Positions 1 through 64,000 of a stretch of DNA of 64,000 nt are shown here, one piece after another; positions within the stretch are counted from its first letter, which is position 1, and each line of letters opens with the position of its first letter. The position numbers were made by a program, and so were the translations under genes. The stretch comes from Prescottella subtropica. Lineage in GTDB: Bacteria; Actinomycetota; Actinomycetes; Mycobacteriales; Mycobacteriaceae. The notes beneath the pieces were generated by a model. That model saw nothing but the letters and a program-made list of their open reading frames with translations, did not search any database and was not told where the DNA came from. The stretch lies in contig NZ_SKCH01000002.1 of the NCBI RefSeq assembly GCF_005434945.1, positions 186,001-250,000 of the forward strand, given 5' to 3'.

Positions 1-10
1 GAGCCGATGA

Positions 11-787
11 ATGGCCAAGCGTCTGGATCTCAAGGACGTCAACATCTACTACGGCAAGTTCCACGCCGTCGCCGATGTCGGGCTGTCGGTGCCGCCGCGC
101 AGCGTCACCGCGTTCATCGGCCCGTCCGGCTGCGGCAAGTCGACGGTGCTGCGCTCCCTCAACCGCATGCACGAGGTGACGCCCGGCGCCCGCGTCGAAG
201 GCTCCGTGCTCCTCGACGGTGAGGACATCTACGGTTCGACCGTCGACCCGGTCGGTGTCCGCAAGACCATCGGGATGGTGTTCCAGCGACCCAACCCGTT
301 CCCCACCATGTCGATCCGCGACAACGTCGTCGCCGGCCTCAAGCTGCAGGGCGTGCGGAACAAGAAGGAACTCGACGAGGTCGCCGAGAAGTCGCTGCGC
401 GGCGCCAACCTGTGGAACGAGGTCAAGGACCGGCTCGACAAGCCCGGCGGCGGACTGTCCGGCGGTCAGCAGCAGCGCCTGTGCATCGCCCGCGCGATCG
501 CCGTCTCCCCGGACGTGCTGCTCATGGACGAGCCCTGCTCGGCCCTCGACCCGATCTCGACGCTCGCGATCGAGGACCTCATCACCGAACTCAAGCAGGA
601 CTTCACGATCGTCATCGTCACCCACAACATGCAGCAGGCCGCCCGCGTCAGCGACCAGACGGCGTTCTTCAACCTCGAGGCCACCGGCAAGCCCGGCCGG
701 CTCATCGAGATCGACGACACCGAGAAGATCTTCTCCAACCCCACCCAGAAGGCCACCGAGGACTACATCTCCGGCCGCTTCGGCTGA
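11..787 (+). CDS. pstB: Phosphate ABC transporter ATP-binding protein PstB
   Basis: ATPase of the high-affinity phosphate importer PstSCAB, acting on the cytoplasmic face of the membrane. The 258-residue protein has Walker [10 protein letters not shown] (37-45), the signature LSGGQ (149-153) and Walker B LLMDEP (170-175), and its length is normal for PstB. An upstream frame ends with TGA at 8-10, directly before this ATG, as expected if pstA precedes it. A 17-bp stem follows at 811-850. In M. tuberculosis the equivalent gene (phoT) converges directly on the PhoU gene; here phoU is 33 kb away. The family assignment is clear; only the upstream partner genes lie outside the window. Confidence 0.97.
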
Positions 788-810
788 GACCTACGGCGCT
801 CCCGGCCCGG

Positions 811-850
811 CGAACGACCCGGTGCGACACCCGTCGCACCGGGTCGTTCG
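811..850 (+). terminator. Hairpin terminator after pstB
   Basis: A perfect 17-bp inverted repeat (arms 811-827 and 834-850) with a 6-nt loop lies 24 bp after the pstB stop. There is no long T-run, which is usual in high-GC actinobacteria. It probably ends the pst operon. Confidence 0.7.
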
Positions 851-1031
851 TGCATCGGGGGGCGGGGCCGGGCATGACGATCGGTGCACAGGTCTTGCAC
901 GTGCGGGCACGATCCGTCCGCGACCACATCCCGACTGTGACCGGGGCCATAGCGTGGCTGCCGCCGGGTGGTCGCACGACCGTCCGAAAACGTGGGCGAC
1001 ATGCCGCCCCTGTCGTATCGGGAGCACTTCC

Positions 1032-2972
1032 ATGACCGTTCGGATCGACCACCCCCGTCAGACGTCGCGGCCGCCGGCGCCGCTGAGTGGAGCCGAGATC
1101 GACGCCGCCCGGAGCCTGTTGTCCGGGCAGGGGTTGGTCGGCGAACACACCCGGTTCGCGTATCTGGGACTCGACGACTACGACGCCGAGGCGATCGAGG
1201 ACCGGCGGGTGCGGGTGCTGTTGCACGACGTCCGGCACGCGAACGGCGCCGACGTCGTGGTGTCGTTGGCCCGGGGCATCGTGGTGTCACACACCGTGCT
1301 GGACGGGGCGACGGACGGAATGCTGCCGGTCCTCGGCGAGGAGTTCGCGGTGGTCGAGTCCGTCCTCGCGGCCGACGAGCGGTGGCGGGCGGCGCTGGAC
1401 GCCCGGGGCATCGACGTGGCGCAGGTGCGGGTGGCGCCGCTGTCGGCCGGGGTGTTCGACTATCCGGGGGAGACGGGCCGCAGGATCCTGCGGGGCCTGG
1501 GTTTCCGGCAGGACCACGCCGACGACCACGCGTGGGCGCACCCCATCGACGGGCTCGTGGGCTTCGTGGACGTCGTCGCGCGCGAGGTGCTCGACGTGAT
1601 CGATCTGGGCGCGGTCCCGATCCCGGAGGGGGACGGGAACTTCCATCTGCGTACCGAACCGACCCGGACCACGCAGCGGCCGATCGAGATCACTCAGCCC
1701 GAGGGGCCGAGTTTCACACTCGACGGGAACGTGCTCGAGTGGGAGCGGTGGTCGGTCGGTATCGGGTTCGATGCCAGGGAAGGGCTGGTGCTGCACCAGA
1801 TCTCGTTCGAGGACGAGGGGCGGGTGCGGCCGATCGTCAACCGGGCGTCGGTCTCGGAGATGGTGGTGCCGTACGCGGATCCGTCCCCGGTGCGGTCGTG
1901 GCAGAACTACTTCGACACCGGCGAGTACCTGATCGGCCGGTACGCGAACTCGCTCGAGCTCGGGTGCGACTGCCTGGGCGACATCACCTACCTGGACGCG
2001 ACGATCGCCGACGAGGTGGGTCACCCGCACACCATCCGGAACGCGATCTGCATCCACGAGGAGGACCACGGCATCCTGTGGAAGCACACCGACGAGTGGG
2101 CGGGATCGTCGGAGACCAGACGGCAACGGCGGCTGGTGATCTCGTTCTTCACGACGATCGGCAACTACGACTACGGCTTCTACTGGTATCTGTACCTCGA
2201 CGGAACCATCGAGTTGGAGGCCAAGGCCACCGGTGTCGTGTTCACCGCCGCCTACCCCGGCCCGTACGCCGAGGGCGACGACAACCCGTACGCGTCCGAA
2301 CTGGCACCCGGGCTGGGCGGACCACTGCATCAGCATCTGTTCTCCGCGCGACTGGACATGGCCGTCGACGGCTTCGGTAACACCGTGGTCGAGCGCGATT
2401 TCGTGCGAGTGCCGATATCGGAGACGAACCCGCACGGGAACGCGTTCACCTACCGTTCGACGCCGCTGACGAGGGAATCGGACGCCCGGCGGACGGCGGA
2501 CCGTTCCGTCGGCCGCACGTGGGAGATCACCAACCCGAACTCGCTGAACCGACTCGGCCGTCCGGTGGCGTACTCGCTTGTCCCGGAAGGCAATCCCACG
2601 CTCCTCGCGGCGGACGAGTCCTCGATCAGCCGTCGGGCCGCGTTCGCGACCGAGCACCTGTGGGTGACCCGGTTCGATCCGTCGGAGCGTTATGCCGCAG
2701 GAGATTTCGTGAACCAGCATCCGGGTGGGGCGGGTCTGCCGGCGTACGTCGCCGGCGACCGGAACATCGCCGACGAGCATCTCGTGGTGTGGCACACGTT
2801 CGGACTCACCCACGTGCCCCGGCCCGAGGACTGGCCGATCATGCCGGTGGACTACACCGGATTCACGCTGAAGCCGAACGGCTTCTTCGACCGCAACCCG
2901 ACGCTCGACGTGCCGCCGTCGGCCCGCCGCGACGAGGGGGACTCGTGCTGTCACGGTGTGGCACACGGGTGA
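1032..2972 (+). CDS. Copper-containing primary-amine oxidase (topaquinone type)
   Basis: Oxidatively deaminates a primary amine to an aldehyde, releasing ammonia and hydrogen peroxide. The 646-residue length is typical. The topaquinone motif N-Y-D-Y is at 378-381, so Tyr379 is the cofactor precursor. The copper ligands are expected at His433 and His435 (HQH) and in the C-terminal THVPR segment. The conserved C-terminal HPGGAG and PNGFFDRNP blocks are present. The open frame runs far upstream, but the ATG at 1032 matches family N-termini. Relatives such as Arthrobacter phenylethylamine oxidase act on aromatic amines. The homoprotocatechuate genes at 22-29 kb make tyramine or dopamine attractive substrates, but this is inference. 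Confidence 0.95.
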
Positions 2973-3427
2973 CCGACCGGGATCCGCGCGTGGTCGCGGC
3001 CCAGGCTGTGATGGTGGTGTCGATGGGGGCCATGCTGGTCGGGCACTCGGTGGTGTGGCTGCCGGTGGCGGAGGTCGCGGTGCTGGTGGGCACGGTGCTC
3101 GTGCTCACCGGCACCCCGCAGCAGGCCCGTCGCTATCGGCACTGCGTCCTGGACCTGACGGCGATGGCGCTGCTGGCGCTGTTGATGCCGATCACGATGA
3201 CGCACGGGGGCGCAGCGCAGCCGATTCCGTCCGGCGCATCCTGGCCCGGTCATGCACACGAGGCCGGCGGGTTCGGGATGCAGGCGGCAGTGGTCGTGGT
3301 CCTCGTGGCTTGGGTGGTCGGCCACGGTGTGCTCTGGCGACGCGGCGGGCGGCGGCGGACGGTCCGGGCCGCGGGCGGTGCGGTGATGATCGCGGCGTCG
3401 GTGCTGATGTCCGCCGGGATCGGGTAG
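2969..3427 (+). CDS. Small polytopic membrane protein coupled to the amine oxidase
   Basis: A 152-residue hydrophobic protein with about five predicted membrane segments: two near residues 8-48, one around a Met/His-rich stretch (MPITMTHGG), and two near the C-terminus. The chosen GTG start overlaps the oxidase stop (GTGA), which suggests translational coupling; an alternative in-frame GTG is at 2945. No family is recognised with certainty. Position next to a copper enzyme and several Met/His residues would fit copper handling or membrane association, but that is speculation. Confidence 0.7.
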
Positions 3428-3437
3428 CGGGACGTAC

Positions 3438-4037
3438 ATGCCGAAACTGGTGGACCACGACGAACGAAGGCGCGAAATTATTTGTGCGACATGGCGTCTG
3501 ATCGCCTCTGAGGGGATGTCGGCGACCGGGGTGCGGAGGATCGCCGACGAGGCCGGCCTGGCCAACGGCACGGTGCGGCACTACTTCGCGGACAAGCGGG
3601 CGATCCTGCGCGCCGCCCACGAACACATCGTCGCCGAGACGAACCGCCGGGCGGACGAGGCGCGGGGCGAGGCGATCGGACTGCGTGCCCTGCGCGCATT
3701 CTGCCTCGAGGTGCTCCCGGTGACCGCGGACGCCCGACTCGAGGCGCGGATCGCGATGGCGCTGTGGCATCACGCCGCCACCGACCCGGAGTCGGCGCGG
3801 ATCAACGCGGTCGTCGTCGCGCAGTGGCGGGGCGTCGTCGTCACGCACCTGCGCGAGGCGGCGGCGTTGGGTGAGCTCGCGGATCCGGACACGCTCGAGG
3901 ATGTGGCCGGGGAACTGCTCGCGATGCTGATCGGACAGCAGATGCTCGGTCTGCTCGCCGGCCCGGGCGACGCGACACCTCGGCTGGTGGGGGAGTTGGA
4001 TTCGTTCCTCGGTCGCCTGCGGTCTAGCGCGCGGTGA
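3438..4037 (+). CDS. TetR-family regulator, BetI-like (copy 1)
   Basis: A 199-residue repressor-type protein with an N-terminal helix-turn-helix at about residues 27-50 (IADEAGLANGTVRHYF) and a larger ligand-binding domain. It begins MPKLVDHDERRREII, almost the same as the convergent neighbour at 4024-4617; about 29 of the first 50 residues are identical. Its 3' end overlaps that gene by 14 bp. It is a candidate for binding the TCTAC-N4-GTAGA elements of the 6.8-21.1 kb region. It could instead control the amine oxidase operon just upstream, from which it is separated by only 10 bp. Confidence 0.9.
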   Translation: MPKLVDHDERRREIICATWRLIASEGMSATGVRRIADEAGLANGTVRHYFADKRAILRAAHEHIVAETNRRADEARGEAIGLRALRAFCLEVLPVTADARLEARIAMALWHHAATDPESARINAVVVAQWRGVVVTHLREAAALGELADPDTLEDVAGELLAMLIGQQMLGLLAGPGDATPRLVGELDSFLGRLRSSAR

Positions 4038-4617
4038 TCCGGTCGAAGAATGCGGTCAGGTGCGCCTCGTGCAGGGTTGGCGTCGACAATCGTGGGCCGA
4101 TCAGCGCCATGACGTTGGCGCCCACGTTCATCACGATCAGCTCGTCCACCAGTTGCTCGTCGGGAGTGTCGACGACGACGTCGCCGTCCTCCCGGGCCTG
4201 GGCGAGGAGGCCGAACAGCTGTCGGCGCCAGTTCTCGAGGTGTTCGAGGTAGTGGTCGTAGAGCCGTTGATTGGACAGCGACAGTTCCCAGAACGGCAGC
4301 AGGACCCGTCCGGCGGTGATGCCTTCTTCGTCGAGCGGCATTGCCGCCCAGCACAGTTCGCGTAGCGCGGCGAGTCCGCGTTGTTCCTCGACGGCAGCGA
4401 CGACACGCTCGGTCATCACCTCCAGCGCACGCTCGTAGGTGGCCTCGACGATGTCGTCCTTGCTGGGGAAGTAGTGCTTGAGGGCGCCGTTCGCGAAGCC
4501 GGCCGCATTCGCGATCTCGCGCATCGTGACCGACTCGAGGCCGCCGTCGACGATGAGTTTCCAGGTGACGTCGATGATCTCGCGTCGCCGCTCGTCGTGG
4601 TCGATGATCTTGGGCAT
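4024..4617 (-). CDS. TetR-family regulator, BetI-like (copy 2)
   Basis: A 197-residue protein with a helix-turn-helix at about residues 27-50 (IANAAGFANGALKHYF). It is paralogous to the neighbour at 3438-4037 (MPKIIDHDERRREII start) and convergent with it, the two stop regions overlapping at 4024-4037. The start at 4617 is fixed by this shared N-terminus, although the frame stays open upstream. Since every operon in the next 17 kb shares one operator-like element, one of the two TetR proteins probably controls it, but the sequence does not tell which. Confidence 0.9.
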   Translation of the reverse strand: MPKIIDHDERRREIIDVTWKLIVDGGLESVTMREIANAAGFANGALKHYFPSKDDIVEATYERALEVMTERVVAAVEEQRGLAALRELCWAAMPLDEEGITAGRVLLPFWELSLSNQRLYDHYLEHLENWRRQLFGLLAQAREDGDVVVDTPDEQLVDELIVMNVGANVMALIGPRLSTPTLHEAHLTAFFDRITAR

Positions 4618-4715
4618 CCGTACCCCCGTGCCTGCCGGCAACTCGCAACGGTGTGATTGTCGCCCAGCGTAGACGATCTGCCGGTGGGGAGGGAACGCGG
4701 TGTTCTCACACGCGC

Positions 4716-4752
4716 GCCGGTGTGCCGGGCCCCGACGACCCGGCACACCGGC
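4716..4752 (-). terminator. Hairpin terminator after the esterase/methyltransferase operon
   Basis: A perfect 14-bp inverted repeat (arms 4716-4729 and 4739-4752) with a 9-nt loop lies 19 bp beyond the stop of the minus-strand esterase. It separates that operon from the TetR gene downstream. Confidence 0.65.
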
Positions 4753-4771
4753 ATCCGACCGGCCGATCCGA

Positions 4772-5734
4772 TCAGTGCGACGCGAAGACGTCGCCGAGGA
4801 ACTTCGCGACGTCGGTCTGGGACGGCCGCGACGCAGGGAGATGGGTGTACAGGCCGTAGAAGCCGTGGATCTGGCCGTCGTACCGCTCGAGGCGGGCGGT
4901 CCCGCCGGCATCCTGCAGTCGGTGGGCGAACTCCTCACCTTCGTCGCGCAGCACGTCGAACTCGGCGGTCATGACGAGCGCCGGCGGCAGTCCGGACAGG
5001 TCGTCGGCACGCGACGGCAGCAGGTACGGGTCCTCCAGTTGGGCCGGATCGGCCACGTACTGCTCGAAGAAGAAGTCCATGCTGTCGGCAGTCATGCCGT
5101 AGCCGGTCGCGAAGTCGTCGTACGACGCGTGTCCGTCCCGCGGATGCCCGAGGACCGGGCAGATCAGGACCTGCGCGGCGACGGCCGGCCCCTGCTCGTC
5201 GCGCGAGCGGAGGCAGATGGCGGCGGTGAGGTTGCCGCCGGCGCTCTCCCCGCCCACCGCGATCCGGGCCCCGTCGATCTCCGGCCCACCGGTGACGGGT
5301 GCGTGCACCGTGCCGCCGCGGGACAGCCACTCGACCACCGCGTAGCAGTCGGTCAGGGCGGCCGGGAACGGGTTCTCGGGGGCGAGCGGGTACTCGATCG
5401 ACGCGACGGCGATGCCGGCGTCGTGGCAGATCGCATGGCAGGCCACGTCGTTCTCCTCCACGGTGCCGATCGTCCAGCCGCCGCCGTGGATCCACACGAA
5501 GACCGGGACCGGGTCGTCGGTGTCGGGCAGATAGAGGCGGACCCGGATCTCCCCGGACGGGACCGGGACGGTGAGGTCGGTGACCGACCGGATCGGTTCG
5601 AGCGGCCCGGTGGGGGGCAGCGCGTCCTGGAACATCCGGCGCAGGTCGGCGGCGGTGAGCGGTGGTGCGTCGGCCGGTGGTGCGTCGGACGGGGTCGCGG
5701 CGAGCATCTCGGCGACGGCGGGATCTAGCGGCAT
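4772..5734 (-). CDS. Alpha/beta hydrolase, hormone-sensitive-lipase type
   Basis: A 320-residue cytoplasmic esterase-like enzyme. The oxyanion-hole motif HGGG is at 83-86 and the nucleophile motif GESAGG at 162-167 (Ser164). The acid is expected in the C-terminal EFDVLRDEG segment and the catalytic His in QIHGF. The ATG at 5734 is followed by a normal family N-terminus. It lies 37 bp after the O-methyltransferase in the same direction, so the two form an operon driven from the 6.8-kb divergent promoter. One of four esterase/hydrolase genes in the window with the HGGG or lid-type fold; substrate unknown. Confidence 0.92.
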   Translation of the reverse strand: MPLDPAVAEMLAATPSDAPPADAPPLTAADLRRMFQDALPPTGPLEPIRSVTDLTVPVPSGEIRVRLYLPDTDDPVPVFVWIHGGGWTIGTVEENDVACHAICHDAGIAVASIEYPLAPENPFPAALTDCYAVVEWLSRGGTVHAPVTGGPEIDGARIAVGGESAGGNLTAAICLRSRDEQGPAVAAQVLICPVLGHPRDGHASYDDFATGYGMTADSMDFFFEQYVADPAQLEDPYLLPSRADDLSGLPPALVMTAEFDVLRDEGEEFAHRLQDAGGTARLERYDGQIHGFYGLYTHLPASRPSQTDVAKFLGDVFASH

Positions 5735-5771
5735 GGGTGCCCCTCGTTTCTCGGTTGGCGGGATGCGATGG

Positions 5772-6752
5772 TCATCGGGCCTCGGCGACGAGGATGCGGG
5801 GGCATCCCGGCAGCGCGACGGTGTCGACGTGGGCCCAGCCGGCGGCCTCGAGCCAGCCGCGGACCTCGGACTCGGGGTAGACGATCGTGCCGTCGATGAC
5901 CAGGTACTCGCCGGCGTGCAGGGCGTCGATGCGGCGCTGGCGGGCGTCGTCGTCGAGGAAGAAGTCGAGCAGCACCAGGCGGGCGCCGGTGCGGGCGGCG
6001 CCGCGCGCGTTGCGCAGGATCGCGGCGTTCTGTTCGGCGTCGAAGCGGTGGACCACATGGTTGACCATGACGAGGTCGTGGTCGCCGACCGGCTGCGCGG
6101 TGGGGGTGTCGGCGCCGATCACCTCGGCGCGGTCGGTGAGTCCGGCGGCGGCCAGCTCCTTGACCACCGACTCGACGGCCGCCGGATCGAACACGAACGT
6201 GGTGTGCAGGTCGGGGTTGGCCTGCATGGCGGCGACGGAGAACCCGCTCGCGAGCCCGCCGAGGTCGAGCATCGAACGGTACGGCCCGAAGTCGAAGGCG
6301 CCGACGAGCATCCGGGCGTGCAGGGCGTTGTAGTTCATGACGCCGGCGAGGAAGTGGTTCCAACGTTCGCCCTCGAGGTCGAGGGTGCCGGGTTCGGTGG
6401 TGTCGACGGTGCCGTCGAACTGCAGCCAGTGGCCGTAGCTGATGTCGTTCAGGAAGGCGAGGAAGTCGCCCAGGTCGAGGTCGGCGTGCTCGCCGGTGAG
6501 GTAGGCGGCGGACTCGGCGGTGAGCCGGTACGTGCCGTCCGCGCGGTCGAGCAATCCGAGCGAGTTCATGGCGTCGGCCAGGATGCGTGTCATCTGTTGG
6601 GATACAGGGAGTTTCGTGGACAGGTCGGCCAGCGTGAGGGGGCCGTCCGCCAGAGCCTCGAACAGGCCGATGCGGCGAGCGGCGAACAGTTGCTTGGCGC
6701 CCATGTAGCCGACGGCGATGTCGACGATGGCGGCGGGGGAGGGAGCGGTCAT
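5772..6752 (-). CDS. SAM-dependent O-methyltransferase, winged-helix dimerisation type
   Basis: A 326-residue class I methyltransferase of the plant-type O-methyltransferase architecture: an N-terminal winged-helix dimerisation region (about 10-95) and a C-terminal Rossmann domain with the SAM-binding loop MLDLGGLASG at 161-170. The MVNHVVHRF segment carries the His residues near the usual catalytic position. It is the first gene of the operon with the esterase at 4772-5734. A TCTAC-N4-GTAGA element lies 65 bp upstream of the start. The acceptor substrate, probably a hydroxylated small molecule, cannot be deduced. Confidence 0.9.
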   Translation of the reverse strand: MTAPSPAAIVDIAVGYMGAKQLFAARRIGLFEALADGPLTLADLSTKLPVSQQMTRILADAMNSLGLLDRADGTYRLTAESAAYLTGEHADLDLGDFLAFLNDISYGHWLQFDGTVDTTEPGTLDLEGERWNHFLAGVMNYNALHARMLVGAFDFGPYRSMLDLGGLASGFSVAAMQANPDLHTTFVFDPAAVESVVKELAAAGLTDRAEVIGADTPTAQPVGDHDLVMVNHVVHRFDAEQNAAILRNARGAARTGARLVLLDFFLDDDARQRRIDALHAGEYLVIDGTIVYPESEVRGWLEAAGWAHVDTVALPGCPRILVAEAR

Positions 6753-7192
6753 GGTGTCTCGCTTTCGGGATGCCGGAACGCCGTTCCGGACGGGTCGGAC
6801 GCGAACTGCCGGAAAATCTACATTCGTAGAATAAACATGTCCAGGTCTTCCTCGGGTGGGAATTCGACACGGGCCCAGTCGAACCTGGGTTCGGAGTGGG
6901 GAGTGGAAGCCGGCGCCGGCGCTCGTTTGCCGACATGTGTAGACAAACCGGCAATCGGGGTCTAGCGTGATCCGCGCCACAGTCTGTGGCTCGTAGTTGA
7001 AACGCCGTCGTTCCGGGCTGCCGTGGGCGGGGTGCGAAGTGACGTCCTGCCGGCTGCCCGTGTCGAGCGAAAAGCACTTCCCGCCAAACCGTTCCGCTTG
7101 CTCGCCGTGCGCCGGCCCGTGCCGGATCGAGGATGCGCGAGGGGCGTGCGCCCGTCGCGTCAGCCCGCAGAGCTTCGAGAAGAAAGATTCCG
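6753..7192. other. Divergent intergenic region, methyltransferase/ABC importer
   Basis: A 440-bp gap without a convincing gene. It holds the 14-bp TCTAC-N4-GTAGA palindrome at 6817-6830. A half-site-like GTGTAGA is visible near 6938, nearer to the importer gene. A minus-strand -10-like TAGATT overlaps the palindrome. The rest shows no obvious structure. Confidence 0.6.
6817..6830. promoter_or_regulatory. Operator-like element TCTAC-N4-GTAGA (site 1)
   Basis: Perfect 5-bp arms around ATTC, followed by AATAAA. The minus-strand reading places a -10-like TAGATT across it, so a bound regulator would block the methyltransferase promoter. The same element recurs at 16939, 19235 and 21078, always in a divergent gap. 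Confidence 0.7.
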
Positions 7193-8710
7193 ATGAAAAG
7201 AACCTGGAAGGCTGTGGCTGCGTCCGCCGTCGCCCTCGTGCTCACCGCGTGTTCGGCGGGTGCCACGGGTGGCGGTGCCGGGGGCGGTCAGGTCGACGAG
7301 TTGAAGATCGGCACGTTCCTGGACCTGACGTCCTGGGATCCGGCCAAGGCCGACATCGGTTTCGACGGCCCCTACCTGTCGGCCGTGTACGACCCGCTGA
7401 TCGCCCTGGACGACCAGTCCCGGCCGATCCCGGCGCTCGCCACACAGTGGAGTTACTCGCCGGACGGGTTGACGCTGTCGATGGATCTCCGGTCCGGTGT
7501 CACGTTCGACGACGGTCAGGTATTCGACGCCGACGCCGCGGTCGCCAATCTCGAGCACCTCCGGAAGGGGGTGCGCTCCTCCGAGGCATACGGCAGCGTC
7601 GACGGCATCTCGAAGGTCGACGACGACACGATCGCCGTGCACCTGAACAAGCGGGACGACACGCTCCTCTACTTCATGGGACTGGGGCGCAGCTGGATGG
7701 CGTCGCCCGCCGCCATCGCGTCCGGCACGCTCGACGCCGGGCCGGTCGGCTCCGGGCCGTACACGTTCGAGGCGTCGCAGTCGACCGCCGGCTCCCAGTA
7801 CGCATTCACCAAGAAGGATCGGCACTGGGATTCGGCCACCTATCCGTTCCCGTCGGTCCGGCTGCTGCCGATCACCGACGCGGCCGCGAGCAGCAACGCG
7901 ATGCTCTCCGGGCAGCTCAACGTGAACTACGCGAACCCCGCCGACCGGCCGCGGGCCGAGCAGAACAACTGGAACATCGCGTCGGGCGTGGCGACGTGGG
8001 TGGGGCTGCAGTTCGTCGACCGCACCGGACAGCGTCTGCCCGCGCTCGGTGACGTCCGGGTGCGTCGCGCGCTCAACTACGCGTTCGATACCGCTGCGAT
8101 GCTCTCGTCGATCGGCAACAAGGCCGGTGAGCTGACCAATCAGTTGTTCACCGCCGACGATCCGGGCTACGACCCCGCGCTCGACGGCAAGTACGCGTAC
8201 GACATGGCGAAGGCGAAGTCGCTGCTCGCCGAGGCCGGCTACGGCGGCGGTTTCTCGGTGACGATGCCCATGACCACGATGTTCCAGCCGTGGCAGCCCG
8301 CCGTCGAGCAGACGTTCCGTGAACTCGGCATCAAGGTGACCTGGGACAACGTGTCGCCCATGGACTATCAGAAGAACGCGCCGACCTACCCGATGTTCAT
8401 CGCCGTCGTGGCCTTGGACTCGAACATGATGGCGACGGTCAACCGGCAGATCACCGTCCCGCAGTGGTACAACCCGGAGCCGGGCATCGCGTCCCAGCCG
8501 GAGATGGCCAGGCTCGCGGAGACAGCGCACACCGCGACCGGCCAGGACCAGGTGGACGCGGTCCGGGAACTCAACGCGCAGGTGGTCGACCAGGCGTTCA
8601 ACGCGGTCTGGTACCAGGCGAACAACACCTACTTCAGCGTGCAGGGCGTCACGGTCACCCCGATCACCGGAACGATGTTCCCGCCGCTGCGCTTCATCCA
8701 GCGCGGCTAG
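7193..8710 (+). CDS. ABC transporter substrate-binding lipoprotein, peptide/nickel family 5
   Basis: Extracytoplasmic solute receptor of a DppA/OppA-type importer, 505 residues. The signal peptide ends in the lipobox LTAC with the lipid-modified Cys at residue 20, followed by a Gly-rich linker. The mature part has the cluster 5 core, for example the DLTSWDPAKAD and DPLI segments near its start. The ATG at 7193 is placed directly before the signal sequence. It leads a four-gene operon with both permeases and both ATPases. Family 5 receptors bind peptides, glycosides, nickel chelates or other organics, so the name dipeptide transporter is not safe. Confidence 0.92.
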   Translation: MKRTWKAVAASAVALVLTACSAGATGGGAGGGQVDELKIGTFLDLTSWDPAKADIGFDGPYLSAVYDPLIALDDQSRPIPALATQWSYSPDGLTLSMDLRSGVTFDDGQVFDADAAVANLEHLRKGVRSSEAYGSVDGISKVDDDTIAVHLNKRDDTLLYFMGLGRSWMASPAAIASGTLDAGPVGSGPYTFEASQSTAGSQYAFTKKDRHWDSATYPFPSVRLLPITDAAASSNAMLSGQLNVNYANPADRPRAEQNNWNIASGVATWVGLQFVDRTGQRLPALGDVRVRRALNYAFDTAAMLSSIGNKAGELTNQLFTADDPGYDPALDGKYAYDMAKAKSLLAEAGYGGGFSVTMPMTTMFQPWQPAVEQTFRELGIKVTWDNVSPMDYQKNAPTYPMFIAVVALDSNMMATVNRQITVPQWYNPEPGIASQPEMARLAETAHTATGQDQVDAVRELNAQVVDQAFNAVWYQANNTYFSVQGVTVTPITGTMFPPLRFIQRG

Positions 8711-8768
8711 CGCCGTTCGTGTGGCGGGCCGCCCAGACCGGCGGCCCGCCACCGCCAAGGAGTCCAAC

Positions 8769-9710
8769 ATGGTCAATCTGATAGTCAAGCGACTCGCGTC
8801 GGGTATCGCCCTGCTGCTGATCGTCACCAGCGCCGTGTTCTTCATGGCGCATTTCGCGGTCGGGGACCCCACCGCAGGTCTGCTCGGGAACAGTGCCACC
8901 GAGACGCAGCGAGCCGCTCTCCGTGAGCAACTCGGTCTCGAACGTCCCCTCGTCGTGCAGTACTGGGACTGGTTCTCGCACGCCGTGCGCGGCGACTTCG
9001 GTACGTCGTGGCGTAACTTCCAGCCGGTCGGAGACCAGATCGCACTGCGCCTGCCGGTGACACTGTCGGTGGTCGTCGCGGCGACCGTCCTCGCGGGCGT
9101 CCTCGGCGTCGCGATCGGCATCGTGTCCGGCCGGCATCCCGGTGGCGCCGTCGACCGGACACTCAAGCTGGCATCCGTCGCCCTGTTCGCACTGCCCGGA
9201 TTCTGGGTCAGCCTCGTGCTGGTGATGTGGTTCGCGATCCAGCTGCGCTGGTTCCCGGCGGTGGGCTACGTCGCCCCGGCCGAGTCGGTCACCGGGTGGC
9301 TGCGCTCGATCACGCTGCCCGCCGTATCCCTCGCGCTCGGCGGGATCGTCATGCTCGGCGAACAACTCCGCAACGCGTTCGTCCAGGTCTCCGGCTCGGA
9401 CTTCGTCCGCACGCTGCGTGCCCGCGGCCTCCCCGAGTCGCGGGTGACCCGGCACGTGGTGCGGAACGCGTCGTCGTCGACACTCGCCGTCCTCGCCCTG
9501 ATCTTCGTGGGACTGCTGGGCGGCGCGGTCGTCGTCGAGATCATCTTCAACCTGCCGGGCATCGGCAGCCTCACCCAGTCGGCCTCACAGATCGGAGACA
9601 TTCCCGTCCTCCTCGGATTGACGGCTGTGACAGTCGCATTCGTCGTCATCGTCAACCTCCTGCTCGACGTCGTACTCGGGTGGGTCAACCCGAAAGCGCG
9701 CCAGTCATGA
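8769..9710 (+). CDS. ABC transporter permease, DppB type
   Basis: A 313-residue inner-membrane permease with six predicted helices and the family's N-terminal segment MVNLIVKRLASGIALLLIV. The cytoplasmic EAA-like loop is visible (RTLRARGLPESRV). The ATG at 8769 is preceded by AAGGAG. It partners with the DppC domain of the next gene, which starts inside its stop codon (ATGA). Confidence 0.93.
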   Translation: MVNLIVKRLASGIALLLIVTSAVFFMAHFAVGDPTAGLLGNSATETQRAALREQLGLERPLVVQYWDWFSHAVRGDFGTSWRNFQPVGDQIALRLPVTLSVVVAATVLAGVLGVAIGIVSGRHPGGAVDRTLKLASVALFALPGFWVSLVLVMWFAIQLRWFPAVGYVAPAESVTGWLRSITLPAVSLALGGIVMLGEQLRNAFVQVSGSDFVRTLRARGLPESRVTRHVVRNASSSTLAVLALIFVGLLGGAVVVEIIFNLPGIGSLTQSASQIGDIPVLLGLTAVTVAFVVIVNLLLDVVLGWVNPKARQS

Positions 9711-11515
9711 CCACTGCCCCGCTCGACCCGCCCGTTGCGTCGCCGTCGCACCGTGGAAGCATCGCGTCCCGGTTCTTCCGCCGTCCGCTCGGCACGATCG
9801 CGTTCGTGATGCTGGCCGTGGTCCTCGTCGTCGCGATCCTCGCACCGGTTCTCGCACCGTACGATCCCAACCTCGTGGACTTCGCGCTCACCAAGGCGCC
9901 CCCCGGTGCGGGTCACCCGCTCGGCGGTGACTCCGCCGGCCGGGACATCCTCAGCCGGTTGCTCTTCGGCGCGCAGACCACCCTCTATGGGGCGTTCGTG
10001 ACGTGCCTGACCGGCCTCCTCCTCGGCACCCCCGCCGGTGTCGCGGCCGGCTACTTCGGCGGCGGCCTGGATCGGGCCTGCACATGGGTCAGCGACGCCG
10101 TGCAGTCGGTGCCGGCCATGATCGTGCTGCTCATCGTCGCGTCCGGCAGCGGTTCGAACTTCACCGTGCTGATGGTCACCATCGGAATCTTCCTGGCCCC
10201 CGGATACTTTCGGATCGCCCGGTCGCTCGCGCAGACGGTACGCCGCGAGGCCTACATCGATGCGGCGCAGGTCTCCGGTCTGAAGACCGGGAGGATCCTC
10301 GCCGCGCACGTGGCACCGTCGGTGTACGCGCCGATCATCATCCAGACGGCCCTCACCGCCGGCATCGCGATGGGCATGCAGGCCGGGCTGCAGTTCCTCG
10401 GTGTCGGGTCCGCGTCGACCCCCAGTTGGGGCGCGATGATGAACGACGGCTTCCTCAACATGCTCAACCATCCGCTGATCCTGCTGTGGCCGTCGCTGGC
10501 ACTCGGCATCACGATCGCCTCGCTCGCGCTGGTGGGATCGACGCTCGCCGACGTCGTCGGGGCGCCCACCGTCGTGCCGCGCCGTAAACGTCGCGCCCCG
10601 CGCCCCGGCGGTGTCACCCCGCCGGCACCTCGCGCGGCAGAACAGGATCCGGCACCGGAGCGCGACCCGTCGGGGGCCGCGCTCCGGATCGAGAACCTGC
10701 GCGTCACCTACCCCGGCCCCGACGGTGACAGGGAGGTCGTGCACGAGGTGAGCCTCTCGGCCGCACCCGGCGAGGTCCTCGGCATCGTCGGTGAGTCCGG
10801 CTCCGGCAAGTCCCAGACGATGTTCGCGGCCCTCGACCTGCTGCCCGCCGGCGGTGAAGCCCACGCCGACGGCATCTGGATCGGCGGCACCGAGGTGGGA
10901 TCCCTGCCCCGGCGTCGGCGGCACGCCCTGTTCGGTTCCGGAATCGGTTACATCCCACAGGAACCCATGACCAACCTCGACCCCTGCTACACGATCGGAC
11001 ACCAGCTCACCGAGCCGCTGCGCGTCGTCGCCGGACTGTCGAAGACGCAGGCCCGTGATCGGGCCCGTGACACCCTCGCCCGCGTCGGGATCGTCGACCC
11101 GGATCGGGTGCTCGCGTCGTATCCGCACCAGATCTCGGGCGGTATGGCGCAACGGGTACTCATCGCCGGCGCGGTCATCTGCAAGCCGGCACTGCTGATC
11201 GCGGACGAGCCGACCACCGCCCTCGACGTCCTGGTGCAGGCCGAGGTCCTCGACCTGCTGCGGGAACTGCAACGGGAGGACGGAATGGCTCTCGTGCTGG
11301 TCACACACAACTTCGGGGTCGTCGCCGACATCTGCGACCGCGTCGTCGTCATGAGGGACGGCCGCGTCGTGGAGGAGGGCCCGGTGGACCGTATCTTCGC
11401 CGACCCGGCCGACCCGTACACCGCCGAACTCATCGGCGCCTCCCTCGACGACACCGACTGTCGGGGGCAGATCGACGGCGCCAGCGCCGAGACCGAGAGG
11501 ACCGTGAACGCATGA
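9707..11515 (+). CDS. Fused ABC permease-ATPase, DppC-DppD type
   Basis: A 602-residue fusion of two proteins that are normally separate. Residues 1 to about 300 are a DppC permease (N-terminal helix, SAGRDILSR block, EAA-like loop with AAQVSGLKTG). A Pro/Arg-rich linker of about 30 residues follows. Residues from about 325 onward form the DppD ATPase, with Walker A GESGSGKS at 362-369, signature ISGGMAQRV and Walker B LLIADEP. The start overlaps the dppB stop (ATGA) and its end overlaps the next ATPase gene (ATGA). No stop or frameshift lies in the linker. Such fusions occur in actinobacteria and should not be read as an assembly error. Confidence 0.92.
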   Translation: MTTAPLDPPVASPSHRGSIASRFFRRPLGTIAFVMLAVVLVVAILAPVLAPYDPNLVDFALTKAPPGAGHPLGGDSAGRDILSRLLFGAQTTLYGAFVTCLTGLLLGTPAGVAAGYFGGGLDRACTWVSDAVQSVPAMIVLLIVASGSGSNFTVLMVTIGIFLAPGYFRIARSLAQTVRREAYIDAAQVSGLKTGRILAAHVAPSVYAPIIIQTALTAGIAMGMQAGLQFLGVGSASTPSWGAMMNDGFLNMLNHPLILLWPSLALGITIASLALVGSTLADVVGAPTVVPRRKRRAPRPGGVTPPAPRAAEQDPAPERDPSGAALRIENLRVTYPGPDGDREVVHEVSLSAAPGEVLGIVGESGSGKSQTMFAALDLLPAGGEAHADGIWIGGTEVGSLPRRRRHALFGSGIGYIPQEPMTNLDPCYTIGHQLTEPLRVVAGLSKTQARDRARDTLARVGIVDPDRVLASYPHQISGGMAQRVLIAGAVICKPALLIADEPTTALDVLVQAEVLDLLRELQREDGMALVLVTHNFGVVADICDRVVVMRDGRVVEEGPVDRIFADPADPYTAELIGASLDDTDCRGQIDGASAETERTVNA

Positions 11516-12381
11516 CCGGCACCATCGACACCACCGATCCGTTCGCACCCGACCGGCCCGGGACGGCGCTGCTCTCCGCGGAGAACGTCGTCGTCGAATA
11601 CCCGGCCCGTGGCAAGAAGACGTTCCGTGCCCTCGAGGGTGTCTCTCTCGACATCGGACAGTCCGAATGCGTCGGGCTGGTCGGCGGCAGCGGGTCCGGC
11701 AAGTCGACGCTCGGCAAGGCGATCCTCGGGCTCGCGCCCGTCGCGAGTGGCCGGATCGTGTTCGACGGCACCGACATCACCCGGGCCCGGGGCGCGAACC
11801 GCCGTAGCCTGTCGCGCAGTATCCAGGTGGTGTTCCAGGACCCGTACGGGTCGCTGAATCCGCGGATGACCGTCGGTGAGGTCCTCGCCGAACCGCTCGT
11901 CGCGTCGGGCACGGGGAAGTCCGCGGCCCGCAGTGCCGTCACCGAGGCCCTCGATCTGGTCTCGCTGCCCCGTGGTTCCGCGGACCGCTACCCGAGCGAG
12001 TTCTCCGGCGGCCAGCGGCAGCGGGTCGCGATCGCGCGGGCGCTGGTGCGCCGGCCACGCCTGATCATCTGTGACGAACCGGTCAGCGCACTGGATCTGA
12101 CGACGCAGGCATCGATCGTGGACCTGTTCATCGACGTCCAGCGCAACACCGGGGTGTCGTACCTGTTCGTCTCGCACGACCTGAACGTGGTGCGCCGTCT
12201 CTGCCACCGGGTGTCGGTGCTGCACCACGGCACCATCGTCGAAACCGGTGACGCCGAGGCGGTGACCCGGTCGCCGCGGCACGAGTACACCCGCAGGCTG
12301 CTGCTCGCGTCCCCGGTCGCGGACCCTGAGCGGCAGGCGGCCCGCCGACGGGAGTGGGCGCGGCTGCGCGAGACGGCCTGA
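11512..12381 (+). CDS. ABC transporter ATP-binding protein, DppF/OppF type
   Basis: A 289-residue second ATPase of the importer. Walker A GGSGSGKST is at 58-66, the signature is FSGGQRQRV, and Walker B reads LIICDEP. It has the typical OppF C-terminal region after HEYTRRLL. It overlaps the fused gene by 4 bp and ends the importer operon; a strong hairpin follows at 12395-12430. Confidence 0.94.
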   Translation: MTGTIDTTDPFAPDRPGTALLSAENVVVEYPARGKKTFRALEGVSLDIGQSECVGLVGGSGSGKSTLGKAILGLAPVASGRIVFDGTDITRARGANRRSLSRSIQVVFQDPYGSLNPRMTVGEVLAEPLVASGTGKSAARSAVTEALDLVSLPRGSADRYPSEFSGGQRQRVAIARALVRRPRLIICDEPVSALDLTTQASIVDLFIDVQRNTGVSYLFVSHDLNVVRRLCHRVSVLHHGTIVETGDAEAVTRSPRHEYTRRLLLASPVADPERQAARRREWARLRETA

Positions 12382-12394
12382 CCGCTCCCCACGA

Positions 12395-12430
12395 CGAAAG
12401 CCCCTGTGCTGTGACGCACAGGGGCTTTCG
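12395..12430. terminator. Bidirectional terminator between importer and MFS genes
   Basis: A perfect 14-bp stem (12395-12408 and 12417-12430) with an 8-nt loop. It begins CGAAAGCCCC and ends GGGGCTTTCG, so both directions end in a short A/T stretch. It serves the convergent plus-strand importer and minus-strand MFS operons. Confidence 0.8.
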
Positions 12431-12441
12431 CGTGTCGCGGG

Positions 12442-13677
12442 TTACCGTGCCGGTGCCAGGACGGGCGACGTGGCCTCGCGTCGGCGCACGAGCGGTGCGA
12501 CCACCGTCCACACGACGACGGTGGACGCCACACTCGCGGTCACCATCGTCACCGCCATCGTGACCGTGTTCGCGCCGCCGAGCGAGACCAGCGGTGCGAC
12601 CAGCGGGCCGGCCACGAACGTTGCCGTCCCGAGCAGGGCAGCTGCTGTCCCGGCATGTGCGGCATGGGATTCGAGTGCGAGTACCGAACTGTTGGGCGAC
12701 GACATGCCGCTGCAGGCGAGCAGCACGGCGAGGGCCGTCAGAACCGGGAACAGTCCCGCACCGGTGAGCGCGAACCCGAGCATGGCGAGTGCGGCGGCCG
12801 TCGTCGCGGTCGACGCGGCCACATACATTCGCAGGGGGCCGACTCGGGTGACGAGGGCCCGGTTGAGCTGCGCGCCGAGCACCGACGCCACCGAGTTGGC
12901 CGCGAAGATCAGGCTGAACGCCTGCGGGCCCAGGTGGTGCTCGTTCTGCACGACGAAACTGATCGACGCGAGGTACGTGAAGAACGTGATCCCACCGAAC
13001 ACGAGCGCGGTGAGGATCGCCACGAACGCCCGGTCGCCGAGCACCACCGCGAAATGCCGGCCCGTGGCGGCCGGCCCACCGCCGTGCCGGCGTTCCGGGG
13101 GCAGCGTCTCACGCAGGGACGTCGCGCCGATCGCGAAGATCGCGGCACCGAATCCGGCCAGGACGACGAAGATGCCCCGCCAGCTCATGACCGTCGCGAG
13201 CTGACCGCCGATGACGGGCGCCAGGATCGGGGCCAGCGCGGCCACCAGTGCGAGCATCGACAGCAGCCGCGAGAGTTCTGCGCCGTCGAAGAGGTCGCGG
13301 GCCACGGCCAGCGCCATGACGATCCCGGCCGATCCGGCGAGCCCCTGGAGGAACCGGACCGCCAGCAGGACTTCGATGTTCGGTGCGGCGGCGCATGCCA
13401 GGCTGAGTACCGCGAACAGCGCCACACCGACGAGCAGTGGTGGGCGCCTGCCGAACCGGTCGCTGAGCGGTCCGACGACGAGTTGGCCGAGACCGAGCCC
13501 GATCATCGACGCCGACATCGTGGCCTGCGACAGCGCGTCGCTGGTGCCCAGGTCGGCGGCCAGCTGCGGCAGCGACGGCATGTACAGGTCCATCGACAGC
13601 GGCCCGAAGACCTCGAGCGCACCGAGGACGAGGATGCTGCGGCGCAGGCTCATCACCGGCGCCGCGGGGGCCGTCAC
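12442..13677 (-). CDS. MFS exporter, Bcr/CflA drug-resistance type
   Basis: A 411-residue, 12-helix major facilitator with the N-terminal signature MDLYMPSLPQLAADL and the loop 2-3 motif GPLSDRFGRRP, both typical of Bcr/CflA multidrug exporters. The GTG start at 13677 overlaps the stop of the esterase before it (GTGA); an ATG at 13653 is the alternative. As the last gene of a four-gene catabolic operon it may export the substrate or a toxic intermediate. Confidence 0.9.
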   Translation of the reverse strand: MTAPAAPVMSLRRSILVLGALEVFGPLSMDLYMPSLPQLAADLGTSDALSQATMSASMIGLGLGQLVVGPLSDRFGRRPPLLVGVALFAVLSLACAAAPNIEVLLAVRFLQGLAGSAGIVMALAVARDLFDGAELSRLLSMLALVAALAPILAPVIGGQLATVMSWRGIFVVLAGFGAAIFAIGATSLRETLPPERRHGGGPAATGRHFAVVLGDRAFVAILTALVFGGITFFTYLASISFVVQNEHHLGPQAFSLIFAANSVASVLGAQLNRALVTRVGPLRMYVAASTATTAAALAMLGFALTGAGLFPVLTALAVLLACSGMSSPNSSVLALESHAAHAGTAAALLGTATFVAGPLVAPLVSLGGANTVTMAVTMVTASVASTVVVWTVVAPLVRRREATSPVLAPAR

Positions 13678-14681
13678 ACCGACCCCTGCGTCGCCGTGCC
13701 CAGCACCCGGTCGATCCACGAGAGGCGTGCGTCGTCGGACGCCGCCGCGACCGCGGTACCGGCGGAGAACCCGGAGAAGCCGTGGTAGCCACCGGACCAC
13801 ACGTGCAGCTCGGCGGTGCCACCGGACGCCCAGATGCGGCCCGCGTAGGCGATCGCCTCGTCCCGGAACACCTCGGCGGCGCCGACGGTGACGAACGCCG
13901 GCGGCAGCCCGGACAGGTCGGTGGCGCGGGCGGGTGCGGAGTACGGGGACACGGCGTCGGTGAAGCGGTCGGCGCCGAGGATCGCGTCCCATGCGGTGTC
14001 GTTGTTGTTGCGGTCCCATGCGCCGATCCCGTCGTACTGGCGGGCCGACACGGTCTCGTTGCGGTCGTCGAGCATGGGGCAGTCGAGGAGCTGACCGACG
14101 AGGTCCGGGCCGCCGCGGTCGCGGGCCATGAGCGCGACCGCGGCGCTGAGTCCGCCGCCCGCGCTGGCACCGCCGACGAGGATCCGCTGCGGGTCGACAC
14201 CGAGGGCGGCGGCGTTGCCGGCCAGCCAGCACAGTCCGGCATAACAGTCCTCGGCGGCGGCGGGGCCGGGATGCTCGGGGGCGAGCCGGTATTCGACGCT
14301 CACCCCGACCGCACCGGTGCGCAGCACCAGGTCGGCGAGGCCGTCGAGTCCGAAGAAACGGTTGCCGAGGATCATGCCGCCGCCGTGGATCTGGTAGATC
14401 GCGGGCCGGCCGGCGGCGGGTGCGCCGCCGTCGCGGGGCCGCAGGATCGTCAGTTCGATCTCGGGGGCACCATCCGGTCCGGGCACCCGCCGGTGCTCGA
14501 CGTCGACGGGGCGGTCGCCGATCTGGGTGTCGGCAGGCGGGACGATCGTTTCGAAGTGGGCGCGGTTGACGTGGATCGTGCCCGCGCGCAACGGGATCCG
14601 TTCCACGAGGTCGAGGAACGCGGCCAGGCCCGGTTCGAGGTCGGGATCGTAGGGGACGGGCGGGACGGGAACGTAGGTCAT
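13674..14681 (-). CDS. Alpha/beta hydrolase, hormone-sensitive-lipase type
   Basis: A 335-residue esterase-like protein with oxyanion-hole motif HGGG at 99-102 and nucleophile motif GASAGG at 171-176 (Ser173). The usual acidic residue before the nucleophile is Ala here, a mild deviation. The C-terminal GGYHGF carries the probable catalytic His. It lies between the aldo/keto reductase and the MFS gene of the same operon, so it probably hydrolyses an ester or related bond in the same unknown substrate. Confidence 0.9.
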   Translation of the reverse strand: MTYVPVPPVPYDPDLEPGLAAFLDLVERIPLRAGTIHVNRAHFETIVPPADTQIGDRPVDVEHRRVPGPDGAPEIELTILRPRDGGAPAAGRPAIYQIHGGGMILGNRFFGLDGLADLVLRTGAVGVSVEYRLAPEHPGPAAAEDCYAGLCWLAGNAAALGVDPQRILVGGASAGGGLSAAVALMARDRGGPDLVGQLLDCPMLDDRNETVSARQYDGIGAWDRNNNDTAWDAILGADRFTDAVSPYSAPARATDLSGLPPAFVTVGAAEVFRDEAIAYAGRIWASGGTAELHVWSGGYHGFSGFSAGTAVAAASDDARLSWIDRVLGTATQGSV

Positions 14682-14781
14682 GGGCTCGGCTTTCTGGGAA
14701 GGGATGCGGCGTCGCCCCCCGGACCGGATGTCCGAGGGGCGACGGGGGATCGGGGATGGGCGGCTGTGGCTGCGGCCGCGA

Positions 14782-15750
14782 TTACGGCCCGGCCGGGTCG
14801 ACGACGCCGGCGTCGGCCTGCAGGTCGGCGACCAGATCGCGCAGCGGCTGCGCGCCGACACGTTCGACGAGGTCGACGGCGCCGAGGTTCTCGCGCAGTT
14901 GGGTGATGCTCGTGGCCCCGAACAGGGTGGTGGTGTTGGCCGGGTGGGTGAGTGTGAACGCGACGGCCAACTGGGCGGCGGTGGTGCCGAGTTCGGCGGC
15001 GATCGCGACGAGCTTCGGGGCGACCTCGACGATCCGCTCGCGGATCCCGCCGGGGTCGCGGCCGATCTCCCGCTGCGGAGTCTTGCCGGCGAGGATGCCG
15101 CCCTCCATCACGTCGGAGGACTGCATGGTCAGGCCGCGGGCCCACAGGGCGGCGAACGGTTCGCCGTCGGGGATGGCGCGGCGGGCGACGCTGTACTTGA
15201 GTTGCGCGATCTGCGGTCCGGGGACGCCGTCGGCGGCGGCGACGTCGAGCAGGGTGCCGACATTGACGGCGGACCAGTTGTTCACTCCCCACGCGCCGAT
15301 CAGGCCGGCGTCGCGCAGGTCGGCGAGGTCGTGGACGAGGCGGGTCAGGTCGAGGCCCTCGGTGCGCAGGTCGCCGAGGATCACCAGGTCGGCGTGGTCG
15401 GTGCCGGCGCGCAGCAGCGCGTTCTCCAACTGGTCGCGCAGCGGCTGCGCCGGGTACGGCTCGAGCCACAGCTTGGCGGAGAGCTGGTACTGCTCGCGGT
15501 GCAGCCCGGCGGCCCGGACGATCGCCGAGAACAGCACGTCGGTGAACACCGGCGGGTGCCCGGGCATGCTGTAGACGCCGACGTCGAACAGGGTGATACC
15601 GCGGTCGACGGCCTCGGAAACCATCGCGACCGCGTCGCGGAAGTCCATGCGGTCGTAGGTGTGCCACGAGCCGAGGGCGAGCGTGGAGGTCAGGGGGCCG
15701 TCGGCGCCGATGCGGCGCTGTGGGATCGGGGCCAGGGCAGTGTCGGGCAT
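14782..15750 (-). CDS. Atypical aldo/keto reductase (copy 1)
   Basis: A 322-residue TIM-barrel aldo/keto reductase. The catalytic Asp and Tyr are in LFDVGVY and the Lys in LSAKLW. The residue usually His in the fourth tetrad position appears replaced: the strand reads VILGD. The paralogue at 19284-20249 has the same change (VVVGD). The reaction could be an NAD(P)-linked oxidation or reduction with altered chemistry. It is 24 bp after the zinc dehydrogenase gene, in one operon. Confidence 0.88.
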   Translation of the reverse strand: MPDTALAPIPQRRIGADGPLTSTLALGSWHTYDRMDFRDAVAMVSEAVDRGITLFDVGVYSMPGHPPVFTDVLFSAIVRAAGLHREQYQLSAKLWLEPYPAQPLRDQLENALLRAGTDHADLVILGDLRTEGLDLTRLVHDLADLRDAGLIGAWGVNNWSAVNVGTLLDVAAADGVPGPQIAQLKYSVARRAIPDGEPFAALWARGLTMQSSDVMEGGILAGKTPQREIGRDPGGIRERIVEVAPKLVAIAAELGTTAAQLAVAFTLTHPANTTTLFGATSITQLRENLGAVDLVERVGAQPLRDLVADLQADAGVVDPAGP

Positions 15751-15774
15751 GGGGGTCTCCTTCGGGAGCAGGGG

Positions 15775-16920
15775 TCAGGGCAGGCGGGGGTCGACGACGG
15801 CCTTGATCTCACCGAGCCGGTGCATCGAGGCGAGCGCGTCGGATGCGGATCCGAGTCCGACCGGGGTGCTGAACAATTCGTCCCACGGGAAGCGGTCACC
15901 GAACGTGCCGAAGAACTCGACGGCCCGGTAGTAGTCGGCGATGTCGCCGTTGAGGGAGCCGACTACGGACAGTTCCTTGCCCATCACCGTGCCCAGGGCG
16001 ACGGGGGTGGCCACCGGTCCGGTGCTGCCGACGATCGCGACCGTGCCCCGGTGCGCGGCCACCCCGATCGCCTCCTCGCCGACGCTGGGTGCGCCCGCGA
16101 AGTCGAACACGTAGTCGGCGCCGCCGCCGGTGAGGTCGAGGATGTGCTCGATCCGCTCGGCCGGGGCGGCCGACAGGTCGACGGTGTCGGTGGCGCCGAA
16201 CGCGGTGGCGGCGCGCAGTCGGTCGTCGGGGCCACCGACGGTGACGATCCGGCCGGCGCCGGAGATCTGCGCGAACGCGGTCGCGAACAGGCCGAGGGCG
16301 CCCGCACCCTGGACGACGACACTGGCGCCGGGACGGATGCCGCCGACGCGGGAGAAGGCGCGCAGCACGGTCTTGGCGGCGCAGCCACTCATCGCGGCGT
16401 GGGTGTCGGCGACCTGTTCGGGCAGCAGCAGTTTCGCGGCACCGGGGGTGACGTAGCAGTACTCGACGAGCCCGCCGGTGGCGTACGGGGCGACGTCGGA
16501 GCGTTGCAGGAAGCCGTAGCCGCGGGACGAGCACGCGACAGGCTCGCGCAGCACCGTGCAACCGAAGCAGGTGCCGCACGTGGATTCGGACCAGCCGATG
16601 CGGTCGCCGATCGACACGGGACGGCCGAGGGTGTCGACGGTGCCGTCACCGACCGCGACGACGGTGCCGACCATCTCGTGCCCGAGGACCATCGGCAGCA
16701 TGCCGGGGAAGGTCATGGCGCCCGACCACAGGTGGACATCGGTGCCGCACAAGGAGGTACAGCTGACCTGGACCAGGGCGGCGCCGGGTTCGACGGTGGG
16801 CGGCAGCGGGATCTCGCCGATGCTCAGGGGCTGTCCGTGCGCGGTGAGGACCGCGGCGCGGGTCGAGACGCGTGGCGTGGTGGATACGGGCAATTCGGTC
16901 TCCTTGATCGGGGTGGACAT
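15775..16920 (-). CDS. Zinc-dependent alcohol dehydrogenase (MDR family)
   Basis: A 381-residue medium-chain dehydrogenase. The catalytic zinc site is indicated by SLCGTDVH and the GHEMVG motif. The structural zinc site has four Cys in CGTCFGC and the following VAC. The nucleotide fold has GAGALG. It starts at 16920, only 27 bp from the divergent amidohydrolase frame, and a TAGACT -10-like box on the minus strand overlaps the shared operator. It probably oxidises an alcohol in the unknown pathway. Confidence 0.92.
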   Translation of the reverse strand: MSTPIKETELPVSTTPRVSTRAAVLTAHGQPLSIGEIPLPPTVEPGAALVQVSCTSLCGTDVHLWSGAMTFPGMLPMVLGHEMVGTVVAVGDGTVDTLGRPVSIGDRIGWSESTCGTCFGCTVLREPVACSSRGYGFLQRSDVAPYATGGLVEYCYVTPGAAKLLLPEQVADTHAAMSGCAAKTVLRAFSRVGGIRPGASVVVQGAGALGLFATAFAQISGAGRIVTVGGPDDRLRAATAFGATDTVDLSAAPAERIEHILDLTGGGADYVFDFAGAPSVGEEAIGVAAHRGTVAIVGSTGPVATPVALGTVMGKELSVVGSLNGDIADYYRAVEFFGTFGDRFPWDELFSTPVGLGSASDALASMHRLGEIKAVVDPRLP

Positions 16921-16938
16921 CGCCGTGAATTGCTTTAG

Positions 16939-16952
16939 TCTACGAGCGTGGA
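16939..16952. promoter_or_regulatory. Operator-like element TCTAC-N4-GTAGA (site 2)
   Basis: TCTACGAGCGTGGA: one mismatch to the consensus arms, followed by AATAAAA. It overlaps a minus-strand TAGACT -10 box for the dehydrogenase operon and also the first possible GTG of the amidohydrolase. Confidence 0.65.
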
Positions 16953-18354
16953 AATAAAATCACCAGAGTTTCCGGAGGCGGATTTCGCCCCACCTGCTGT
17001 GAACGTGACTGACGCACACGCGGATTCGGTCGTCCTCGGAGCGACCGTATCGGCACTCGATCCCGATGCCCGTCCGGCGACCGCGCTCGCGATCCGCGGC
17101 GGACGGATCGTCGCGACGGGCGACGAGCGCGACGTCCGGCACCTGATCGGACCCCGCACCGAGGTCCTCGAATTCGCCGGACGGGCCCTGGTTCCCGGTA
17201 TCAACGACTCGCACCTGCACGCCGCGTGGCTCGGCGCGATGTGGCCCGCCACGCTCCTCGGCGGCGGAACCGACCCCGCCGACCCGCCCCCGGCCCTGGT
17301 GACCGCGGCGGACCGGCGCGCGGCGATCCTGCGAGCGGTGCGGATCGCCTCCGGCCTGGGCATCACCAGTTTCACCGAACCGGGACTGGGGCCGGGGGAG
17401 GACGACGGCCCCACCGGGTGTTTCTCGTCCGCCGTTCTCGACGAGTACGCGGCCCTGTCGCGGGAGGGCGCCCTGGATGCGCGCGTCACGGTGCTGCGCC
17501 TGTTCGGGGAACTCGACGGGCCGAGCGCCGTGGCGAACCTCGAGCGCGGACTGGACACACCTGTCCCGCAGTCCGACCCGCGGTGGCTGCGGGTGGCCGG
17601 GGTGAAGATCTTCGCCGACGGCATCCCGCCCATGCGGACCGCGTGGACCCACCACTGCTACGCCGACGGCACCGACGGTGCCCTGCTCGTCGACGGCGCC
17701 GACGCGGCCGAGCGGGAGGCGAACCTGCGCCGGATGATCGCCCTCGCGCACGCGCGCGGCCTGCAGATCGGCGTCCACGCCACCGGGGACCGCACCATCG
17801 AGACGATGGTCGACGCGCTCGCCCGTGAGCAGCAACGGGATCCGCAGCGGCCCCGGCACTACGTCATCCACGGCGACCTGGTCACCCCCGAGATCCTCGG
17901 CCGGATGGCCGCCGTCGGGGTGGGTCTGAACACCCAGCCGTGCATCGCCGCGCAGACCCGCGGGTGGATGGCCGGCGCCCTCGGCGACGAGATCGCCGGC
18001 GCCGCCTGGCCGCTCGAACAGGCCTTCGCCGCCGGGGTGCCGGTGTCGCTGAGCTCGGATGCTCCGGTCCTCACCCCGGACTGGCGGCTCGGGATCGCGG
18101 CCGCGGCCGCGTCGATGCCGGACGCGGTGCGCCGCGACCCGCGGGCGGTGATGCGGCGGCTGCTGCGCTGCTACACCGTCGAGCCGGCGGTGCAGGATCG
18201 CGCCGAGCACTGGAAGGGCACGCTTGCCGTCGGGATGGCCGCGGACGTCTGTGTCCTCGAACAGGATCCACTCGAGCTCGCCCCGAGTGAACTGCCCGAC
18301 GTCGCGGTCGATGCGACGATCGTCGACGGCCGGACGGTGTTCCGCCGGAGCTGA
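16948..18354 (+). CDS. Metal-dependent amidohydrolase, YtcJ-like
   Basis: A 468-residue amidohydrolase of the type 3 (exoenzyme/YtcJ) group. The N-terminal metal motif is HLH in NDSHLHA. Later His residues in VHATGD and VIHGD and the Asp in SSDAP complete the binuclear site. It would hydrolyse an amide, lactam or formamide-like bond. The start is uncertain. GTG 16948 is the most upstream possibility but lies inside the operator. GTG 17005 gives VTDAHADSVVLG, which better matches family N-termini. The gene diverges from the zinc dehydrogenase. Confidence 0.88.
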   Translation: MEIKSPEFPEADFAPPAVNVTDAHADSVVLGATVSALDPDARPATALAIRGGRIVATGDERDVRHLIGPRTEVLEFAGRALVPGINDSHLHAAWLGAMWPATLLGGGTDPADPPPALVTAADRRAAILRAVRIASGLGITSFTEPGLGPGEDDGPTGCFSSAVLDEYAALSREGALDARVTVLRLFGELDGPSAVANLERGLDTPVPQSDPRWLRVAGVKIFADGIPPMRTAWTHHCYADGTDGALLVDGADAAEREANLRRMIALAHARGLQIGVHATGDRTIETMVDALAREQQRDPQRPRHYVIHGDLVTPEILGRMAAVGVGLNTQPCIAAQTRGWMAGALGDEIAGAAWPLEQAFAAGVPVSLSSDAPVLTPDWRLGIAAAAASMPDAVRRDPRAVMRRLLRCYTVEPAVQDRAEHWKGTLAVGMAADVCVLEQDPLELAPSELPDVAVDATIVDGRTVFRRS

Positions 18355-18360
18355 GCCTCG

Positions 18361-18385
18361 TGGGGGCGGGACGTACCCGCCCCCA
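18361..18385. terminator. Terminator between convergent amidohydrolase and SDR genes
   Basis: A 10-bp G/C-rich stem (TGGGGGCGGG with its complement) and a 5-nt loop, placed in the 42-bp gap between the two convergent stops. Confidence 0.65.
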
Positions 18386-18396
18386 CCACGACCGGC

Positions 18397-19140
18397 TCAG
18401 GCGAGGAGTTGGCCGCCGTCGACAGCCAGGCTCACTCCGGTGATGTGGGCGGCCCCGGGGCCGGCCAGGAACACCACGGACGGCACGACGTCGTCGACCC
18501 CGGCGATGCGTCCGGACGGAATCCGCGACTCCCATGCCGCCCGGGCCTCGGCGTTGCTCGCGAACTCGGCGGTCATCGGCGTGAGCACCGGTCCGGGGGC
18601 GACGGCATTGACCCGGATCCCGTCGGCGGCGAACTCGATCGCGGCGGACCGGGTGATGGCGTCGACGGCGGCCTTGGTGGCCTCGTAGTGCCCGAGTCCG
18701 GGGGTGGGCTGGCGGGCGCCGATCGAGCTGACGTTGACGATCGCACCGCGCGTGCCGTGCGTCATCATGTGTGCCCCGACGGCGCGGGTCATCAGGAAGG
18801 TGCCGCGGAAGTTCACCCGGAGCACGGTGTCGAGAACCTCGACGGGCAGGTGGACGAGCGGTGCGCCGCCGGCGGCCAGGCCGGCGTTGTTGACCAGGAC
18901 CTCGATCGGCCCGTGCTCGGCGGTGACGGCGGCGACGGCGGCGTCGATCGAGTCCGCGTCACCGATGTCGACGCGCACGTGTCCGGCGCCGATCTCCTGC
19001 GCGGTGGAGGCCGCGGCCGCGGGGTCGATGTCGGCGACGACGACGCGGTCGCCGGCGGCGACGAAGGCCTCGGCGATACCGCGGCCGATACCGCTCGCGC
19101 CGCCCGTGACGAGCACCGTGCGTCCGCTGGATGTGTTCAT
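18397..19140 (-). CDS. Short-chain dehydrogenase/reductase
   Basis: A 247-residue classical SDR with cofactor motif TGGASGIG near residue 12, NNAG, and the catalytic Y-x-x-x-K (YEATK). The ATG at 19140 is the only start that gives a normal N-terminus. An Asp after the second beta strand (VADID) suggests NAD preference. It diverges from the second aldo/keto reductase across a shared operator element. Confidence 0.92.
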   Translation of the reverse strand: MNTSSGRTVLVTGGASGIGRGIAEAFVAAGDRVVVADIDPAAAASTAQEIGAGHVRVDIGDADSIDAAVAAVTAEHGPIEVLVNNAGLAAGGAPLVHLPVEVLDTVLRVNFRGTFLMTRAVGAHMMTHGTRGAIVNVSSIGARQPTPGLGHYEATKAAVDAITRSAAIEFAADGIRVNAVAPGPVLTPMTAEFASNAEARAAWESRIPSGRIAGVDDVVPSVVFLAGPGAAHITGVSLAVDGGQLLA

Positions 19141-19234
19141 GGTGAGACCTCCATGGGTCGGAGAGGAGTGATTTCTGTTGAGCGCGTGAGAGTTCGGAGA
19201 ACGTCCGGGATGGCACACCGTCCGCTCGCTATGT

Positions 19235-19248
19235 TATACAAGCGTAGA
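19235..19248. promoter_or_regulatory. Operator-like element TCTAC-N4-GTAGA (site 3)
   Basis: TATACAAGCGTAGA followed by AAATAAA, in the 143-bp gap between the SDR and aldo/keto reductase genes. The minus-strand -10-like TATAAC overlaps its left arm. Confidence 0.65.
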
Positions 19249-19283
19249 AAATAAATGTGACGGAGGCAACAGGAGGTGGACGG

Positions 19284-20249
19284 ATGACCGAGAGCATCAC
19301 GACCCCGAGGCGTCGGCTCGGGCCCGGTGGGCCGGAGGTGTCGCTCCTCGGGCTCGGCTCGTGGAACACGTGGGACCGCATGGACTTCGACGATGCGGTG
19401 GCGCTCGTCCACCGGGCCGTCGACGCGGGGGTCACGCTGTTCGACGTCGCGCACTACAACATGGGCCCGCACGCCGAACAGGCCCGGACCGACATCATCT
19501 TCGGCGAGGTGATCCGTGCGGCCGGTGTGCCCCGCGGCGAGTACCAACTGTGCGGCAAGCTGTGGCTGTGGGAATACCCGGCGACCGGGTTCGGCGAGCA
19601 GATGGTGCGGTCCCTCGACCGGATCGGGATCGAGTCCGCCGACACCGTGGTGGTCGGCGACTACTTCGAACGCCCCGACATTCCACGCCTGGTCACCGAT
19701 GTCGGCGAGCAGATCCGAGCCGGCCGGTTCGCGAGTTGGGGTGTCAACAACTGGATCGCCGACGACCTGCGCGCAGCACTCGATTTCGCTCGAGCCGAGA
19801 GCATTCCGGCACCGACCTTCGCGCAGCTCAAGTACAGCGTCGTACGCCGCAGCATGGCCGAGGGGTCGCACTACGGCGCACTCTTCGCCGACGGCACCCT
19901 GGCGTTGCAGGCCTCCGACGTCCTCGAGGGTGGCATCCTGGCCGGAAAGAAGCATCCCGACCGCAAGATCGGCGCCGATCCGGGGGAGATCCGGGAGCGG
20001 ATCCGCGACGCCGCGGACACGGTCGCGCGGATCGCCGCCGAGTTCGGGGTGACCCCGGCGCAGTTGTCGGTCGCGTTCTGCCTGGGCAACCCGGCGGTCG
20101 CGAACGTGCTGGTCGGGGTGAGCCGTATCTCGCAGCTCGAGGACAACCTCGGAGCGATCGAACTGTACGCCCGGCACGGCGCCGAGATCGACGCCGCGCT
20201 GTCCGAGCTGTGGCTCGACCGGGAGGTCCGCGCGGACGGCGCCTGGTAG
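19284..20249 (+). CDS. Atypical aldo/keto reductase (copy 2)
   Basis: A 321-residue paralogue of the enzyme at 14782-15750, sharing blocks such as LGSWNTWDRMDF (LGSWHTYDRMDF in copy 1), AQLKYSV and DVLEGGILAGK. Asp and Tyr are in LFDVAHY and Lys in CGKLW. The His position again reads VVVGD. The ATG at 19284 is preceded by AGGAGGTGG, so it is preferred over the GTG at 19257. The two copies lie in separate operons under the same operator type. Confidence 0.9.
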   Translation: MTESITTPRRRLGPGGPEVSLLGLGSWNTWDRMDFDDAVALVHRAVDAGVTLFDVAHYNMGPHAEQARTDIIFGEVIRAAGVPRGEYQLCGKLWLWEYPATGFGEQMVRSLDRIGIESADTVVVGDYFERPDIPRLVTDVGEQIRAGRFASWGVNNWIADDLRAALDFARAESIPAPTFAQLKYSVVRRSMAEGSHYGALFADGTLALQASDVLEGGILAGKKHPDRKIGADPGEIRERIRDAADTVARIAAEFGVTPAQLSVAFCLGNPAVANVLVGVSRISQLEDNLGAIELYARHGAEIDAALSELWLDREVRADGAW

Positions 20250-20263
20250 TACCGTCCGCGCGG
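20228..20263. terminator. Hairpin spanning the end of the aldo/keto reductase gene
   Basis: A perfect 12-bp inverted repeat (20228-20239 and 20252-20263) whose loop contains the stop codon. It lies between convergent genes. Confidence 0.6.
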
Positions 20264-20277
20264 CTCGCCGTGCCCGC

Positions 20278-21036
20278 TCAGGATGCGGGTGCGGCGAGGA
20301 ATTCCTGTGCCGTACTGCGGAACTCGGTGCTCGTCAGGGCTCCGTGGTGGTCGCCGGGGACCCGCACGACGGTCGCTCCCGGAATCAGGGCGGCCAGGTC
20401 GTCGATCCCCGCCGTCATGGGGTCGGCGTCGCCGGCCACGAACAGGGTCGGGGTGTCGAACCTGGTGTCCTGCGGCGCGAACGGCTCGGCGCGCAGGCCT
20501 TCGATGCAGGTGGCGAGCGCGGCAGCGTTCCGGCCGGGGGTGGTGATCATCGTGGTGATCATCGCGGTCAGGCCGTCGGCCGGGGCGTCGCCGCCGCCCA
20601 GGTGGGTGTGGATCGCATCGACGTCGACGGCCCCGAACGGCTCGACGGGACTCAGTCCACCGAGGATCATCTTCCGCACCGTCACCGCCGGATGTCGTGG
20701 CAGCTCCCAGGCCAGCCGGGCGCCGAGCGAGTAGCCGATCACATCGACGACGGTCGCGCCGCCGAGCGCCGCCACCAGATCGTCGACCATCGCGGTGGCG
20801 GTGACCTGCGCGGCGTCGGAGGGTGCCGGGCTGGCGCCGTGGCCGCGCAGATCGGGAACGATCACGGTCCGGCCTGCCGCCGCGAGCTCCTGCGGCCAGC
20901 CGGCGTCCGCCCAGTCGGCGGTGCCGTCGGAGGTGAATCCGTGGACGAGCAGGACCGGGGGACCGGACGGCGGGGCGGTGGGGGTGGTCGTGCGGACGGT
21001 CAGGGGTGCGATGCCGGTCCGGGGGTGAGCGGTCAC
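20278..21036 (-). CDS. Alpha/beta hydrolase
   Basis: A 252-residue alpha/beta hydrolase with the HGF oxyanion region near residue 33, nucleophile elbow GYSLG, acid in the GDADPMT segment and catalytic His near the C-terminus (GDHHG). The start is GTG at 21036. It resembles C-C bond or lactone hydrolases and esterases of the MhpC/EstA type, but substrate cannot be assigned. It is divergent from the AraC gene and has operator site 4 upstream. Confidence 0.87.
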   Translation of the reverse strand: MTAHPRTGIAPLTVRTTTPTAPPSGPPVLLVHGFTSDGTADWADAGWPQELAAAGRTVIVPDLRGHGASPAPSDAAQVTATAMVDDLVAALGGATVVDVIGYSLGARLAWELPRHPAVTVRKMILGGLSPVEPFGAVDVDAIHTHLGGGDAPADGLTAMITTMITTPGRNAAALATCIEGLRAEPFAPQDTRFDTPTLFVAGDADPMTAGIDDLAALIPGATVVRVPGDHHGALTSTEFRSTAQEFLAAPAS

Positions 21037-21077
21037 GGAAGCTCCTTCGGAATCTCTGGTGGACGAACCACTTTTAG

Positions 21078-21091
21078 TCTATGAATGTAGA
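21078..21091. promoter_or_regulatory. Operator-like element TCTAC-N4-GTAGA (site 4)
   Basis: TCTATGAATGTAGA followed by CAATAAA, in the gap between the hydrolase and the AraC gene. A minus-strand TAGACT -10-like box overlaps it, as at sites 1 and 2. Confidence 0.65.
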
Positions 21092-21196
21092 CAATAAAGT
21101 CGGGTGGCCGACCGGACAAGGATTTTCCGCAGATTGCACTGGGTCGCAACCGATCCGGTCGATCGATCGAACATGGATACACGGAGGGTGGAGCGC

Positions 21197-22150
21197 ATGA
21201 CGATCGACGTGCAGTGCCACCGGGTGGGGGCGAGGGACGACTGGCGGCGCCTCGTCAGCTCCGCGTTCGTCCCGCTCGGCGTCGAGACACCGGGCGTCGC
21301 GTCGTTCGCCGGGGAACTGCGCCGGTGCGCCGTCGGCGACGTCGGCTGGTCCACCGTGCATGCGACGGCCCACCGGGTCCATCGGACCTGTGGGGACGCA
21401 GCGGTGCCGCCCGATCCCGCCTACAAGGTGTCGATGCTCTTGCGGGGCAGTGGCATCCTCGTCCAGGACGGTCGCGAAACTGTACTGCGGGCAGGCGACT
21501 TCGCGATCTACGACGCCGGCCGCCCCTATGCCCTCGAATTCGACGACGAGTTCTCGTCGCTGGTGCTGATGTTCCCGCAGTCGATGCTCGACCTGCCGCC
21601 CGCGTCGGTCCGCGAGGTGACCGCAGTCGCGACGCGCGCCGACGATCCGCTCGGGCGGGTCGTCGCCCCGTACCTGGCGGCCGTCGCCGCGAATCTCGAC
21701 GTTCTGACCGGACCGGCAGGGGCCCGCCTCACCCACTCGGCGCTCGACCTGATCTCGACGGCGTGTACCGCCCACCTGGGCCTCGGCGCGAACGAACGTC
21801 CGGACCCGCACCGGCAACTCGTCGCCCGCATCCGCGGCTACATCGACGAACACCTCGGTGATCCGGCACTGGATCCACCGCGGATCGCGGCGGCCCACTT
21901 CATCTCGACCCGGCACCTGCACAGCCTGTTCCGGGCCGAGAGTCGGACGGTGGCGGCGTGGGTGCGCGGTCGACGGCTCGAACGCTGCCGTCGCGACCTC
22001 GCGGATCCGATGCTCGCGGGTCTGTCCGTCGGTGCGATCGGTGCCCGGTGGGGCCTCGACGACCCGGCCCACCTGTCGCGGATCTTCAAGTCCGCGTACG
22101 GGTCCAGTCCCAAGCAGTACCGGCTCGCGGCGTCGGGGGCGGGCGCCTGA
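21197..22150 (+). CDS. AraC-family regulator with AraC-like ligand-binding domain (FeaR-like)
   Basis: A 317-residue protein. Residues about 1-180 form the cupin-like domain seen in FeaR and NphR regulators (GxGxLVQDGRE and YDAGRPY segments), and about 215-310 form the double helix-turn-helix with the C-terminal GSSPKQYR. The ATG at 21197 follows GGAGGGTGG. FeaR activates aromatic amine oxidase and aldehyde dehydrogenase genes in E. coli. Here the regulator sits between the unknown cluster and the homoprotocatechuate genes, so it could serve either, and the link is inference. Confidence 0.88.
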   Translation: MTIDVQCHRVGARDDWRRLVSSAFVPLGVETPGVASFAGELRRCAVGDVGWSTVHATAHRVHRTCGDAAVPPDPAYKVSMLLRGSGILVQDGRETVLRAGDFAIYDAGRPYALEFDDEFSSLVLMFPQSMLDLPPASVREVTAVATRADDPLGRVVAPYLAAVAANLDVLTGPAGARLTHSALDLISTACTAHLGLGANERPDPHRQLVARIRGYIDEHLGDPALDPPRIAAAHFISTRHLHSLFRAESRTVAAWVRGRRLERCRRDLADPMLAGLSVGAIGARWGLDDPAHLSRIFKSAYGSSPKQYRLAASGAGA

Positions 22151-22167
22151 CGGCAGTACCCGCCCCC
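22135..22167. terminator. Hairpin at the AraC / aldehyde dehydrogenase 3' junction
   Basis: GGGGGCGGG pairs with CCCGCCCCC around a 15-nt loop. It overlaps the end of the AraC gene and lies between the convergent genes. Confidence 0.5.
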
Positions 22168-22173
22168 ATACGG

Positions 22174-23679
22174 TCAGCGGGCTCCGAGGTGCGGATCGGT
22201 GTGGGGGTCGACGATGCCCACGTACACGGTGTCGAGGAACTCCTCGACCCCCTCGGTGCCGCCCTCGCGGCCCAGCCCGGACTCCTTGAGGCCGCCGAAC
22301 GGCGCAGCCGGATTGGAGATCAGCCCCTGGTTGATCGCCAGCATGCCCACCTCGATCTCCTCGGACAGCCGCAGCATCCGGGCCGCGTCGCGGGTGTACG
22401 CGTAGCCGGCCAGACCCACCTCGGTCGCATTGGCGAGTGCGATCGCCTCGGCCTCGGTGGCGAACGTGACGACCGGGGCGACCGGGCCGAAGATCTCCTC
22501 CCGCAGGATCGCGGCGCCACGGGGGACGTCGGCGAGCACGGTCGGCGGGTAGAAGTGGCCGGGCCCGTCGGGGATCGAGCCACCCGTGCAGACCCGGGCC
22601 CCGTCCGCGACCGCGGCGCGAACCAGGGCGTGGACGCCGGCGCGGGCGGTCTCGTCGACGAGCGGGCCGACATCGGTACCGTCCGCGGCGCCGGGGCCGA
22701 GCCGCAGCGCAGTGAACCGGGCGGTCAGACCGGCGGTGAACTCCTCGGCCACCGACTCGTGGACGAGGAACCGGTTCGCGGCCGTGCAGGCCTGGCCGAT
22801 GTTGCGGACCTTGGCGATCATCGCGCCGTCGAGTGCGGCGTCGATGTCGGCGTCCTCGAACACCAGGAACGGGGCGTTGCCGCCGAGTTCCATCGACGTC
22901 CGCAGGACGCCCTCGGCGGCCTGGGCGAGCAGACGCTTGCCGACACCGGTCGACCCGGTGAACGACAGCTTGCGCAGCCGCGGATCCCGCAGCAGCGGCG
23001 CGGTCACCGCGCCCGCGGAGGTCGTGGGTACGACGTTGACGACGCCGTCGGGTACCCCGGCCTCGGCGAGCAGGGCCGCGAATGCGAGTGCGGTGAGCGG
23101 GGTCTGCGCGGCGGGCTTGAGGATGCTGGTGCAGCCCGCGGCCAGTGCGGGAGCGATCTTGCGGGTGGCCATCGCGAGCGGGAAGTTCCACGGAGTGACG
23201 AACAGGGCCGGGCCGACGGGGCGCTTGGTGACGAGCAGTCGGGAGCGGCCGTCGGGGGCGTGGGAGTAGCGGCCGCCGATCCGCACCGCCTCCTCGGAGA
23301 ACCAGCGCAGGAACTCGGCACCGTAGACCACCTCGCCGCGGGCCTCGGTGAGGGACTTGCCCATCTCGGCGGTGATCAGTACCGCGAACTCGTCGGTGCG
23401 TGCGATGAGCAGATCGTATGCGCGACGCAGGATCTCGGACCGCTCGCGGGTGGGGGTGCGGCCCCAGTCGCGCTGTGCGGCGGCCGCGGCGTCGAGGGCT
23501 GCGGCGCCGTCTTCGGGGGTTGCGTCGGCGACCTCGGCGATCACGTGACCGGTGGCCGGGTCGAGCACGTCGAACGTGGCACCGGTCGACGCGGCCTGCC
23601 ATCGGCCGGCGACGAAGACGCCGGTGTGCTTGGGGGACAAGGCTTCAGCAGAACGAAGGGGGGAGGTCTGGATCGTCAT
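22174..23679 (-). CDS. NAD(P)-dependent succinate-semialdehyde dehydrogenase
   Basis: A 501-residue aldehyde dehydrogenase of the GabD type, with TPWNFPLAM, catalytic Glu in MELGGNAP and catalytic Cys in GQACTAANRF. The ATG at 23679 is chosen over an upstream frame extension. It diverges from the homoprotocatechuate operon across a 99-bp promoter region. Succinate semialdehyde is the product of homoprotocatechuate meta-cleavage, so this enzyme would feed it into the citric acid cycle. The substrate is inferred from family and position. Confidence 0.88.
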   Translation of the reverse strand: MTIQTSPLRSAEALSPKHTGVFVAGRWQAASTGATFDVLDPATGHVIAEVADATPEDGAAALDAAAAAQRDWGRTPTRERSEILRRAYDLLIARTDEFAVLITAEMGKSLTEARGEVVYGAEFLRWFSEEAVRIGGRYSHAPDGRSRLLVTKRPVGPALFVTPWNFPLAMATRKIAPALAAGCTSILKPAAQTPLTALAFAALLAEAGVPDGVVNVVPTTSAGAVTAPLLRDPRLRKLSFTGSTGVGKRLLAQAAEGVLRTSMELGGNAPFLVFEDADIDAALDGAMIAKVRNIGQACTAANRFLVHESVAEEFTAGLTARFTALRLGPGAADGTDVGPLVDETARAGVHALVRAAVADGARVCTGGSIPDGPGHFYPPTVLADVPRGAAILREEIFGPVAPVVTFATEAEAIALANATEVGLAGYAYTRDAARMLRLSEEIEVGMLAINQGLISNPAAPFGGLKESGLGREGGTEGVEEFLDTVYVGIVDPHTDPHLGAR

Positions 23680-23710
23680 CGCGCGTCCTCGCGGAGTGGG
23701 TGTGTTGGGG

Positions 23711-23757
23711 TTGACGGATCGAACGTGATCCGTATCATATCTCACATCGTATACGAT
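23711..23757 (+). promoter_or_regulatory. Promoter and GntR-type operator of the homoprotocatechuate operon
   Basis: TTGACG (23711-23716), a 16-bp spacer and TATCAT (23733-23738) form a good sigma-70-type promoter pointing right. The perfect 12-bp palindrome ATCGTATACGAT at 23746-23757 then lies on the expected transcription start. GT-AC centred palindromes are typical for GntR/FCD repressors, and such a gene is the second of this operon. The minus-strand TATGAT at about the same place may serve the dehydrogenase. Confidence 0.75.
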
Positions 23758-23778
23758 TTAGCTCCATCGGGAGGCACG

Positions 23779-25233
23779 ATGTCCGTCGACGCAGTAACGG
23801 AAACCCTGGGGTCCCGCCCCGGGAAAATCATTGCGGTACACCTGAACTACCCGTCCCGCGCCGCCGAACGGGGCAGGACGCCGCGATACGCGTCCTACTT
23901 CCTCAAGCCGGCGACGTCACTGGCCGGCAGCGGGGCCGTGGTCCGCCCCGGCGGCACCGAACTCCTCGGGTTCGAGGGCGAGATCGCCCTCGTCGTCGGT
24001 GCCACCGCCCGGCACGTCGCCCCCGACGACGGCTGGCGGCACATCGGATGGGTCACGGCCGCAAACGATCTCGGTCTGTACGACCTGCGGTACGCGGACG
24101 CCGGCTCCAACACCCGATCCAAGGGCGGCGACGGGTGCACTCCACTCGGACCGCGGCTGATCGACGCGGCCACCGTGGCACCCGACGGTCTGCGGATCCG
24201 CGCGTGGCTCGACGGCCGGCTCGTCCAGGAGGACACCACCGCCGACCTGCTGTTCCCGTTCGGGCACCTGGTCGCGGACCTGTCCCGGGTGATGACTCTC
24301 GAGGTCGGAGATGTGATCCTCACCGGCACCCCCGCGGGCGCGTCCGTCGCGTTGCCCGGCCAGGTCGTCGAGGTCGAGATCGACGCGCTCGCCGATCCTG
24401 CGGTGACCACCGGACGGCTGCGCACCGAGGTCGTCGAGGGGGAGCCGCTCGCGTCGTGGGGCTCCCCGGCGAAGGCCGACGCGGCCACGGCCGCCGACGC
24501 CTACGGCAGCGCGGCCGCACCCCGGCTCGACCCGGAACTGCGGAGCCGGCTCGGCAAGGTCGCGGTGGCGACGCTGTCCGCGCAGTTGCGGACCCGCGGC
24601 TTCGAATCCGTGAGCATCGACGGTGTCGGGTCGCTCGCGCCGGGCCGTCGGATGGTCGGGACGGCACGCACCCTGCGCTACATCCCGTTCCGCAAGGACC
24701 TGTTCACCGCCCACGGCGGCGGCTACAACGCGCAGAAACGTGCGATCGACACGCTCGGAGAGGGGGAGGTGCTGGTGATGGAGGCTCGCGGTGACACCAC
24801 CGCCGGCACCCTCGGCGACATCCTCGCCCTGCGGGCGCTGGCCCGCGGCGCCGCCGGCATCGTCACCGACGGTGCGGTCCGTGACGCCGCCGCGGTCGCC
24901 GACGTGGGTCTGCCGGTGTTCGGCGGTGGGCGGCACCCGTCGGTGCTGGGCCGCCGGCACGTGCCGTGGGAGACCGACGTGACCATCGGGTGCGGCGGCG
25001 CCACCGTGCAGGTCGGGGACGTGATCGTCGGCGACGACGACGGGGTGATCGCGATCCCGCGGCACCTCGTCGAGGAGGTTCTCACCGCCGCCGAGGAACA
25101 GGAACGGCAGGAGACGTTCATCGCCGAGCAGGTGCGCGCCGGGCACAGCGTCGACGGACTCTACCCGCTGTCCGGCGACTGGAAGCAGCGCTACCTCGAC
25201 CGGACCGGAGCCGCGGCGGGAGCTCAGCGATGA
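23779..25233 (+). CDS. Fused FAH-family isomerase/decarboxylase and RraA-family protein (HpaG-like)
   Basis: A 484-residue fusion. Residues 1 to about 240 are a fumarylacetoacetate-hydrolase-fold domain with metal-binding GFEGEIALVVG and the VGDVILTGTPAG motif, as in HpaG/HpcE (2-hydroxyhepta-2,4-diene-1,7-dioate isomerase). Residues about 255-484 are an RraA/aldolase-like domain with VTDGAVRD and GDDDGVIAIP. In enterobacterial HpaG both halves are FAH domains. Here an RraA-type domain, a group that includes oxaloacetate decarboxylases, may take the decarboxylation step. It is the first gene of the operon and overlaps the GntR gene by 4 bp. Confidence 0.88.
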   Translation: MSVDAVTETLGSRPGKIIAVHLNYPSRAAERGRTPRYASYFLKPATSLAGSGAVVRPGGTELLGFEGEIALVVGATARHVAPDDGWRHIGWVTAANDLGLYDLRYADAGSNTRSKGGDGCTPLGPRLIDAATVAPDGLRIRAWLDGRLVQEDTTADLLFPFGHLVADLSRVMTLEVGDVILTGTPAGASVALPGQVVEVEIDALADPAVTTGRLRTEVVEGEPLASWGSPAKADAATAADAYGSAAAPRLDPELRSRLGKVAVATLSAQLRTRGFESVSIDGVGSLAPGRRMVGTARTLRYIPFRKDLFTAHGGGYNAQKRAIDTLGEGEVLVMEARGDTTAGTLGDILALRALARGAAGIVTDGAVRDAAAVADVGLPVFGGGRHPSVLGRRHVPWETDVTIGCGGATVQVGDVIVGDDDGVIAIPRHLVEEVLTAAEEQERQETFIAEQVRAGHSVDGLYPLSGDWKQRYLDRTGAAAGAQR

Positions 25234-25934
25234 GCGAACCGGCCCAGCAGTCCAAGTCCGAGTTCGCCTACCAGCAGATCCGCGCGCGGATCGTCGACGG
25301 CCAGTGGGCCGCGGGGCACCGACTCGTGCTCTCCCGGGTCGCCGCCGAACTCGGGGTGTCGGTGGTGCCGGTGCGCGAGGCGGTGCGCCGGCTCGAGGCC
25401 GAGTCGCTGGTGACGTTCGAGCGCAACGTCGGCGCCACCGTCGCCCGCCTCGACCTCGACGAGTACCGCTGGACGATGGAGACCCTCGCGGTCGTCGAGT
25501 CCGCGGCCACCGGCTACTCGGCGCCGCTGCTCGACCCGACCGCCCGGGCTCGCGCCCGGTCGATCAACGACGAGATGCGCGCGTGCCTCACCCGTTTCGA
25601 CCCCGAGGAATTCACCGCCCTCAACGCCCGATTCCACCAGGAACTGTGCGCGCAGTGCCCCAACCCGCACCTGCTCGACCTCGTCGGGCGGGGCTGGGCT
25701 CGGCTGACGGTACTGCGCTCGTCCACGTTCGTGTTCGTGCCGGGGCGGGCGGAGGAATCCGTCGCCGAGCACGAGCACATCCTCGACCTCATCGACGCCG
25801 GTGCGCCGCGCGCGGACATCGAGACCGCCGCCCGCGCGCACCGCGAGAACACCCTGAACCTCGTCCTCGCCAACCAGCCGTCCGCAGCGAAACCGTTTGC
25901 GGCGTACAAGAGCCCAGGAAGCAGCCCGGCATGA
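25230..25934 (+). CDS. GntR-family regulator, FCD type
   Basis: A 234-residue regulator with an N-terminal winged helix (LSRVAAELGVSVVPVREAVRRLEAE) and a C-terminal all-helical FCD ligand domain whose metal-type residues include Asn, His and His in FHQEL and EHEHIL. It overlaps both neighbours by ATGA junctions, so it is produced with the pathway enzymes. It probably represses the operon through the palindrome at 23746 until a pathway metabolite binds. Confidence 0.92.
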   Translation: MSEPAQQSKSEFAYQQIRARIVDGQWAAGHRLVLSRVAAELGVSVVPVREAVRRLEAESLVTFERNVGATVARLDLDEYRWTMETLAVVESAATGYSAPLLDPTARARARSINDEMRACLTRFDPEEFTALNARFHQELCAQCPNPHLLDLVGRGWARLTVLRSSTFVFVPGRAEESVAEHEHILDLIDAGAPRADIETAARAHRENTLNLVLANQPSAAKPFAAYKSPGSSPA

Positions 25935-26857
25935 AATTTCGCTCCGACCCGCGTCAGATCAAGGGTTCCATCGCCCCGCTGATCACCCCGTTCACCGACG
26001 ACTCCGCCGTCGACCACGACTCACTGCGCCGGCTGGTGCGCTGGCAGCTCGCCTCCGGCACCCACGGCATCTCGCTCGGGGGTTCCACCGGCGAGCCGTC
26101 GTCGCAGTCGATCGCCGAGCGGGCCGCCGCGATCCGCACCGTCGCCGACGAGATCGGCGACCGGGTGCCGTTCGTGCCCGGTACCGGCTCGGCCAAGCTC
26201 GACGAGACCCTCGAGCTCACCGCGGCGGCGCAGGACGCCGGCGTCGACGCCGCCCTCATCATCACCCCGTACTACGCCAAGCCCACCCAAGAGGCGCTGT
26301 ACACGTGGTACGCCACGGTGGCCCGGGAATTCCCGGACCTGCCGATCATCGCGTACAACGTGCCGTCGCGGACCGCCGTGGACATCGCGCCCGAGACCAT
26401 CGCCCGGCTGTTCCGCGACTTCGACAACTTCGTCGGCGTCAAGGAGACCACCAAGGACTTCGAGCACTTCTCCCGCACCCTGCACGCCACAGGCCCGGAC
26501 CTGCTGGTGTGGTCGGGCATCGAGCTGCTGTGCCTGCCGCTGCTCACCCTCGGCGGCGTCGGCTTCGTCTCGGCGCTGTGCAACATCGCGCCCGCGGCCG
26601 TCGCACAGACCTACGAGGCGTACCAGGCCGGGGACCTCGACCTGGCCCGGACGCTGCACTACGGGGTGCACCCGCTGGTGGACCTGCTGTTCGTCGAGAC
26701 CAACCCGGCGCCCGCGAAGTGGCTGCTGCACCAGCGAGGGCTGCTGTCCTCGGCGCACGTGCGGCCCCCGCTGATCCCGCTCACCGAGGACGGGCAGGCC
26801 CGCGTGAAGACGCTCGCCGACCGAGCTGCCGAGTACCTCACCCCGATCACCGTCTGA
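25931..26857 (+). CDS. DapA-family aldolase, probable homoprotocatechuate-pathway aldolase or hydratase-aldolase
   Basis: A 308-residue (beta/alpha)8 protein of the dihydrodipicolinate synthase/N-acetylneuraminate lyase family. The Schiff-base Lys is in VGVKETT and the catalytic Tyr in AYNVPSR; GGSTGEP replaces the usual GTTGE loop. In the standard pathway HpaH hydrates and HpaI cleaves to pyruvate and succinate semialdehyde, and neither gene is in this operon. DapA-family hydratase-aldolases such as NahE perform both reactions on related enoyl-pyruvates, so this protein may do the same. It is unlikely to be the lysine-pathway DapA. Confidence 0.85.
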   Translation: MKFRSDPRQIKGSIAPLITPFTDDSAVDHDSLRRLVRWQLASGTHGISLGGSTGEPSSQSIAERAAAIRTVADEIGDRVPFVPGTGSAKLDETLELTAAAQDAGVDAALIITPYYAKPTQEALYTWYATVAREFPDLPIIAYNVPSRTAVDIAPETIARLFRDFDNFVGVKETTKDFEHFSRTLHATGPDLLVWSGIELLCLPLLTLGGVGFVSALCNIAPAAVAQTYEAYQAGDLDLARTLHYGVHPLVDLLFVETNPAPAKWLLHQRGLLSSAHVRPPLIPLTEDGQARVKTLADRAAEYLTPITV

Positions 26858-26886
26858 GCTCGCCCCTACCTTCCCGGAGACCACCG

Positions 26887-28404
26887 ATGACCACCACCGA
26901 ATCCCGCGCGCTGCCGGCGCGCGCCCCGCAGGGACTGCCCACGCACATCCAGCACTACATCGGCGGACAGTTCGTGGACAGCCTGTCCGGCAACACGTTC
27001 GACGTGCTCGACCCGGTCACCAACCTGCCGTACGCGACCGCGGCCGCCGGTCGGGCCGAGGACGTCGACCGGGCCGTCGCCGCTGCCACCGAGGCGTTCG
27101 TCCACGGCTCGTGGCCGCAGATGAAGCCGCGCGAACGTGCCCGGATCCTGAACCGGATCGCCGACGGTGTCGCCGCCCGGGACAGCCGCCTCGCCGAACT
27201 CGAGACCTTCGACACCGGCCTGCCCATCACCCAGGCCCTCGGGCAGGCCCAGCGGGCCGCCGAGAACTTCCGGTTCTTCGCGGACCTGATCGTCGCGCAG
27301 GCCGACGACACTTACAAGGTGCCCGGTGCGCAGGTCAACTACGTCAACCGCAAGCCGGTCGGCGTGGCCGGGCTCATCACGCCGTGGAACACCCCGTTCA
27401 TGCTCGAGAGCTGGAAGCTGGCCCCCGCCCTGGCCTCCGGCTGCACCGTGGTGCTCAAGCCGGCCGAGTTCACGCCGCTCTCGGCGAGCCTGTGGGCGGA
27501 GATCTTCGAGGAGGCCGGGCTGCCGGACGGCGTGTTCAATCTCGTCAACGGCATCGGCGAGGAGGCCGGCGACGCCCTCGTCAAACACCCCGGCGTCCCA
27601 CTCATCTCGTTCACCGGCGAATCGAACACCGGCAAGACGATCTTCCGGAACTGTGCCGAGCACCTCAAGGGCATGTCGATGGAACTGGGCGGCAAGTCGC
27701 CGGCGATCGTGTTCGCCGACGCCGACCTCGACGCCGCGATCGACTCCACCCTGTTCGGTGTGTTCTCCCTCAACGGGGAACGCTGCACCGCCGGATCGCG
27801 AATCCTGGTGGAACGCAGCATCTACGACGAGTTCGTCACCCGCTATGCCGAGCGCGCGAAGAGCATCGTCGTCGGCGACCCGCAGGACCCGGCCACCGAG
27901 GTCGGCGCGCTGGTCCACCCCGAGCACTACGACAAGGTCGCCTCCTACGTGGAGATCGGCAAGACCGAGGGCCGCTTGCTCGCCGGCGGCGGCCGACCGG
28001 AACACCTGCCGGAGGGCAACTACATCGCACCGACCGTGTTCGCCGACGTCGACCGCGACGCCCGCATCTTCCAGGAGGAGATCTTCGGCCCGGTCGTGGC
28101 GATCGCCCCGTTCGACACCGACGCCGAGGCCCTCGAACTCGCGAACGGTGTCCGCTACGGCCTGGCCGCGTACGTGTGGACCGGCGACCTCAAGCGTGCC
28201 CACACGTTCGCGCAGTCCGTCGAGGCCGGGATGGTGTGGCTGAATTCGCACAACGTCCGCGACCTGCGGACCCCGTTCGGCGGCGTCAAGGCCAGCGGCC
28301 TCGGCCACGAGGGCGGCTACCGCAGCATCGACTTCTACACCGACCAGCAGGCCGTCCACATCACGCTCGGCGACGTGCACACCCCTCGCTTCGGCGCCCA
28401 CTGA
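26887..28404 (+). CDS. hpaE: 5-Carboxymethyl-2-hydroxymuconate-semialdehyde dehydrogenase (HpaE-like)
   Basis: A 505-residue aldehyde dehydrogenase with TPWNTPFM, catalytic Glu in MELGGKSP and catalytic Cys in NGERCTAGSR, the forms found in HpaE/HpcC. It oxidises the ring-cleavage semialdehyde to 5-carboxymethyl-2-hydroxymuconate. The ATG at 26887 lies 29 bp after the aldolase stop and 26 bp before the dioxygenase gene. Sequence type and context agree. Confidence 0.9.
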   Translation: MTTTESRALPARAPQGLPTHIQHYIGGQFVDSLSGNTFDVLDPVTNLPYATAAAGRAEDVDRAVAAATEAFVHGSWPQMKPRERARILNRIADGVAARDSRLAELETFDTGLPITQALGQAQRAAENFRFFADLIVAQADDTYKVPGAQVNYVNRKPVGVAGLITPWNTPFMLESWKLAPALASGCTVVLKPAEFTPLSASLWAEIFEEAGLPDGVFNLVNGIGEEAGDALVKHPGVPLISFTGESNTGKTIFRNCAEHLKGMSMELGGKSPAIVFADADLDAAIDSTLFGVFSLNGERCTAGSRILVERSIYDEFVTRYAERAKSIVVGDPQDPATEVGALVHPEHYDKVASYVEIGKTEGRLLAGGGRPEHLPEGNYIAPTVFADVDRDARIFQEEIFGPVVAIAPFDTDAEALELANGVRYGLAAYVWTGDLKRAHTFAQSVEAGMVWLNSHNVRDLRTPFGGVKASGLGHEGGYRSIDFYTDQQAVHITLGDVHTPRFGAH

Positions 28405-28430
28405 CCCCTACCCTCACGAGGAGAACCATC

Positions 28431-29498
28431 ATGTCCGACAACAGCATCCAGGCGCCGCCGCCGGACGTCGTCCGCGCCGCCTACGTCGAACTGGTCGTCA
28501 CGGACCTCGCCGCGTCGCGCGCGTTCTACGTCGACGTGCTCGGGCTCGTCGTCACGTACGAGGACGACGACGCCATCTATCTGCGCGCGTTCGAGGAGTA
28601 CCTGCACCACTCGCTGGTGCTGCGGCGCGGGCCGGTGGCGGCGCTCGGTCGTCTCGCCTACCGGGTGCGCTCGGCCGACGAGGTCGACGCCGCCGAGATG
28701 TTCTACCGCGAACTCGGGGTGCGGACCGAACGGGTGCCGGCCGGAACCGAACGCGGCATCGGGGAGGCTGTCCGGATCGAGGACCCGCTCGGATTCCCGA
28801 TCGAGTTCTTCTACGCCGCCGACCACGTCGAACGCTTCACCCAGCGCTACGACCTGCACGGTGCCGGCGCGATCGCCCGACTCGACCACTTCAACCTCAT
28901 GGTGCCGTCGGTGCCCGCGGCCCGGACCTACTACGAGTCGCTGAACTTCCGGGTGTCCGAGGACATCCAGGACTCCGACGAGACCGTCTACGCGGCCTGG
29001 ATGTTCCGCAAGCCCACCGTCCACGACGTCGCCCTCACCGGCGGTGACGGACCGCGCCTGCACCACATCGCGTTCGCGACGCAGGAAGCCCACCAGTTGC
29101 TGCACATCTGCGACCATCTGGGGGCGGTGCGCCGCTCCGACGCCATCGAGCGTGGCCCGGGCCGGCACGGCGTCTCCAACGCCTTCTACCTGTACCTGCT
29201 GGACCCGGACGGGCACCGCATCGAGATCTACACGCACGACTACTACACCGGAGACCCGGACAACCCGACGATCACGTGGGACGTGCACGACAACCAGCGC
29301 CGCGACTGGTGGGGCAACGCGGTCGTGCCGTCGTGGTACAGCAACGCGTCGACGGTCCTGGACCTGGACCGCCGGCCGAAGGTGGTCGTCGAACGCACCG
29401 ACGCCCGCGAGTCCGACGTCACGATCGGCGCGGACGGCTTCTCCTACACCCGCGTCGACGATGCGATCGCCGGCTTCAAGCTCGGCGAGCAGGTGTGA
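28431..29498 (+). CDS. hpaD: 3,4-Dihydroxyphenylacetate 2,3-dioxygenase (type I extradiol, VOC fold)
   Basis: A 355-residue ring-cleavage enzyme like the Mn-dependent MndD of Arthrobacter. Metal ligands are expected at His in RLDHFN, His in RLHHIAF and Glu in RIEIYT; the acid-base His is in TVHDVAL. The diagnostic DYYTGDPDNP and DNQRRDWWG blocks near the C-terminus are present. It cleaves homoprotocatechuate to 5-carboxymethyl-2-hydroxymuconate semialdehyde. A strong AGGAG site precedes the ATG. It is the last gene of the operon. No HpaBC hydroxylase is nearby, so the substrate must arrive already as a catechol or be made elsewhere. Confidence 0.93.
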   Translation: MSDNSIQAPPPDVVRAAYVELVVTDLAASRAFYVDVLGLVVTYEDDDAIYLRAFEEYLHHSLVLRRGPVAALGRLAYRVRSADEVDAAEMFYRELGVRTERVPAGTERGIGEAVRIEDPLGFPIEFFYAADHVERFTQRYDLHGAGAIARLDHFNLMVPSVPAARTYYESLNFRVSEDIQDSDETVYAAWMFRKPTVHDVALTGGDGPRLHHIAFATQEAHQLLHICDHLGAVRRSDAIERGPGRHGVSNAFYLYLLDPDGHRIEIYTHDYYTGDPDNPTITWDVHDNQRRDWWGNAVVPSWYSNASTVLDLDRRPKVVVERTDARESDVTIGADGFSYTRVDDAIAGFKLGEQV

Positions 29499-29674
29499 CG
29501 GGTCGGTTCGCGCCGATCGGCAAGGTTCGTGCACGCGGCGACAATCCGCCGGTGTATCCGGGATCCTAGAGTTCTCCCTACGGAAGCGCTTGGGGCGAAA
29601 GAGGTTCCGGGCGATCCGCCGCGCCACGGTGCGCATTTCGGTAAGCAGTTCACCCTTCGGACAAGGAGTTTGAC

Positions 29675-29806
29675 ATGGGATCTTCTGCCACTGACCTCGA
29701 GAACCTCGGCAAGGCCGGCGGTTGGCTCGGTGCCATCGGCGGCACCCTCGCCGGTCTCGGTGCGGCGGCCGGACTGGCCGCGATGGTCGTCGGCCTCCTC
29801 GGCTGA
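29675..29806 (+). CDS. 43-residue Gly/Ala-rich hydrophobic peptide
   Basis: ATG follows an excellent AAGGAG site with 7-bp spacing. The product has a short polar N-terminus (MGSSATDLENLG) and then a continuous Gly/Ala/Leu stretch ending VVGLLG, with no cleavable signal peptide. A 12-bp hairpin follows at 29824-29872, so it appears to be its own transcription unit. Short export-signal-free peptides ending in similar sequence are known as PorA/PorH channel formers of corynebacteria; a toxin, bacteriocin-like or signalling peptide is equally possible. No family can be assigned. Confidence 0.65.
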   Translation: MGSSATDLENLGKAGGWLGAIGGTLAGLGAAAGLAAMVVGLLG

Positions 29807-29823
29807 TCCACAGTTCTGCGTAT

Positions 29824-29872
29824 CTCGGCCGGTACCGGCATCGGGGCGATCCCCCGAGGGGTACCGGCCGAG
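29824..29872 (+). terminator. Hairpin terminator after the 43-residue peptide gene
   Basis: A 12-bp perfect inverted repeat (CTCGGCCGGTAC at 29824-29835 and its complement at 29861-29872) is followed by GTGTTTCT. The 25-nt interior can fold further (CGGGG/CCCCG). Confidence 0.6.
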
Positions 29873-29919
29873 GTGTTTCTCCACTCCGAATCATCGATGG
29901 CATCGAAGAGGTTACGTTC

Positions 29920-31050
29920 ATGGACCCGAACAAGAAGGCTGCACTGTACTTCGACGAGAAATGCATGTGGCACAGTGCCGGTCAGTACGCGCTCACGCTC
30001 CCGGTCGGCGGGTGGGTGCAGCCGCCGTCCGGTTCCGGTCTCGCCGAGTCGCCGGAGAGCAAGCGGCGCCTGAAGAACCTCGTGGACGTCTCCGGACTGG
30101 CGTCGCATCTCGAGTTCCGCACCGCACCGATGGCGTCCGAGGACGACATCCGGCGCATCCACACCGCCGAGTACCTCGACCGTTTCAAGGCGGTCAGCGA
30201 CGCCGGTGGCGGCAGCCTCGGCGACCACGCCCCGTGCGGTCCCGGCACCTACGAGATCGCGAAACTGTCCGCGGGGCTGGCGCAGGCGGCGCTCGACGCC
30301 GTCCTCACCGGGGACATCGACCGTGCCTACGTGCTCAGCCGTCCGCCCGGTCACCATGCGTTGCCCGACGCGTCGATGGGCTTCTGCTTCCTGGCGAACA
30401 TCGCGATCGCCGTCGAGTCGGCCCTCGCCCGCGGTCTGGCCCGGAAGATCGCGGTCGTCGACTGGGACGTCCACCACGGCAACGGAACCCAGTCGATCTT
30501 CTACGGCCGCGACGACGTGCTCACGATCTCGATCCATCAGGATCTGTGCTTCCCGCCCGGATACAGCGGCGTCGACGACCGCGGCGAGGGCGCGGGCCTG
30601 GGCTTCAACGTCAACGTGCCGCTGCAGCCGGGCGGCGGGCACGCCGAATACCTGTATGCGATGGAGACCGTCGTGCTGCCGACGCTCGCACGGTTCGAAC
30701 CCGACCTGGTGGTCGTCGCATCCGGGCTCGACGCCAACACCGTCGACCCGCTCGCCCGGATGCAGGCACACAGCGAGACGTTCCGGGAGATGACCCGGAT
30801 GCTGCTCGCGGAGGGCGACGGCCGACTGGTGCTCGTCCACGAGGGCGGCTACTCGGAGGCGTACGTGCCGTTCTGCGGACTGCCGATCCTCGAGGAACTC
30901 GCCGGGGTCCGCACCGACGTCGTCGACGGCGAACTCGACTTCTTCCGGCTGCAGCAGCCGGGGGAGCGGTTCCAGGCGTTCCAGCGCGGGTTGATCGACG
31001 AGATGGCGGCGGCGCTGGGGCTCACGCCCGTCGGCGTCACCGTACCCTGA
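29920..31050 (+). CDS. Class II histone-deacetylase-like amidohydrolase
   Basis: A 376-residue zinc deacetylase of the arginase/HDAC fold. The catalytic His pair is in RPPGHHA, the zinc ligands in DWDVHHGNGT and in SGLDAN, and the transition-state Tyr in HEGGY. Bacterial relatives are acetylpolyamine amidohydrolases that deacetylate N-acetylated amines. The downstream aldehyde dehydrogenase (convergent) and the amine oxidase at 1032 would fit a route acetyl-amine to amine to aldehyde to acid. The ATG at 29920 is chosen from the MDPNKKAALYFDE start typical of the family. Confidence 0.9.
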   Translation: MDPNKKAALYFDEKCMWHSAGQYALTLPVGGWVQPPSGSGLAESPESKRRLKNLVDVSGLASHLEFRTAPMASEDDIRRIHTAEYLDRFKAVSDAGGGSLGDHAPCGPGTYEIAKLSAGLAQAALDAVLTGDIDRAYVLSRPPGHHALPDASMGFCFLANIAIAVESALARGLARKIAVVDWDVHHGNGTQSIFYGRDDVLTISIHQDLCFPPGYSGVDDRGEGAGLGFNVNVPLQPGGGHAEYLYAMETVVLPTLARFEPDLVVVASGLDANTVDPLARMQAHSETFREMTRMLLAEGDGRLVLVHEGGYSEAYVPFCGLPILEELAGVRTDVVDGELDFFRLQQPGERFQAFQRGLIDEMAAALGLTPVGVTVP

Positions 31051-31064
31051 CCCCGGAGCACGTG

Positions 31065-31097
31065 AACGGCCCCAGGACGGAATATCCTGGGGCCGTT
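31065..31097. terminator. Bidirectional terminator between deacetylase and aldehyde dehydrogenase
   Basis: A perfect 13-bp stem (31065-31077 and 31085-31097) with a 7-nt loop. The ends AACGG/CCGTT and the following TTCC suit both directions. Confidence 0.75.
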
Positions 31098-31114
31098 TCC
31101 ATGTCGTCGGCAGA

Positions 31115-32554
31115 TCAGCCGATGTTCGTCCACACGCTCTTGAGTTCGGTGTACAGCTCGAGTGCGTGCTTGCCCATCTCCCGGCCCCAGCCGCTGGACT
31201 TGAACCCGCCCCACGGCGCGGCCGCGTCGACCGGGTTGGCCATGTTCACGAACACGGTGCCTGCCCGTACAGCCGCCGCGAACCGGTGGGCGGCACCGAC
31301 GTCGCGGGTCCACACCGACGCCGCCAGCCCGTACTCGGTGTCGTTGGCACGGGCCACCAACTCGGAGACGTCGTCGTAGGGCAGGATCGCCAGCACCGGA
31401 CCGAAGATCTCCTCGCGGGCGATCCGCATGCCGTCGCGGACGTCCGCGAACACGGTGGGCGCGAAGAAGAACCCGGGCCGGTCCAGCGGCGCACCGCCGG
31501 TGACGAGGCGGGCGCCCTCGTCGATGCCGGCCCGCACCAGGTCCTGCACGTGGGCGAGGTGCTCTGCGGAGGCGAGCGGGCCCAGGTCGGTGCCCGGTGC
31601 GGCGCCGGCCCCGACCGTCATCGACTCCACGGCGCGGGCGCAGCGGTCGGCGAACTCGTCGGCGACGCTGCGGTGCACGTAGAAGCGGGTGAACGCGGCG
31701 CACACCTGCCCGCTGTTGAGCAGGGCGCCCTGCAGGGCGCCGGTGACGGCGGCATCGAGGTCCGCGTCGGGAAGCACGATCACCGGCGCCTTGCCGCCGA
31801 GCTCGAGGGACACCCGCTTGAGGTTGCCGGCGCCGGCGCGGACGATCTCCCGCCCGACCGCGGTGGACCCGGTGAACGACACCTTGTCGACGTCGTCGTG
31901 GGCGACCAGGGCCTTGCCGGCCTCCGGTCCGCCGGTGAGCAGGTTCACCACCCCGGCCGGAACCCCGGCCTGCTCGCACAACTCGACGAGTCGGACGGTC
32001 GTCAGCGGGGTCTGCTCGGCGGGCTTGACGATCACCGTGTTGCCGCACGCCAGCGCCGGCGCGATCTTCCATGCGGCGATCATGAGCGGGAAGTTCCACG
32101 GGGTGATGAGCGCGCACACCCCGACCGGTTCGCGTGTCGAATACTGCAGCACCCCGGGGAACGACACCGGCGACGTCTCGCCCTCGATCTTGGTGACCCA
32201 GCCGGCGTAGTAGCGGAAGTGCTCGGCGGCGCCCGCGACACTCACCGCGCGGGCGACCCCGAGCGGCTGGCCCTGATCGGCGGTCTCGAGCGCAGCCAGC
32301 TCGTCGGCATGCTCGTCGATCAGATCACCGATGCGCCACAACAGTTTTGCGCGCTCCGCCGGACTCAGCCCGGCCCACGCAGGATCGTGCAGAGCGTCGC
32401 GGGCTGCAGTGACGGTCGCATCGACGTCCGCCGCGCCGGCGTCGGCACAGTGCGCGTGGACCCGCCCGGTGGCGGGATCGACGGTCTCGAACGTGTCACC
32501 GGAGCGGGCGGGCTGCCAGGTGCCGCCGATGAACAGGTGGGTCTTGCGGTCCAT
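31115..32554 (-). CDS. Aldehyde dehydrogenase, betaine/phenylacetaldehyde dehydrogenase type
   Basis: A 479-residue NAD-dependent aldehyde dehydrogenase with TPWNFPLMI, catalytic Glu in LELGGKAP and catalytic Cys in NSGQVCAAF. The ATG at 32554 is the first start giving the normal DRKTHLFIGG beginning. It converges on the deacetylase gene. Its class includes oxidases of amine-derived aldehydes, so it could turn the product of the amine oxidase into an acid such as 3,4-dihydroxyphenylacetate. That role is inferred only. Confidence 0.88.
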   Translation of the reverse strand: MDRKTHLFIGGTWQPARSGDTFETVDPATGRVHAHCADAGAADVDATVTAARDALHDPAWAGLSPAERAKLLWRIGDLIDEHADELAALETADQGQPLGVARAVSVAGAAEHFRYYAGWVTKIEGETSPVSFPGVLQYSTREPVGVCALITPWNFPLMIAAWKIAPALACGNTVIVKPAEQTPLTTVRLVELCEQAGVPAGVVNLLTGGPEAGKALVAHDDVDKVSFTGSTAVGREIVRAGAGNLKRVSLELGGKAPVIVLPDADLDAAVTGALQGALLNSGQVCAAFTRFYVHRSVADEFADRCARAVESMTVGAGAAPGTDLGPLASAEHLAHVQDLVRAGIDEGARLVTGGAPLDRPGFFFAPTVFADVRDGMRIAREEIFGPVLAILPYDDVSELVARANDTEYGLAASVWTRDVGAAHRFAAAVRAGTVFVNMANPVDAAAPWGGFKSSGWGREMGKHALELYTELKSVWTNIG

Positions 32555-32749
32555 GATTCCGGTCCTTTGCGTGAGGGATGCCGTCATGCTGCGGCGTGGA
32601 CCGCCGCCGGCGCATGGCAACCCGTGCACGATCGTTGGTGATCGGTGCTCGATGTCCTGTTCGGTTCGGATTCATTTGGGGGAGTTCGGCTTCGATGGAA
32701 CAGTGCCGGGAGGACGTTCCCGGCCCGAACCCGGATCGAAGGAGTGACG

Positions 32750-33133
32750 ATGACGACCGATCGAGTCGACGTTCGAGGCGCGACCACCCCCGCGCAACTC
32801 GCCGAACTGTTCACGGCGTACTTCAACGGGCGCGACCTCGACGCGCTCGTGGGACTGTACGAGTCGACAGCCCTGTTCTGCCCGTCTCCGGGGGAGACGG
32901 ATCACGGGACGGATGCCATCCGCCGCTCGCTCGGCGCGATGATGGACGTCGGCGCCACCATCACCCTCGAATTGCGCCGAATCCACGAGATCGGGGACGT
33001 GGCCGTCCTGTCGAACGACGCCGTCGTGACGGTCGACGGCAGGCCCGCGCCCACGATGACCACGGAGGTCGTCCGCCGACAGAGCGACGGAACCTGGCGG
33101 TACGTGCTCGACGACCCGTTCTTCTCGCTGTGA
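32750..33133 (+). CDS. SnoaL/NTF2-like small protein
   Basis: A 127-residue protein of the nuclear-transport-factor-2 cone fold: an N-terminal helix with ELFTAYFNGRDLDALVGLYE and a C-terminal strand ending GTWRYVLDDPFFSL, which is common in the DUF4440/SnoaL group. A GAAGGAG site precedes the ATG. The fold includes isomerases, dehydratases and non-enzymatic binding proteins, so no function is given. Confidence 0.8.
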   Translation: MTTDRVDVRGATTPAQLAELFTAYFNGRDLDALVGLYESTALFCPSPGETDHGTDAIRRSLGAMMDVGATITLELRRIHEIGDVAVLSNDAVVTVDGRPAPTMTTEVVRRQSDGTWRYVLDDPFFSL

Positions 33134-33257
33134 CGCGAGCAGGGTAATGCTTTGCGGGAGGACGGGTGGCTCCGTTAGCCTTCCCGACCATGAGTTCCTA
33201 GGTCCGATACTTCTGTCCCCGGCAGTTCCCGACCGGCCCCGAAAGTGGGAACCCTGC

Positions 33258-34103
33258 GTGTTCGACGCCCTCGCCCGTATCCACACCCGTCCCGTGATCT
33301 TCTCGTCGACGACGATCCCCGAGCTGTGGACGGATCCGCACATTTCCGAACGGATGCTCGCCACGCATCTGGATCCGGGCGTGGATCTGTCGTCGTATCG
33401 GGGTGAGCTGATCGAGCGTGCGGTCGCGTTCGTCACGGAACGGTTCGCGCTCGGGCCGGGGCGGCGGCTTGCGGATTTCGGGTGCGGTCCGGGCCTGTAC
33501 ACCCGGCGGTTCGCCGAGACGGGCTGCGAGGTGACGGGCCTCGACTTCTCGCGGCGGTCGATCGAGTACGCGCGCGCCGCGGCGCGGGAGGCGGGCCGGG
33601 ACATCCGGTATCTGCACCAGGACTACCTGACCTACCGGGACACCGCGCGGTACGACGTCGTCGTGATGATCATGCGCGACTACTGCGCGATGATCCCGGA
33701 TGCGCGACGCCGGCTCCTCGGTGTGGTCCGGGAGCACCTCGCCGACGGCGGTTCGTTCTTCTTCGACGTCGATGCGGCGCCGGCGTTCGACCGGGTCGAG
33801 GAGCGGGTCGTCCACGCCCGCTCCCTCATGGACGGGTTCTTCTCGCCGCGACCGTATTTCGGGTTCCTCGACACGTTCCGGTACGAGCAGGAGCGGGTGT
33901 CCCTCGACAAGTACGAGATCGTCGAGCAGGGCGGGACGCGGACGTATTTCAACTGGACACAGTTCTTCACCCCCGGCGAACTGACCGCGGAACTGCGCGA
34001 GGCCGGTCTCTCGGTCGTCGAGGTGCTCGGGGACGTCGCGGGGGCACCGTACGATCCGGCGGCCCCACAGTTCGCGGTGATCGCACAGGTGTCGACGGAG
34101 TGA
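33258..34103 (+). CDS. Class I SAM-dependent methyltransferase
   Basis: About 281 residues from the GTG at 33258; an upstream ATG at 33147 would add 37 residues with no family resemblance. The SAM-binding loop is LADFGCGPGLYT, followed by the acidic end of strand 2 (TGLDFS) and the post-I region MIMRDYCAMI. The protein resembles small-molecule methyltransferases in actinobacterial genomes. The substrate is unknown. It converges on phoU with a strong terminator between them. Confidence 0.85.
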   Translation: MFDALARIHTRPVIFSSTTIPELWTDPHISERMLATHLDPGVDLSSYRGELIERAVAFVTERFALGPGRRLADFGCGPGLYTRRFAETGCEVTGLDFSRRSIEYARAAAREAGRDIRYLHQDYLTYRDTARYDVVVMIMRDYCAMIPDARRRLLGVVREHLADGGSFFFDVDAAPAFDRVEERVVHARSLMDGFFSPRPYFGFLDTFRYEQERVSLDKYEIVEQGGTRTYFNWTQFFTPGELTAELREAGLSVVEVLGDVAGAPYDPAAPQFAVIAQVSTE

Positions 34104-34113
34104 CGACCACGAA

Positions 34114-34150
34114 CGACGACGCCCACCGGATGTTCCGGTGGGCGTCGTCG
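34114..34150. terminator. Bidirectional terminator between methyltransferase and phoU
   Basis: A perfect 17-bp stem (34114-34130 and 34134-34150) with a 3-nt loop lies in the 60-bp gap between convergent stops. Confidence 0.8.
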
Positions 34151-34163
34151 AATGCGCGTGGGG

Positions 34164-34853
34164 TCAGAGTTCGGGGTACGAGGTGATGTCCTCGAAGTCC
34201 TTGCCGGGTTCGACGGGCATCTTGCCGGTGACGAGGAAGATCACCCGGCGGGCGACCTCGACGGTGTGGTCGGCGAATCGCTCGTAGAAGCGGCCCAGGA
34301 GGGTGACGTCGACGGCGGCGGCGACGCCGTGCTTCCATTCCCGGTCCATGAGCACACTGAACAGGTGGCGATGGAGGTCGTCCATCGCGTCGTCCTCTTC
34401 GTGCATCTTCGCGGCACGTTCGGGATCGCGGGTCTCGAGGACCTCCTTGGCGCCCGCGCCGAGGGCGACGGCGATGCGGCCCATCTCCGCGAAGTAGCCG
34501 TTGACCTCCTCGGGGAGGACGTGGTTGGGGTGCCGTCGACGGGTGATCTTGGCGACGTGCAGCGCGAGCGCACCCATGCGATCGATGTCGGCGACGATCT
34601 GGATGCCGCTCACCACCGACCGCAGGTCGCCGGCCACCGGGGCCTGCAGGGCGAGGAGCGCGAAGGCCCGCTCCTCGGCGATCACGCTCAGTTCGGTGAT
34701 CTTCTCGTGCTCACCGATGACCTCCTCGGCGAGGCCGAGATCCGCCTGCAGGAGCGCCTGGGTTGCCTTCTCCATGGCCGCTCCGGCCAAGCCCGCCATC
34801 TCGCCCAGGGTGTCGGCGAGTTCGGTCATCTGTTCGTTGTATGCGACGCGCAT
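34164..34853 (-). CDS. phoU: Phosphate signalling protein PhoU
   Basis: A 229-residue protein of two PhoU three-helix repeats (about residues 10-110 and 115-215), with the metal-binding E-x-x-x-D type segments IADIDRMG and FADHTVEV. PhoU links the Pst transporter to the phosphate two-component system. In M. tuberculosis phoY2 lies next to and converges on phoT (the pstB homologue); here the two are 33 kb apart. Confidence 0.96.
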
Positions 34854-34934
34854 GAGGCCACAGCCTACGGCGTGTCGGAGACGTAGTCACCACGGTCGGG
34901 TGAACGCCCGATGAATGCGCGGGGGAATCCGGTC

Positions 34935-36809
34935 CTAGGTGCAGGGGTTGTCGGTCGCGTTGGTCACGGCGAGGTCGGCGGGCAGTTCGACCTCCTCCGG
35001 CTCGGCGATCCGGGTGGGCGGCGCGTCGACGGTCTCCCCGGCCTCCGCGGGCGGGGTCAGGGTGCGATCGAACGCGGTGCCCAGCACGACCTCGACGATC
35101 GCGCCGAGCCCACTCGTCTGTTCGAGCACCGCACCGGGAATCGACGACGCCACCGTCGCGGCCTCGGCCTCGGTGCCCGGTGAGAACCGCACGACGGTCT
35201 GGGTGCTCGAACCCGTGTAGTTGCCGACGCTGTAGATCTGGAACCCGTACGCGGCGAACCGGTCGGCGGTGGTCGCGGCCAATCCGGACACCCCGGAGCC
35301 GTTCGACACCTGGAGGCTCACCTCGTTCGGGGCGACGGCCAGCTGCGTCGGCTCGGGTGCCGGGGCCGGCGCGGTGGTGTCCTTCTTCTCGGCGTCCCGC
35401 TTCTCGCCGGGCAGCGGCTCGTCGTCGATGATCGCCTGGAAGATGTCCTTGATGTCGCCGAGGCGGGGGATCTCGTTGCCCCAGTCGTTGGTGCCGGCGG
35501 TCGGGACGGTGATGAAGGTGACCGCGCCGGCGTCGACGTTGCGCAGCGACTGCCCGAGAGTGAGCAGCGACTTGGTGTCGATGTTCTCGACGAACGTCGC
35601 GCGGGTGAACGCGTTGATGAAGCCGTTGAGCTTGCCCGGATCGAACAGCACCTTGCTCGACATGGCCTCCCGCAGCAGCGCGGACAGGAACAGTTGCTGA
35701 CGCTTGATCCGGCCGTAGTCGCCGTTGCCTTCGGCGTCGACGTGCCGGGCCCGGACGTAGTCGAGAGCCTTGCGGCCGTCGAGCGTCTGGTTGCCGGTGT
35801 TCGGCAGCACGGTGCCCAGTTCGCCGTCGACGAGGGGCTGGGGAACGCACACCTGCACGCCGCCGACCTCGTCGACCATGTTCTCGAAGCCCGCGAAATC
35901 CATGCCGACGAAATGTCGGATCTTGACGCCGGACAGCTTCTGGATCACCTTGACCAGGCACTTCGGTCCGCCGAGGGCGTAGGTGGCGTTGAGTTTGTCG
36001 CCGTCCGCCGCGGGGTACGTCTCACCGGTGTACGTGCCGGTGTCGTTGTCCCAGCCCTCGCAGACGGGGCGTTCCACGTCGAGGTCGCGGGGGAAGGACA
36101 CCGCGACGACACGGCTGCGGTCGGCGGGGACGTGCACGAGCATGACGGTGTCCGAGCGGGCGCCCTCGGCGTCCTCGACGGTGCCGGCGCCGACCTGACC
36201 GGCCGCGCCCGCCCGGGTGTCGGTGCCGACGATCAGGTAGGTCTCGTCACCGGTCTGCCCGCCGGGGTCGACGATGTCGGACGAGTCGACGTCGAGCGCC
36301 GAGATCTGCGCGAACCGGCCCTCGGTGGACTGTAGGTAGCCCCAGATGACGCCGGTCGCGAGCAACGTCAGCACCGCGACGAACGCGACGGCGGAACGTC
36401 CCGCCACCAGCAGTCGGCGGCGTTTGCGGTCGCGGCTCGCGGCGAGACGGGTCTGGTTGGGGGTGCCGACGGCACGGGGCGCGGCGGTGGTGACGGTGTC
36501 GGTGACCCACGAGGGTTCGCTCGGGGCAGGTTCGGGCGGTGGCGGTGGGGCGGGGACCGCGGGAATGACCTCGGTGTCGGGGTCGGAGTCGGCGGGGGGA
36601 GTGGGCCGCCCCATCTTTGCCATCAGGTCGGCGACGGAGAGTTGTTCCTCGGAGTCGGGGTCGTCGATCCCCCTGCGGCCACGGCGGCGAGCCGCCTGGT
36701 CGTCTCCGTGGCGAGCCGCCTGATCGTCTCCGTGGCGGTCGGCCAGGTGACGCTCCCAGGGGGCACGGCCTTCCGGTGTGTCGTGACCGGGATTGCGTTC
36801 GTCACCCAC
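34935..36809 (-). CDS. LytR-CpsA-Psr family cell-wall ligase with LytR_C domain
   Basis: A 624-residue protein, GTG start. Residues 1 to about 130 are a charged, Pro-rich cytoplasmic part; one membrane helix follows (LLVAGRSAVAFVAVLTLLATGVIWG region); then the extracellular LCP domain with conserved Arg/Asp residues in SDTVMLVHV, FPRDL and YGRIKRQQ, and a C-terminal LytR_C domain (LQVSNGSGVSGLA). Such enzymes attach arabinogalactan or other glycopolymers to peptidoglycan in mycolata. The N-terminal region contains a repeated RHGDDQAA coded by a 24-bp DNA repeat. Rv0822c holds this position in M. tuberculosis. Confidence 0.93.
   Translation of the reverse strand: MGDERNPGHDTPEGRAPWERHLADRHGDDQAARHGDDQAARRRGRRGIDDPDSEEQLSVADLMAKMGRPTPPADSDPDTEVIPAVPAPPPPPEPAPSEPSWVTDTVTTAAPRAVGTPNQTRLAASRDRKRRRLLVAGRSAVAFVAVLTLLATGVIWGYLQSTEGRFAQISALDVDSSDIVDPGGQTGDETYLIVGTDTRAGAAGQVGAGTVEDAEGARSDTVMLVHVPADRSRVVAVSFPRDLDVERPVCEGWDNDTGTYTGETYPAADGDKLNATYALGGPKCLVKVIQKLSGVKIRHFVGMDFAGFENMVDEVGGVQVCVPQPLVDGELGTVLPNTGNQTLDGRKALDYVRARHVDAEGNGDYGRIKRQQLFLSALLREAMSSKVLFDPGKLNGFINAFTRATFVENIDTKSLLTLGQSLRNVDAGAVTFITVPTAGTNDWGNEIPRLGDIKDIFQAIIDDEPLPGEKRDAEKKDTTAPAPAPEPTQLAVAPNEVSLQVSNGSGVSGLAATTADRFAAYGFQIYSVGNYTGSSTQTVVRFSPGTEAEAATVASSIPGAVLEQTSGLGAIVEVVLGTAFDRTLTPPAEAGETVDAPPTRIAEPEEVELPADLAVTNATDNPCT
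36686..36733. repeat. 24-bp direct repeat inside the LCP gene
   Basis: Two tandem 24-bp units (36686-36709 and 36710-36733) differ at one base. They encode repeated RHGDDQAA segments in the disordered N-terminal part. In-frame expansion or contraction would be tolerated. Confidence 0.85.
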
Positions 36810-36917
36810 CTGCGTGCCCTGACCTCTCCGCCTGCGAACAAGTACCGTCGCTCGGCGACGCCGCCATGATACTGATCGTTTGCGAGTTGAACAGTGGCCT
36901 GGAGCAGACCGCCTGGT

Positions 36918-38072
36918 CTATCCGCCGGAGTGCATGATGTCGGCGCCGGCCGGCACCAGCGTGTCCTCGGGGTCGTCGAGCCACCCGTCCGGCAGGGCCA
37001 CCGTGCCCGGGGAGCCCTGCCGGCCCCGCGGGCCCTCGGCGTCCTTCGGGAACGGCACCGTCGGGTCGAGCTGGCCCAGCAGATCCTCGAGTTCGGCGAG
37101 CGACGACACCCGGGCGAGTCCGTTGCGCAGATCGGAGCCGGCGGGGAATCCGCGCAGGTACCACGCGATGTGCTTGCGCATTTCCCGCATGCCACGGTCT
37201 TCGCCGTGGTGGTCGGCGAGCAGTCCGCCGTGCCGGCGCATGATCCGGGTGACCTCGCCGAGATTCGGCGGCGTGGGCATCTCGGCGCCGTTGAGGGCCG
37301 CGCTGAGTTCCGCGAACAGCCACGGCCGACCGAGGCAGCCGCGTCCGACGACGACGCCGTCGCAGCCGGTCTCGGTCATCATCTTCTCGGCGTCCTCGGC
37401 GGCGAAGATGTCGCCGTTGCCGAGGACCGGGACGTCGGTGACGTGTTCCTTGAGTCGGGCGATCTCCGACCAGTCGGCCTGACCGGAATAGCGCTGCGCG
37501 GCGGTGCGGCCGTGCAGTGCGACGGCGGCGGCACCCTCGGCGGCGGCGATGCGTCCGGCGTCGAGGTGGGTGTGGTGCTCGGCGTCGATGCCGATGCGCA
37601 TCTTGACGGTGACCGGGATGTCGGTGCCCTCGGTGGCCTTCACCGCGGCCGCGACGATCTGCCCGAACAGTCGGCGCTTGTAGGGCAGGGCGGAGCCGCC
37701 GCCCTTGCGGGTGACCTTGGGGACGGGGCAGCCGAAGTTCATGTCGATGTGGTCGGCGAGGTTCTCGTCGACGATCATCTTCGCCGCGGCGTAGGTGATC
37801 TCCGGATCGACCGTGTACAGCTGCAGCGACCGTGGCGTCTCGGTGGGACCGAACGTGGTCATGTGCATCGTCACCGGATGGCGTTCGACGAGGGCGCGGG
37901 CCGTCACCATCTCGCACACGTACAGGCCGGCGGTGCTGCCGGCGCGTTCGAGTTCGAGTTCCCGGCACAGCGTCCGGAAGGCGACGTTCGTGATGCCGGC
38001 CATGGGGGCGAGCACGACGGGGCTGCCCAGCTCGAGCGAACCGATGCGGAGGGGCGATCGGGAAGAAGACAT
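36918..38072 (-). CDS. tRNA-dihydrouridine synthase (DusB-like)
   Basis: A 384-residue FMN enzyme reducing uridine to dihydrouridine in tRNA. The N-terminal LAPMAGITN, catalytic Cys in MNFGCPVPKV, FMN-binding KMRIG and HGRTAAQRYSG segments and phosphate-binding VVGRGCLGRPWLF are all present. The C-terminal helical RNA-binding region is complete. It corresponds to Rv0823c in the conserved block. Confidence 0.95.
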   Translation of the reverse strand: MSSSRSPLRIGSLELGSPVVLAPMAGITNVAFRTLCRELELERAGSTAGLYVCEMVTARALVERHPVTMHMTTFGPTETPRSLQLYTVDPEITYAAAKMIVDENLADHIDMNFGCPVPKVTRKGGGSALPYKRRLFGQIVAAAVKATEGTDIPVTVKMRIGIDAEHHTHLDAGRIAAAEGAAAVALHGRTAAQRYSGQADWSEIARLKEHVTDVPVLGNGDIFAAEDAEKMMTETGCDGVVVGRGCLGRPWLFAELSAALNGAEMPTPPNLGEVTRIMRRHGGLLADHHGEDRGMREMRKHIAWYLRGFPAGSDLRNGLARVSSLAELEDLLGQLDPTVPFPKDAEGPRGRQGSPGTVALPDGWLDDPEDTLVPAGADIMHSGG

Positions 38073-38106
38073 GTGACCTCGGGGTGACTGCTTTGGGAGA
38101 AAAATT

Positions 38107-38136
38107 GTGCCCGGTACCGAATCCGGTACCGGGCAC
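38107..38136 (-). terminator. Terminator after the desaturase gene
   Basis: A perfect 12-bp stem (38107-38118 and 38125-38136) with a 6-nt loop. On the minus strand it is followed by AATTTTTCTC, so it is a true rho-independent terminator of the desaturase gene. Confidence 0.85.
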
Positions 38137-38168
38137 AGGATAGCCGCAACGGGCCAGGTGGGAACCTG

Positions 38169-39122
38169 TCAGGACGCCTTCTCGGCGCGGGCGGCGTCGC
38201 GGGCGAGGGAGCGGTCGCGCATCTCCTCGAACTTGACGGCCTGCTGTTCGAGGCTCTCGAGGAACGTGGCGAGTTCCTCGCGGGTGTCCTCGCCGCGAGC
38301 GGTGAAGTCGGTGCGGTCGAACACATTCCACTTCCGCAGGACCGGCTGCACGACCTCCTCGAGGTGCTGGCGCAGGTCGTAGATGCCGTGCTTGGCCATG
38401 AGGACGCCGTTGCGTCGGAAGTTCGGCATGCCGGCGCCGGGCATCTCGAAGTTCTTGATGATGTCGGTCACGGCCCGGAGCGTCTGGTCGGGGGCGATGT
38501 CCATCGCCGCGCCGCAGATGTTCCGGTAGAAGATCATGTGCAGGTTCTCGTCGGCGGCGATGCGCTGCAGCATCCGGTCGGCGATCGGATCCTGGCAGGC
38601 CTTGCCGGTGTTCCGGTGCGACACCCGGGTCGCGAGTTCCTGGAACGTCACGTACGACACCGAGTGCAGCAGGCCGACGTTGTCCCCGGCGGGGGAGTTG
38701 TAGCCGTTCGTCATGTGGATCATGCGGGCGTTCTCGAGTTCGACCGGGTCGACGCCACGGGTGACGACGAGGTAGTCGCGCATCACGATGCCGTGCCGGT
38801 TCTCCTCGGCCGTCCACCGTCCGACCCACGTGCCCCACGCGCCGTCCTGCGAGAAGTTTTCCGCGATCTCGCGATGGTAGGACGGCAGGTTGTCCTCGGT
38901 GAGGAGGTTGGTGATCATCGCGGCCTTCGCGACCTCGCCGAGGCGGGACTGTTCGGGATCCCAGTCGTCGCCGCCCATCGCGGCGAAGTTGCGGCCCTCG
39001 TCCCACGGCACGTAGTCGTGCGGATGCCACGCCTTGGCCATCGAGAGATGCCGGTTGACGTTCTCTTCCGCGACGGGCTGCAGTTCCTGCAGCAACTCGA
39101 GCTGGGTGAGATCCCTCGACAT
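38169..39122 (-). CDS. Acyl-[ACP] desaturase, DesA1/DesA2 type
   Basis: A 317-residue soluble di-iron desaturase that introduces a double bond in long acyl-ACP chains, probably for mycolic acid synthesis. Di-iron ligand motifs include E in WTAEENRH and in AADENLH. The ATG at 39122 follows GGAGG with 9-bp spacing; an ATG at 39137 is an alternative. The N-terminal LQELQPVAEENVNRHLSM closely matches mycobacterial DesA1. A palindromic operator lies 105 bp upstream. Confidence 0.94.
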   Translation of the reverse strand: MSRDLTQLELLQELQPVAEENVNRHLSMAKAWHPHDYVPWDEGRNFAAMGGDDWDPEQSRLGEVAKAAMITNLLTEDNLPSYHREIAENFSQDGAWGTWVGRWTAEENRHGIVMRDYLVVTRGVDPVELENARMIHMTNGYNSPAGDNVGLLHSVSYVTFQELATRVSHRNTGKACQDPIADRMLQRIAADENLHMIFYRNICGAAMDIAPDQTLRAVTDIIKNFEMPGAGMPNFRRNGVLMAKHGIYDLRQHLEEVVQPVLRKWNVFDRTDFTARGEDTREELATFLESLEQQAVKFEEMRDRSLARDAARAEKAS

Positions 39123-39502
39123 CAGTTCTGCCTCCATGAAAGTCGTTGACGCGAAAAGACGTTGGCGTCTTCTGTGGCTGTCCTTCGCTGGTGTGCGCCG
39201 TCGGCGTGGTCGTCGGGGCGGGTCGCAAACCTACGGTAGCGTAGGTTTGTCCGTCGAGGTGGGGTCCGAAGCCCGTACGCCGCTGCCGAAAGTCCCGTTT
39301 CCCCTGCTCGACGGTTCCCGCCGTCGTGACGTACACCGCATCGCGCGTGACGGACGTTACATGTCGGTGACCTTCTCGGGTGCGGTTTTCGCAGGTTCGC
39401 CGCACTCCGTCGGCAGGTGTTGCGGCACCGGGTCCGGTGCGCACACAATCTGGCCAGGGTCGCGCTCGGTGACGGCGGCACATTCACGACGGGAGGACGA
39501 GC
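39123..39502. other. Divergent intergenic region, desaturase/membrane protein
   Basis: A 380-bp gap. It contains the 22-bp palindrome at 39227-39248 near the desaturase. The rest, including the 200 bp before the membrane-protein gene, shows no convincing coding region or further hairpin. Confidence 0.6.
39227..39248. promoter_or_regulatory. Palindromic operator upstream of the desaturase
   Basis: Perfect 9-bp arms AAACCTACG and CGTAGGTTT around GTAG. The form is typical for a TetR dimer-pair site. In mycobacteria the TetR-type MadR is known to control desA1 and desA2, so a comparable lipid-responsive regulator is likely; the identity of the site with the MadR box was not checked. Confidence 0.75.
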
Positions 39503-40111
39503 GTGAACGACACTTCGACGCCATCCGGTGGCATCGGCACCGCCGCTGCCGCCGTCGGGAAAGCTGGCCTGCCGGCCTGGGCGAAGAAAGCGATCTGGGG
39601 TGCTGTCGTTCTCGCGGCCCTCGTGATCGCCTACTTCGTGCTCGCCGCGTTCCTGCCACGCTGGTGGTCCCAGCGGGTCGCCTCGCTCGCGGACGGAAGC
39701 TTCGGCCGGGGAATCACGTGGGGGCTGTTGTACGGGGTGCTGTGTACCGCGGTGCCGCTGCTCTTCTTCTACCTTGCGTGGCGGTCGCGCCGCCGGGCCC
39801 ACGCCAGGATCTGGGTCCTGTCGAGCGTGATCCTCGGTGTGGTCGTCGCGATCCCGAATCTGCTGACCCTGACCGTGGTGCTCGGCGGCAGCAGCGCGGC
39901 GCACGCCGGTGAACGCGTCCTCGACGTGTCCGCACCCGGGTTCCGGGGCGCATCCCTGTGGGGCGCGATCATCGGTGCCGCCCTGTTCGTGGGCGCGCTC
40001 GTCCTCCAGTGGCGCTACCGCAAACGCGGGGAGGAAGTGACGCGGCTGCGCAGCGACCTGCACCAGCGGGAACCCGAGTCGTCGGGGGAGTCGCCGGCCC
40101 CGGAGCTCTGA
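39503..40111 (+). CDS. Integral membrane protein of unknown function
   Basis: A 202-residue protein with about four predicted membrane helices: near residues 30-52, 72-92, 100-125 and 150-165. The C-terminus is charged and cytoplasmic-like (QWRYRKRGEEVTRL). GTG start after GGGAGG. It looks like the permease-like conserved proteins of corynebacteriales, but no function is known. It lies directly before the tRNA-Lys gene. Confidence 0.8.
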   Translation: MNDTSTPSGGIGTAAAAVGKAGLPAWAKKAIWGAVVLAALVIAYFVLAAFLPRWWSQRVASLADGSFGRGITWGLLYGVLCTAVPLLFFYLAWRSRRRAHARIWVLSSVILGVVVAIPNLLTLTVVLGGSSAAHAGERVLDVSAPGFRGASLWGAIIGAALFVGALVLQWRYRKRGEEVTRLRSDLHQREPESSGESPAPEL

Positions 40112-40217
40112 CCGGGTCCCCGTCGGCCCGGCACACGCCGAAAGTCCGTCCGCCAACACGCTTGTCGGGGCCGCGGTTTCCGTGAGCGAGTCGATCCCAC
40201 TAGACTGCTCGCCGCAC

Positions 40218-40293
40218 GCCCCTATAGCTCAGTTGGTAGAGCTACGGACTTTTAATCCGCAGGTCGTAGGTTCGAGCCCTACTGGGGGCACCA
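40218..40293 (+). tRNA. tRNA-Lys (anticodon TTT)
   Basis: 76 nt with encoded CCA. Acceptor GCCCCTA pairs with TGGGGGC, the D arm has AGCTCAGTTGG, the anticodon loop is CTTTTAA, and the T arm has GGTTCGAGCC. It starts the tRNA tract Lys-(tetR)-Glu-Asp-Phe-Asp-Phe. Confidence 0.97.
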
Positions 40294-40328
40294 CCCCTCA
40301 CCTGGCATTTCGCCGGGTGAGGGGTTTC
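40293..40328 (+). terminator. Terminator after tRNA-Lys
   Basis: A 10-bp stem ACCCCTCACC/GGTGAGGGGT directly follows the CCA end, and TT plus CGCATTT follow. The arms are 40293-40302 and 40316-40325. Confidence 0.75.
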
Positions 40329-40521
40329 GCATTTCCGGGGCGTGCCAACTTCGTGCCACGCCCGACACGGGTGGTTGCTGCACGAACGGTCGAGAGCGGT
40401 GCGCAGCAACCTCCCGCGGAGACGTTTCAGGTGGCCGGACAAGCGGACTAGTCTGGTTGTCGAGCGGGGAGCTGGCCGAAACCATCGGCGAGCATCACGG
40501 CTTTCGGAGGCGATCAGCGCA

Positions 40522-41211
40522 ATGGCACGTCAACAGGAACGTGCGCGGCGGACCCGCGCCGCGATCGTGGAAGCGGCTGCGGTGGAGTTCGGCAAGCACG
40601 GATATGCGGCAGCGTCGGTGAATGCGATCCTCGAGGGGTCGCACGCCACCAAGGGCGCAATGTATTTCCACTTCGAATCGAAGGAGGAACTCGGGCGGGC
40701 GGTGCTCGCCGCGGCGCTCGAGAAATTCAGGGCGGTCACGGATCGGTGGACGGATCGCACCGACCTCGACGCGTTCCAGACCCTGCACGGGCTCGTCGAC
40801 GAGGTTGCGTGGATGTTCCTGTCCGACCCGATCGTGCAGGCCGAGTTCCGGCTCATCATCGAACCCGAGTTCTACCCCGACGTGCAGAACGGGGGCGCGC
40901 GGGTCTGGGGAGCGTCGGCGCGCGACCTGATCCAGCGGGCCGTGCAGGACGGGTTGGTGCGCGACGGCGTCGACGCCGACAAGGTGACCCGGGTGCTGGC
41001 GGCGAGCCTGGCCGGCCAGCGGTACATGTCGGATCTCACCGCCCGGCAGATCGACCTGCGGGCCCGGTTCGAGGAGTCGCTCGACGTGATCCTCGCGGGC
41101 GTCGCGACCGACGAGTGGCTGACCGGGTGGCGGCGGGACGGCTGGCCGGTGGAGTCGCCGGCCGCCGACTCCGACACGGTGGAGTCCGACAGTGGTGGAG
41201 ACGCGGGGTGA
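40522..41211 (+). CDS. TetR-family regulator, ScbR/ArpA-like
   Basis: A 229-residue protein. The N-terminus (RTRAAIVEAAAVEFGKHGY then ATKGAMYFHFESKEEL) is that of gamma-butyrolactone receptor-type TetR proteins (ScbR, ArpA). The ligand domain has the conserved Trp in the VWG segment. It sits alone between tRNA-Lys and tRNA-Glu. No butyrolactone synthase gene is in the window, so the ligand is open. It could also act on the desaturase palindrome 1.3 kb upstream, but nothing shows it. Confidence 0.88.
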   Translation: MARQQERARRTRAAIVEAAAVEFGKHGYAAASVNAILEGSHATKGAMYFHFESKEELGRAVLAAALEKFRAVTDRWTDRTDLDAFQTLHGLVDEVAWMFLSDPIVQAEFRLIIEPEFYPDVQNGGARVWGASARDLIQRAVQDGLVRDGVDADKVTRVLAASLAGQRYMSDLTARQIDLRARFEESLDVILAGVATDEWLTGWRRDGWPVESPAADSDTVESDSGGDAG

Positions 41212-41317
41212 ATACGGGTTCTGAACAGCTGATTTGTGGTTTCCGAAAGCGGTGCCCTAAGCTATCCACGCTCCCAACGGAACGCCGTTGAGGGTACTGG
41301 CTGGAGCAATCCAGCGG

Positions 41318-41390
41318 GCCCCCTTCGTCTAGCGGCCTAGGACGCCGCCCTTTCAAGGCGGTAGCGCGGGTTCGAATCCCGTAGGGGGTA
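41318..41390 (+). tRNA. tRNA-Glu (anticodon TTC)
   Basis: 73 nt without encoded CCA. The acceptor GCCCCCT pairs with AGGGGGT (one G-T end pair). The anticodon loop is CTTTCAA on a CCGCC/GGCGG stem. It is the usual actinobacterial tRNA-Glu sequence type. Confidence 0.96.
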
Positions 41391-41437
41391 CGCTTCTCTC
41401 GCAGAAGTGAACGCACAGTTGAATAGCAGTACAGTAT

Positions 41438-41511
41438 GGCCCTGTGGCGCAGTTGGTTAGCGCGCCGCCCTGTCACGGCGGAGGTCGCGGGTTCGAGTCC
41501 CGTCAGGGTCG
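41438..41511 (+). tRNA. tRNA-Asp (anticodon GTC), copy 1
   Basis: 74 nt; acceptor GGCCCTG/CAGGGTC (one G-T pair), anticodon loop CTGTCAC, T arm GGTTCGAGTCC. It is identical to the copy at 41716-41789. Confidence 0.97.
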
Positions 41512-41566
41512 CAATGCTGCACCGGAAACGGTGTGGTGCGATAGGCATTCGGTTCGGGTGCCGCCC

Positions 41567-41643
41567 GGCCAGGTAGCTCAGTTGGTACGAGCGTCCGCCT
41601 GAAAAGCGGAAGGTCGCCGGTTCGATCCCGGCCCTGGCCACCA
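41567..41643 (+). tRNA. tRNA-Phe (anticodon GAA), copy 1
   Basis: 77 nt with encoded CCA; acceptor GGCCAGG/CCTGGCC, anticodon loop CTGAAAA on a TCCGC/GCGGA stem. It is identical to the copy at 41841-41917. Confidence 0.97.
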
Positions 41644-41715
41644 CGGGAAGTGTTTCCACTTCCGTGAAAGCAGTACAGTTTCACACGCAATACCCAGTTT
41701 CATGCTTTGCAGCAT

Positions 41716-41789
41716 GGCCCTGTGGCGCAGTTGGTTAGCGCGCCGCCCTGTCACGGCGGAGGTCGCGGGTTCGAGTCCCGTCAGGGTCG
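41716..41789 (+). tRNA. tRNA-Asp (anticodon GTC), copy 2
   Basis: Same sequence as the first copy, 278 bp downstream of it. The preceding spacer shares AGCAGTACAGT with the spacer before copy 1. Confidence 0.97.
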
Positions 41790-41840
41790 CTCACGTATCG
41801 GAGACGATGCGATGCGACAACATTCGGTTCGGGTGTTCCC

Positions 41841-41917
41841 GGCCAGGTAGCTCAGTTGGTACGAGCGTCCGCCTGAAAAGCGGAAGGTCGCCGGTTCGAT
41901 CCCGGCCCTGGCCACCA
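41841..41917 (+). tRNA. tRNA-Phe (anticodon GAA), copy 2
   Basis: Same sequence as the first copy, 274 bp downstream. It is preceded by CATTCGGTTCGGGTG, as is copy 1. It ends the tRNA tract. Confidence 0.97.
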
Positions 41918-41937
41918 CGGCCTCGGCCGCTTCACAG

Positions 41938-41967
41938 CCTCTCCTCGATTTTTCGAGGGGAGGTTTT
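41938..41967 (+). terminator. Terminator of the tRNA tract
   Basis: An 11-bp stem (CCTCTCCTCGA with TCGAGGGGAGG, one G-T pair) with a short T loop, followed by TTTTCTCG. Confidence 0.8.
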
Positions 41968-42179
41968 CTCGTTTCTGCATCCGTGGTGAACACTCGATGG
42001 AAGTGGAACAGATTCCACCTTCGTGTCAGTCGACCTGCGCGAGTGAATTCGCAGTTCAGCATGGGTGGATGTGTGTTCGAGCACTGTTGTCATCGACAAA
42101 ATCTGTACCCTGTTCTAGTCTCGGATCAGTCATGATCGTGCGGCCGCGGAAACTGCTCCTGGCTGGGATGGGGGCTTCG

Positions 42180-43355
42180 ATGCGGAACCGTCGGATATCG
42201 GATGTGTACGACGCCGTCGAGGCGTTGCTGCCGGAGTTGCGGACCCGGGCGCGCGCGACCGAGGACGAGCGGCAGGTGTCGACCGAGGTGATGCGGGATC
42301 TCACCGGGACCGGCCTGTTCACCGTGCTGCAGCCACACCGGTACGGGGGACTCGAGGCCGATCCCGTCGACTTCTTCGCGGTGGTGCGCCGGGTGGCGAG
42401 CGCGTGTGGGTCCACGGGATGGGTGTCGTCGGTCCTCGGCGTACACCCGTGGCATCTCGCGCTGTTCGACGGACGTGCGCAGCAGGACGTGTGGGGCGAG
42501 GACCCGGACACCCTGTTGTCGTCCGCGTACGCGCCGATGGGGCGGGCCGTCGCTTCCGACGGCGGCTACTTCTTCTCGGGTCGGTGGAGTTATTCGTCGG
42601 GCATCGCGCATGCCGGTTGGGTGCTCGTCGGTGGATTCGTCGTCGATGACGCCGGCGATCCGATCGACTTCCGCACGTTCCTGATCCCGGCCCGGGACTA
42701 CCGCGTCGACGATGTGTGGGACACCGTCGGCCTGAGGGGCACCGGCAGCAACGATGTCGTGGTCGAGGACGCGTTCGTGCCCGAGTACCGCACGCTGAGT
42801 TTCGCCGCGACGGTCCAGTGCCGTTGCCCCGGGCAGGACGTCAATCCGTCTGCACTGTATCGGCTTCCGTTCTCGGCGGTGTTCTCCACGGCGATCGCGA
42901 CGCCGATCGTCGGGATGGCGGACGGGGCGTACACGGCTTTCGTCGAGCAGCAGACGGCGCGACGGGAGTCGTCGAACACGCTCCGGGTTCCCGACGATCC
43001 GTTCATGCATGCGGCACTCGCGGAGTCTGCGCGCGACATCGAGATCGCGTGGACCCAGCTGCGGGGCAATCTCGACGCGCTGCTGGAGTCGGCGCGGGCG
43101 CAGGAGCGGATTCCACTGTCGTTGCGGATCAAGACCCGGCGCGACCAGGTCGGTGCATCCGGGTCGGCGGTGGCCGCGATCGATCGGCTGTTCGACTTCG
43201 CCGGGGGTGCAGCACTGCGGAGCAGCGCCCCGCTGCAACGGTTCTGGCGGGACGCGCACGCCGGACGTGCTCACGTGATCAATGATCCGCACCAGGCGCT
43301 CACCCTGTCCGGCCGCAGCGAACTCGGCCACGACATTCGCGACGCGTGGGTGTGA
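42180..43355 (+). CDS. Flavin-dependent monooxygenase oxygenase subunit, HsaA-like
   Basis: A 391-residue protein of the acyl-CoA dehydrogenase fold. It matches the oxygenase subunit HsaA of 3-hydroxy-9,10-seconandrostatrienedione 4-monooxygenase in length and in blocks such as ACGSTGWVSSVLGVH, WGEDPDT, SSAYAPMG, GLRGTGSNDVVV and RFWRDAHAGR. It would hydroxylate a phenol using reduced flavin from a separate reductase, which is not in the window. The ATG at 42180 has a G-rich site upstream; ATG 42132 is an alternative. The hsaC/hsaD genes of the steroid pathway are not adjacent, so the substrate may differ. Confidence 0.88.
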   Translation: MRNRRISDVYDAVEALLPELRTRARATEDERQVSTEVMRDLTGTGLFTVLQPHRYGGLEADPVDFFAVVRRVASACGSTGWVSSVLGVHPWHLALFDGRAQQDVWGEDPDTLLSSAYAPMGRAVASDGGYFFSGRWSYSSGIAHAGWVLVGGFVVDDAGDPIDFRTFLIPARDYRVDDVWDTVGLRGTGSNDVVVEDAFVPEYRTLSFAATVQCRCPGQDVNPSALYRLPFSAVFSTAIATPIVGMADGAYTAFVEQQTARRESSNTLRVPDDPFMHAALAESARDIEIAWTQLRGNLDALLESARAQERIPLSLRIKTRRDQVGASGSAVAAIDRLFDFAGGAALRSSAPLQRFWRDAHAGRAHVINDPHQALTLSGRSELGHDIRDAWV

Positions 43356-43409
43356 CGCGTCCACCGGCAAGTATTCGACCCTGCAGATGAGCGGCAAGGA
43401 GACGAGGAC

Positions 43410-45032
43410 ATGAAGTCGCACAACGAGATCGATCACTGGGACGGCGAGGCCGATGTGGTGGTCGTCGGATTCGGTGCGGCCGGGGCGAGTGCCGCGATCG
43501 AGGCTGCGGACCGGGGCGCCGACGTGCTCGTCGTCGAACGTTTCGACGGCGGCGGTGCCACCGCGATCAGCGGCGGCATCGTCTACGCGGGTGGCGGGAC
43601 GACGCAGCAGAAGGAAGCGGGGATCGACTACGACACCCCGGCCGCGATGCTCGAGTACCTGAAACTCGAGGCGAACGGCGTGGTCTCCGACGAGGTGCTC
43701 GAGGACTTCTGCGCGCGCAGCGTCGAGAACCTGCAGTGGCTCGAATCGCTCGGAGTGCCGTTCGAGGGCAGCATGGCGCCGCGGAAGACGTCGTATCCCA
43801 CGAACGACTACTACCTGTACTACTCCGGCAACGAACTCGCCCCGCCGTACAAGGAGGCGGCGAAGCCGGCGCCACGCGGACACCGCACCAAGGGCCGCGG
43901 AACGTCGGGCAAGGTGTTCTTCTCGGCGCTCGCGAAGGCGGCCGCGAAACGGCGGATCGACGTGCGCCGGCAGACCACCGTGACATCGCTGATCACCGAC
44001 GACGCCGGCACCGTGATCGGAATCGAGTGCCGGGAGGTGGATCCGCGGGCTGCGGTGCTGCGCCGCCTGCACCGGGTACTGGGGTCGGCGAACCGCAAGA
44101 TGAACCTCTACTACCGCCCGATCGGCAAGCTCATGGACGGCCCGATCCGCCGGATCGAGGGCGGGCATGCGGTGGTGCGCCGGTACCGTGCACGCAAGGG
44201 TGTGGTCCTGGCCGCCGGTGGATTCGTGTTCGACCGGGCCATGCTCGCCGAGCACGCACCGCGCTACCTGAACGGCACCGGACTCGGCACGATCGGCGAC
44301 GACGGCAGCGGGATCCGGTTGGGGCAGTCCGCAGGTGGCGGTACCGACCGGATGGACCGGGTGTCCGCGTGGCGGTTCTTCAACCCGCCGATCGTGATGA
44401 CCGAGGGTGTGCTCGTCAACAAGGCCGGCGAACGCATCTGCAACGAAACCCTGTACGGAGCCAAGATCGGCGAGCACATCGCCGACCAGGCCGACGTGTC
44501 GGCGTACCTGATCATCGACTCGCGGATGCTCGCCGACGCCAAGCGGCAGGTGCCCGAGCAGACGCTGTGGTTCCAGCGACTGCAGACCACCTATCTGTTC
44601 AGTGTCGGCCACAAGAAGGGTGCGACCGCCGAGCAGCTCGCCCGCCGCACCGGTATCGACCCGGCCGGTCTCGCCCGCACCCTCGCGCAGTACGACACCG
44701 ACCGGCGCGACGGCCGACCCGACGCGATGGGCAAGGATCCCGCGCACGTCACGCCGCTCGTCGACGGCCCGTTCTATGCGATCGACTGCTCCATCAAGAT
44801 CCAGGCCGGATTCCCGTGCCCGGTGCTCACCCTCGGCGGTCTCACCGTCGACGAGTGGACCGGCGCGGTGACCGCCGCGGACGGTGCTGCCGTGCCCGGC
44901 CTGTACGCGGCCGGACGGAACGCCGTGGGTATCTGCTCGGAGTCCTACGTCAGCGGCCTGTCGATCGCGGACTGCGTCTACTCGGGACGCAGGGCAGGGG
45001 CCGTCGTCGCGGGTACTGACGACGTCGCGTAG
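43410..45032 (+). CDS. FAD-dependent oxidoreductase, fumarate-reductase/KstD family
   Basis: A 540-residue flavoprotein with the dinucleotide motif VVVGFGAAGASAAIEA at about residues 17-32, an acidic strand-2 end (VVERFDGGG), and a C-terminal FAD segment with GLYAAGRNAVGICSESY. The family includes fumarate reductases and 3-ketosteroid dehydrogenases. It lacks clear similarity to one class, so the reaction (probably a C-C dehydrogenation or enoate reduction) is open. It lies 54 bp after the HsaA-like gene and probably works with it. Confidence 0.85.
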   Translation: MKSHNEIDHWDGEADVVVVGFGAAGASAAIEAADRGADVLVVERFDGGGATAISGGIVYAGGGTTQQKEAGIDYDTPAAMLEYLKLEANGVVSDEVLEDFCARSVENLQWLESLGVPFEGSMAPRKTSYPTNDYYLYYSGNELAPPYKEAAKPAPRGHRTKGRGTSGKVFFSALAKAAAKRRIDVRRQTTVTSLITDDAGTVIGIECREVDPRAAVLRRLHRVLGSANRKMNLYYRPIGKLMDGPIRRIEGGHAVVRRYRARKGVVLAAGGFVFDRAMLAEHAPRYLNGTGLGTIGDDGSGIRLGQSAGGGTDRMDRVSAWRFFNPPIVMTEGVLVNKAGERICNETLYGAKIGEHIADQADVSAYLIIDSRMLADAKRQVPEQTLWFQRLQTTYLFSVGHKKGATAEQLARRTGIDPAGLARTLAQYDTDRRDGRPDAMGKDPAHVTPLVDGPFYAIDCSIKIQAGFPCPVLTLGGLTVDEWTGAVTAADGAAVPGLYAAGRNAVGICSESYVSGLSIADCVYSGRRAGAVVAGTDDVA

Positions 45033-45043
45033 CCTCCGGACAT

Positions 45044-45616
45044 GTGTCTGGCAATTACGAATCCACACGCCGCCGTCTGACGACCAAGCAAGCCGAGACG
45101 GTCGCCCGGCTCACCCACTGCGCCGTCGAGGTGCTCCGCGACAAGGGGTTCGCCGGGCTGACCGTTCGTTTGGTCGCGGCGCAGGCCGGGGTGGCCCCGG
45201 CGACGGCCTACACCTACTTCTCGTCGAAGGAACACCTCGTCGCCGAGGTGTTCTGGCGACGACTGTCGGCGATGCCGGACGAGCCGGACACTGCGGAGAG
45301 TCGCACGACCCGCGTGGTGACCGTGCTGCGTAGTGTCGCGTTGCTGGTGTCGGACGAGCCGGAACTCGCGGCCGCGGTCACGACTGCGCTGCTCGGACGC
45401 GACCCCGACGTCGAGCATCTGCGGATGCGGATCGGCATCGAGATCCGCAAGCGCCTGCTCGCGGCACTGGAGTCGGACGGGGAGGACGACCAGGATCTGC
45501 TCGAGGGGCTCGAGATGCTGTACGCGGGGGCGCTGTTGCGTGCGGGAATGGGCTACGGCTCGTACCTGCACATCGCGGATCGGCTCGAGGCGTCCGCGCG
45601 ACGGATGCTGCCGTGA
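45044..45616 (+). CDS. TetR-family regulator
   Basis: A 190-residue protein, GTG start 11 bp after the flavoprotein stop. The helix-turn-helix is at about residues 40-62 (LVAAQAGVAPATAYTYFSSKEHL). As the last gene of the three-gene unit it probably regulates the monooxygenase and flavoprotein. Ligand unknown. Confidence 0.88.
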   Translation: MSGNYESTRRRLTTKQAETVARLTHCAVEVLRDKGFAGLTVRLVAAQAGVAPATAYTYFSSKEHLVAEVFWRRLSAMPDEPDTAESRTTRVVTVLRSVALLVSDEPELAAAVTTALLGRDPDVEHLRMRIGIEIRKRLLAALESDGEDDQDLLEGLEMLYAGALLRAGMGYGSYLHIADRLEASARRMLP

Positions 45617-45629
45617 CCGGTGGGCGCCG

Positions 45630-46406
45630 TCAGACCGTGTAGCCGCCGTCGACGTTCAGTTTCTGGCCGGTGACGAAGCCCGCCTGCTCGCTGGTCAGGA
45701 AGCACACGGCCTCCGCGATGTCGACGGCGGTACCGAACCGCTGCAACGGGATTCGGCTCATCGTGACGTCCAGGGCGCGCTGGTCGAGTTCGCGGGAGCC
45801 GATCAGACGTTCGGCCATGCCGTCGGTGAGCATCCCCGGTCCCACCGCGTTGAATCGCACCCCGAACCGGCCTTCTTCGGCGGCGAACCCGCGCACCAGC
45901 GCCTCCACTGCGCCCTTGGTGCCGGCGGACAGTCCGTCCCGGACAGGGAAACGGTCGGTGGCCGCGGTGGTGACGGCGACGACCGACCCGGCCGCGTCCC
46001 GCAGCGCGGGCAGACACGCATGCACGACGGTGAAGAACGTGGTCGCCTCGTCGTTGAGATGACGTGCGTACGTGGACGGTTCGACACGGGACAGGTGCAC
46101 CATCGGAATGTGCGGGCCGGCGGCGTGCACGAGGATCGACAGGTCCCCGAAGTCCCGGACCGTCGATCCGACGACGTCGGCGACCGCCTCTCTGTCGCAC
46201 AGATCCACCGCGTGCGCGGCGCCACGCACACCGGATTCTTCGATCTCGGCAACGAGTTTCGCGGCCGCCTCGGTGTTCGACCGGTAGGTCAGCACCACGT
46301 TGTGCCCGCGGGCGGCGAGCGCCCGGACGACGGCGGCACCGATGCCGCCGGTCCCACCGGTGACGAGGGCGGTGGACGGCGACGGACTCTGCGGCGAGGT
46401 GCTCAT
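45630..46406 (-). CDS. SDR-fold protein lacking the catalytic tyrosine
   Basis: A 258-residue Rossmann protein with TGGTGGIG near residue 18 and the classical SDR outline ending DVAEAVCFLTS-like and GQKLNVDGGYT. The active-site strand reads LSAGTK where Y-x-x-x-K is expected, so Ser replaces the catalytic Tyr while Lys is kept; HAAGP replaces NNAG. It may have altered chemistry or be regulatory. The ATG at 46406 follows an in-frame extension without family similarity. It converges on the TetR gene. Confidence 0.85.
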   Translation of the reverse strand: MSTSPQSPSPSTALVTGGTGGIGAAVVRALAARGHNVVLTYRSNTEAAAKLVAEIEESGVRGAAHAVDLCDREAVADVVGSTVRDFGDLSILVHAAGPHIPMVHLSRVEPSTYARHLNDEATTFFTVVHACLPALRDAAGSVVAVTTAATDRFPVRDGLSAGTKGAVEALVRGFAAEEGRFGVRFNAVGPGMLTDGMAERLIGSRELDQRALDVTMSRIPLQRFGTAVDIAEAVCFLTSEQAGFVTGQKLNVDGGYTV

Positions 46407-46480
46407 AGCGGACTCCCGTGTGCGGTGGACGATCTCGTCGAAACCTAGCAGTTGCTTGGTTGATTCGGGGTGGGTTCGGC

Positions 46481-47386
46481 TCACCCAGCGGGAGGAATCG
46501 TCAGGCGTCGACGGCTCTCGAACCGCCGCTGCTCGCCGGTGAACGGGTCGTCGAACCCGATGCTGCGGGCCAACAGTTGCAGCGGCGTCGAATAGTCGTC
46601 GGGGGCCACGTCGTAGAAGTCGGGATAGAAGTTGTCACCGAGGATCGGGATGCCCAGCGAACTCATGTGCAGACGCAACTGGTGTGTCTTGCCGGTGCGC
46701 GGGGACAGACGGTAGCGGCCGATACCGTCTGCCGCCTCGATCAGCTCGATCCGGCTCTCCGCGTTGGGTTCTCCGGGCACCTCGAGCGACTGGAGGACGC
46801 CGCGTTCCTTGACGATACGGCTGCGCACGGTGCGGGGGAGGGACAGTGTCGGGTCGACCGGGGCGAGGGCCTCGTACATCTTGGTCACCCGGCGTGCATC
46901 GAACAGCGACTGGTAGGGCCGGCGGGCCGCCGGGCGGACGGTGAAGACCAGGACGCCGGCGGTGACGCGGTCCAACCGGTGTGCCGGGACCAGGTCGGGC
47001 AGGTCGAGGTCGCGGCGCAACCGCACCAGCGCGGATTCGACGACGTACGCGCCGCGCGGGGTGCTCGCGAGGAAGTGCGGCTTGTCGACCACGAGAAGGT
47101 TCTCGTCGCGGTGCAGGATGTCGATCTCGAACGGCACCCGCTTCTCGATCGGCGGGTCGCGGTACAGGTACAGGAAACTGTTCGGCCGGAACGGCGACGC
47201 GGTGTCGATCGGGATACTGCGCTCGTCGACGACCTCACCGCCGTCGACCTTCTCGCGCAGGCGGGCGGTGTCCGCCGGGAAACGGTCGAGGAGGTAGGCG
47301 AGTGCGGTGGGCCACGTGCCCGCGTTCGGGAGGCGCAGCCTGGTCGGGTTGAGTCCGTCACGGACGGGCAGCGGGGCGGCGGGCAC
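46481..47386 (-). CDS. RluA-family pseudouridine synthase
   Basis: A 301-residue enzyme. The catalytic motif HRLDR is in VPAHRLDRVTAGVLVF. The KTHQLRLHM segment and LGDNFYP near the C-terminus are typical of RluA-type 23S rRNA/tRNA pseudouridine synthases. GTG start at 47386; the frame stays open far upstream but without similarity. It stands 74 bp before the SDR-fold gene. Confidence 0.92.
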   Translation of the reverse strand: MPAAPLPVRDGLNPTRLRLPNAGTWPTALAYLLDRFPADTARLREKVDGGEVVDERSIPIDTASPFRPNSFLYLYRDPPIEKRVPFEIDILHRDENLLVVDKPHFLASTPRGAYVVESALVRLRRDLDLPDLVPAHRLDRVTAGVLVFTVRPAARRPYQSLFDARRVTKMYEALAPVDPTLSLPRTVRSRIVKERGVLQSLEVPGEPNAESRIELIEAADGIGRYRLSPRTGKTHQLRLHMSSLGIPILGDNFYPDFYDVAPDDYSTPLQLLARSIGFDDPFTGEQRRFESRRRLTIPPAG

Positions 47387-47629
47387 GATTCGACGGTACC
47401 GGGCGTCGTGTGTCCGGAAGTCGCTGGTCCGGGCCCTGCTGTCGGAGTAGCACGACAATTGTGAAATCCGGAAATTCCTCAGAGAACTCTCATGATCGAA
47501 ATTCTCGAGACATTCGACACACCTTTTGTCGGCTAACGATCGGCGTGGGGGAGGGGATGACATCGGTGATCGATATGTCCGAAGCGTCGCCGCCGCGTTC
47601 GGTGGGAAGCAGAACGGGAAGAAGAACCG

Positions 47630-48622
47630 ATGGATGTCGTACGAGGAAGGCGGGGGAATCGCAGGGGGTCGGTGACACGGGTCCTGACGACAGTGCTCGC
47701 GGCACTGATCATGCTGGTCGCGGCGCCGATGGCAGCCGCGGACACGCCGGGAACGCGTGCCGTGCCGCACGGCGGTTACCAGGAACTGTGGGTGCCGTCG
47801 ACCATGGGGGACATCAAGGTGCAAGTCCAGTGGGCGTCGCGGGGCGGCAGTGCGTCGCTCTATCTGCTCGACGGAATGCGGGCCCGCAACGACCGTAATG
47901 CGTGGAGTTTCGAGACGAATGCGATGCAGCAATTCGCGGTCGACAACGTCACGCTGGTGATGCCGGTCGGTGGTGAATCGAGTTTCTATTCCGATTGGTA
48001 CAACCCCAGCAATTTCAATGCGCAGCCCTTCACCTACAAGTGGGAGACGTTCCTGACCCGGGAGTTGCCCGACTACCTGGCGCGGTACGGCGTCGACCGG
48101 ACGAACACCGGCGTCGTAGGGATCTCGATGGGCGGCACCGCCGCCATGACACTCGCCGCGTACCACCGTGACCAGTTCCGGTTCGCCGGATCGCTCTCCG
48201 GTTACCTACACACCACCGCACCCGGGATGCGGACCGCCATCCGTGTCGCGATGCTCGACGCCGGCCGCTACAACGCCGACTCCATGTGGGGCTTCCCGTG
48301 GGATCCGGCGTGGCAGCGCAACGACCCGTTCGTGTCGGCGCCGCAGCTGCGGGGCATGTCGCTGTACGTGTCGTCCGGCAACGGTATTCCCGGCGTGTAC
48401 GACCACCCGGGCGATGTCGTCGGCTACTGGAACACCGCGATGGGGATGGGTCTCGAGTTCCTGTCGATGGTCACGTCGCGGGCCTTCCAGATCCGCGCCG
48501 CGGCACTCGATCTGCCCGTCACGTTCCGGTTCAACGGCACCGGAATCCACTCGTGGCCGTACTGGTCCGGGGAATTGTGGCAGGCGCGACCGCAGATCCT
48601 CGACGCCCTGAACGCATGGTGA
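47630..48622 (+). CDS. Secreted mycolyltransferase, antigen-85-like esterase
   Basis: A 330-residue exported protein with a signal peptide of about 38 residues (VLTTVLAALIMLVAAPMAAA, cleavage after ADT-like site). The mature part is the antigen 85/Fbp fold: VPSTMGDIKVQVQW, LLDGMRARND, KWETFLTREL, the nucleophile motif GISMGG and the terminal His in GIHSW. It transfers mycolic acids to trehalose or arabinogalactan in the cell envelope, so it directly supports a mycolata host. It is transcribed alone after a 243-bp upstream gap. Confidence 0.94.
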   Translation: MDVVRGRRGNRRGSVTRVLTTVLAALIMLVAAPMAAADTPGTRAVPHGGYQELWVPSTMGDIKVQVQWASRGGSASLYLLDGMRARNDRNAWSFETNAMQQFAVDNVTLVMPVGGESSFYSDWYNPSNFNAQPFTYKWETFLTRELPDYLARYGVDRTNTGVVGISMGGTAAMTLAAYHRDQFRFAGSLSGYLHTTAPGMRTAIRVAMLDAGRYNADSMWGFPWDPAWQRNDPFVSAPQLRGMSLYVSSGNGIPGVYDHPGDVVGYWNTAMGMGLEFLSMVTSRAFQIRAAALDLPVTFRFNGTGIHSWPYWSGELWQARPQILDALNAW

Positions 48623-48679
48623 CGACTCTTCCGTGACGATCGACCCACTGCGACACCGGATTTCCGTAGCCTGGTCGCC

Positions 48680-49561
48680 ATGACCACATGGACGGCAGGG
48701 GACATCGTCGATCAGCAGGGCCGCACGTTCGTCGTGACCGGCGCGAACAGCGGTCTCGGTGCGGAGGCCGCGAAGGCGCTCGTGGGTGCGGGAGCACACG
48801 TGATCCTGGCGTGCCGCGACGTCGGCAAGGGGAACGACGTCGCGGCACGACTGGGGGAACGTGCCGAGGTCCGCCGCCTCGACCTCGCGGACCTGGCGTC
48901 GATCCGCGAGTTCGCGGACTCGGTCGACGCGGTCGACATCCTGGTGAACAACGCCGGCGTCATGGCCGTCCCACTGCGTCGCACCGTCGACGGGTTCGAG
49001 ATGCAGATCGGCACCAACCATCTCGGGCATTTCGCGCTCACCGGACTGCTGCTCGGCAAGGTTCGGGACCGGGTGGTGACGATGTCGAGTGCGATGCACC
49101 AGATCGGCCGTATCGACCTCGCGGACCTGAACTGGCAGCACCGACGGTACGGGCGCTGGCGCGCCTACGGGCAGTCGAAGCTCGCGAACCTGCTGTTCGC
49201 GTACGAGTTGCAGCGCCGACTGGCGGCGGCCGGGGCGCCGATCCGGTCCCTCGCGTCGCATCCCGGGTACGCGTCGACCAACCTGCAGTCGCACACCGAG
49301 TCGATCTCGAGTCGGATCATGGAACTGGCCGGCCCGTTCGTCGCGCAGCCCGCGGAGATGGGCGCACTGCCGATGCTGTACGCGGCCACGGTCCCCGACG
49401 CCGCCGGCGGCAGCTACTACGGCCCAGGGTCGATGTTCGGCACGCGCGGGTATCCGACGCGGGCGTCGTCGAACCGGCGTTCGCACGACGAATCCGTTGC
49501 GCGAGAATTGTGGTCGTTGTCGGAACGTCTGACCGGCATCACCTACGACTTCGGAGGCTGA
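48680..49561 (+). CDS. Short-chain dehydrogenase, retinol-dehydrogenase-like
   Basis: A 293-residue SDR with TGANSGLG at about residues 20-27, NNAGVM, and Y-x-x-x-K as YGQSK. The longer C-terminus and the NHLGHFALTGLLL segment belong to the retinol dehydrogenase/protochlorophyllide-reductase-like SDRs, common in mycobacteria with unknown substrates. It lies 57 bp after the mycolyltransferase gene and 6 bp before the VOC gene. Confidence 0.9.
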   Translation: MTTWTAGDIVDQQGRTFVVTGANSGLGAEAAKALVGAGAHVILACRDVGKGNDVAARLGERAEVRRLDLADLASIREFADSVDAVDILVNNAGVMAVPLRRTVDGFEMQIGTNHLGHFALTGLLLGKVRDRVVTMSSAMHQIGRIDLADLNWQHRRYGRWRAYGQSKLANLLFAYELQRRLAAAGAPIRSLASHPGYASTNLQSHTESISSRIMELAGPFVAQPAEMGALPMLYAATVPDAAGGSYYGPGSMFGTRGYPTRASSNRRSHDESVARELWSLSERLTGITYDFGG

Positions 49562-49567
49562 TCCGCG

Positions 49568-50113
49568 GTGGCGATCGAGCGACTCAACCACGCCGTCCTG
49601 TTCGTGTCCGACCTGCAGCACAGTGTCACGTTCTATCGGGACGTGCTCGGGTTCACGGTGCTGCCCGGCGGATTCCCGGGTGCGGCGTTCCTGCAGGCCC
49701 CCGACTCGGCGAACGACCACGACCTGGGCCTGTTCCAGAGCCCGGACCCGGCGAGCCGGGTGACGCCCGGCAACGTCGGGCTGTACCACCTGGCGTGGGA
49801 GGTCGACACCCTCGGCGCGCTCGCCGCGATGCGGGACCGCCTCGTCGCGGCCGGTGCGCTCACCGGGGCGAGCAACCACTGCTCCACCAAGGCGCTGTAC
49901 GCGGCCGACCCGGACGGCATCGAGTTCGAGGTGTGCTGGCTGGTCCCCGACGCGCTCGCGATCGACGAACTCGTCCCCGCCCGCCCGCCGACGCGCCCCC
50001 TCGACATCGCTGCCGAGATCGCCCGCTACGGTGCCGGCACCCACGGCGGCCCGCGCACCGACCGGCACCTGTGGGAGCGGGTGCATTCCGCGCGCGCCCG
50101 ACTGCGCGGCTGA
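49568..50113 (+). CDS. VOC-family (glyoxalase/extradiol-like) protein
   Basis: A 181-residue protein, GTG start. Metal-ligand type positions are visible: His in LNHAVLF, His in LYHLAWE and Glu in GIEFEVCW, spaced as in one-domain glyoxalase or dioxygenase modules. A polar C-terminal tail of about 40 residues follows. It may form an operon with the preceding SDR. The reaction is unknown. Confidence 0.85.
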   Translation: MAIERLNHAVLFVSDLQHSVTFYRDVLGFTVLPGGFPGAAFLQAPDSANDHDLGLFQSPDPASRVTPGNVGLYHLAWEVDTLGALAAMRDRLVAAGALTGASNHCSTKALYAADPDGIEFEVCWLVPDALAIDELVPARPPTRPLDIAAEIARYGAGTHGGPRTDRHLWERVHSARARLRG

Positions 50114-50178
50114 GACCCCGACCGCACCCACACCCGCACCCCGTCCACTCGCCCCGTCCGCTCACCCCTGTCCGGTCG

Positions 50179-50242
50179 CGCGTTTTGCGCACTTGTCGCG
50201 CCCGGCGGGGCCGTTTTCGGCGCGACAAGTGCGCAAAACGCG
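50179..50242. repeat. 22-bp perfect inverted repeat with 20-bp spacer
   Basis: Arms 50179-50200 and 50221-50242 are exact complements (they begin CGCGTTTTGCGC and end GCGCAAAACGCG). The spacer is CCCGGCGGGGCCGTTTTCGG. It lies between the convergent VOC and TetR genes and can form a very long hairpin; it may be a bidirectional terminator or a member of a dispersed palindromic repeat family. Confidence 0.85.
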
Positions 50243-50266
50243 AGGAGGAGGGGGAGGAGGGTGCGG

Positions 50267-50848
50267 TCAGCGCAGCCGTAGTCCGTCGACGAAGATCGAG
50301 GTGATCTCGCGGGCGAAGTCGGTATTCGTTTTACTCGGCGTGGCGGTGAACCAGCGGTTCGTCATCCAGACCGCGTCGCGCATGAGCTGGTAGAAGGTTG
50401 CGGGGTCGACGTCTGCGCGTAGTTGTCCGGTGTCCCGCGCCTCGGTGATGCACTGTAGCCACAGGGCCGCCGCGAAGTCGCCCTTCTCGGCGAGGCTGGC
50501 CTGATCCATGATGGTGCGCATGTAGTCGGTCTCGACCTGCCAGATCGCCGTCGCGTGCGGATGGTGTTCGGCCGTGTCGATCGCGACCAGCACGAGGGCC
50601 TCGAGCCGCTCGATCGGGGGCAGACGGCGGTCGACGACCTCGGAGCACCGCTCGTGCAGTTCCGCTACGTAGACGCGGATGATCTCGGTGACGATCGCGT
50701 CCTTGGACGGAAAGTAGTGGTAGAGCGTGCCGGAGTAGACCCCGCACGCCTCGGCGATCTCGCGGACCGTCGTCGAGGGGATGCCCTTGGCCGCGAAGAT
50801 CTCCCCGGAACGCTCGAGTATCTGCCGCCGTCGTTCCTGCGGGTCCAT
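50267..50848 (-). CDS. TetR-family regulator, KstR2-like
   Basis: A 193-residue repressor. The N-terminal helix-turn-helix (IAEACGVYSGTLYHYFPSKD) and the C-terminal MRDAVWMTNRWF region resemble KstR2, the acyl-CoA-responsive regulator of late steroid degradation. A 20-bp operator lies 90 bp upstream, in the gap to the divergent SDR, and a second copy lies upstream of the IclR gene. This protein is the best candidate for binding both. Confidence 0.9.
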   Translation of the reverse strand: MDPQERRRQILERSGEIFAAKGIPSTTVREIAEACGVYSGTLYHYFPSKDAIVTEIIRVYVAELHERCSEVVDRRLPPIERLEALVLVAIDTAEHHPHATAIWQVETDYMRTIMDQASLAEKGDFAAALWLQCITEARDTGQLRADVDPATFYQLMRDAVWMTNRWFTATPSKTNTDFAREITSIFVDGLRLR

Positions 50849-50937
50849 GTGGGTGTCTCCCTGTATCGGAGCCGGATGCGTGGGCGCCTCATGGTACCGA
50901 GCACGGAGACCGGTCGTGAGGTTTGCCCGATTCTATA

Positions 50938-50957
50938 TTGATTGATCGCTTGCTCAA
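50938..50957. promoter_or_regulatory. TetR-type operator, copy 1
   Basis: Read on the minus strand: TTGAGCAAGCGATCAATCAA, symmetric as TTGA-N3-A-N-CG-N-T-N3-TCAA. It is between the divergent TetR and SDR genes. A 19/20 match occurs at 54258-54277. Confidence 0.8.
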
Positions 50958-51012
50958 TATCGTGTCGTGGATCACAATGATCCGCATCGGGCGAGGAGAG
51001 TGGGGTATCGGT

Positions 51013-51768
51013 ATGGGAGTGCTCGACGGGGACGTGGCGCTGGTCACCGGCGCCGGGCGGGGTATCGGACGCGGAATCGCGCTGGCGCTGGCGGCGGAGG
51101 GGGCGCGGGTCGCGGTCGTCGGTCGGACGCTGTCCACGGTGGCCGAAACCGCCCGCGAGATCGACCGCCGTGGCGGTAACGCCGTCGCCCTACGCTGCGA
51201 CGTGACCGACGCACGGCAGATCGACGAGACGGTGTCGGCGGTCGTCGAGACCTACGGCGGCCTCTCCATTCTCGTCAACAATGCCCAGATTCCGGCCCAC
51301 GGCAGGCTTCTCGACGCCGACGAGAGCGCCTATCGCGACGGAATGGACTCGGGTCCGCTCGCGGCCTGGCGTCTCATGCGCGCCTGCCACCCGCACCTGT
51401 CGGGGCGCGGATCGATCGTGAACATGGGTTCCGCGGCCGGGATGCGGTCGGACCCGTCCGGGTCGGGCCTCTACGCGGCGGCGAAGGAGGCGGTGCGTGT
51501 GCTCACGCGGACCGCGGCGTGCGAGTGGGGCGGGGACGGGATCCGCGTCAACGCGATCCTGCCGCTGGCATCGTCGCCCGCGATGGACGAGTGGGCGGAA
51601 CTCGATCCACAGGCCCACGACGAGTATCTGCGGGGTGTGCCGCTCGGCCGGCTGGGGGACCCGGAGACGGACATCGGGCCGGCCGTGGTGTTCCTGTGCA
51701 GTCCTGCCGCCCGGTACATCACCGGGCATGCATTGCCGGTAGACGGCGGTCAGGCGCACCTTCGGTGA
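51013..51768 (+). CDS. Short-chain dehydrogenase/reductase
   Basis: A 251-residue SDR with TGAGRGIG, NNAQ in place of NNAG, and catalytic Y-x-x-x-K (YAAAK). The ATG at 51013 gives the usual MGVLDGDVALVTG beginning; ATG 50977 is possible but adds an unusual tail. It diverges from the TetR gene and is followed at 100 bp by the small CxxC protein and the Rieske oxygenase. It may handle the hydroxylated product of that oxygenase. Confidence 0.9.
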   Translation: MGVLDGDVALVTGAGRGIGRGIALALAAEGARVAVVGRTLSTVAETAREIDRRGGNAVALRCDVTDARQIDETVSAVVETYGGLSILVNNAQIPAHGRLLDADESAYRDGMDSGPLAAWRLMRACHPHLSGRGSIVNMGSAAGMRSDPSGSGLYAAAKEAVRVLTRTAACEWGGDGIRVNAILPLASSPAMDEWAELDPQAHDEYLRGVPLGRLGDPETDIGPAVVFLCSPAARYITGHALPVDGGQAHLR

Positions 51769-51868
51769 CTGTGGACGGAAATCGTTACCGTTCAACGGAA
51801 ATCATGTTCCGGAGTCGGTGAGCGTCTCTCTACGCTCGAAGGACCGACGACAGCAGAGGGGATGTGCA

Positions 51869-52141
51869 GTGCAACCTGTCGAATGCGGAATGTGCGGTAA
51901 CCGGGTACTCGTCGAGAAGTACAGTCCGACGCACACCAGTACCCAGTGGCTCGACGAGGCGACGACCGCGTGTGCGGAGTTCCGACGCCGGACCGCAGCG
52001 GGGGTTCCTGTCGACCTTCTGCGGTCGTGCGGGGCGCTCGACGCGAGTATCGATGCCGCTGTCACCGAGGGGCGAATCGTGGAGTCGCCCAGGACCGTTC
52101 CAATATCCGGGTCGACATGCGAGGTCCGCGCATATACGTGA
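51869..52141 (+). CDS. Small CxxC protein preceding the Rieske oxygenase
   Basis: A 90-residue protein from GTG 51869 (AGAGGGGA site). It has a C-G-M-C motif at residues 6-9 and two further Cys residues later, but no complete zinc or ferredoxin pattern. It lies 82 bp before the KshA-like gene in the same direction. I do not recognise a named family. Metal or redox help to the oxygenase is one possibility. Confidence 0.7.
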   Translation: MQPVECGMCGNRVLVEKYSPTHTSTQWLDEATTACAEFRRRTAAGVPVDLLRSCGALDASIDAAVTEGRIVESPRTVPISGSTCEVRAYT

Positions 52142-52223
52142 CCGAGTGGAACGCGTCGCCGTTCCGGGAACACTCGCGTCGCCGTGCACCGCGGCGGCGC
52201 CCACTACCAGGCAAGGAGACACC

Positions 52224-53384
52224 ATGACCGAGATCGTCGAGGACGTCGAGGTTCGGGAGATCGAGGCGGGGGTGAACCCCGAGAGGTTCGCGCGGGGCTG
52301 GCATTGCATCGGCCGGCAGGGCGACTTCCGTGACGGAAAGCCCCACCAGGTAAAGATTTTCGGTACCGATCTGGTGGTGTTCGCGGACAGCGCGGGGAAG
52401 CTTTCCGTGCTCGACGCGTACTGCCGGCACATGGGCGGCAATCTCGCGATGGGCGAGGTCAAGGGCGACAGCATTGCGTGCCCGTTCCACGACTGGCGCT
52501 GGAACGGGAAGGGGCGGTGCACGGACATCCCCTACGCCCGCCGGGTGCCGCCGGTCGCCAAGACCCGCGCCTGGGCGACGCTCGAGCGCAACGGTCTGTT
52601 GTTCGTGTGGAACGACCCGCAGGGCACCCCGCCGCCGGAGGACGTCACGATCCCGGACATCGACGGCTACGACGACGGGCAGTGGAGCGACTGGAGCTGG
52701 AACACCTACTACGTCGAGGGATCGCACTGCCGGGAGATCGTCGACAACGTCGTCGACATGGCGCACTTCTTCTACGTGCACTTCCAGATCCCGACCTACT
52801 TCAAGAACATCTTCGAGGGTCACGTGGCGACGCAGGTGATGCGGTCGGGTGGACGTGACGACATCCAGACCGGCGTCCAGCTGGGAATGGCTGAGGCCGA
52901 GACCCTTTCGGATGCGTCGTACTACGGACCGTCTTTCATGATCGACACCGTCTACACGGTCGCCGGGGACGTGAAGGTCGAGACGAAACTGATCAACTGC
53001 CACTACCCGATCACGAACAACTCGTTCCTGCTGCAGTGGGGCACGATCGTCAGGCGGACCGACGGGCTGTCCGACGCCGATGCCGCGGCCATGGCCGACC
53101 AGTTCACCGAGGGTGTCGAACATCAGTTCAAGCAGGACATCGCGATCTGGCAGCACAAGAGCCGCATCGAGAATCCCCTGCTCACCGAGGAAGACGGCCC
53201 CGTCTACCAGCTGCGCCGGTGGTACCAGCAGTTCTACGTCGACGTCGAGGACGTCACCGAGGACATGACCCGACGTTTCGAGTTCGAGGTCGACACCACT
53301 CGCGCCCAGCAGAATTGGCGTTCGGAGGTGGCGCAGAACGTTGCTGCCGGCGTCACTCCGACCGAGGCGGTCGCCGACGTGTGA
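52224..53384 (+). CDS. Rieske oxygenase, KshA-like (3-ketosteroid 9-alpha-hydroxylase type)
   Basis: A 386-residue oxygenase component. The Rieske cluster ligands are C-R-H in YCRHMGG and C-P-F-H in CPFHDWRW. The mononuclear iron site is in DNVVDMAHFFYVHF, with the Asp ligand probably in NPLLTEEDG. Blocks such as FARGWHC, YARRVPP, PTYFKNIFEGH and VYQLRRWYQQFYVDV closely follow KshA. It needs a reductase (KshB), not present here. Several KshA homologues with different steroid preference are known in rhodococci; the exact substrate is unknown. AAGGAG precedes the ATG. Confidence 0.92.
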   Translation: MTEIVEDVEVREIEAGVNPERFARGWHCIGRQGDFRDGKPHQVKIFGTDLVVFADSAGKLSVLDAYCRHMGGNLAMGEVKGDSIACPFHDWRWNGKGRCTDIPYARRVPPVAKTRAWATLERNGLLFVWNDPQGTPPPEDVTIPDIDGYDDGQWSDWSWNTYYVEGSHCREIVDNVVDMAHFFYVHFQIPTYFKNIFEGHVATQVMRSGGRDDIQTGVQLGMAEAETLSDASYYGPSFMIDTVYTVAGDVKVETKLINCHYPITNNSFLLQWGTIVRRTDGLSDADAAAMADQFTEGVEHQFKQDIAIWQHKSRIENPLLTEEDGPVYQLRRWYQQFYVDVEDVTEDMTRRFEFEVDTTRAQQNWRSEVAQNVAAGVTPTEAVADV

Positions 53385-53399
53385 TCGGTCGTGCGCAGA

Positions 53400-53440
53400 C
53401 GGCGGTGCCCCTACCGGATCGGTAGGGGCACCGCCGTTTT
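53400..53440. terminator. Terminator between the Rieske oxygenase and IclR genes
   Basis: A perfect 16-bp stem (53400-53415 and 53421-53436) with a 5-nt loop and TTTT after it. It suits the plus-strand operon and the convergent IclR gene. Confidence 0.85.
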
Positions 53441-53450
53441 CGGAGGAAAT

Positions 53451-54218
53451 TCAGGCAGGAACCGGGTGACGCTCACGGGTTCCCGACAGATGTCGCCACG
53501 TGGCGAGTGCCGCCATGCGGACGGGTGCGACGAGAGCGGAACTGTTGATGCTCGCCGTCGGGCCGCACACTGAGATCGCCCCGACCGTGTGCCGCGCATC
53601 GCCGATGGCAGCCGCGACGCACGACACGCCGACCGCCGTCTCGTCCCGGTCCTGGGCGATGCTCTGCTCACGGATCCGGGCGAGTTCGACACGGAGCCGG
53701 GCGGCGTCGTTGATCGAGTGCGGTGTCGGTCCGGCGACCGGTGCCGGAAGTACTGCCGCGGCGTCGATCCGGGAGTGCGCGAGGAGTGCCTTGCCGATCG
53801 CGGTGCGGTGGGCGGGTTGCCGGCCGCCGACGCGCGACGGTACCGCGAGAGTGAACCGTCCGCCGAGTTTCTCGAGGTAGAGGACGTCCGTCCCGTCGAG
53901 GACGGCGAGATGGACGACGAGACCGGTGGCGTTGTGTAGTTCGTGGAGTACGGGCAGTGCCGCCCGATGGACCCGGTCGTGATGCTGGGCGAGCGAGCCG
54001 AGTTCGAGCATCTTCATGCCCAGTTCGTAGGCGTGCCCGTGTCGCCGCACCCATCCGAGCCGTACCAGTTGGACGAGCATCCGATGTGTCGACGACCGGG
54101 GGAGACCTGAGCGCCGAGACAGCTCGGACAGAGTCAGGCGGTCGACGTCCTGGAACGCGTCGAGCAGGACGGCCACGCGGTCGATGACCGCGATCGGGGA
54201 GTGCGCTTCTGTCGCCAT
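53451..54218 (-). CDS. IclR-family regulator
   Basis: A 255-residue regulator with an N-terminal winged helix (LTLSELSRRSGLPRSSTHRMLVQL, about residues 28-52) and a C-terminal effector domain with TAIGKALLA and the Cys-containing GVSCVAAAI. The ATG at 54218 is preferred over GTG 54254. The 20-bp operator shared with the TetR/SDR gap lies 40 bp upstream. It may control the Rieske operon or the symporter gene that diverges from it. Confidence 0.9.
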   Translation of the reverse strand: MATEAHSPIAVIDRVAVLLDAFQDVDRLTLSELSRRSGLPRSSTHRMLVQLVRLGWVRRHGHAYELGMKMLELGSLAQHHDRVHRAALPVLHELHNATGLVVHLAVLDGTDVLYLEKLGGRFTLAVPSRVGGRQPAHRTAIGKALLAHSRIDAAAVLPAPVAGPTPHSINDAARLRVELARIREQSIAQDRDETAVGVSCVAAAIGDARHTVGAISVCGPTASINSSALVAPVRMAALATWRHLSGTRERHPVPA

Positions 54219-54750
54219 GCAGTTCCGGACCTCCGTACGGTGTACATCCACCACTCATTGAGCAAGCGTTCAATCAAGTGGTGAGAATGTAGCAGTGTGA
54301 GCCACATCTCTCCAGTGGCCGGCGAGTAGGTGCTCCGGATTCGTGGTCTCAAGGCGATCCGGACCGGTCGAATCGGACGTCGTGCTACGGTGCAAGACGC
54401 CGACTGATCGAATCGTCCTGGCGTGCTGAATGATCCACGCGCCGGTTCGATCGGCATCAGGTTCGGTGCGTCCGTGCGCACCGACGATTCGACCTGTAAT
54501 GCGCTGGGGCCGTGCACGACATCACGTGGCCGTCCCGGTGCGGTGCCCCGTGCACGTCGGTGGGAACGTCCCGAAGTGGCGTCCACAACGAACAATCGGA
54601 TATCCGTGTGCCGAGTTCCGCGCGCATCCGTCCCGACGGGACGACGACTGCCTGCCGGACCCGGACCGAGGTGGCTGTCGGGTGCGCTCCTGTGCGCGCC
54701 GGCCGTGTGCTGCCTGCGTGACGGACCGGATGCGAAGGAGTAGTACCTCT
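54219..54750. other. Divergent intergenic region, IclR/symporter
   Basis: A 532-bp gap without a convincing gene; frames through it have no family features. It contains the TetR-type operator at 54258-54277. A TGTGAGCCACAT sequence near 54297 resembles half of a CRP/GlxR site, but the second half is poor. No strong hairpin was seen. Confidence 0.55.
54258..54277. promoter_or_regulatory. TetR-type operator, copy 2
   Basis: TTGAGCAAGCGTTCAATCAA, identical at 19 of 20 positions to the site between the TetR and SDR genes 3.3 kb away (opposite orientation). It lies 40 bp upstream of the IclR start codon. Confidence 0.8.
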
Positions 54751-56418
54751 TTGAACGAGATGGTCGAGCTCGGTGCGCCGACGATCGTGCTGTTGCTGCT
54801 GGTGTTCTACGGCGGCACACTGTTCGTCTCGATGCGTATCGGCAAGAAGCAGGAGAACGCGGACGGCTACATGACGGCGGGCAACCGCGTCGGATTCGGT
54901 ATCGCGGCCGCCAGTATGACGGCGACGTGGATCTGGGCGTCGTCGCTGTACGCGTCCGCCACCTCCGGGTACACGTACGGCATTTCGGGGCCCATCCACT
55001 ACGGGCTCTGGGGTGCGTTGATGATTCTGTTCATCTACCCGTTCGGCAAGCGCATCCGGAAGGTCGCGCCCAAGGCGCACACACTCGCCGAGGTCATGTA
55101 CGCGCGGCACGGACGTTCGAGTCAGCTGATGCTCGCCGGATCGAACGTCGTCGGCAGTGTCATCAGTCTGATGTCGAACTTCATCGCCGGCGGGGTGCTC
55201 ATCTCGATGCTCTCGCCGTTCACGTTCGTCCAGGGTGTGCTGTTCGTGGCGCTCGGTGTGCTCGCCTACACGCTGTGGTCCGGGTTCCGGGCGTCGGTGC
55301 TCACCGACTTCATGCAGGTCGTCGCGATGCTCGGTGCCGTCGTCGTGCTCATCCCGGTGGTGTTCTTCGCTGCGGGGTTCCCGGCCGCGTTCGAGACCGG
55401 CGCCGCGAATCTCACTGCGGAGCAGGGAAACTTCTTCTCGAGTGAGGCGTTCCTGAACCAGGGTGCGCCGTACATCGCGGCCGTGCTCGCGTATGCGATC
55501 GGCAACCAGACGATCGCGCAGCGGCTCTTCGCGGTGCGGGAGGACCTCATCAAGCCGACGTTCGTCACCGCCACGATCGGCTACGGCGCCACCGTCATCG
55601 GTATCGGCATGTTCGGTGTGCTCGCGCTCTATCTCGGAATCGATCCAGTCGACGGCGACCTCAACAACCTCGTCCCGCAGATGGCGGCGACCTATCTGCC
55701 GGCGATCCTCATCGTGCTGTTCTTCGTGATGATCATCGGATCGCTGTCGTCGACCGCCGATTCCGACCTCGCGGCCCTGGCCTCGATCGTGATGACCGAC
55801 GTGTACGGGCAGAACGTGGCCGGGCGCGGCAAGGTGGATCCGCGGCGGATGCTGTTCGTCGGCCGCGTCACGATGGTGGTGGCGACGGCACTGGCGATCG
55901 CGTTCGCGAGTATGCGCCTGAACATCCTGGACCTGCTGGTGTTCGTCGGTGCACTGTGGGGCGCCCTGGTGTTCCCGGTGATCGCCAGTTTCTACTGGGG
56001 CAAGGTCACCAACCGGGCGTTCACCACATCGGTGCTGGTGGCGCTGGCCGTGTTCGTTCCGGTGCGGTTCGGTTGGTTCTCGGTCGACGGCGTCGCCGGT
56101 TGGGTCGTCGACGTGATCGCGATCGTCGGTGTCGGTGTGATCGCCGGTCTCATGGCGTTCGGCTTCTTCGGGCTGAAGGTCGCCAGGATCGTCGGTGCCG
56201 TCGCGGTGATCGTGTGTACCCCGTTCGCGCTCGGGTCGATCCACGACTACGCCACGCTGACGGCGTCGCTCGTCGCCTACGCGGTCAGCACGATCGTGTG
56301 CTGGGGGATGTCCGTCGGGAACCGGGACGACTTCGACTTCGACACCATCAAGGACCGGGTCGGCGACTTCGACCCGTCCGGCAACGACGATCCCCGAGAA
56401 CTCGATCTGCAACGCTGA
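54751..56418 (+). CDS. Sodium:solute symporter (SSS family)
   Basis: A 555-residue membrane protein with about 13 helices, including YMTAGNRVGFGIAAASMTATWIWASS and the sodium-site region IIGSLSSTADSDLAALAS. TTG 54751 is preferred as start because GAAGGAG lies 10 bp before it; ATG 54760 is the alternative. The substrate, often a carboxylate, urea or amino acid in this family, cannot be read from sequence. The very short gene after it is probably its partner. Confidence 0.88.
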   Translation: MNEMVELGAPTIVLLLLVFYGGTLFVSMRIGKKQENADGYMTAGNRVGFGIAAASMTATWIWASSLYASATSGYTYGISGPIHYGLWGALMILFIYPFGKRIRKVAPKAHTLAEVMYARHGRSSQLMLAGSNVVGSVISLMSNFIAGGVLISMLSPFTFVQGVLFVALGVLAYTLWSGFRASVLTDFMQVVAMLGAVVVLIPVVFFAAGFPAAFETGAANLTAEQGNFFSSEAFLNQGAPYIAAVLAYAIGNQTIAQRLFAVREDLIKPTFVTATIGYGATVIGIGMFGVLALYLGIDPVDGDLNNLVPQMAATYLPAILIVLFFVMIIGSLSSTADSDLAALASIVMTDVYGQNVAGRGKVDPRRMLFVGRVTMVVATALAIAFASMRLNILDLLVFVGALWGALVFPVIASFYWGKVTNRAFTTSVLVALAVFVPVRFGWFSVDGVAGWVVDVIAIVGVGVIAGLMAFGFFGLKVARIVGAVAVIVCTPFALGSIHDYATLTASLVAYAVSTIVCWGMSVGNRDDFDFDTIKDRVGDFDPSGNDDPRELDLQR

Positions 56419-56430
56419 CAGGAGAACCAC

Positions 56431-56562
56431 ATGTCCACAGTCGCTCTGACGTTCTACGTCCTCATCTGGCCGGTTCTCGTCGCCGGCGTGCTGTTCACCG
56501 TCACCCGCGCGTTCTTCACGGAGTGGGCGGAGGCGCGCCGCACCGGCGAAGACCTGGTGTGA
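56431..56562 (+). CDS. 43-residue putative transporter small subunit
   Basis: ATG 12 bp after the symporter stop with a CAGGAGAA site. The peptide has one membrane helix (residues about 5-25, FYVLIWPVLVAGVLFTV) and a charged tail (EWAEARRTGEDLV). Such short proteins are found next to SSS transporters in actinobacteria and are named putative transporter small subunit. It is followed by a 16-bp terminator stem. Confidence 0.8.
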   Translation: MSTVALTFYVLIWPVLVAGVLFTVTRAFFTEWAEARRTGEDLV

Positions 56563-56567
56563 ACGCA

Positions 56568-56603
56568 CGCCCGTGCTCCCCGATGCGTCGGGGAGCACGG
56601 GCG
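56568..56603. terminator. Bidirectional terminator between symporter unit and metE
   Basis: A perfect 16-bp stem (56568-56583 and 56588-56603) with a TGCG loop, between convergent stops. Confidence 0.85.
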
Positions 56604-56610
56604 ACTCGCT

Positions 56611-58872
56611 CTACAGTTCGGCGCGCACCAATCGCGCCGCCGCGACGAGGTTGCGCAGCGACGCCTCGACCTCGGTATGGCCGCGGGTCTTCAATCCGCA
56701 GTCCGGGTTGACCCAGAGTCGTTGCGGTGGAACGACCTTCAATGCGGTGCGGAGGGCGCCGGCGATCTCGTCGACGGACGGAACGCGGGGGGAGTGGATG
56801 TCGTAGACGCCGGGCCCGACACCCAGATCGAATCCGACCGCGTCGAGATCGGCGAGGACCTCCATGTGTGAGCGGGCCGCCTCGATCGACGTGACGTCCG
56901 CGTCGAGGTCGGCGATCGCACCGATGACCTCACCGAACTCCGAATAACACAGGTGGGTGTGGATCGCGGTCGCGTCCGCGACCCCCGACGTTGCGAGCCG
57001 GAACGCCCCGATCGCCCAGTCCAGGTAGTCGGGGCGATCGGTCTCCCGCAGCGGCAACAACTCCCGCAGCGCGGGCTCGTCCACCTGGACGACCTGTATG
57101 CCGGCGGTTTCCAGGTCGGCGGTCTCGTCGCGGATCGCGAGCGCGACCTGGTCGGCGGACACGGCGAGTGGTTGGTCGTCGCGCACGAACGACCACGCCA
57201 GGATCGTGACCGGTCCGGTGAGCATGCCCTTGACCGGCCGGTCCGTGAGCGACTGCGCGTACGAGATCCAGTCGACGGTCATCGGCGCCCGACGGCGGAC
57301 GTCACCGAACAGGATCGGCGGCCGGACGCACCGGCTGCCGTACGACTGCACCCAGCCGTTCGTGGTCGCCGCGAAGCCGTCGAGTTGTTCGGCGAAGTAC
57401 TGCACCATGTCGCTGCGTTCCGGTTCGCCGTGCACCAGCACGTCGAGACCCAGATCCTCCTGCAACGCGATCACGTCCGCGATCTCGCCGCGCATCCGGT
57501 GGACGTACTCGGTCTCGTCGATCCGCCCGGCCCGCAGATCCGCGCGGGCCACCCGGATCGCGGTGGTCTGCGGGTACGAGCCGATCGTCGTGGTCGGCAA
57601 CGGCGGCAGAGGCAGCGCAGCCGCCTGCACCGGTCGGCGCGTCGCCGCGGGCGGGCGGTGTCGGTCGCCGGCGGTCAGTGCCGAAAGCCGGCCGCGGACG
57701 AGGTCGTCACGTAGGCGGGGGTCGGCGGCGCGGGTCGCGGCTGCGGCCCGGGACTCGGTGAGCTCGCCGGCAATCGTTTCCCTGCCGGATCGCAATGCGG
57801 TTGCGAGCGTGGATACTTCGTGGATCTTCTCGGACCCGAACGCCAGCCACGAGCGCAGTGCGCGGTCGAGTCCGTCCTCCCCCTCGAGCGTGTAGGGCGT
57901 GTGCAGCAGCGAGCACGACGTGGACACCGCCACCGAGCAGCCGCGTCCGCGGAGTGCGTCGAGCACGTCGAGTGAGGCGTCGAGGCGGTTGCGCCAGATG
58001 TTGCGGCCGTCGACGACACCCGCGACGAGGAGCTTGCGTTCGATACCGGGCGTCGAGGCCACTGCGTCGACGGAGCCCGCGACGAGATCGACGGCGACGC
58101 CCTCGATGCCGGTGCCGACGAGGGCCGGCAGGGCGCCGCCCGGGTCTCCGAAGTACGACGCCACCAGGATCGCGGGACGGTGTTCGACGGCCGAGAGCTG
58201 TTGGTACACGGACTCGGTCGCGGCCAGGTCGGCCTCGGTTCGGTCGGTGACCAGTGCGGGTTCGTCGATCTGTACCCACTCGACGCCGGCATCGGCGAGT
58301 CGCCCCAGCAGGTCCGCGTACAGCGGCACCAGGTCGTCGAGTCGTTCCAGGGGGTCGAGATCGGTGAACTTGGACAGCAGCAGGAATGTGATCGGCCCGA
58401 TCACGACCGGCCTCGCGGGAACACCGAGCTCCCGGGCCTCCGCGACCTCACCGAGAACCTTCGTCGGATCCAGTGCGAATGCTGTTGCCGGGTCGATCTC
58501 GGGGACCAGGTAGTGGTAGTTGGTGTCGAACCACTTCGTCATCTCGAGCGGTGCGACGTCGGCGGTGCCGCGGGCGGCTGCGAAGTAGCGGTCCAGGTGG
58601 TCGGCGATCCCGGTGAACCGCCCGGGTAGGGCGCCGAGCATGACGGCGGCGTCGAGCATCTGGTCGTAGTACGAGAAGGTGCAGACGGGAACCGAATCGA
58701 TCCCGGCGTCGACGAGCTCGGACCAGGAACGTCGGCGCAGGGCCTTGCCGACCGCGTCGAGGGCGGCGGCGTCGAGGTTCCCGGCCCAGTAGGACTCGAC
58801 GGCCTTCTTCAGTTCGCGGTGCGGGCCGATACGCGGGGATCCCAGGACGGTTGCGGTGAACGGTCGGGTCAC
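56611..58872 (-). CDS. metE: Cobalamin-independent methionine synthase
   Basis: A 753-residue enzyme that transfers the methyl group of 5-methyltetrahydropteroyl-triglutamate to homocysteine. Two homologous barrels are present. The zinc ligands are His and Cys in [10 protein letters not shown], Glu in TSIEAARS and Cys in [11 protein letters not shown]. The start is GTG 58872, with GAGGAG 9 bp before it and the family N-terminus [21 protein letters not shown]. No cobalamin riboswitch was recognised upstream. Confidence 0.96.
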
Positions 58873-59039
58873 GGTGTTCTCCTCATCGTTCGATGCGTGG
58901 ATGGTCACCGCCGGCAGACGTAGAAGAGAACCAGCTGCACGAACCAGCGTAGGCGCCGACACGACCTCCTGCTGTGACGGTCGTCTCTTTCGGAGGGGGT
59001 GTGCTGCGAGTCCGGCAGGGGCGGGTTACCCTGACTCTC

Positions 59040-59108
59040 GTGTCAGCGACCTATTTCTGGTTTAGCAGGCCGGCCCCGGGTGGGTCGGTCGGCGTAACCA
59101 CGCGCTGA
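59040..59108 (+). CDS. Aromatic leader peptide upstream of DAHP synthase (attenuator)
   Basis: GTG start and a 22-residue product with T-Y-F-W-F at residues 4-8, then a Pro/Gly-rich tail. A TACCCT -10-like box lies about 8 bp before GTG, so translation may be leaderless. Four aromatic codons in a row just before a DAHP synthase gene are typical of ribosome-mediated attenuation. Corynebacterium glutamicum has a comparable leader (aroR) before aroF. It is followed by a hairpin 9-42 bp after the stop. Stalling at Tyr/Phe/Trp codons would let aroG be transcribed. Confidence 0.8.
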   Translation: MSATYFWFSRPAPGGSVGVTTR

Positions 59109-59116
59109 CAATCCAC

Positions 59117-59150
59117 CCCAGAGCCGGATGACGGACCGGCTCACTGGGAT
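59117..59150 (+). promoter_or_regulatory. Attenuator hairpin of the aroG leader
   Basis: GAGCCGG at about 59122 pairs with CCGGCTC, extended by CCAG/CTGG with a bulge. A competing pairing with the GC-rich part of the leader peptide (GGCCGGCCCCGGG) is possible. No T-run is seen, so the termination mechanism is uncertain. Confidence 0.5.
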
Positions 59151-59199
59151 TCTGTAGAAGTCTTCGAGGGTCGGCCTGAGAACAGGAAACGAACCGAAG

Positions 59200-60282
59200 A
59201 TGAGCGTTACCGCACACGATCAGCGTCTCGACGAGCAGCGCACCGTCAGCATCAGCCCCCTGTTGGCGCCGTCCGTCGTACGGCGCGAACATGCCCCCGA
59301 CGAGGTCGCGGCCGCGACGGTGCGGTCGGGCCGCGCCGAGACCGTCGCGATTCTCGACGGCACCGACGACCGTCTCGTCGTGGTGGTCGGGCCGTGCTCT
59401 GTGCACGATCCCGAGGCCGCGATCGACTACGCCCGCCGCCTGGCCGCGAAGGCCGAGGAACTGCGTGACGACCTGCAGATCGTGATGCGGGTCTACTTCG
59501 AGAAGCCGCGTACCACGCTCGGTTGGAAGGGGCTGCTCAACGATCCGCACCTCGACGGCACGTACGACATCAACACCGGTCTCGGTATCGGCCGCAAGTT
59601 GCTGCTCGACATCTCCGGCCTGGGACTGCCGGTCGGCTGTGAGTTCCTCGATCCGATACTCCCGCAGTACATCGCGGACCTCGTCACGTACGGCGCGATC
59701 GGCGCCCGTACCGCCGCCAGCCAGGTGCACCGTCAGTTGTGCAGCGCGCTGTCGATGCCGGTGGGTATCAAGAACTCCACCGAGGGTGACGTCCAGGTCG
59801 CGGTCGACGGCGTCCGGGCGGCCGGTGCGAGCCACGTGTTCCCCGGTACCGACCTCGACGGGCAGGTCGCGCTCGTCCACACCGTCGGCAACCCGGACTG
59901 CCACGTCATCCTGCGCGGCGGCACCGACGGGCCGAACTACGACGCCGAGACCGTCGCCGACACGACGGCGCGACTGCGCAAGGCCGGCTTGGCCGAGCGT
60001 GTGGTGATCGACGCGAGCCACGGCAACAGCCGCAAGGACCACAACAAGCAGGTCGACGTCGCCGTCGACGTCGCCGAGCGCATCGCGGCCGGCGACCGTG
60101 CGATCGTCGGGCTCATGCTCGAGAGCTTCATCGAGGCCGGACGTCAGGACCTGACCCTCGGGCAGGCCGACGACCTCACCTACGGGCAGTCCATCACCGA
60201 CGCGTGCATCGACTGGGACACCACCGCGACGACGCTCGATCGCCTCGCCGCGGCTGTCGCGGAGCGTCGCACCGGCAAGTGA
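59200..60282 (+). CDS. aroG: 3-Deoxy-7-phosphoheptulonate synthase, type I (AroF/AroG)
   Basis: First enzyme of the shikimate pathway: condenses phosphoenolpyruvate and erythrose 4-phosphate. The 360-residue length and the motifs VVVGPCSVHDPEAAI, RVYFEKPRTT-GWKG, AIGARTAASQVHR, PVGIKNSTEG and DASHGNSRKD are those of the type I, E. coli-like enzyme. The ATG start follows GAAACGAACCGAAG, a weak site. It is preceded by the aromatic leader peptide. Many actinobacteria also have a type II enzyme elsewhere. Confidence 0.95.
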   Translation: MSVTAHDQRLDEQRTVSISPLLAPSVVRREHAPDEVAAATVRSGRAETVAILDGTDDRLVVVVGPCSVHDPEAAIDYARRLAAKAEELRDDLQIVMRVYFEKPRTTLGWKGLLNDPHLDGTYDINTGLGIGRKLLLDISGLGLPVGCEFLDPILPQYIADLVTYGAIGARTAASQVHRQLCSALSMPVGIKNSTEGDVQVAVDGVRAAGASHVFPGTDLDGQVALVHTVGNPDCHVILRGGTDGPNYDAETVADTTARLRKAGLAERVVIDASHGNSRKDHNKQVDVAVDVAERIAAGDRAIVGLMLESFIEAGRQDLTLGQADDLTYGQSITDACIDWDTTATTLDRLAAAVAERRTGK

Positions 60283-60332
60283 ACGCACGCGGGAACGTCC
60301 TCCGGGAAGTTCGGGGGCGTTCCCGCGCGTTC
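60281..60332 (+). terminator. Terminator after aroG
   Basis: GAACGCACGCGGGAACG (60281-60297) pairs with CGTTCCCGCGCGTTC (60318-60332) with one bulged A. It overlaps the stop codon by two bases and is followed by GTTCCGT. Confidence 0.7.
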
Positions 60333-60505
60333 GTTCCGTCGACGGGTTCGTGTCGCGGTATCGGCAGTTTTCCGTAATTCAGGACGCGGTGAACTCGCGC
60401 AATAGCCGTGAACGGTACGGGAATTCGATTTGCGCAGAGGGATGTGAATTCCTCTGCGTAGCATCCTCTTCCGTAATCGATCGCAGAACTCGAGGAGGCT
60501 CGGAC

Positions 60506-61258
60506 GTGAGACGAAGACTGCTCTCGGCGGTGACGTTGTTCGTGGGACTGATACTCGGCACCTACGGAATCCAGGGTGTGGCCCAGGCCGCCCCGGATCC
60601 CGTGATCGCGGGAACGATGACCAACACCTGTGCCGCCGACGGGAATCCGGCGGGCGCGTGGGTGATCGTGCGAAACACGGCGACCAACGCAGACGTTGCG
60701 TCGATGACCACCGATGCCACCGGCGCGTTCCAGTTCCAGAACGTTCCGCCCGGAAACTACACCGTCCGGCTCTATCCGCCCGCCGGATGCGGGTCGGTCC
60801 CGAACGACGTGGTCGCCGACACCACCAGTGGCAATCCGGTCACCGGACTGCACCTCGAGATGGTGAAGGTGTTCAGCATCTACGGCTTCGTCACCGGATG
60901 CCCGTCGGGCACGGGTGATCCGACGCAGAACGTGACCGTCAACCTGCGGAACGCCGCGGACGCGGTCATCGCGACGACGGCGACCAACCCCAACGGCTGG
61001 TACTTCTTCCAGTACAAGACGGCGCTGCCCGGGTACGTCGTCGAGGTCGTGCCGCCGCAGGGCTGCACCGGTGATCCGCTCACCCGGACCGTGGACCTGA
61101 GCAGCGGTGACGCGAACGACGTCGACTTCGCGCTCACACCGCAGTCGTCCGGGTCGCTGGCTTCCCTGGGCTCGCTCGATCCGTTCGGGTCGCTCACCCA
61201 CACAGGATCCCTCGTCCACTCCGGATCCCTCGGCTCGTCGGGTTCGCAGGGCAGTTGA
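60506..61258 (+). CDS. Secreted protein with two Cna-B/carboxypeptidase-regulatory-like domains and GSL tail
   Basis: A 250-residue exported protein. GTG 60506 follows GAGGAGG. The signal peptide (LLSAVTLFVGLILGTYGIQG) ends near AQAAPDP at about residue 32. Two beta-sandwich repeats (residues about 35-115 and 120-212) each hold a Cys near the start and a later GCG or GCT Cys, so disulfides are likely. The C-terminal 35 residues are a low-complexity run of GSL/HSGSL units with no LPxTG or helix. It may be a surface or secreted structural protein; the function is unknown. Confidence 0.8.
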   Translation: MRRRLLSAVTLFVGLILGTYGIQGVAQAAPDPVIAGTMTNTCAADGNPAGAWVIVRNTATNADVASMTTDATGAFQFQNVPPGNYTVRLYPPAGCGSVPNDVVADTTSGNPVTGLHLEMVKVFSIYGFVTGCPSGTGDPTQNVTVNLRNAADAVIATTATNPNGWYFFQYKTALPGYVVEVVPPQGCTGDPLTRTVDLSSGDANDVDFALTPQSSGSLASLGSLDPFGSLTHTGSLVHSGSLGSSGSQGS

Positions 61259-61356
61259 TCCCGCACGGCAGTTGATCCCGCACCGAAACGCGCCGCCCCG
61301 TGGCCTCCGCCGCGGGGCGGCACGTTTCTGTCGGTGGTGCGACGTAGCGTCGGCGC

Positions 61357-61782
61357 ATGGGATACGAAATTCAGATCACCGTCGACGCGAAAGATCCTCA
61401 CCGGCAGGCACAGTGGTGGGCGCGCACGCTGGGGTGGCAGGTCGAACCCAGCGACGAGGACTTCATCCGCGGACTCGTCGCGGCCGGCCACGCGCGGGAA
61501 GAGGACACCACCGTCTTCGACGGCGTCCTCGTCTGGCGGGAGGGCGCCGCGATCAGCGACCCCGCTCAACCGCAGCGGCCCCGCGTGCTGTTCCAACTCG
61601 TACCGGAGGGAAAGTCGGTGAAGAACCGTCTGCACTTCGACATCCGGGTCGGTGACCGCCGTGAGGAGGTCGCCGCGGACCTGTCCGAGGCCGGGGCGTC
61701 GGTCCTGCACCGCGGGCAGGTGGGGCCGAGCACGTGGATCACGATGACCGACCCGGAGGGCAACGAGTTCTGCGTGTCCTGA
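61357..61782 (+). CDS. VOC-family protein, glyoxalase-like
   Basis: A 141-residue protein beginning MGYEIQITVDAKDPHRQAQWWA, the form of the glyoxalase_6 subgroup common in actinobacteria. The C-terminal TMTDPEGNEFCV is conserved. These proteins often have no clear metal site. It converges on the esterase gene, with only 4 bp between stops. Confidence 0.88.
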   Translation: MGYEIQITVDAKDPHRQAQWWARTLGWQVEPSDEDFIRGLVAAGHAREEDTTVFDGVLVWREGAAISDPAQPQRPRVLFQLVPEGKSVKNRLHFDIRVGDRREEVAADLSEAGASVLHRGQVGPSTWITMTDPEGNEFCVS

Positions 61783-61786
61783 CCGG

Positions 61787-62881
61787 TCAGTCCGCCGCGG
61801 CGAGCGGACCCGGTGCGTGGTGCGGTGCGAACGACAGCCCGGTGCGGAGCGCGCTCGCGGCCTCGCGGAGGGCGTCGGTCCCGGCGCGTCCGTAACCGGT
61901 GAGGTTCACGAACGCGTGGACCAGGCCGTCGTGCACGCGCAGCGTGGTCGGCACACCCGCAGACCTCAGTCGTTCGGCGTACTCGATGCCCTCGTCGCGC
62001 AGGACGTCGAACCCGGACAGCGCCAGATACGCGGGCGGTAGTCCGGTGAGGTCGTCGGCGAGCAGCGGCGACGCCCGCGGATCGGTGCGGTCGGCCACCT
62101 CCGGAACGTAATGGCCGGTGTACCAGTCCATCTGGGCCTCGGTCAGGAAGTATCCGTCACCGAACGATCGGTACGAGTCGCGCTTGGAGGTCATGTCGAG
62201 CCACGGGAAGAACAGCAACTGGAACGCCGGACGCACGGCGTCCGCGCGGGTCAGCAGGGAGACCACCGCCGCGAGATTGCCGCCGGCACTGTCACCCGCG
62301 ACGGCGACCCTGCCGGGGTCGATACCCAGTTCCGCTGCGTGTTCGACGGCGTACCGGAAGGCAGCGACCGCGTCGTCCGCGGCCGCCGGGAACGGATTCT
62401 CCGGGGCGAGACGGTAGTCCACCGCGAGCACCGCGACGTCGGCGTGCCGGGCCAGGAATCGGCACACCGAGTCGTGGCTGTCGAGGCTGCCGAGGACGAA
62501 CCCGCCGCCGTGGAAGTACACGAGCAGCGGTGCCGCGGCGGGTAGCCCGTCGGGCCGGAACATGCGCGCCCGGATCGACCCGTCCGGTCCGGGGATCGTC
62601 ACCGGCCGTACGTCCATGGGGAGGGGGCGTCCGCTGACGAGCCGCGATTCCATGTCGATCTGGGCGCGGGACCGGGCGAGCGGAAGCTGCTCGAAATCCG
62701 AGTCCGGAAGCAGTGCCAGCATGCGCAGCATCAACTGGATCTCCGTGTCCAGTTCCTGGCCGTCGACCCGGACCGGTCGGCCCGCGAGGAGACGCTGCAC
62801 CGGACCTGGCAGGTTACCGGCGACAGTGGCCGCGGTCCGCACCACCGATTCGAGTGCGGTGTCGAGCATGCTGTTGCCCAT
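61787..62881 (-). CDS. Alpha/beta hydrolase, hormone-sensitive-lipase type (LipH/LipI-like)
   Basis: A 364-residue esterase with oxyanion-hole HGGGF, nucleophile motif GDSAGG, acid in GFDVLRDEG and His in GLVHAF. The N-terminal part of about 90 residues (ALLPDSDFEQLPLARSRAQ) resembles LipH/LipI of mycobacteria. ATG 62881. It diverges from the TetR gene at 63002, which may regulate it. Confidence 0.93.
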   Translation of the reverse strand: MGNSMLDTALESVVRTAATVAGNLPGPVQRLLAGRPVRVDGQELDTEIQLMLRMLALLPDSDFEQLPLARSRAQIDMESRLVSGRPLPMDVRPVTIPGPDGSIRARMFRPDGLPAAAPLLVYFHGGGFVLGSLDSHDSVCRFLARHADVAVLAVDYRLAPENPFPAAADDAVAAFRYAVEHAAELGIDPGRVAVAGDSAGGNLAAVVSLLTRADAVRPAFQLLFFPWLDMTSKRDSYRSFGDGYFLTEAQMDWYTGHYVPEVADRTDPRASPLLADDLTGLPPAYLALSGFDVLRDEGIEYAERLRSAGVPTTLRVHDGLVHAFVNLTGYGRAGTDALREAASALRTGLSFAPHHAPGPLAAAD

Positions 62882-63001
62882 GGATGGTCGTCCTCTCCCG
62901 AGTCCCGATCACCGAGCCTAGCCTTGGAGCGCCGACCGGCCGGGCATTATGCTGCCGGGCAGGTCGGGGGGCTCGTGGGGAGTCGTCGGGGAAGAGGTGG
63001 G

Positions 63002-63625
63002 ATGTCGTACGTGTCGGTGGAGCAGCGGCGTCGGGAGTTGATCGCGGCGGCGATCCGGGTCGTGTCCGACGTCGGGTTGGCTGCCGCGAGTACCCGCGCG
63101 ATCTGCGCGGAGGCCGGCGTGCAGCAGAGCGTGTTCCACTACTGCTTCGCGTCGAAGGAGGAACTGCTGCGGGAACTCACCCGTGAGGTGGTCATGCAGT
63201 ACCAGGAGTCGGCGCTGAAGTTCCTCGCGCCGGGAGTCGACGTCGAGACGTCGATGCGCGAGGGTCTCATGGCGGTGTGGCAGGTCGCCAGCGCCGACCC
63301 CGGACGCCTCCTCGCGTTCTACGAGCTGACCGTCGGTGGTCTACGGGCGGCGGGTCGGCAGGACATCAGCGACTGGCAGAACAACGAGCACACCACGGCC
63401 ACCGACGATTTCCTGGCCAAATTGGCCGAGACCTCGGGAGTCGAGTGGACCGTGCCGGTCCCGGTCCTCATCCGCATCATCGTGATCGTCGTCCAGGGCT
63501 TCTCCATCAGTTGGCTCATCGACAACAGAGCGGACGAGGTGGAGGCGGCGATCGACGCGCTCGCGAAGCTGCTCAGCGGTCTCGCAGCCCCCGCACCGCC
63601 CGCGGAACCCTCCGCCGAGGTCTAG
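63002..63625 (+). CDS. TetR-family regulator
   Basis: A 207-residue protein with a helix-turn-helix at about residues 27-48 (IRAICAEAGVQQSVFHYCFASKEEL type) and a BetI-like C-terminal domain. The ATG at 63002 is preferred; a GTG at 62924 would add 26 residues without similarity. It probably controls the divergent esterase. Its stop overlaps the AraC gene by 4 bp. Confidence 0.9.
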   Translation: MSYVSVEQRRRELIAAAIRVVSDVGLAAASTRAICAEAGVQQSVFHYCFASKEELLRELTREVVMQYQESALKFLAPGVDVETSMREGLMAVWQVASADPGRLLAFYELTVGGLRAAGRQDISDWQNNEHTTATDDFLAKLAETSGVEWTVPVPVLIRIIVIVVQGFSISWLIDNRADEVEAAIDALAKLLSGLAAPAPPAEPSAEV

Positions 63626-64000
63626 CGGTACGCGCCGGGTGTGGTGCCGGTCCATCGTTTGAACGCGCGACGGAATGCGCTCGGTTCGGAGAAACCCAGT
63701 CGGGCCGACAACTCGTCGACCGGTTCGCCCCGGCGCAGCGCGGCGACCGCGGCATTGCGTAACACCTCCTCGCGCAGGTGGCCCAGTGACGTCCCCTCGT
63801 GGCGCAGCAGCCGCCGCAGGTGCGGGACACTGATCGACAGCATCTCGGCGATCTCGTCGGCGGTGCTGGTGCGTCCACGAACCCCCGTCTCGAGTACCCG
63901 ACGGACCTGCGCCGACGCGCTACTGTCGTAGTCCCGTTCGGAGAGAAGACGATTCGGTGACTCGCGCAGGTAGGAGGCGAGACTGTCCTCGTCCTGGACG
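63622..64000 (-). CDS. AraC-family regulator, C-terminal part (cut by window edge)
   Basis: 126 residues are visible up to the window end, and the frame is open there. The double helix-turn-helix is clear: TADEIAEMLSISVPHLRRLLRHEG and the second unit VDELSARLGFSEPSAFRRAFKRWTGTTPGAYR. The layout suggests the OruR/AraC type with an N-terminal Arabinose-binding-like or unknown domain outside the window. It converges on the TetR gene with a 4-bp overlap. Confidence 0.85.
   Translation of the reverse strand, partial: VQDEDSLASYLRESPNRLLSERDYDSSASAQVRRVLETGVRGRTSTADEIAEMLSISVPHLRRLLRHEGTSLGHLREEVLRNAAVAALRRGEPVDELSARLGFSEPSAFRRAFKRWTGTTPGAYR

Follow-up and report, generated by a model that had tools for sequence, protein, structure and literature searches.

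A palindromic operator of probable TetR type shared by the divergent gaps of a catabolic cluster in Prescottella subtropica

Genes and operator sites of the cluster

The window analysed here is a 64,000-nucleotide stretch of the Prescottella subtropica genome (contig NZ_SKCH01000002.1, positions 186,001 to 250,000), and it carries a catabolic cluster with four divergent intergenic gaps. Two convergent TetR-family genes, tetA (3438..4037, plus strand) and tetB (4024..4617, minus strand), encode proteins that are 30% identical, and TetB is composed of a TetR_N domain and a BetI-type C-terminal domain (Pfam). The minus strand encodes estA, an Abhydrolase_3 esterase (4772..5671) that is LipP1-like and scores below the LipP1 cut-off, and OMT, a Methyltransf_2-type O-methyltransferase (5772..6752). 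They are followed on the plus strand by an importer (7193..12381) composed of a family-5 solute-binding protein (SBP), two permeases and two ABC ATPases. The minus strand also encodes an MFS exporter of the Bcr/CflA family (12442..13650), the Abhydrolase_3 esterase estB (13674..14570), the aldo/keto reductase AKR1 (14782..15750) and the zinc-binding alcohol dehydrogenase ADH (15775..16920). The Amidohydro_3 hydrolase AMH (17005..18354, plus strand), an SDR dehydrogenase (18397..19140, minus strand), the aldo/keto reductase AKR2 (19284..20249, plus strand), the alpha/beta hydrolase abh (20278..21036, minus strand) and an AraC-family regulator (21197..22150, plus strand) complete the cluster. 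The starts of estA, the exporter and estB are approximate, and those of OMT, the importer, AMH, SDR, AKR2 and the AraC gene were chosen; the longest frame of AMH begins at 16948, within the operator.

The substrate of the pathway is left unassigned by the sequence. The two AKRs, ADH, OMT, the amidohydrolase, abh and estB exceeded the cut-off of no NCBIfam family, and among the matches listed the exporter passed no cut-off but that of the Bcr/CflA subfamily, and the SDR none but that of a broad glucose-1-dehydrogenase subfamily. A mycotoxin link, suggested by listings of papers around AKR6D1, the PDB relative of AKR2, was rejected as too distant for a transfer of function. The flank at 23.8-29.5 kb is a homoprotocatechuate meta-cleavage cluster, with HpaD (419.4 against a cut-off of 321.4) and HpaE (663.9 against 638.35) both above their equivalog cut-offs. 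This cluster lies beside the TetR-type regulon and does not appear to be part of it: among the 25 best operator scores of the window, none above 2 lies beyond 21091.

The sites were scored with a 26-bp matrix built from 188 unique sites that came from other loci and had been selected with the window's pattern. The first-pass annotation had placed TCTAC-N4-GTAGA in all four divergent gaps, and its coordinates and the divergent placement stand, but only one site is an exact match. This is O1 (6817..6830, TCTACATTCGTAGA, score 33.4) in the OMT/SBP gap; O2 in the ADH/AMH gap (16939..16952, TCTACGAGCGTGGA, 32.8), O3 in the SDR/AKR2 gap (19235..19248, TATACAAGCGTAGA, 35.0) and O4 in the abh/AraC gap (21078..21091, TCTATGAATGTAGA, 39.9, the best of the window) differ from it by one mismatch each. 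None of the sites is assigned to a strand. The AATAAA said to follow the element is present at all four, at a variable offset, and in the wider site set both sides of the element are A/T-rich, with the consensus TTTTnnTCTACGnnCGTAGACTAAAA. Two further sites were found beyond these four. O1b (6930..6943, score 22.4) shares the gap of O1, and the weak variant O5 (4660..4673, score 7.1) precedes tetB by 43 bp; its sequence on the strand of that gene, TCTACGCTGGGCGA, resembles CCTACACTGGTAGA, which is found ahead of many TetB relatives at a similar distance.

The arms of the element frequently coincide with -10 or -35 boxes. As proposed earlier, a minus-strand -10-like hexamer overlaps the left arm at each site (O1, TAGATT; O2, TAGACT; O3, TATAAC; O4, TAGACT), and the left arms presumably serve as the -10 boxes of OMT (O1), ADH (O2) and SDR (O3). 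At O1b, TAGACA (6940-6945) is separated by 17 bp from TAGCGT (6963-6968) in the direction of SBP, and it could be the -35 box of an SBP-directed promoter.

Specificity and conservation of the element

In the host genome, TCTAC-N4-GTAGA occurs at one exact place and at 13 places with at most one mismatch, four of which are in the window's gaps; because the corresponding counts for a reversed control pattern are 1 and 16, the bare pattern is not rare. The exact pattern search by itself was uninformative, and since 85 of 201 related genomes also contain exact copies, some of them closely grouped in one genus (g42), other regulators probably use similar DNA. The presence of one element in each of the four divergent gaps, however, is not a matter of chance. 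The per-gap chance product for it, about 1e-14 to 1e-13, is overstated because the pattern was picked from these very sites. In the matrix scan of the window the four sites rank first to fourth, followed by 6930 and 4660, and the next score is 1.9. In 60 sequences of 64 kb simulated with a first-order Markov model, the top score was 12.0 and 20 scores in total exceeded 7, so the score by itself does not make 4660 significant. A model was also built from 100 distinct foreign sites scoring above 24, again chosen with the window's pattern. A genome search of the kind suggested by the first-pass annotation, conducted with this model on the 4.4-Mb host at E ≤ 10 with 150 of 163 candidates scored, returned the same four places and no others; their E-values were weak (0.007 to 0.69), and 6930 was absent from the results.

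Conservation was analysed in 80 loci, the best 80 of 160 relatives from one query (ADH). These loci end at 10 kb or at contig ends, and absences refer to those stretches; the counts are not independent events because many loci come from close Amycolatopsis, Microbacterium or Leucobacter relatives. The query set for gene matches left out permC and the FAH piece, which contained stops. Because the sites of the matrix and the model had been picked with the window's pattern and were to that extent circular, dyads were counted de novo, and in this unbiased count TCTAC-N4-GTAGA ranks first among 13,312 dyads. It was found in 151 of 153 divergent gaps, none of 87 convergent gaps and 29 of 467 tandem gaps, and a site with at most one mismatch is present in 79 of the 80 loci. 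The expected conservation in related clusters was seen at the orthologous gaps, which carry the site in 52/52 (AMH/ADH), 64/65 (AKR2/SDR), 16/16 (OMT/abh) and 15/15 (OMT/abcD) cases. On the ADH side the arm is overlapped by the hexamer TANNNT in 52 of 52 sites, and on the SDR side in 63 of 66. The operator at the four divergent gaps is a real element, and the proposal that it ties the surrounding genes into one regulon is supported by its host-genome specificity together with its conservation at orthologous gaps.

Judged by record titles, the catabolic cluster is present in many actinobacterial genera, and in other species the operator picks up unlinked pathway-like genes. Plasmid searches gave one cluster, from Embleya and without annotation, at 50-60% identity. 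It has no operator (best score -3.2), and the plasmid holds no TetB match at 1e-25; this is a single case with rearranged genes.

TetB and the alternative regulators

The regulator of the element is most likely TetB, the second TetR of the cluster. Its helix-turn-helix domain matches TetR_N at 52.5 bits against a curated 24, which places it in the TetR family, and a palindromic operator is linked to its gene as is typical of this family, a statement on linkage and not on binding. A TetB relative of at least 38% identity was found in 79 of the 80 cluster-bearing loci or their genomes: 45 loci carry it directly, 33 of these with an alignment over at least 150 residues, and the genomes of the remaining loci contain it in 15 of 15 and 19 of 20 cases. 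The genes of these relatives mostly have their own operator variant or lie behind importer genes. Among 46 that are not behind an ABC ATPase gene, the upstream operator score exceeds 7 in 37 and 15 in 25; none of the 38 behind an ABC ATPase gene has a score above 15. Some genomes are represented more than once in these sets, and the window is counted as well. Upstream scores were just 1.5-3.4 at L034, L037, L038 and L100, and L036, with a 55% relative, has no upstream site. The residues of the recognition region, with the helix AGFANGALKHYF in TetB, are invariant or nearly so across 41 aligned proteins, namely the window's TetB and 40 of 53 references. This alignment omits L114, L116 and L119 as non-orthologues, the other references dropped were mostly near-duplicates, and G156 and G164 were also outside it. 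The TetB-like proteins of these two genomes (41% and 39% identical, respectively) have the helix AGYANGALARYF and no operator within about 1.5 kb.

The first-pass annotation had named both convergent TetR genes as the likely regulators, and of these only TetB is supported. Recognition of the element by TetA, either by itself or jointly with TetB as paralogues that share or compete for the operator, is unlikely in our view. TetA is adjacent to the cluster and a paralogue of TetB, and among six TetR proteins that share 40-44% identity with it, four are encoded by genes that the operator precedes (L107, 28.6; L117, 24.9; L118, 31.5; L120, 29.5), but the other two, L119 and L123, score just 8.2 and 7.8. 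Moreover, TetA is not conserved with the cluster: it is the better query at 3 of the 80 loci, where identity is 35-37%, and none of the TetA matches in these loci that span at least 120 residues exceeds 40%. Its helix AGLANGTVRHYF differs from that of TetB, and no site of the window scoring above 2 lies near TetA or the amine oxidase. Among the genes next to those of the TetA-like proteins are ones for an amine oxidase (L107) and an amino-acid permease (L117).

It is highly improbable that the element is read by the AraC protein or by the GntR/FCD protein near 25 kb. The AraC gene directly adjoins the best-scoring site, but an AraC match was found in 2 of 80 loci (E ≤ 1e-15) as compared to sites in 79, for which reason the protein looks like a probable target of O4 rather than a reader; the usual binding targets of AraC proteins are, moreover, direct repeats. 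A GntR relative is present in 15 of the 80 loci and was not found in the other 65 (E ≤ 1e-20, in stretches ending at 10 kb or at the end of a contig). As main regulators, AraC, GntR and TetA were all ranked low. Least credible, and rejected, is a mere core-promoter architecture of back-to-back -10 boxes without a protein-binding operator, which would explain the -10- or -35-like hexamers in the arms, but the dyad is kept where the arm toward AMH has no -10 box (TANNNT in 0 of 52), the only model matches in the host genome are the four places, and the Embleya cluster lacks the element.

Proposed regulation and comparison with known systems

Taking the sites, their specificity, the conservation at orthologous gaps, the overlap with promoter hexamers and the linkage to TetB together, the element is very probably the operator of TetB acting as a dedicated TetR-family repressor of the regulon. 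According to this model, in the absence of inducer a TetB dimer would bind the TCTACR-nn-YGTAGA palindrome, whose arms would double as boxes of the divergent promoters, either -10 (TAGACT/TATAAC type) or -35, so that RNA polymerase would be blocked in both directions. The inducer, presumably the substrate or an early intermediate, would free TetB, and the importer, methyltransferase, esterases, AKRs, dehydrogenases, amidohydrolase, exporter and AraC gene, in their putative operons, would be turned on together. TetB may also repress its own gene via the weak variant at 4660.

A wider reading can be put forward tentatively, and we consider it rather doubtful: TCTACR-nn-YGTAGA would be an undescribed operator code common to an actinobacterial TetR branch with an AG[FY][AT]NGAL-type recognition helix, in which TetB-type proteins control a large pathway, transferred widely, for an aromatic compound that perhaps comes from plants (as a glucoside or ester), and TetA-type proteins control amine catabolism. 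Against such a helix rule, L114 and L116 (AGYANGAL) have no operator nearby. If the code were shared, the TetA and TetB regulons could cross-talk via the same sites where both meet, as in the window. For a cluster that is widespread in actinobacterial genera, there are now a candidate regulator, a list of targets and a matrix of the operator. The operator makes the regulon searchable across species, and an operator-based reporter with TetB may be a direct route to the inducer and hence to the substrate.

The operator strings TCTACGATCGTAGA and TCTACNNNNGTAGA were found in no paper of the literature searched, and its listings and abstract openings name neither the operator nor the cluster. It appears to be a genuine and hitherto undescribed system, yet of ordinary TetR type. 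TetB has the BetI and KstR equivalogs among its best NCBIfam matches, yet it falls below their cut-offs (BetI, 54.5-56.3 against 118-201.3; KstR, 45.5 against 280) and was assigned to neither. The PDB sequence closest to the TetB profile is 2nx4 (E 1.8e-50), a TetR-family protein of known structure whose entry name, the table entry being the basis of comparison, gives no operator, ligand or pathway. In the TetR/tetO system a TetR-family repressor acts on operators located in divergent promoters. The window resembles it in the TetR_N domain, in the palindromic operator at divergent promoters and in a regulator gene that is part of the cluster and has its own operator-like element, and differs from it in that here one operator serves the four divergent gaps of a catabolic cluster.

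Operator sites in the window and in the host genome

The four coordinates at which the first-pass annotation placed an operator-like element (6817, 16939, 19235 and 21078) were correct and are the four divergent gaps at 4.6-21.2 kb of the window gene map, but the palindrome TCTAC-N4-GTAGA, said to occur at all four, is exact at 6817 only and carries one mismatch at each of the other three. The exact pattern was found at 1 place in the 4.40-Mb host genome. Thirteen places lay within one mismatch, 4 of them being the window sites, and the reversed control pattern gave 16 at the same tolerance, so the bare pattern is not rare and it is the placement that is rare. When the window was ranked with a matrix built from sites of foreign loci, 21078, 19235, 6817 and 16939 came on top, followed by 6930 (22.4) and the weak site 4660 (7.1), with the next score at 1.9; 60 first-order Markov simulations reached a maximum of 12.0 and gave 20 scores above 7 in total. 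The R1 sequence model, made from 100 foreign sites, returned from the host genome at E<=10 the same four places, on both strands each, and nothing else (E-values 0.007 to 0.69; 150 of 163 first-look candidates scored). Many copies in unrelated genes were thus not seen, and site 6930 was not returned by this search. Elsewhere, the reversed control pattern occurred 18 times in genome G085 versus 0-4 times in each of the other 200 genomes, perhaps as a repeat.

Conservation and anatomy of the sites

Eighty loci with a relative of the cluster ADH were taken from named genomes (the best 80 of 160 relatives), and much of the cluster is common to them, often in the same gene order. Their 1.53 Mb held 248 sites within one mismatch (54 exact), 6 of which lay inside matched coding stretches; the 29 other palindromes composed of these letters averaged 11 sites and never exceeded 52. 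At least one site was present in 79 of the 80 loci, the sole exception being a 7.7-kb contig (L084). Sites occupied 52/52 gaps between the amidohydrolase gene (AMH) and ADH, 64/65 between the aldo/keto reductase gene AKR2 and SDR, and all gaps between the methyltransferase gene (OMT) and abh (16/16) or the importer gene abcD (15/15); in the same loci none was found in 115 convergent gaps, 118 gaps before the esterase gene estB or 74 before AKR1. The sites are therefore kept at the matching gaps of orthologous clusters, and a lack of conservation was not seen. Because the window's own pattern made these counts circular, an unbiased dyad count was run over all 1024 five-base half-sites with spacers of 0-12 in gaps below 800 bp. 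TCTAC with spacer 4 ranked first (151/153 divergent, 0/87 convergent and 29/467 tandem gaps), and the runner-up (80) was a shifted version of it. As judged from these sequence comparisons, the predicted operator set is real, compact and widely conserved; it was not met in those parts of the literature that the search covered. Genomes G131, G144, G153 and G161 of genus g42 carry 2-3 exact copies within about 75 bp, of the TCTACAGCTGTAGA type, which are probably sites of another regulator.

The consensus of the foreign sites is the 26-bp palindrome TTTTnnTCTACGnnCGTAGACTAAAA, whose arms often double as promoter-like boxes. The ADH-side arm reads TANNNT in 52/52 AMH/ADH gaps and the SDR-side arm in 63 of 66 AKR2/SDR sites; the AMH-side arm does so in 0/52 and is TTGAC-type, -35-like, in at least 19/52. 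The fit is looser in OMT/abcD gaps (TANNNT in 13 of 42 sites on each side) and OMT/abh gaps (5/26 on one side, 12/26 on the other). The minus-strand -10-like boxes described earlier are present at the four window sites (TAGATT, TAGACT, TATAAC, TAGACT), and beside 6930 TAGACA is followed after 17 bp by TAGCGT, toward the importer. Promoters of the window would lie at these boxes.

TetB and the other candidate regulators

Of the two TetR-family genes proposed as likely regulators, TetB (4024-4617, minus strand) is supported and TetA (3438-4037, plus strand) is an unlikely candidate. A TetB relative of at least 38% identity accompanied 79/80 loci, either inside the locus (45/80; 33 aligned over at least 150 residues, most of the others being truncated where the locus stops) or in the remaining 35 genomes searched whole (15/15 and 19/20; the best relative in G230 was 34%). 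Among 201 related genomes, six had an amidohydrolase above 50% identity and all six had TetB at E <1e-44. TetB scores about as good came from G156 (2e-45, 41%) and G164 (7e-42, 39%; amidohydrolase 38%), with no operator within about 1.5 kb of these genes. In an alignment of 41 proteins, from which three non-orthologues were left out, T31, M32, R33, I35, A39, G40 and A42-K47 never vary and F41 hardly does. For TetB relatives whose gene does not follow that of an ABC ATPase, upstream operator scores exceeded 7 in 37/46 rows and 15 in 25/46; where it does follow one, none of 38 rows exceeded 15 (best -11.6). The window itself and repeated genomes are among these rows. Several low scorers (L034, L037 and L038, 1.5) still carry CCTACACTGGTTGA upstream, a variant that the 4660 site, TCTACGCTGGGCGA on the TetB strand, resembles; nothing recognisable was found upstream in L036. 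TetB would most likely be the repressor reading the operator set.

TetA is 30% identical to TetB, was the better query at 3/80 loci (35-37% identity) and had no match above 40% over 120 residues in the 80 loci. The AraC gene (21197-22150, plus strand) was matched in 2/80. TetR proteins nearer TetA than TetB occur at L107, L117, L118 and L120 with the same operator before their own genes; among the genes nearby are those of an amine oxidase in L107 and of an amino-acid permease in L117. An Embleya plasmid cluster has AMH, ADH, AKR1, AKR2, OMT and SDR at 51-64%; a search of the plasmid gave no TetB match at 1e-25 and no operator (best score -3.2).

Regulon extent, origin and possible substrate

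In ten other cluster genomes searched with R1 at E<=0.1, matches were found in nine and none in G219. Four of the matched places are not part of the loci fetched. They stand in front of another AKR2/AMH pair (L138), an SBP gene (L141), the cluster end that carries abh and TetB (L134), and an unlinked phosphotriesterase-family gene (L136, 1507), the last being a strong operator scoring 36.3. The phosphotriesterase family is also found in locus L018. In Phytoactinopolyspora (L012), a GH1 beta-glucosidase gene stands between AKR2 and SDR with a site on each side (4874, 6703).

The amidohydrolase (E<=1e-30) and TetB (E<=1e-28) were not found in 13/13 same-genus genomes, and thus the cluster was probably acquired together with its operators, or lost by relatives. 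On one side of the region lies a copper amine oxidase gene (1050-2972), with relatives in 12/80 loci; on the other, next to the regulon, are homoprotocatechuate meta-cleavage genes (23780-29498: HpaG-like FAH, RraA-like, GntR, HpaI-like, HpaE and HpaD). HpaD and HpaE were above the cut-off, with the HpaI-like aldolase and HpaG-like hydrolase alongside. The matrix scan of the window gave no operator at these flanking genes. In 8/80 loci the cluster has an HpaI relative next to it, and L015, L023, L046 and L049 share the FAH-RraA-GntR-HpaI-HpaE block with its gene order unchanged. Since amine oxidase and Hpa genes flank the region and have relatives at other loci, they weakly suggest that the substrate is aromatic, perhaps a phenylethanoid.
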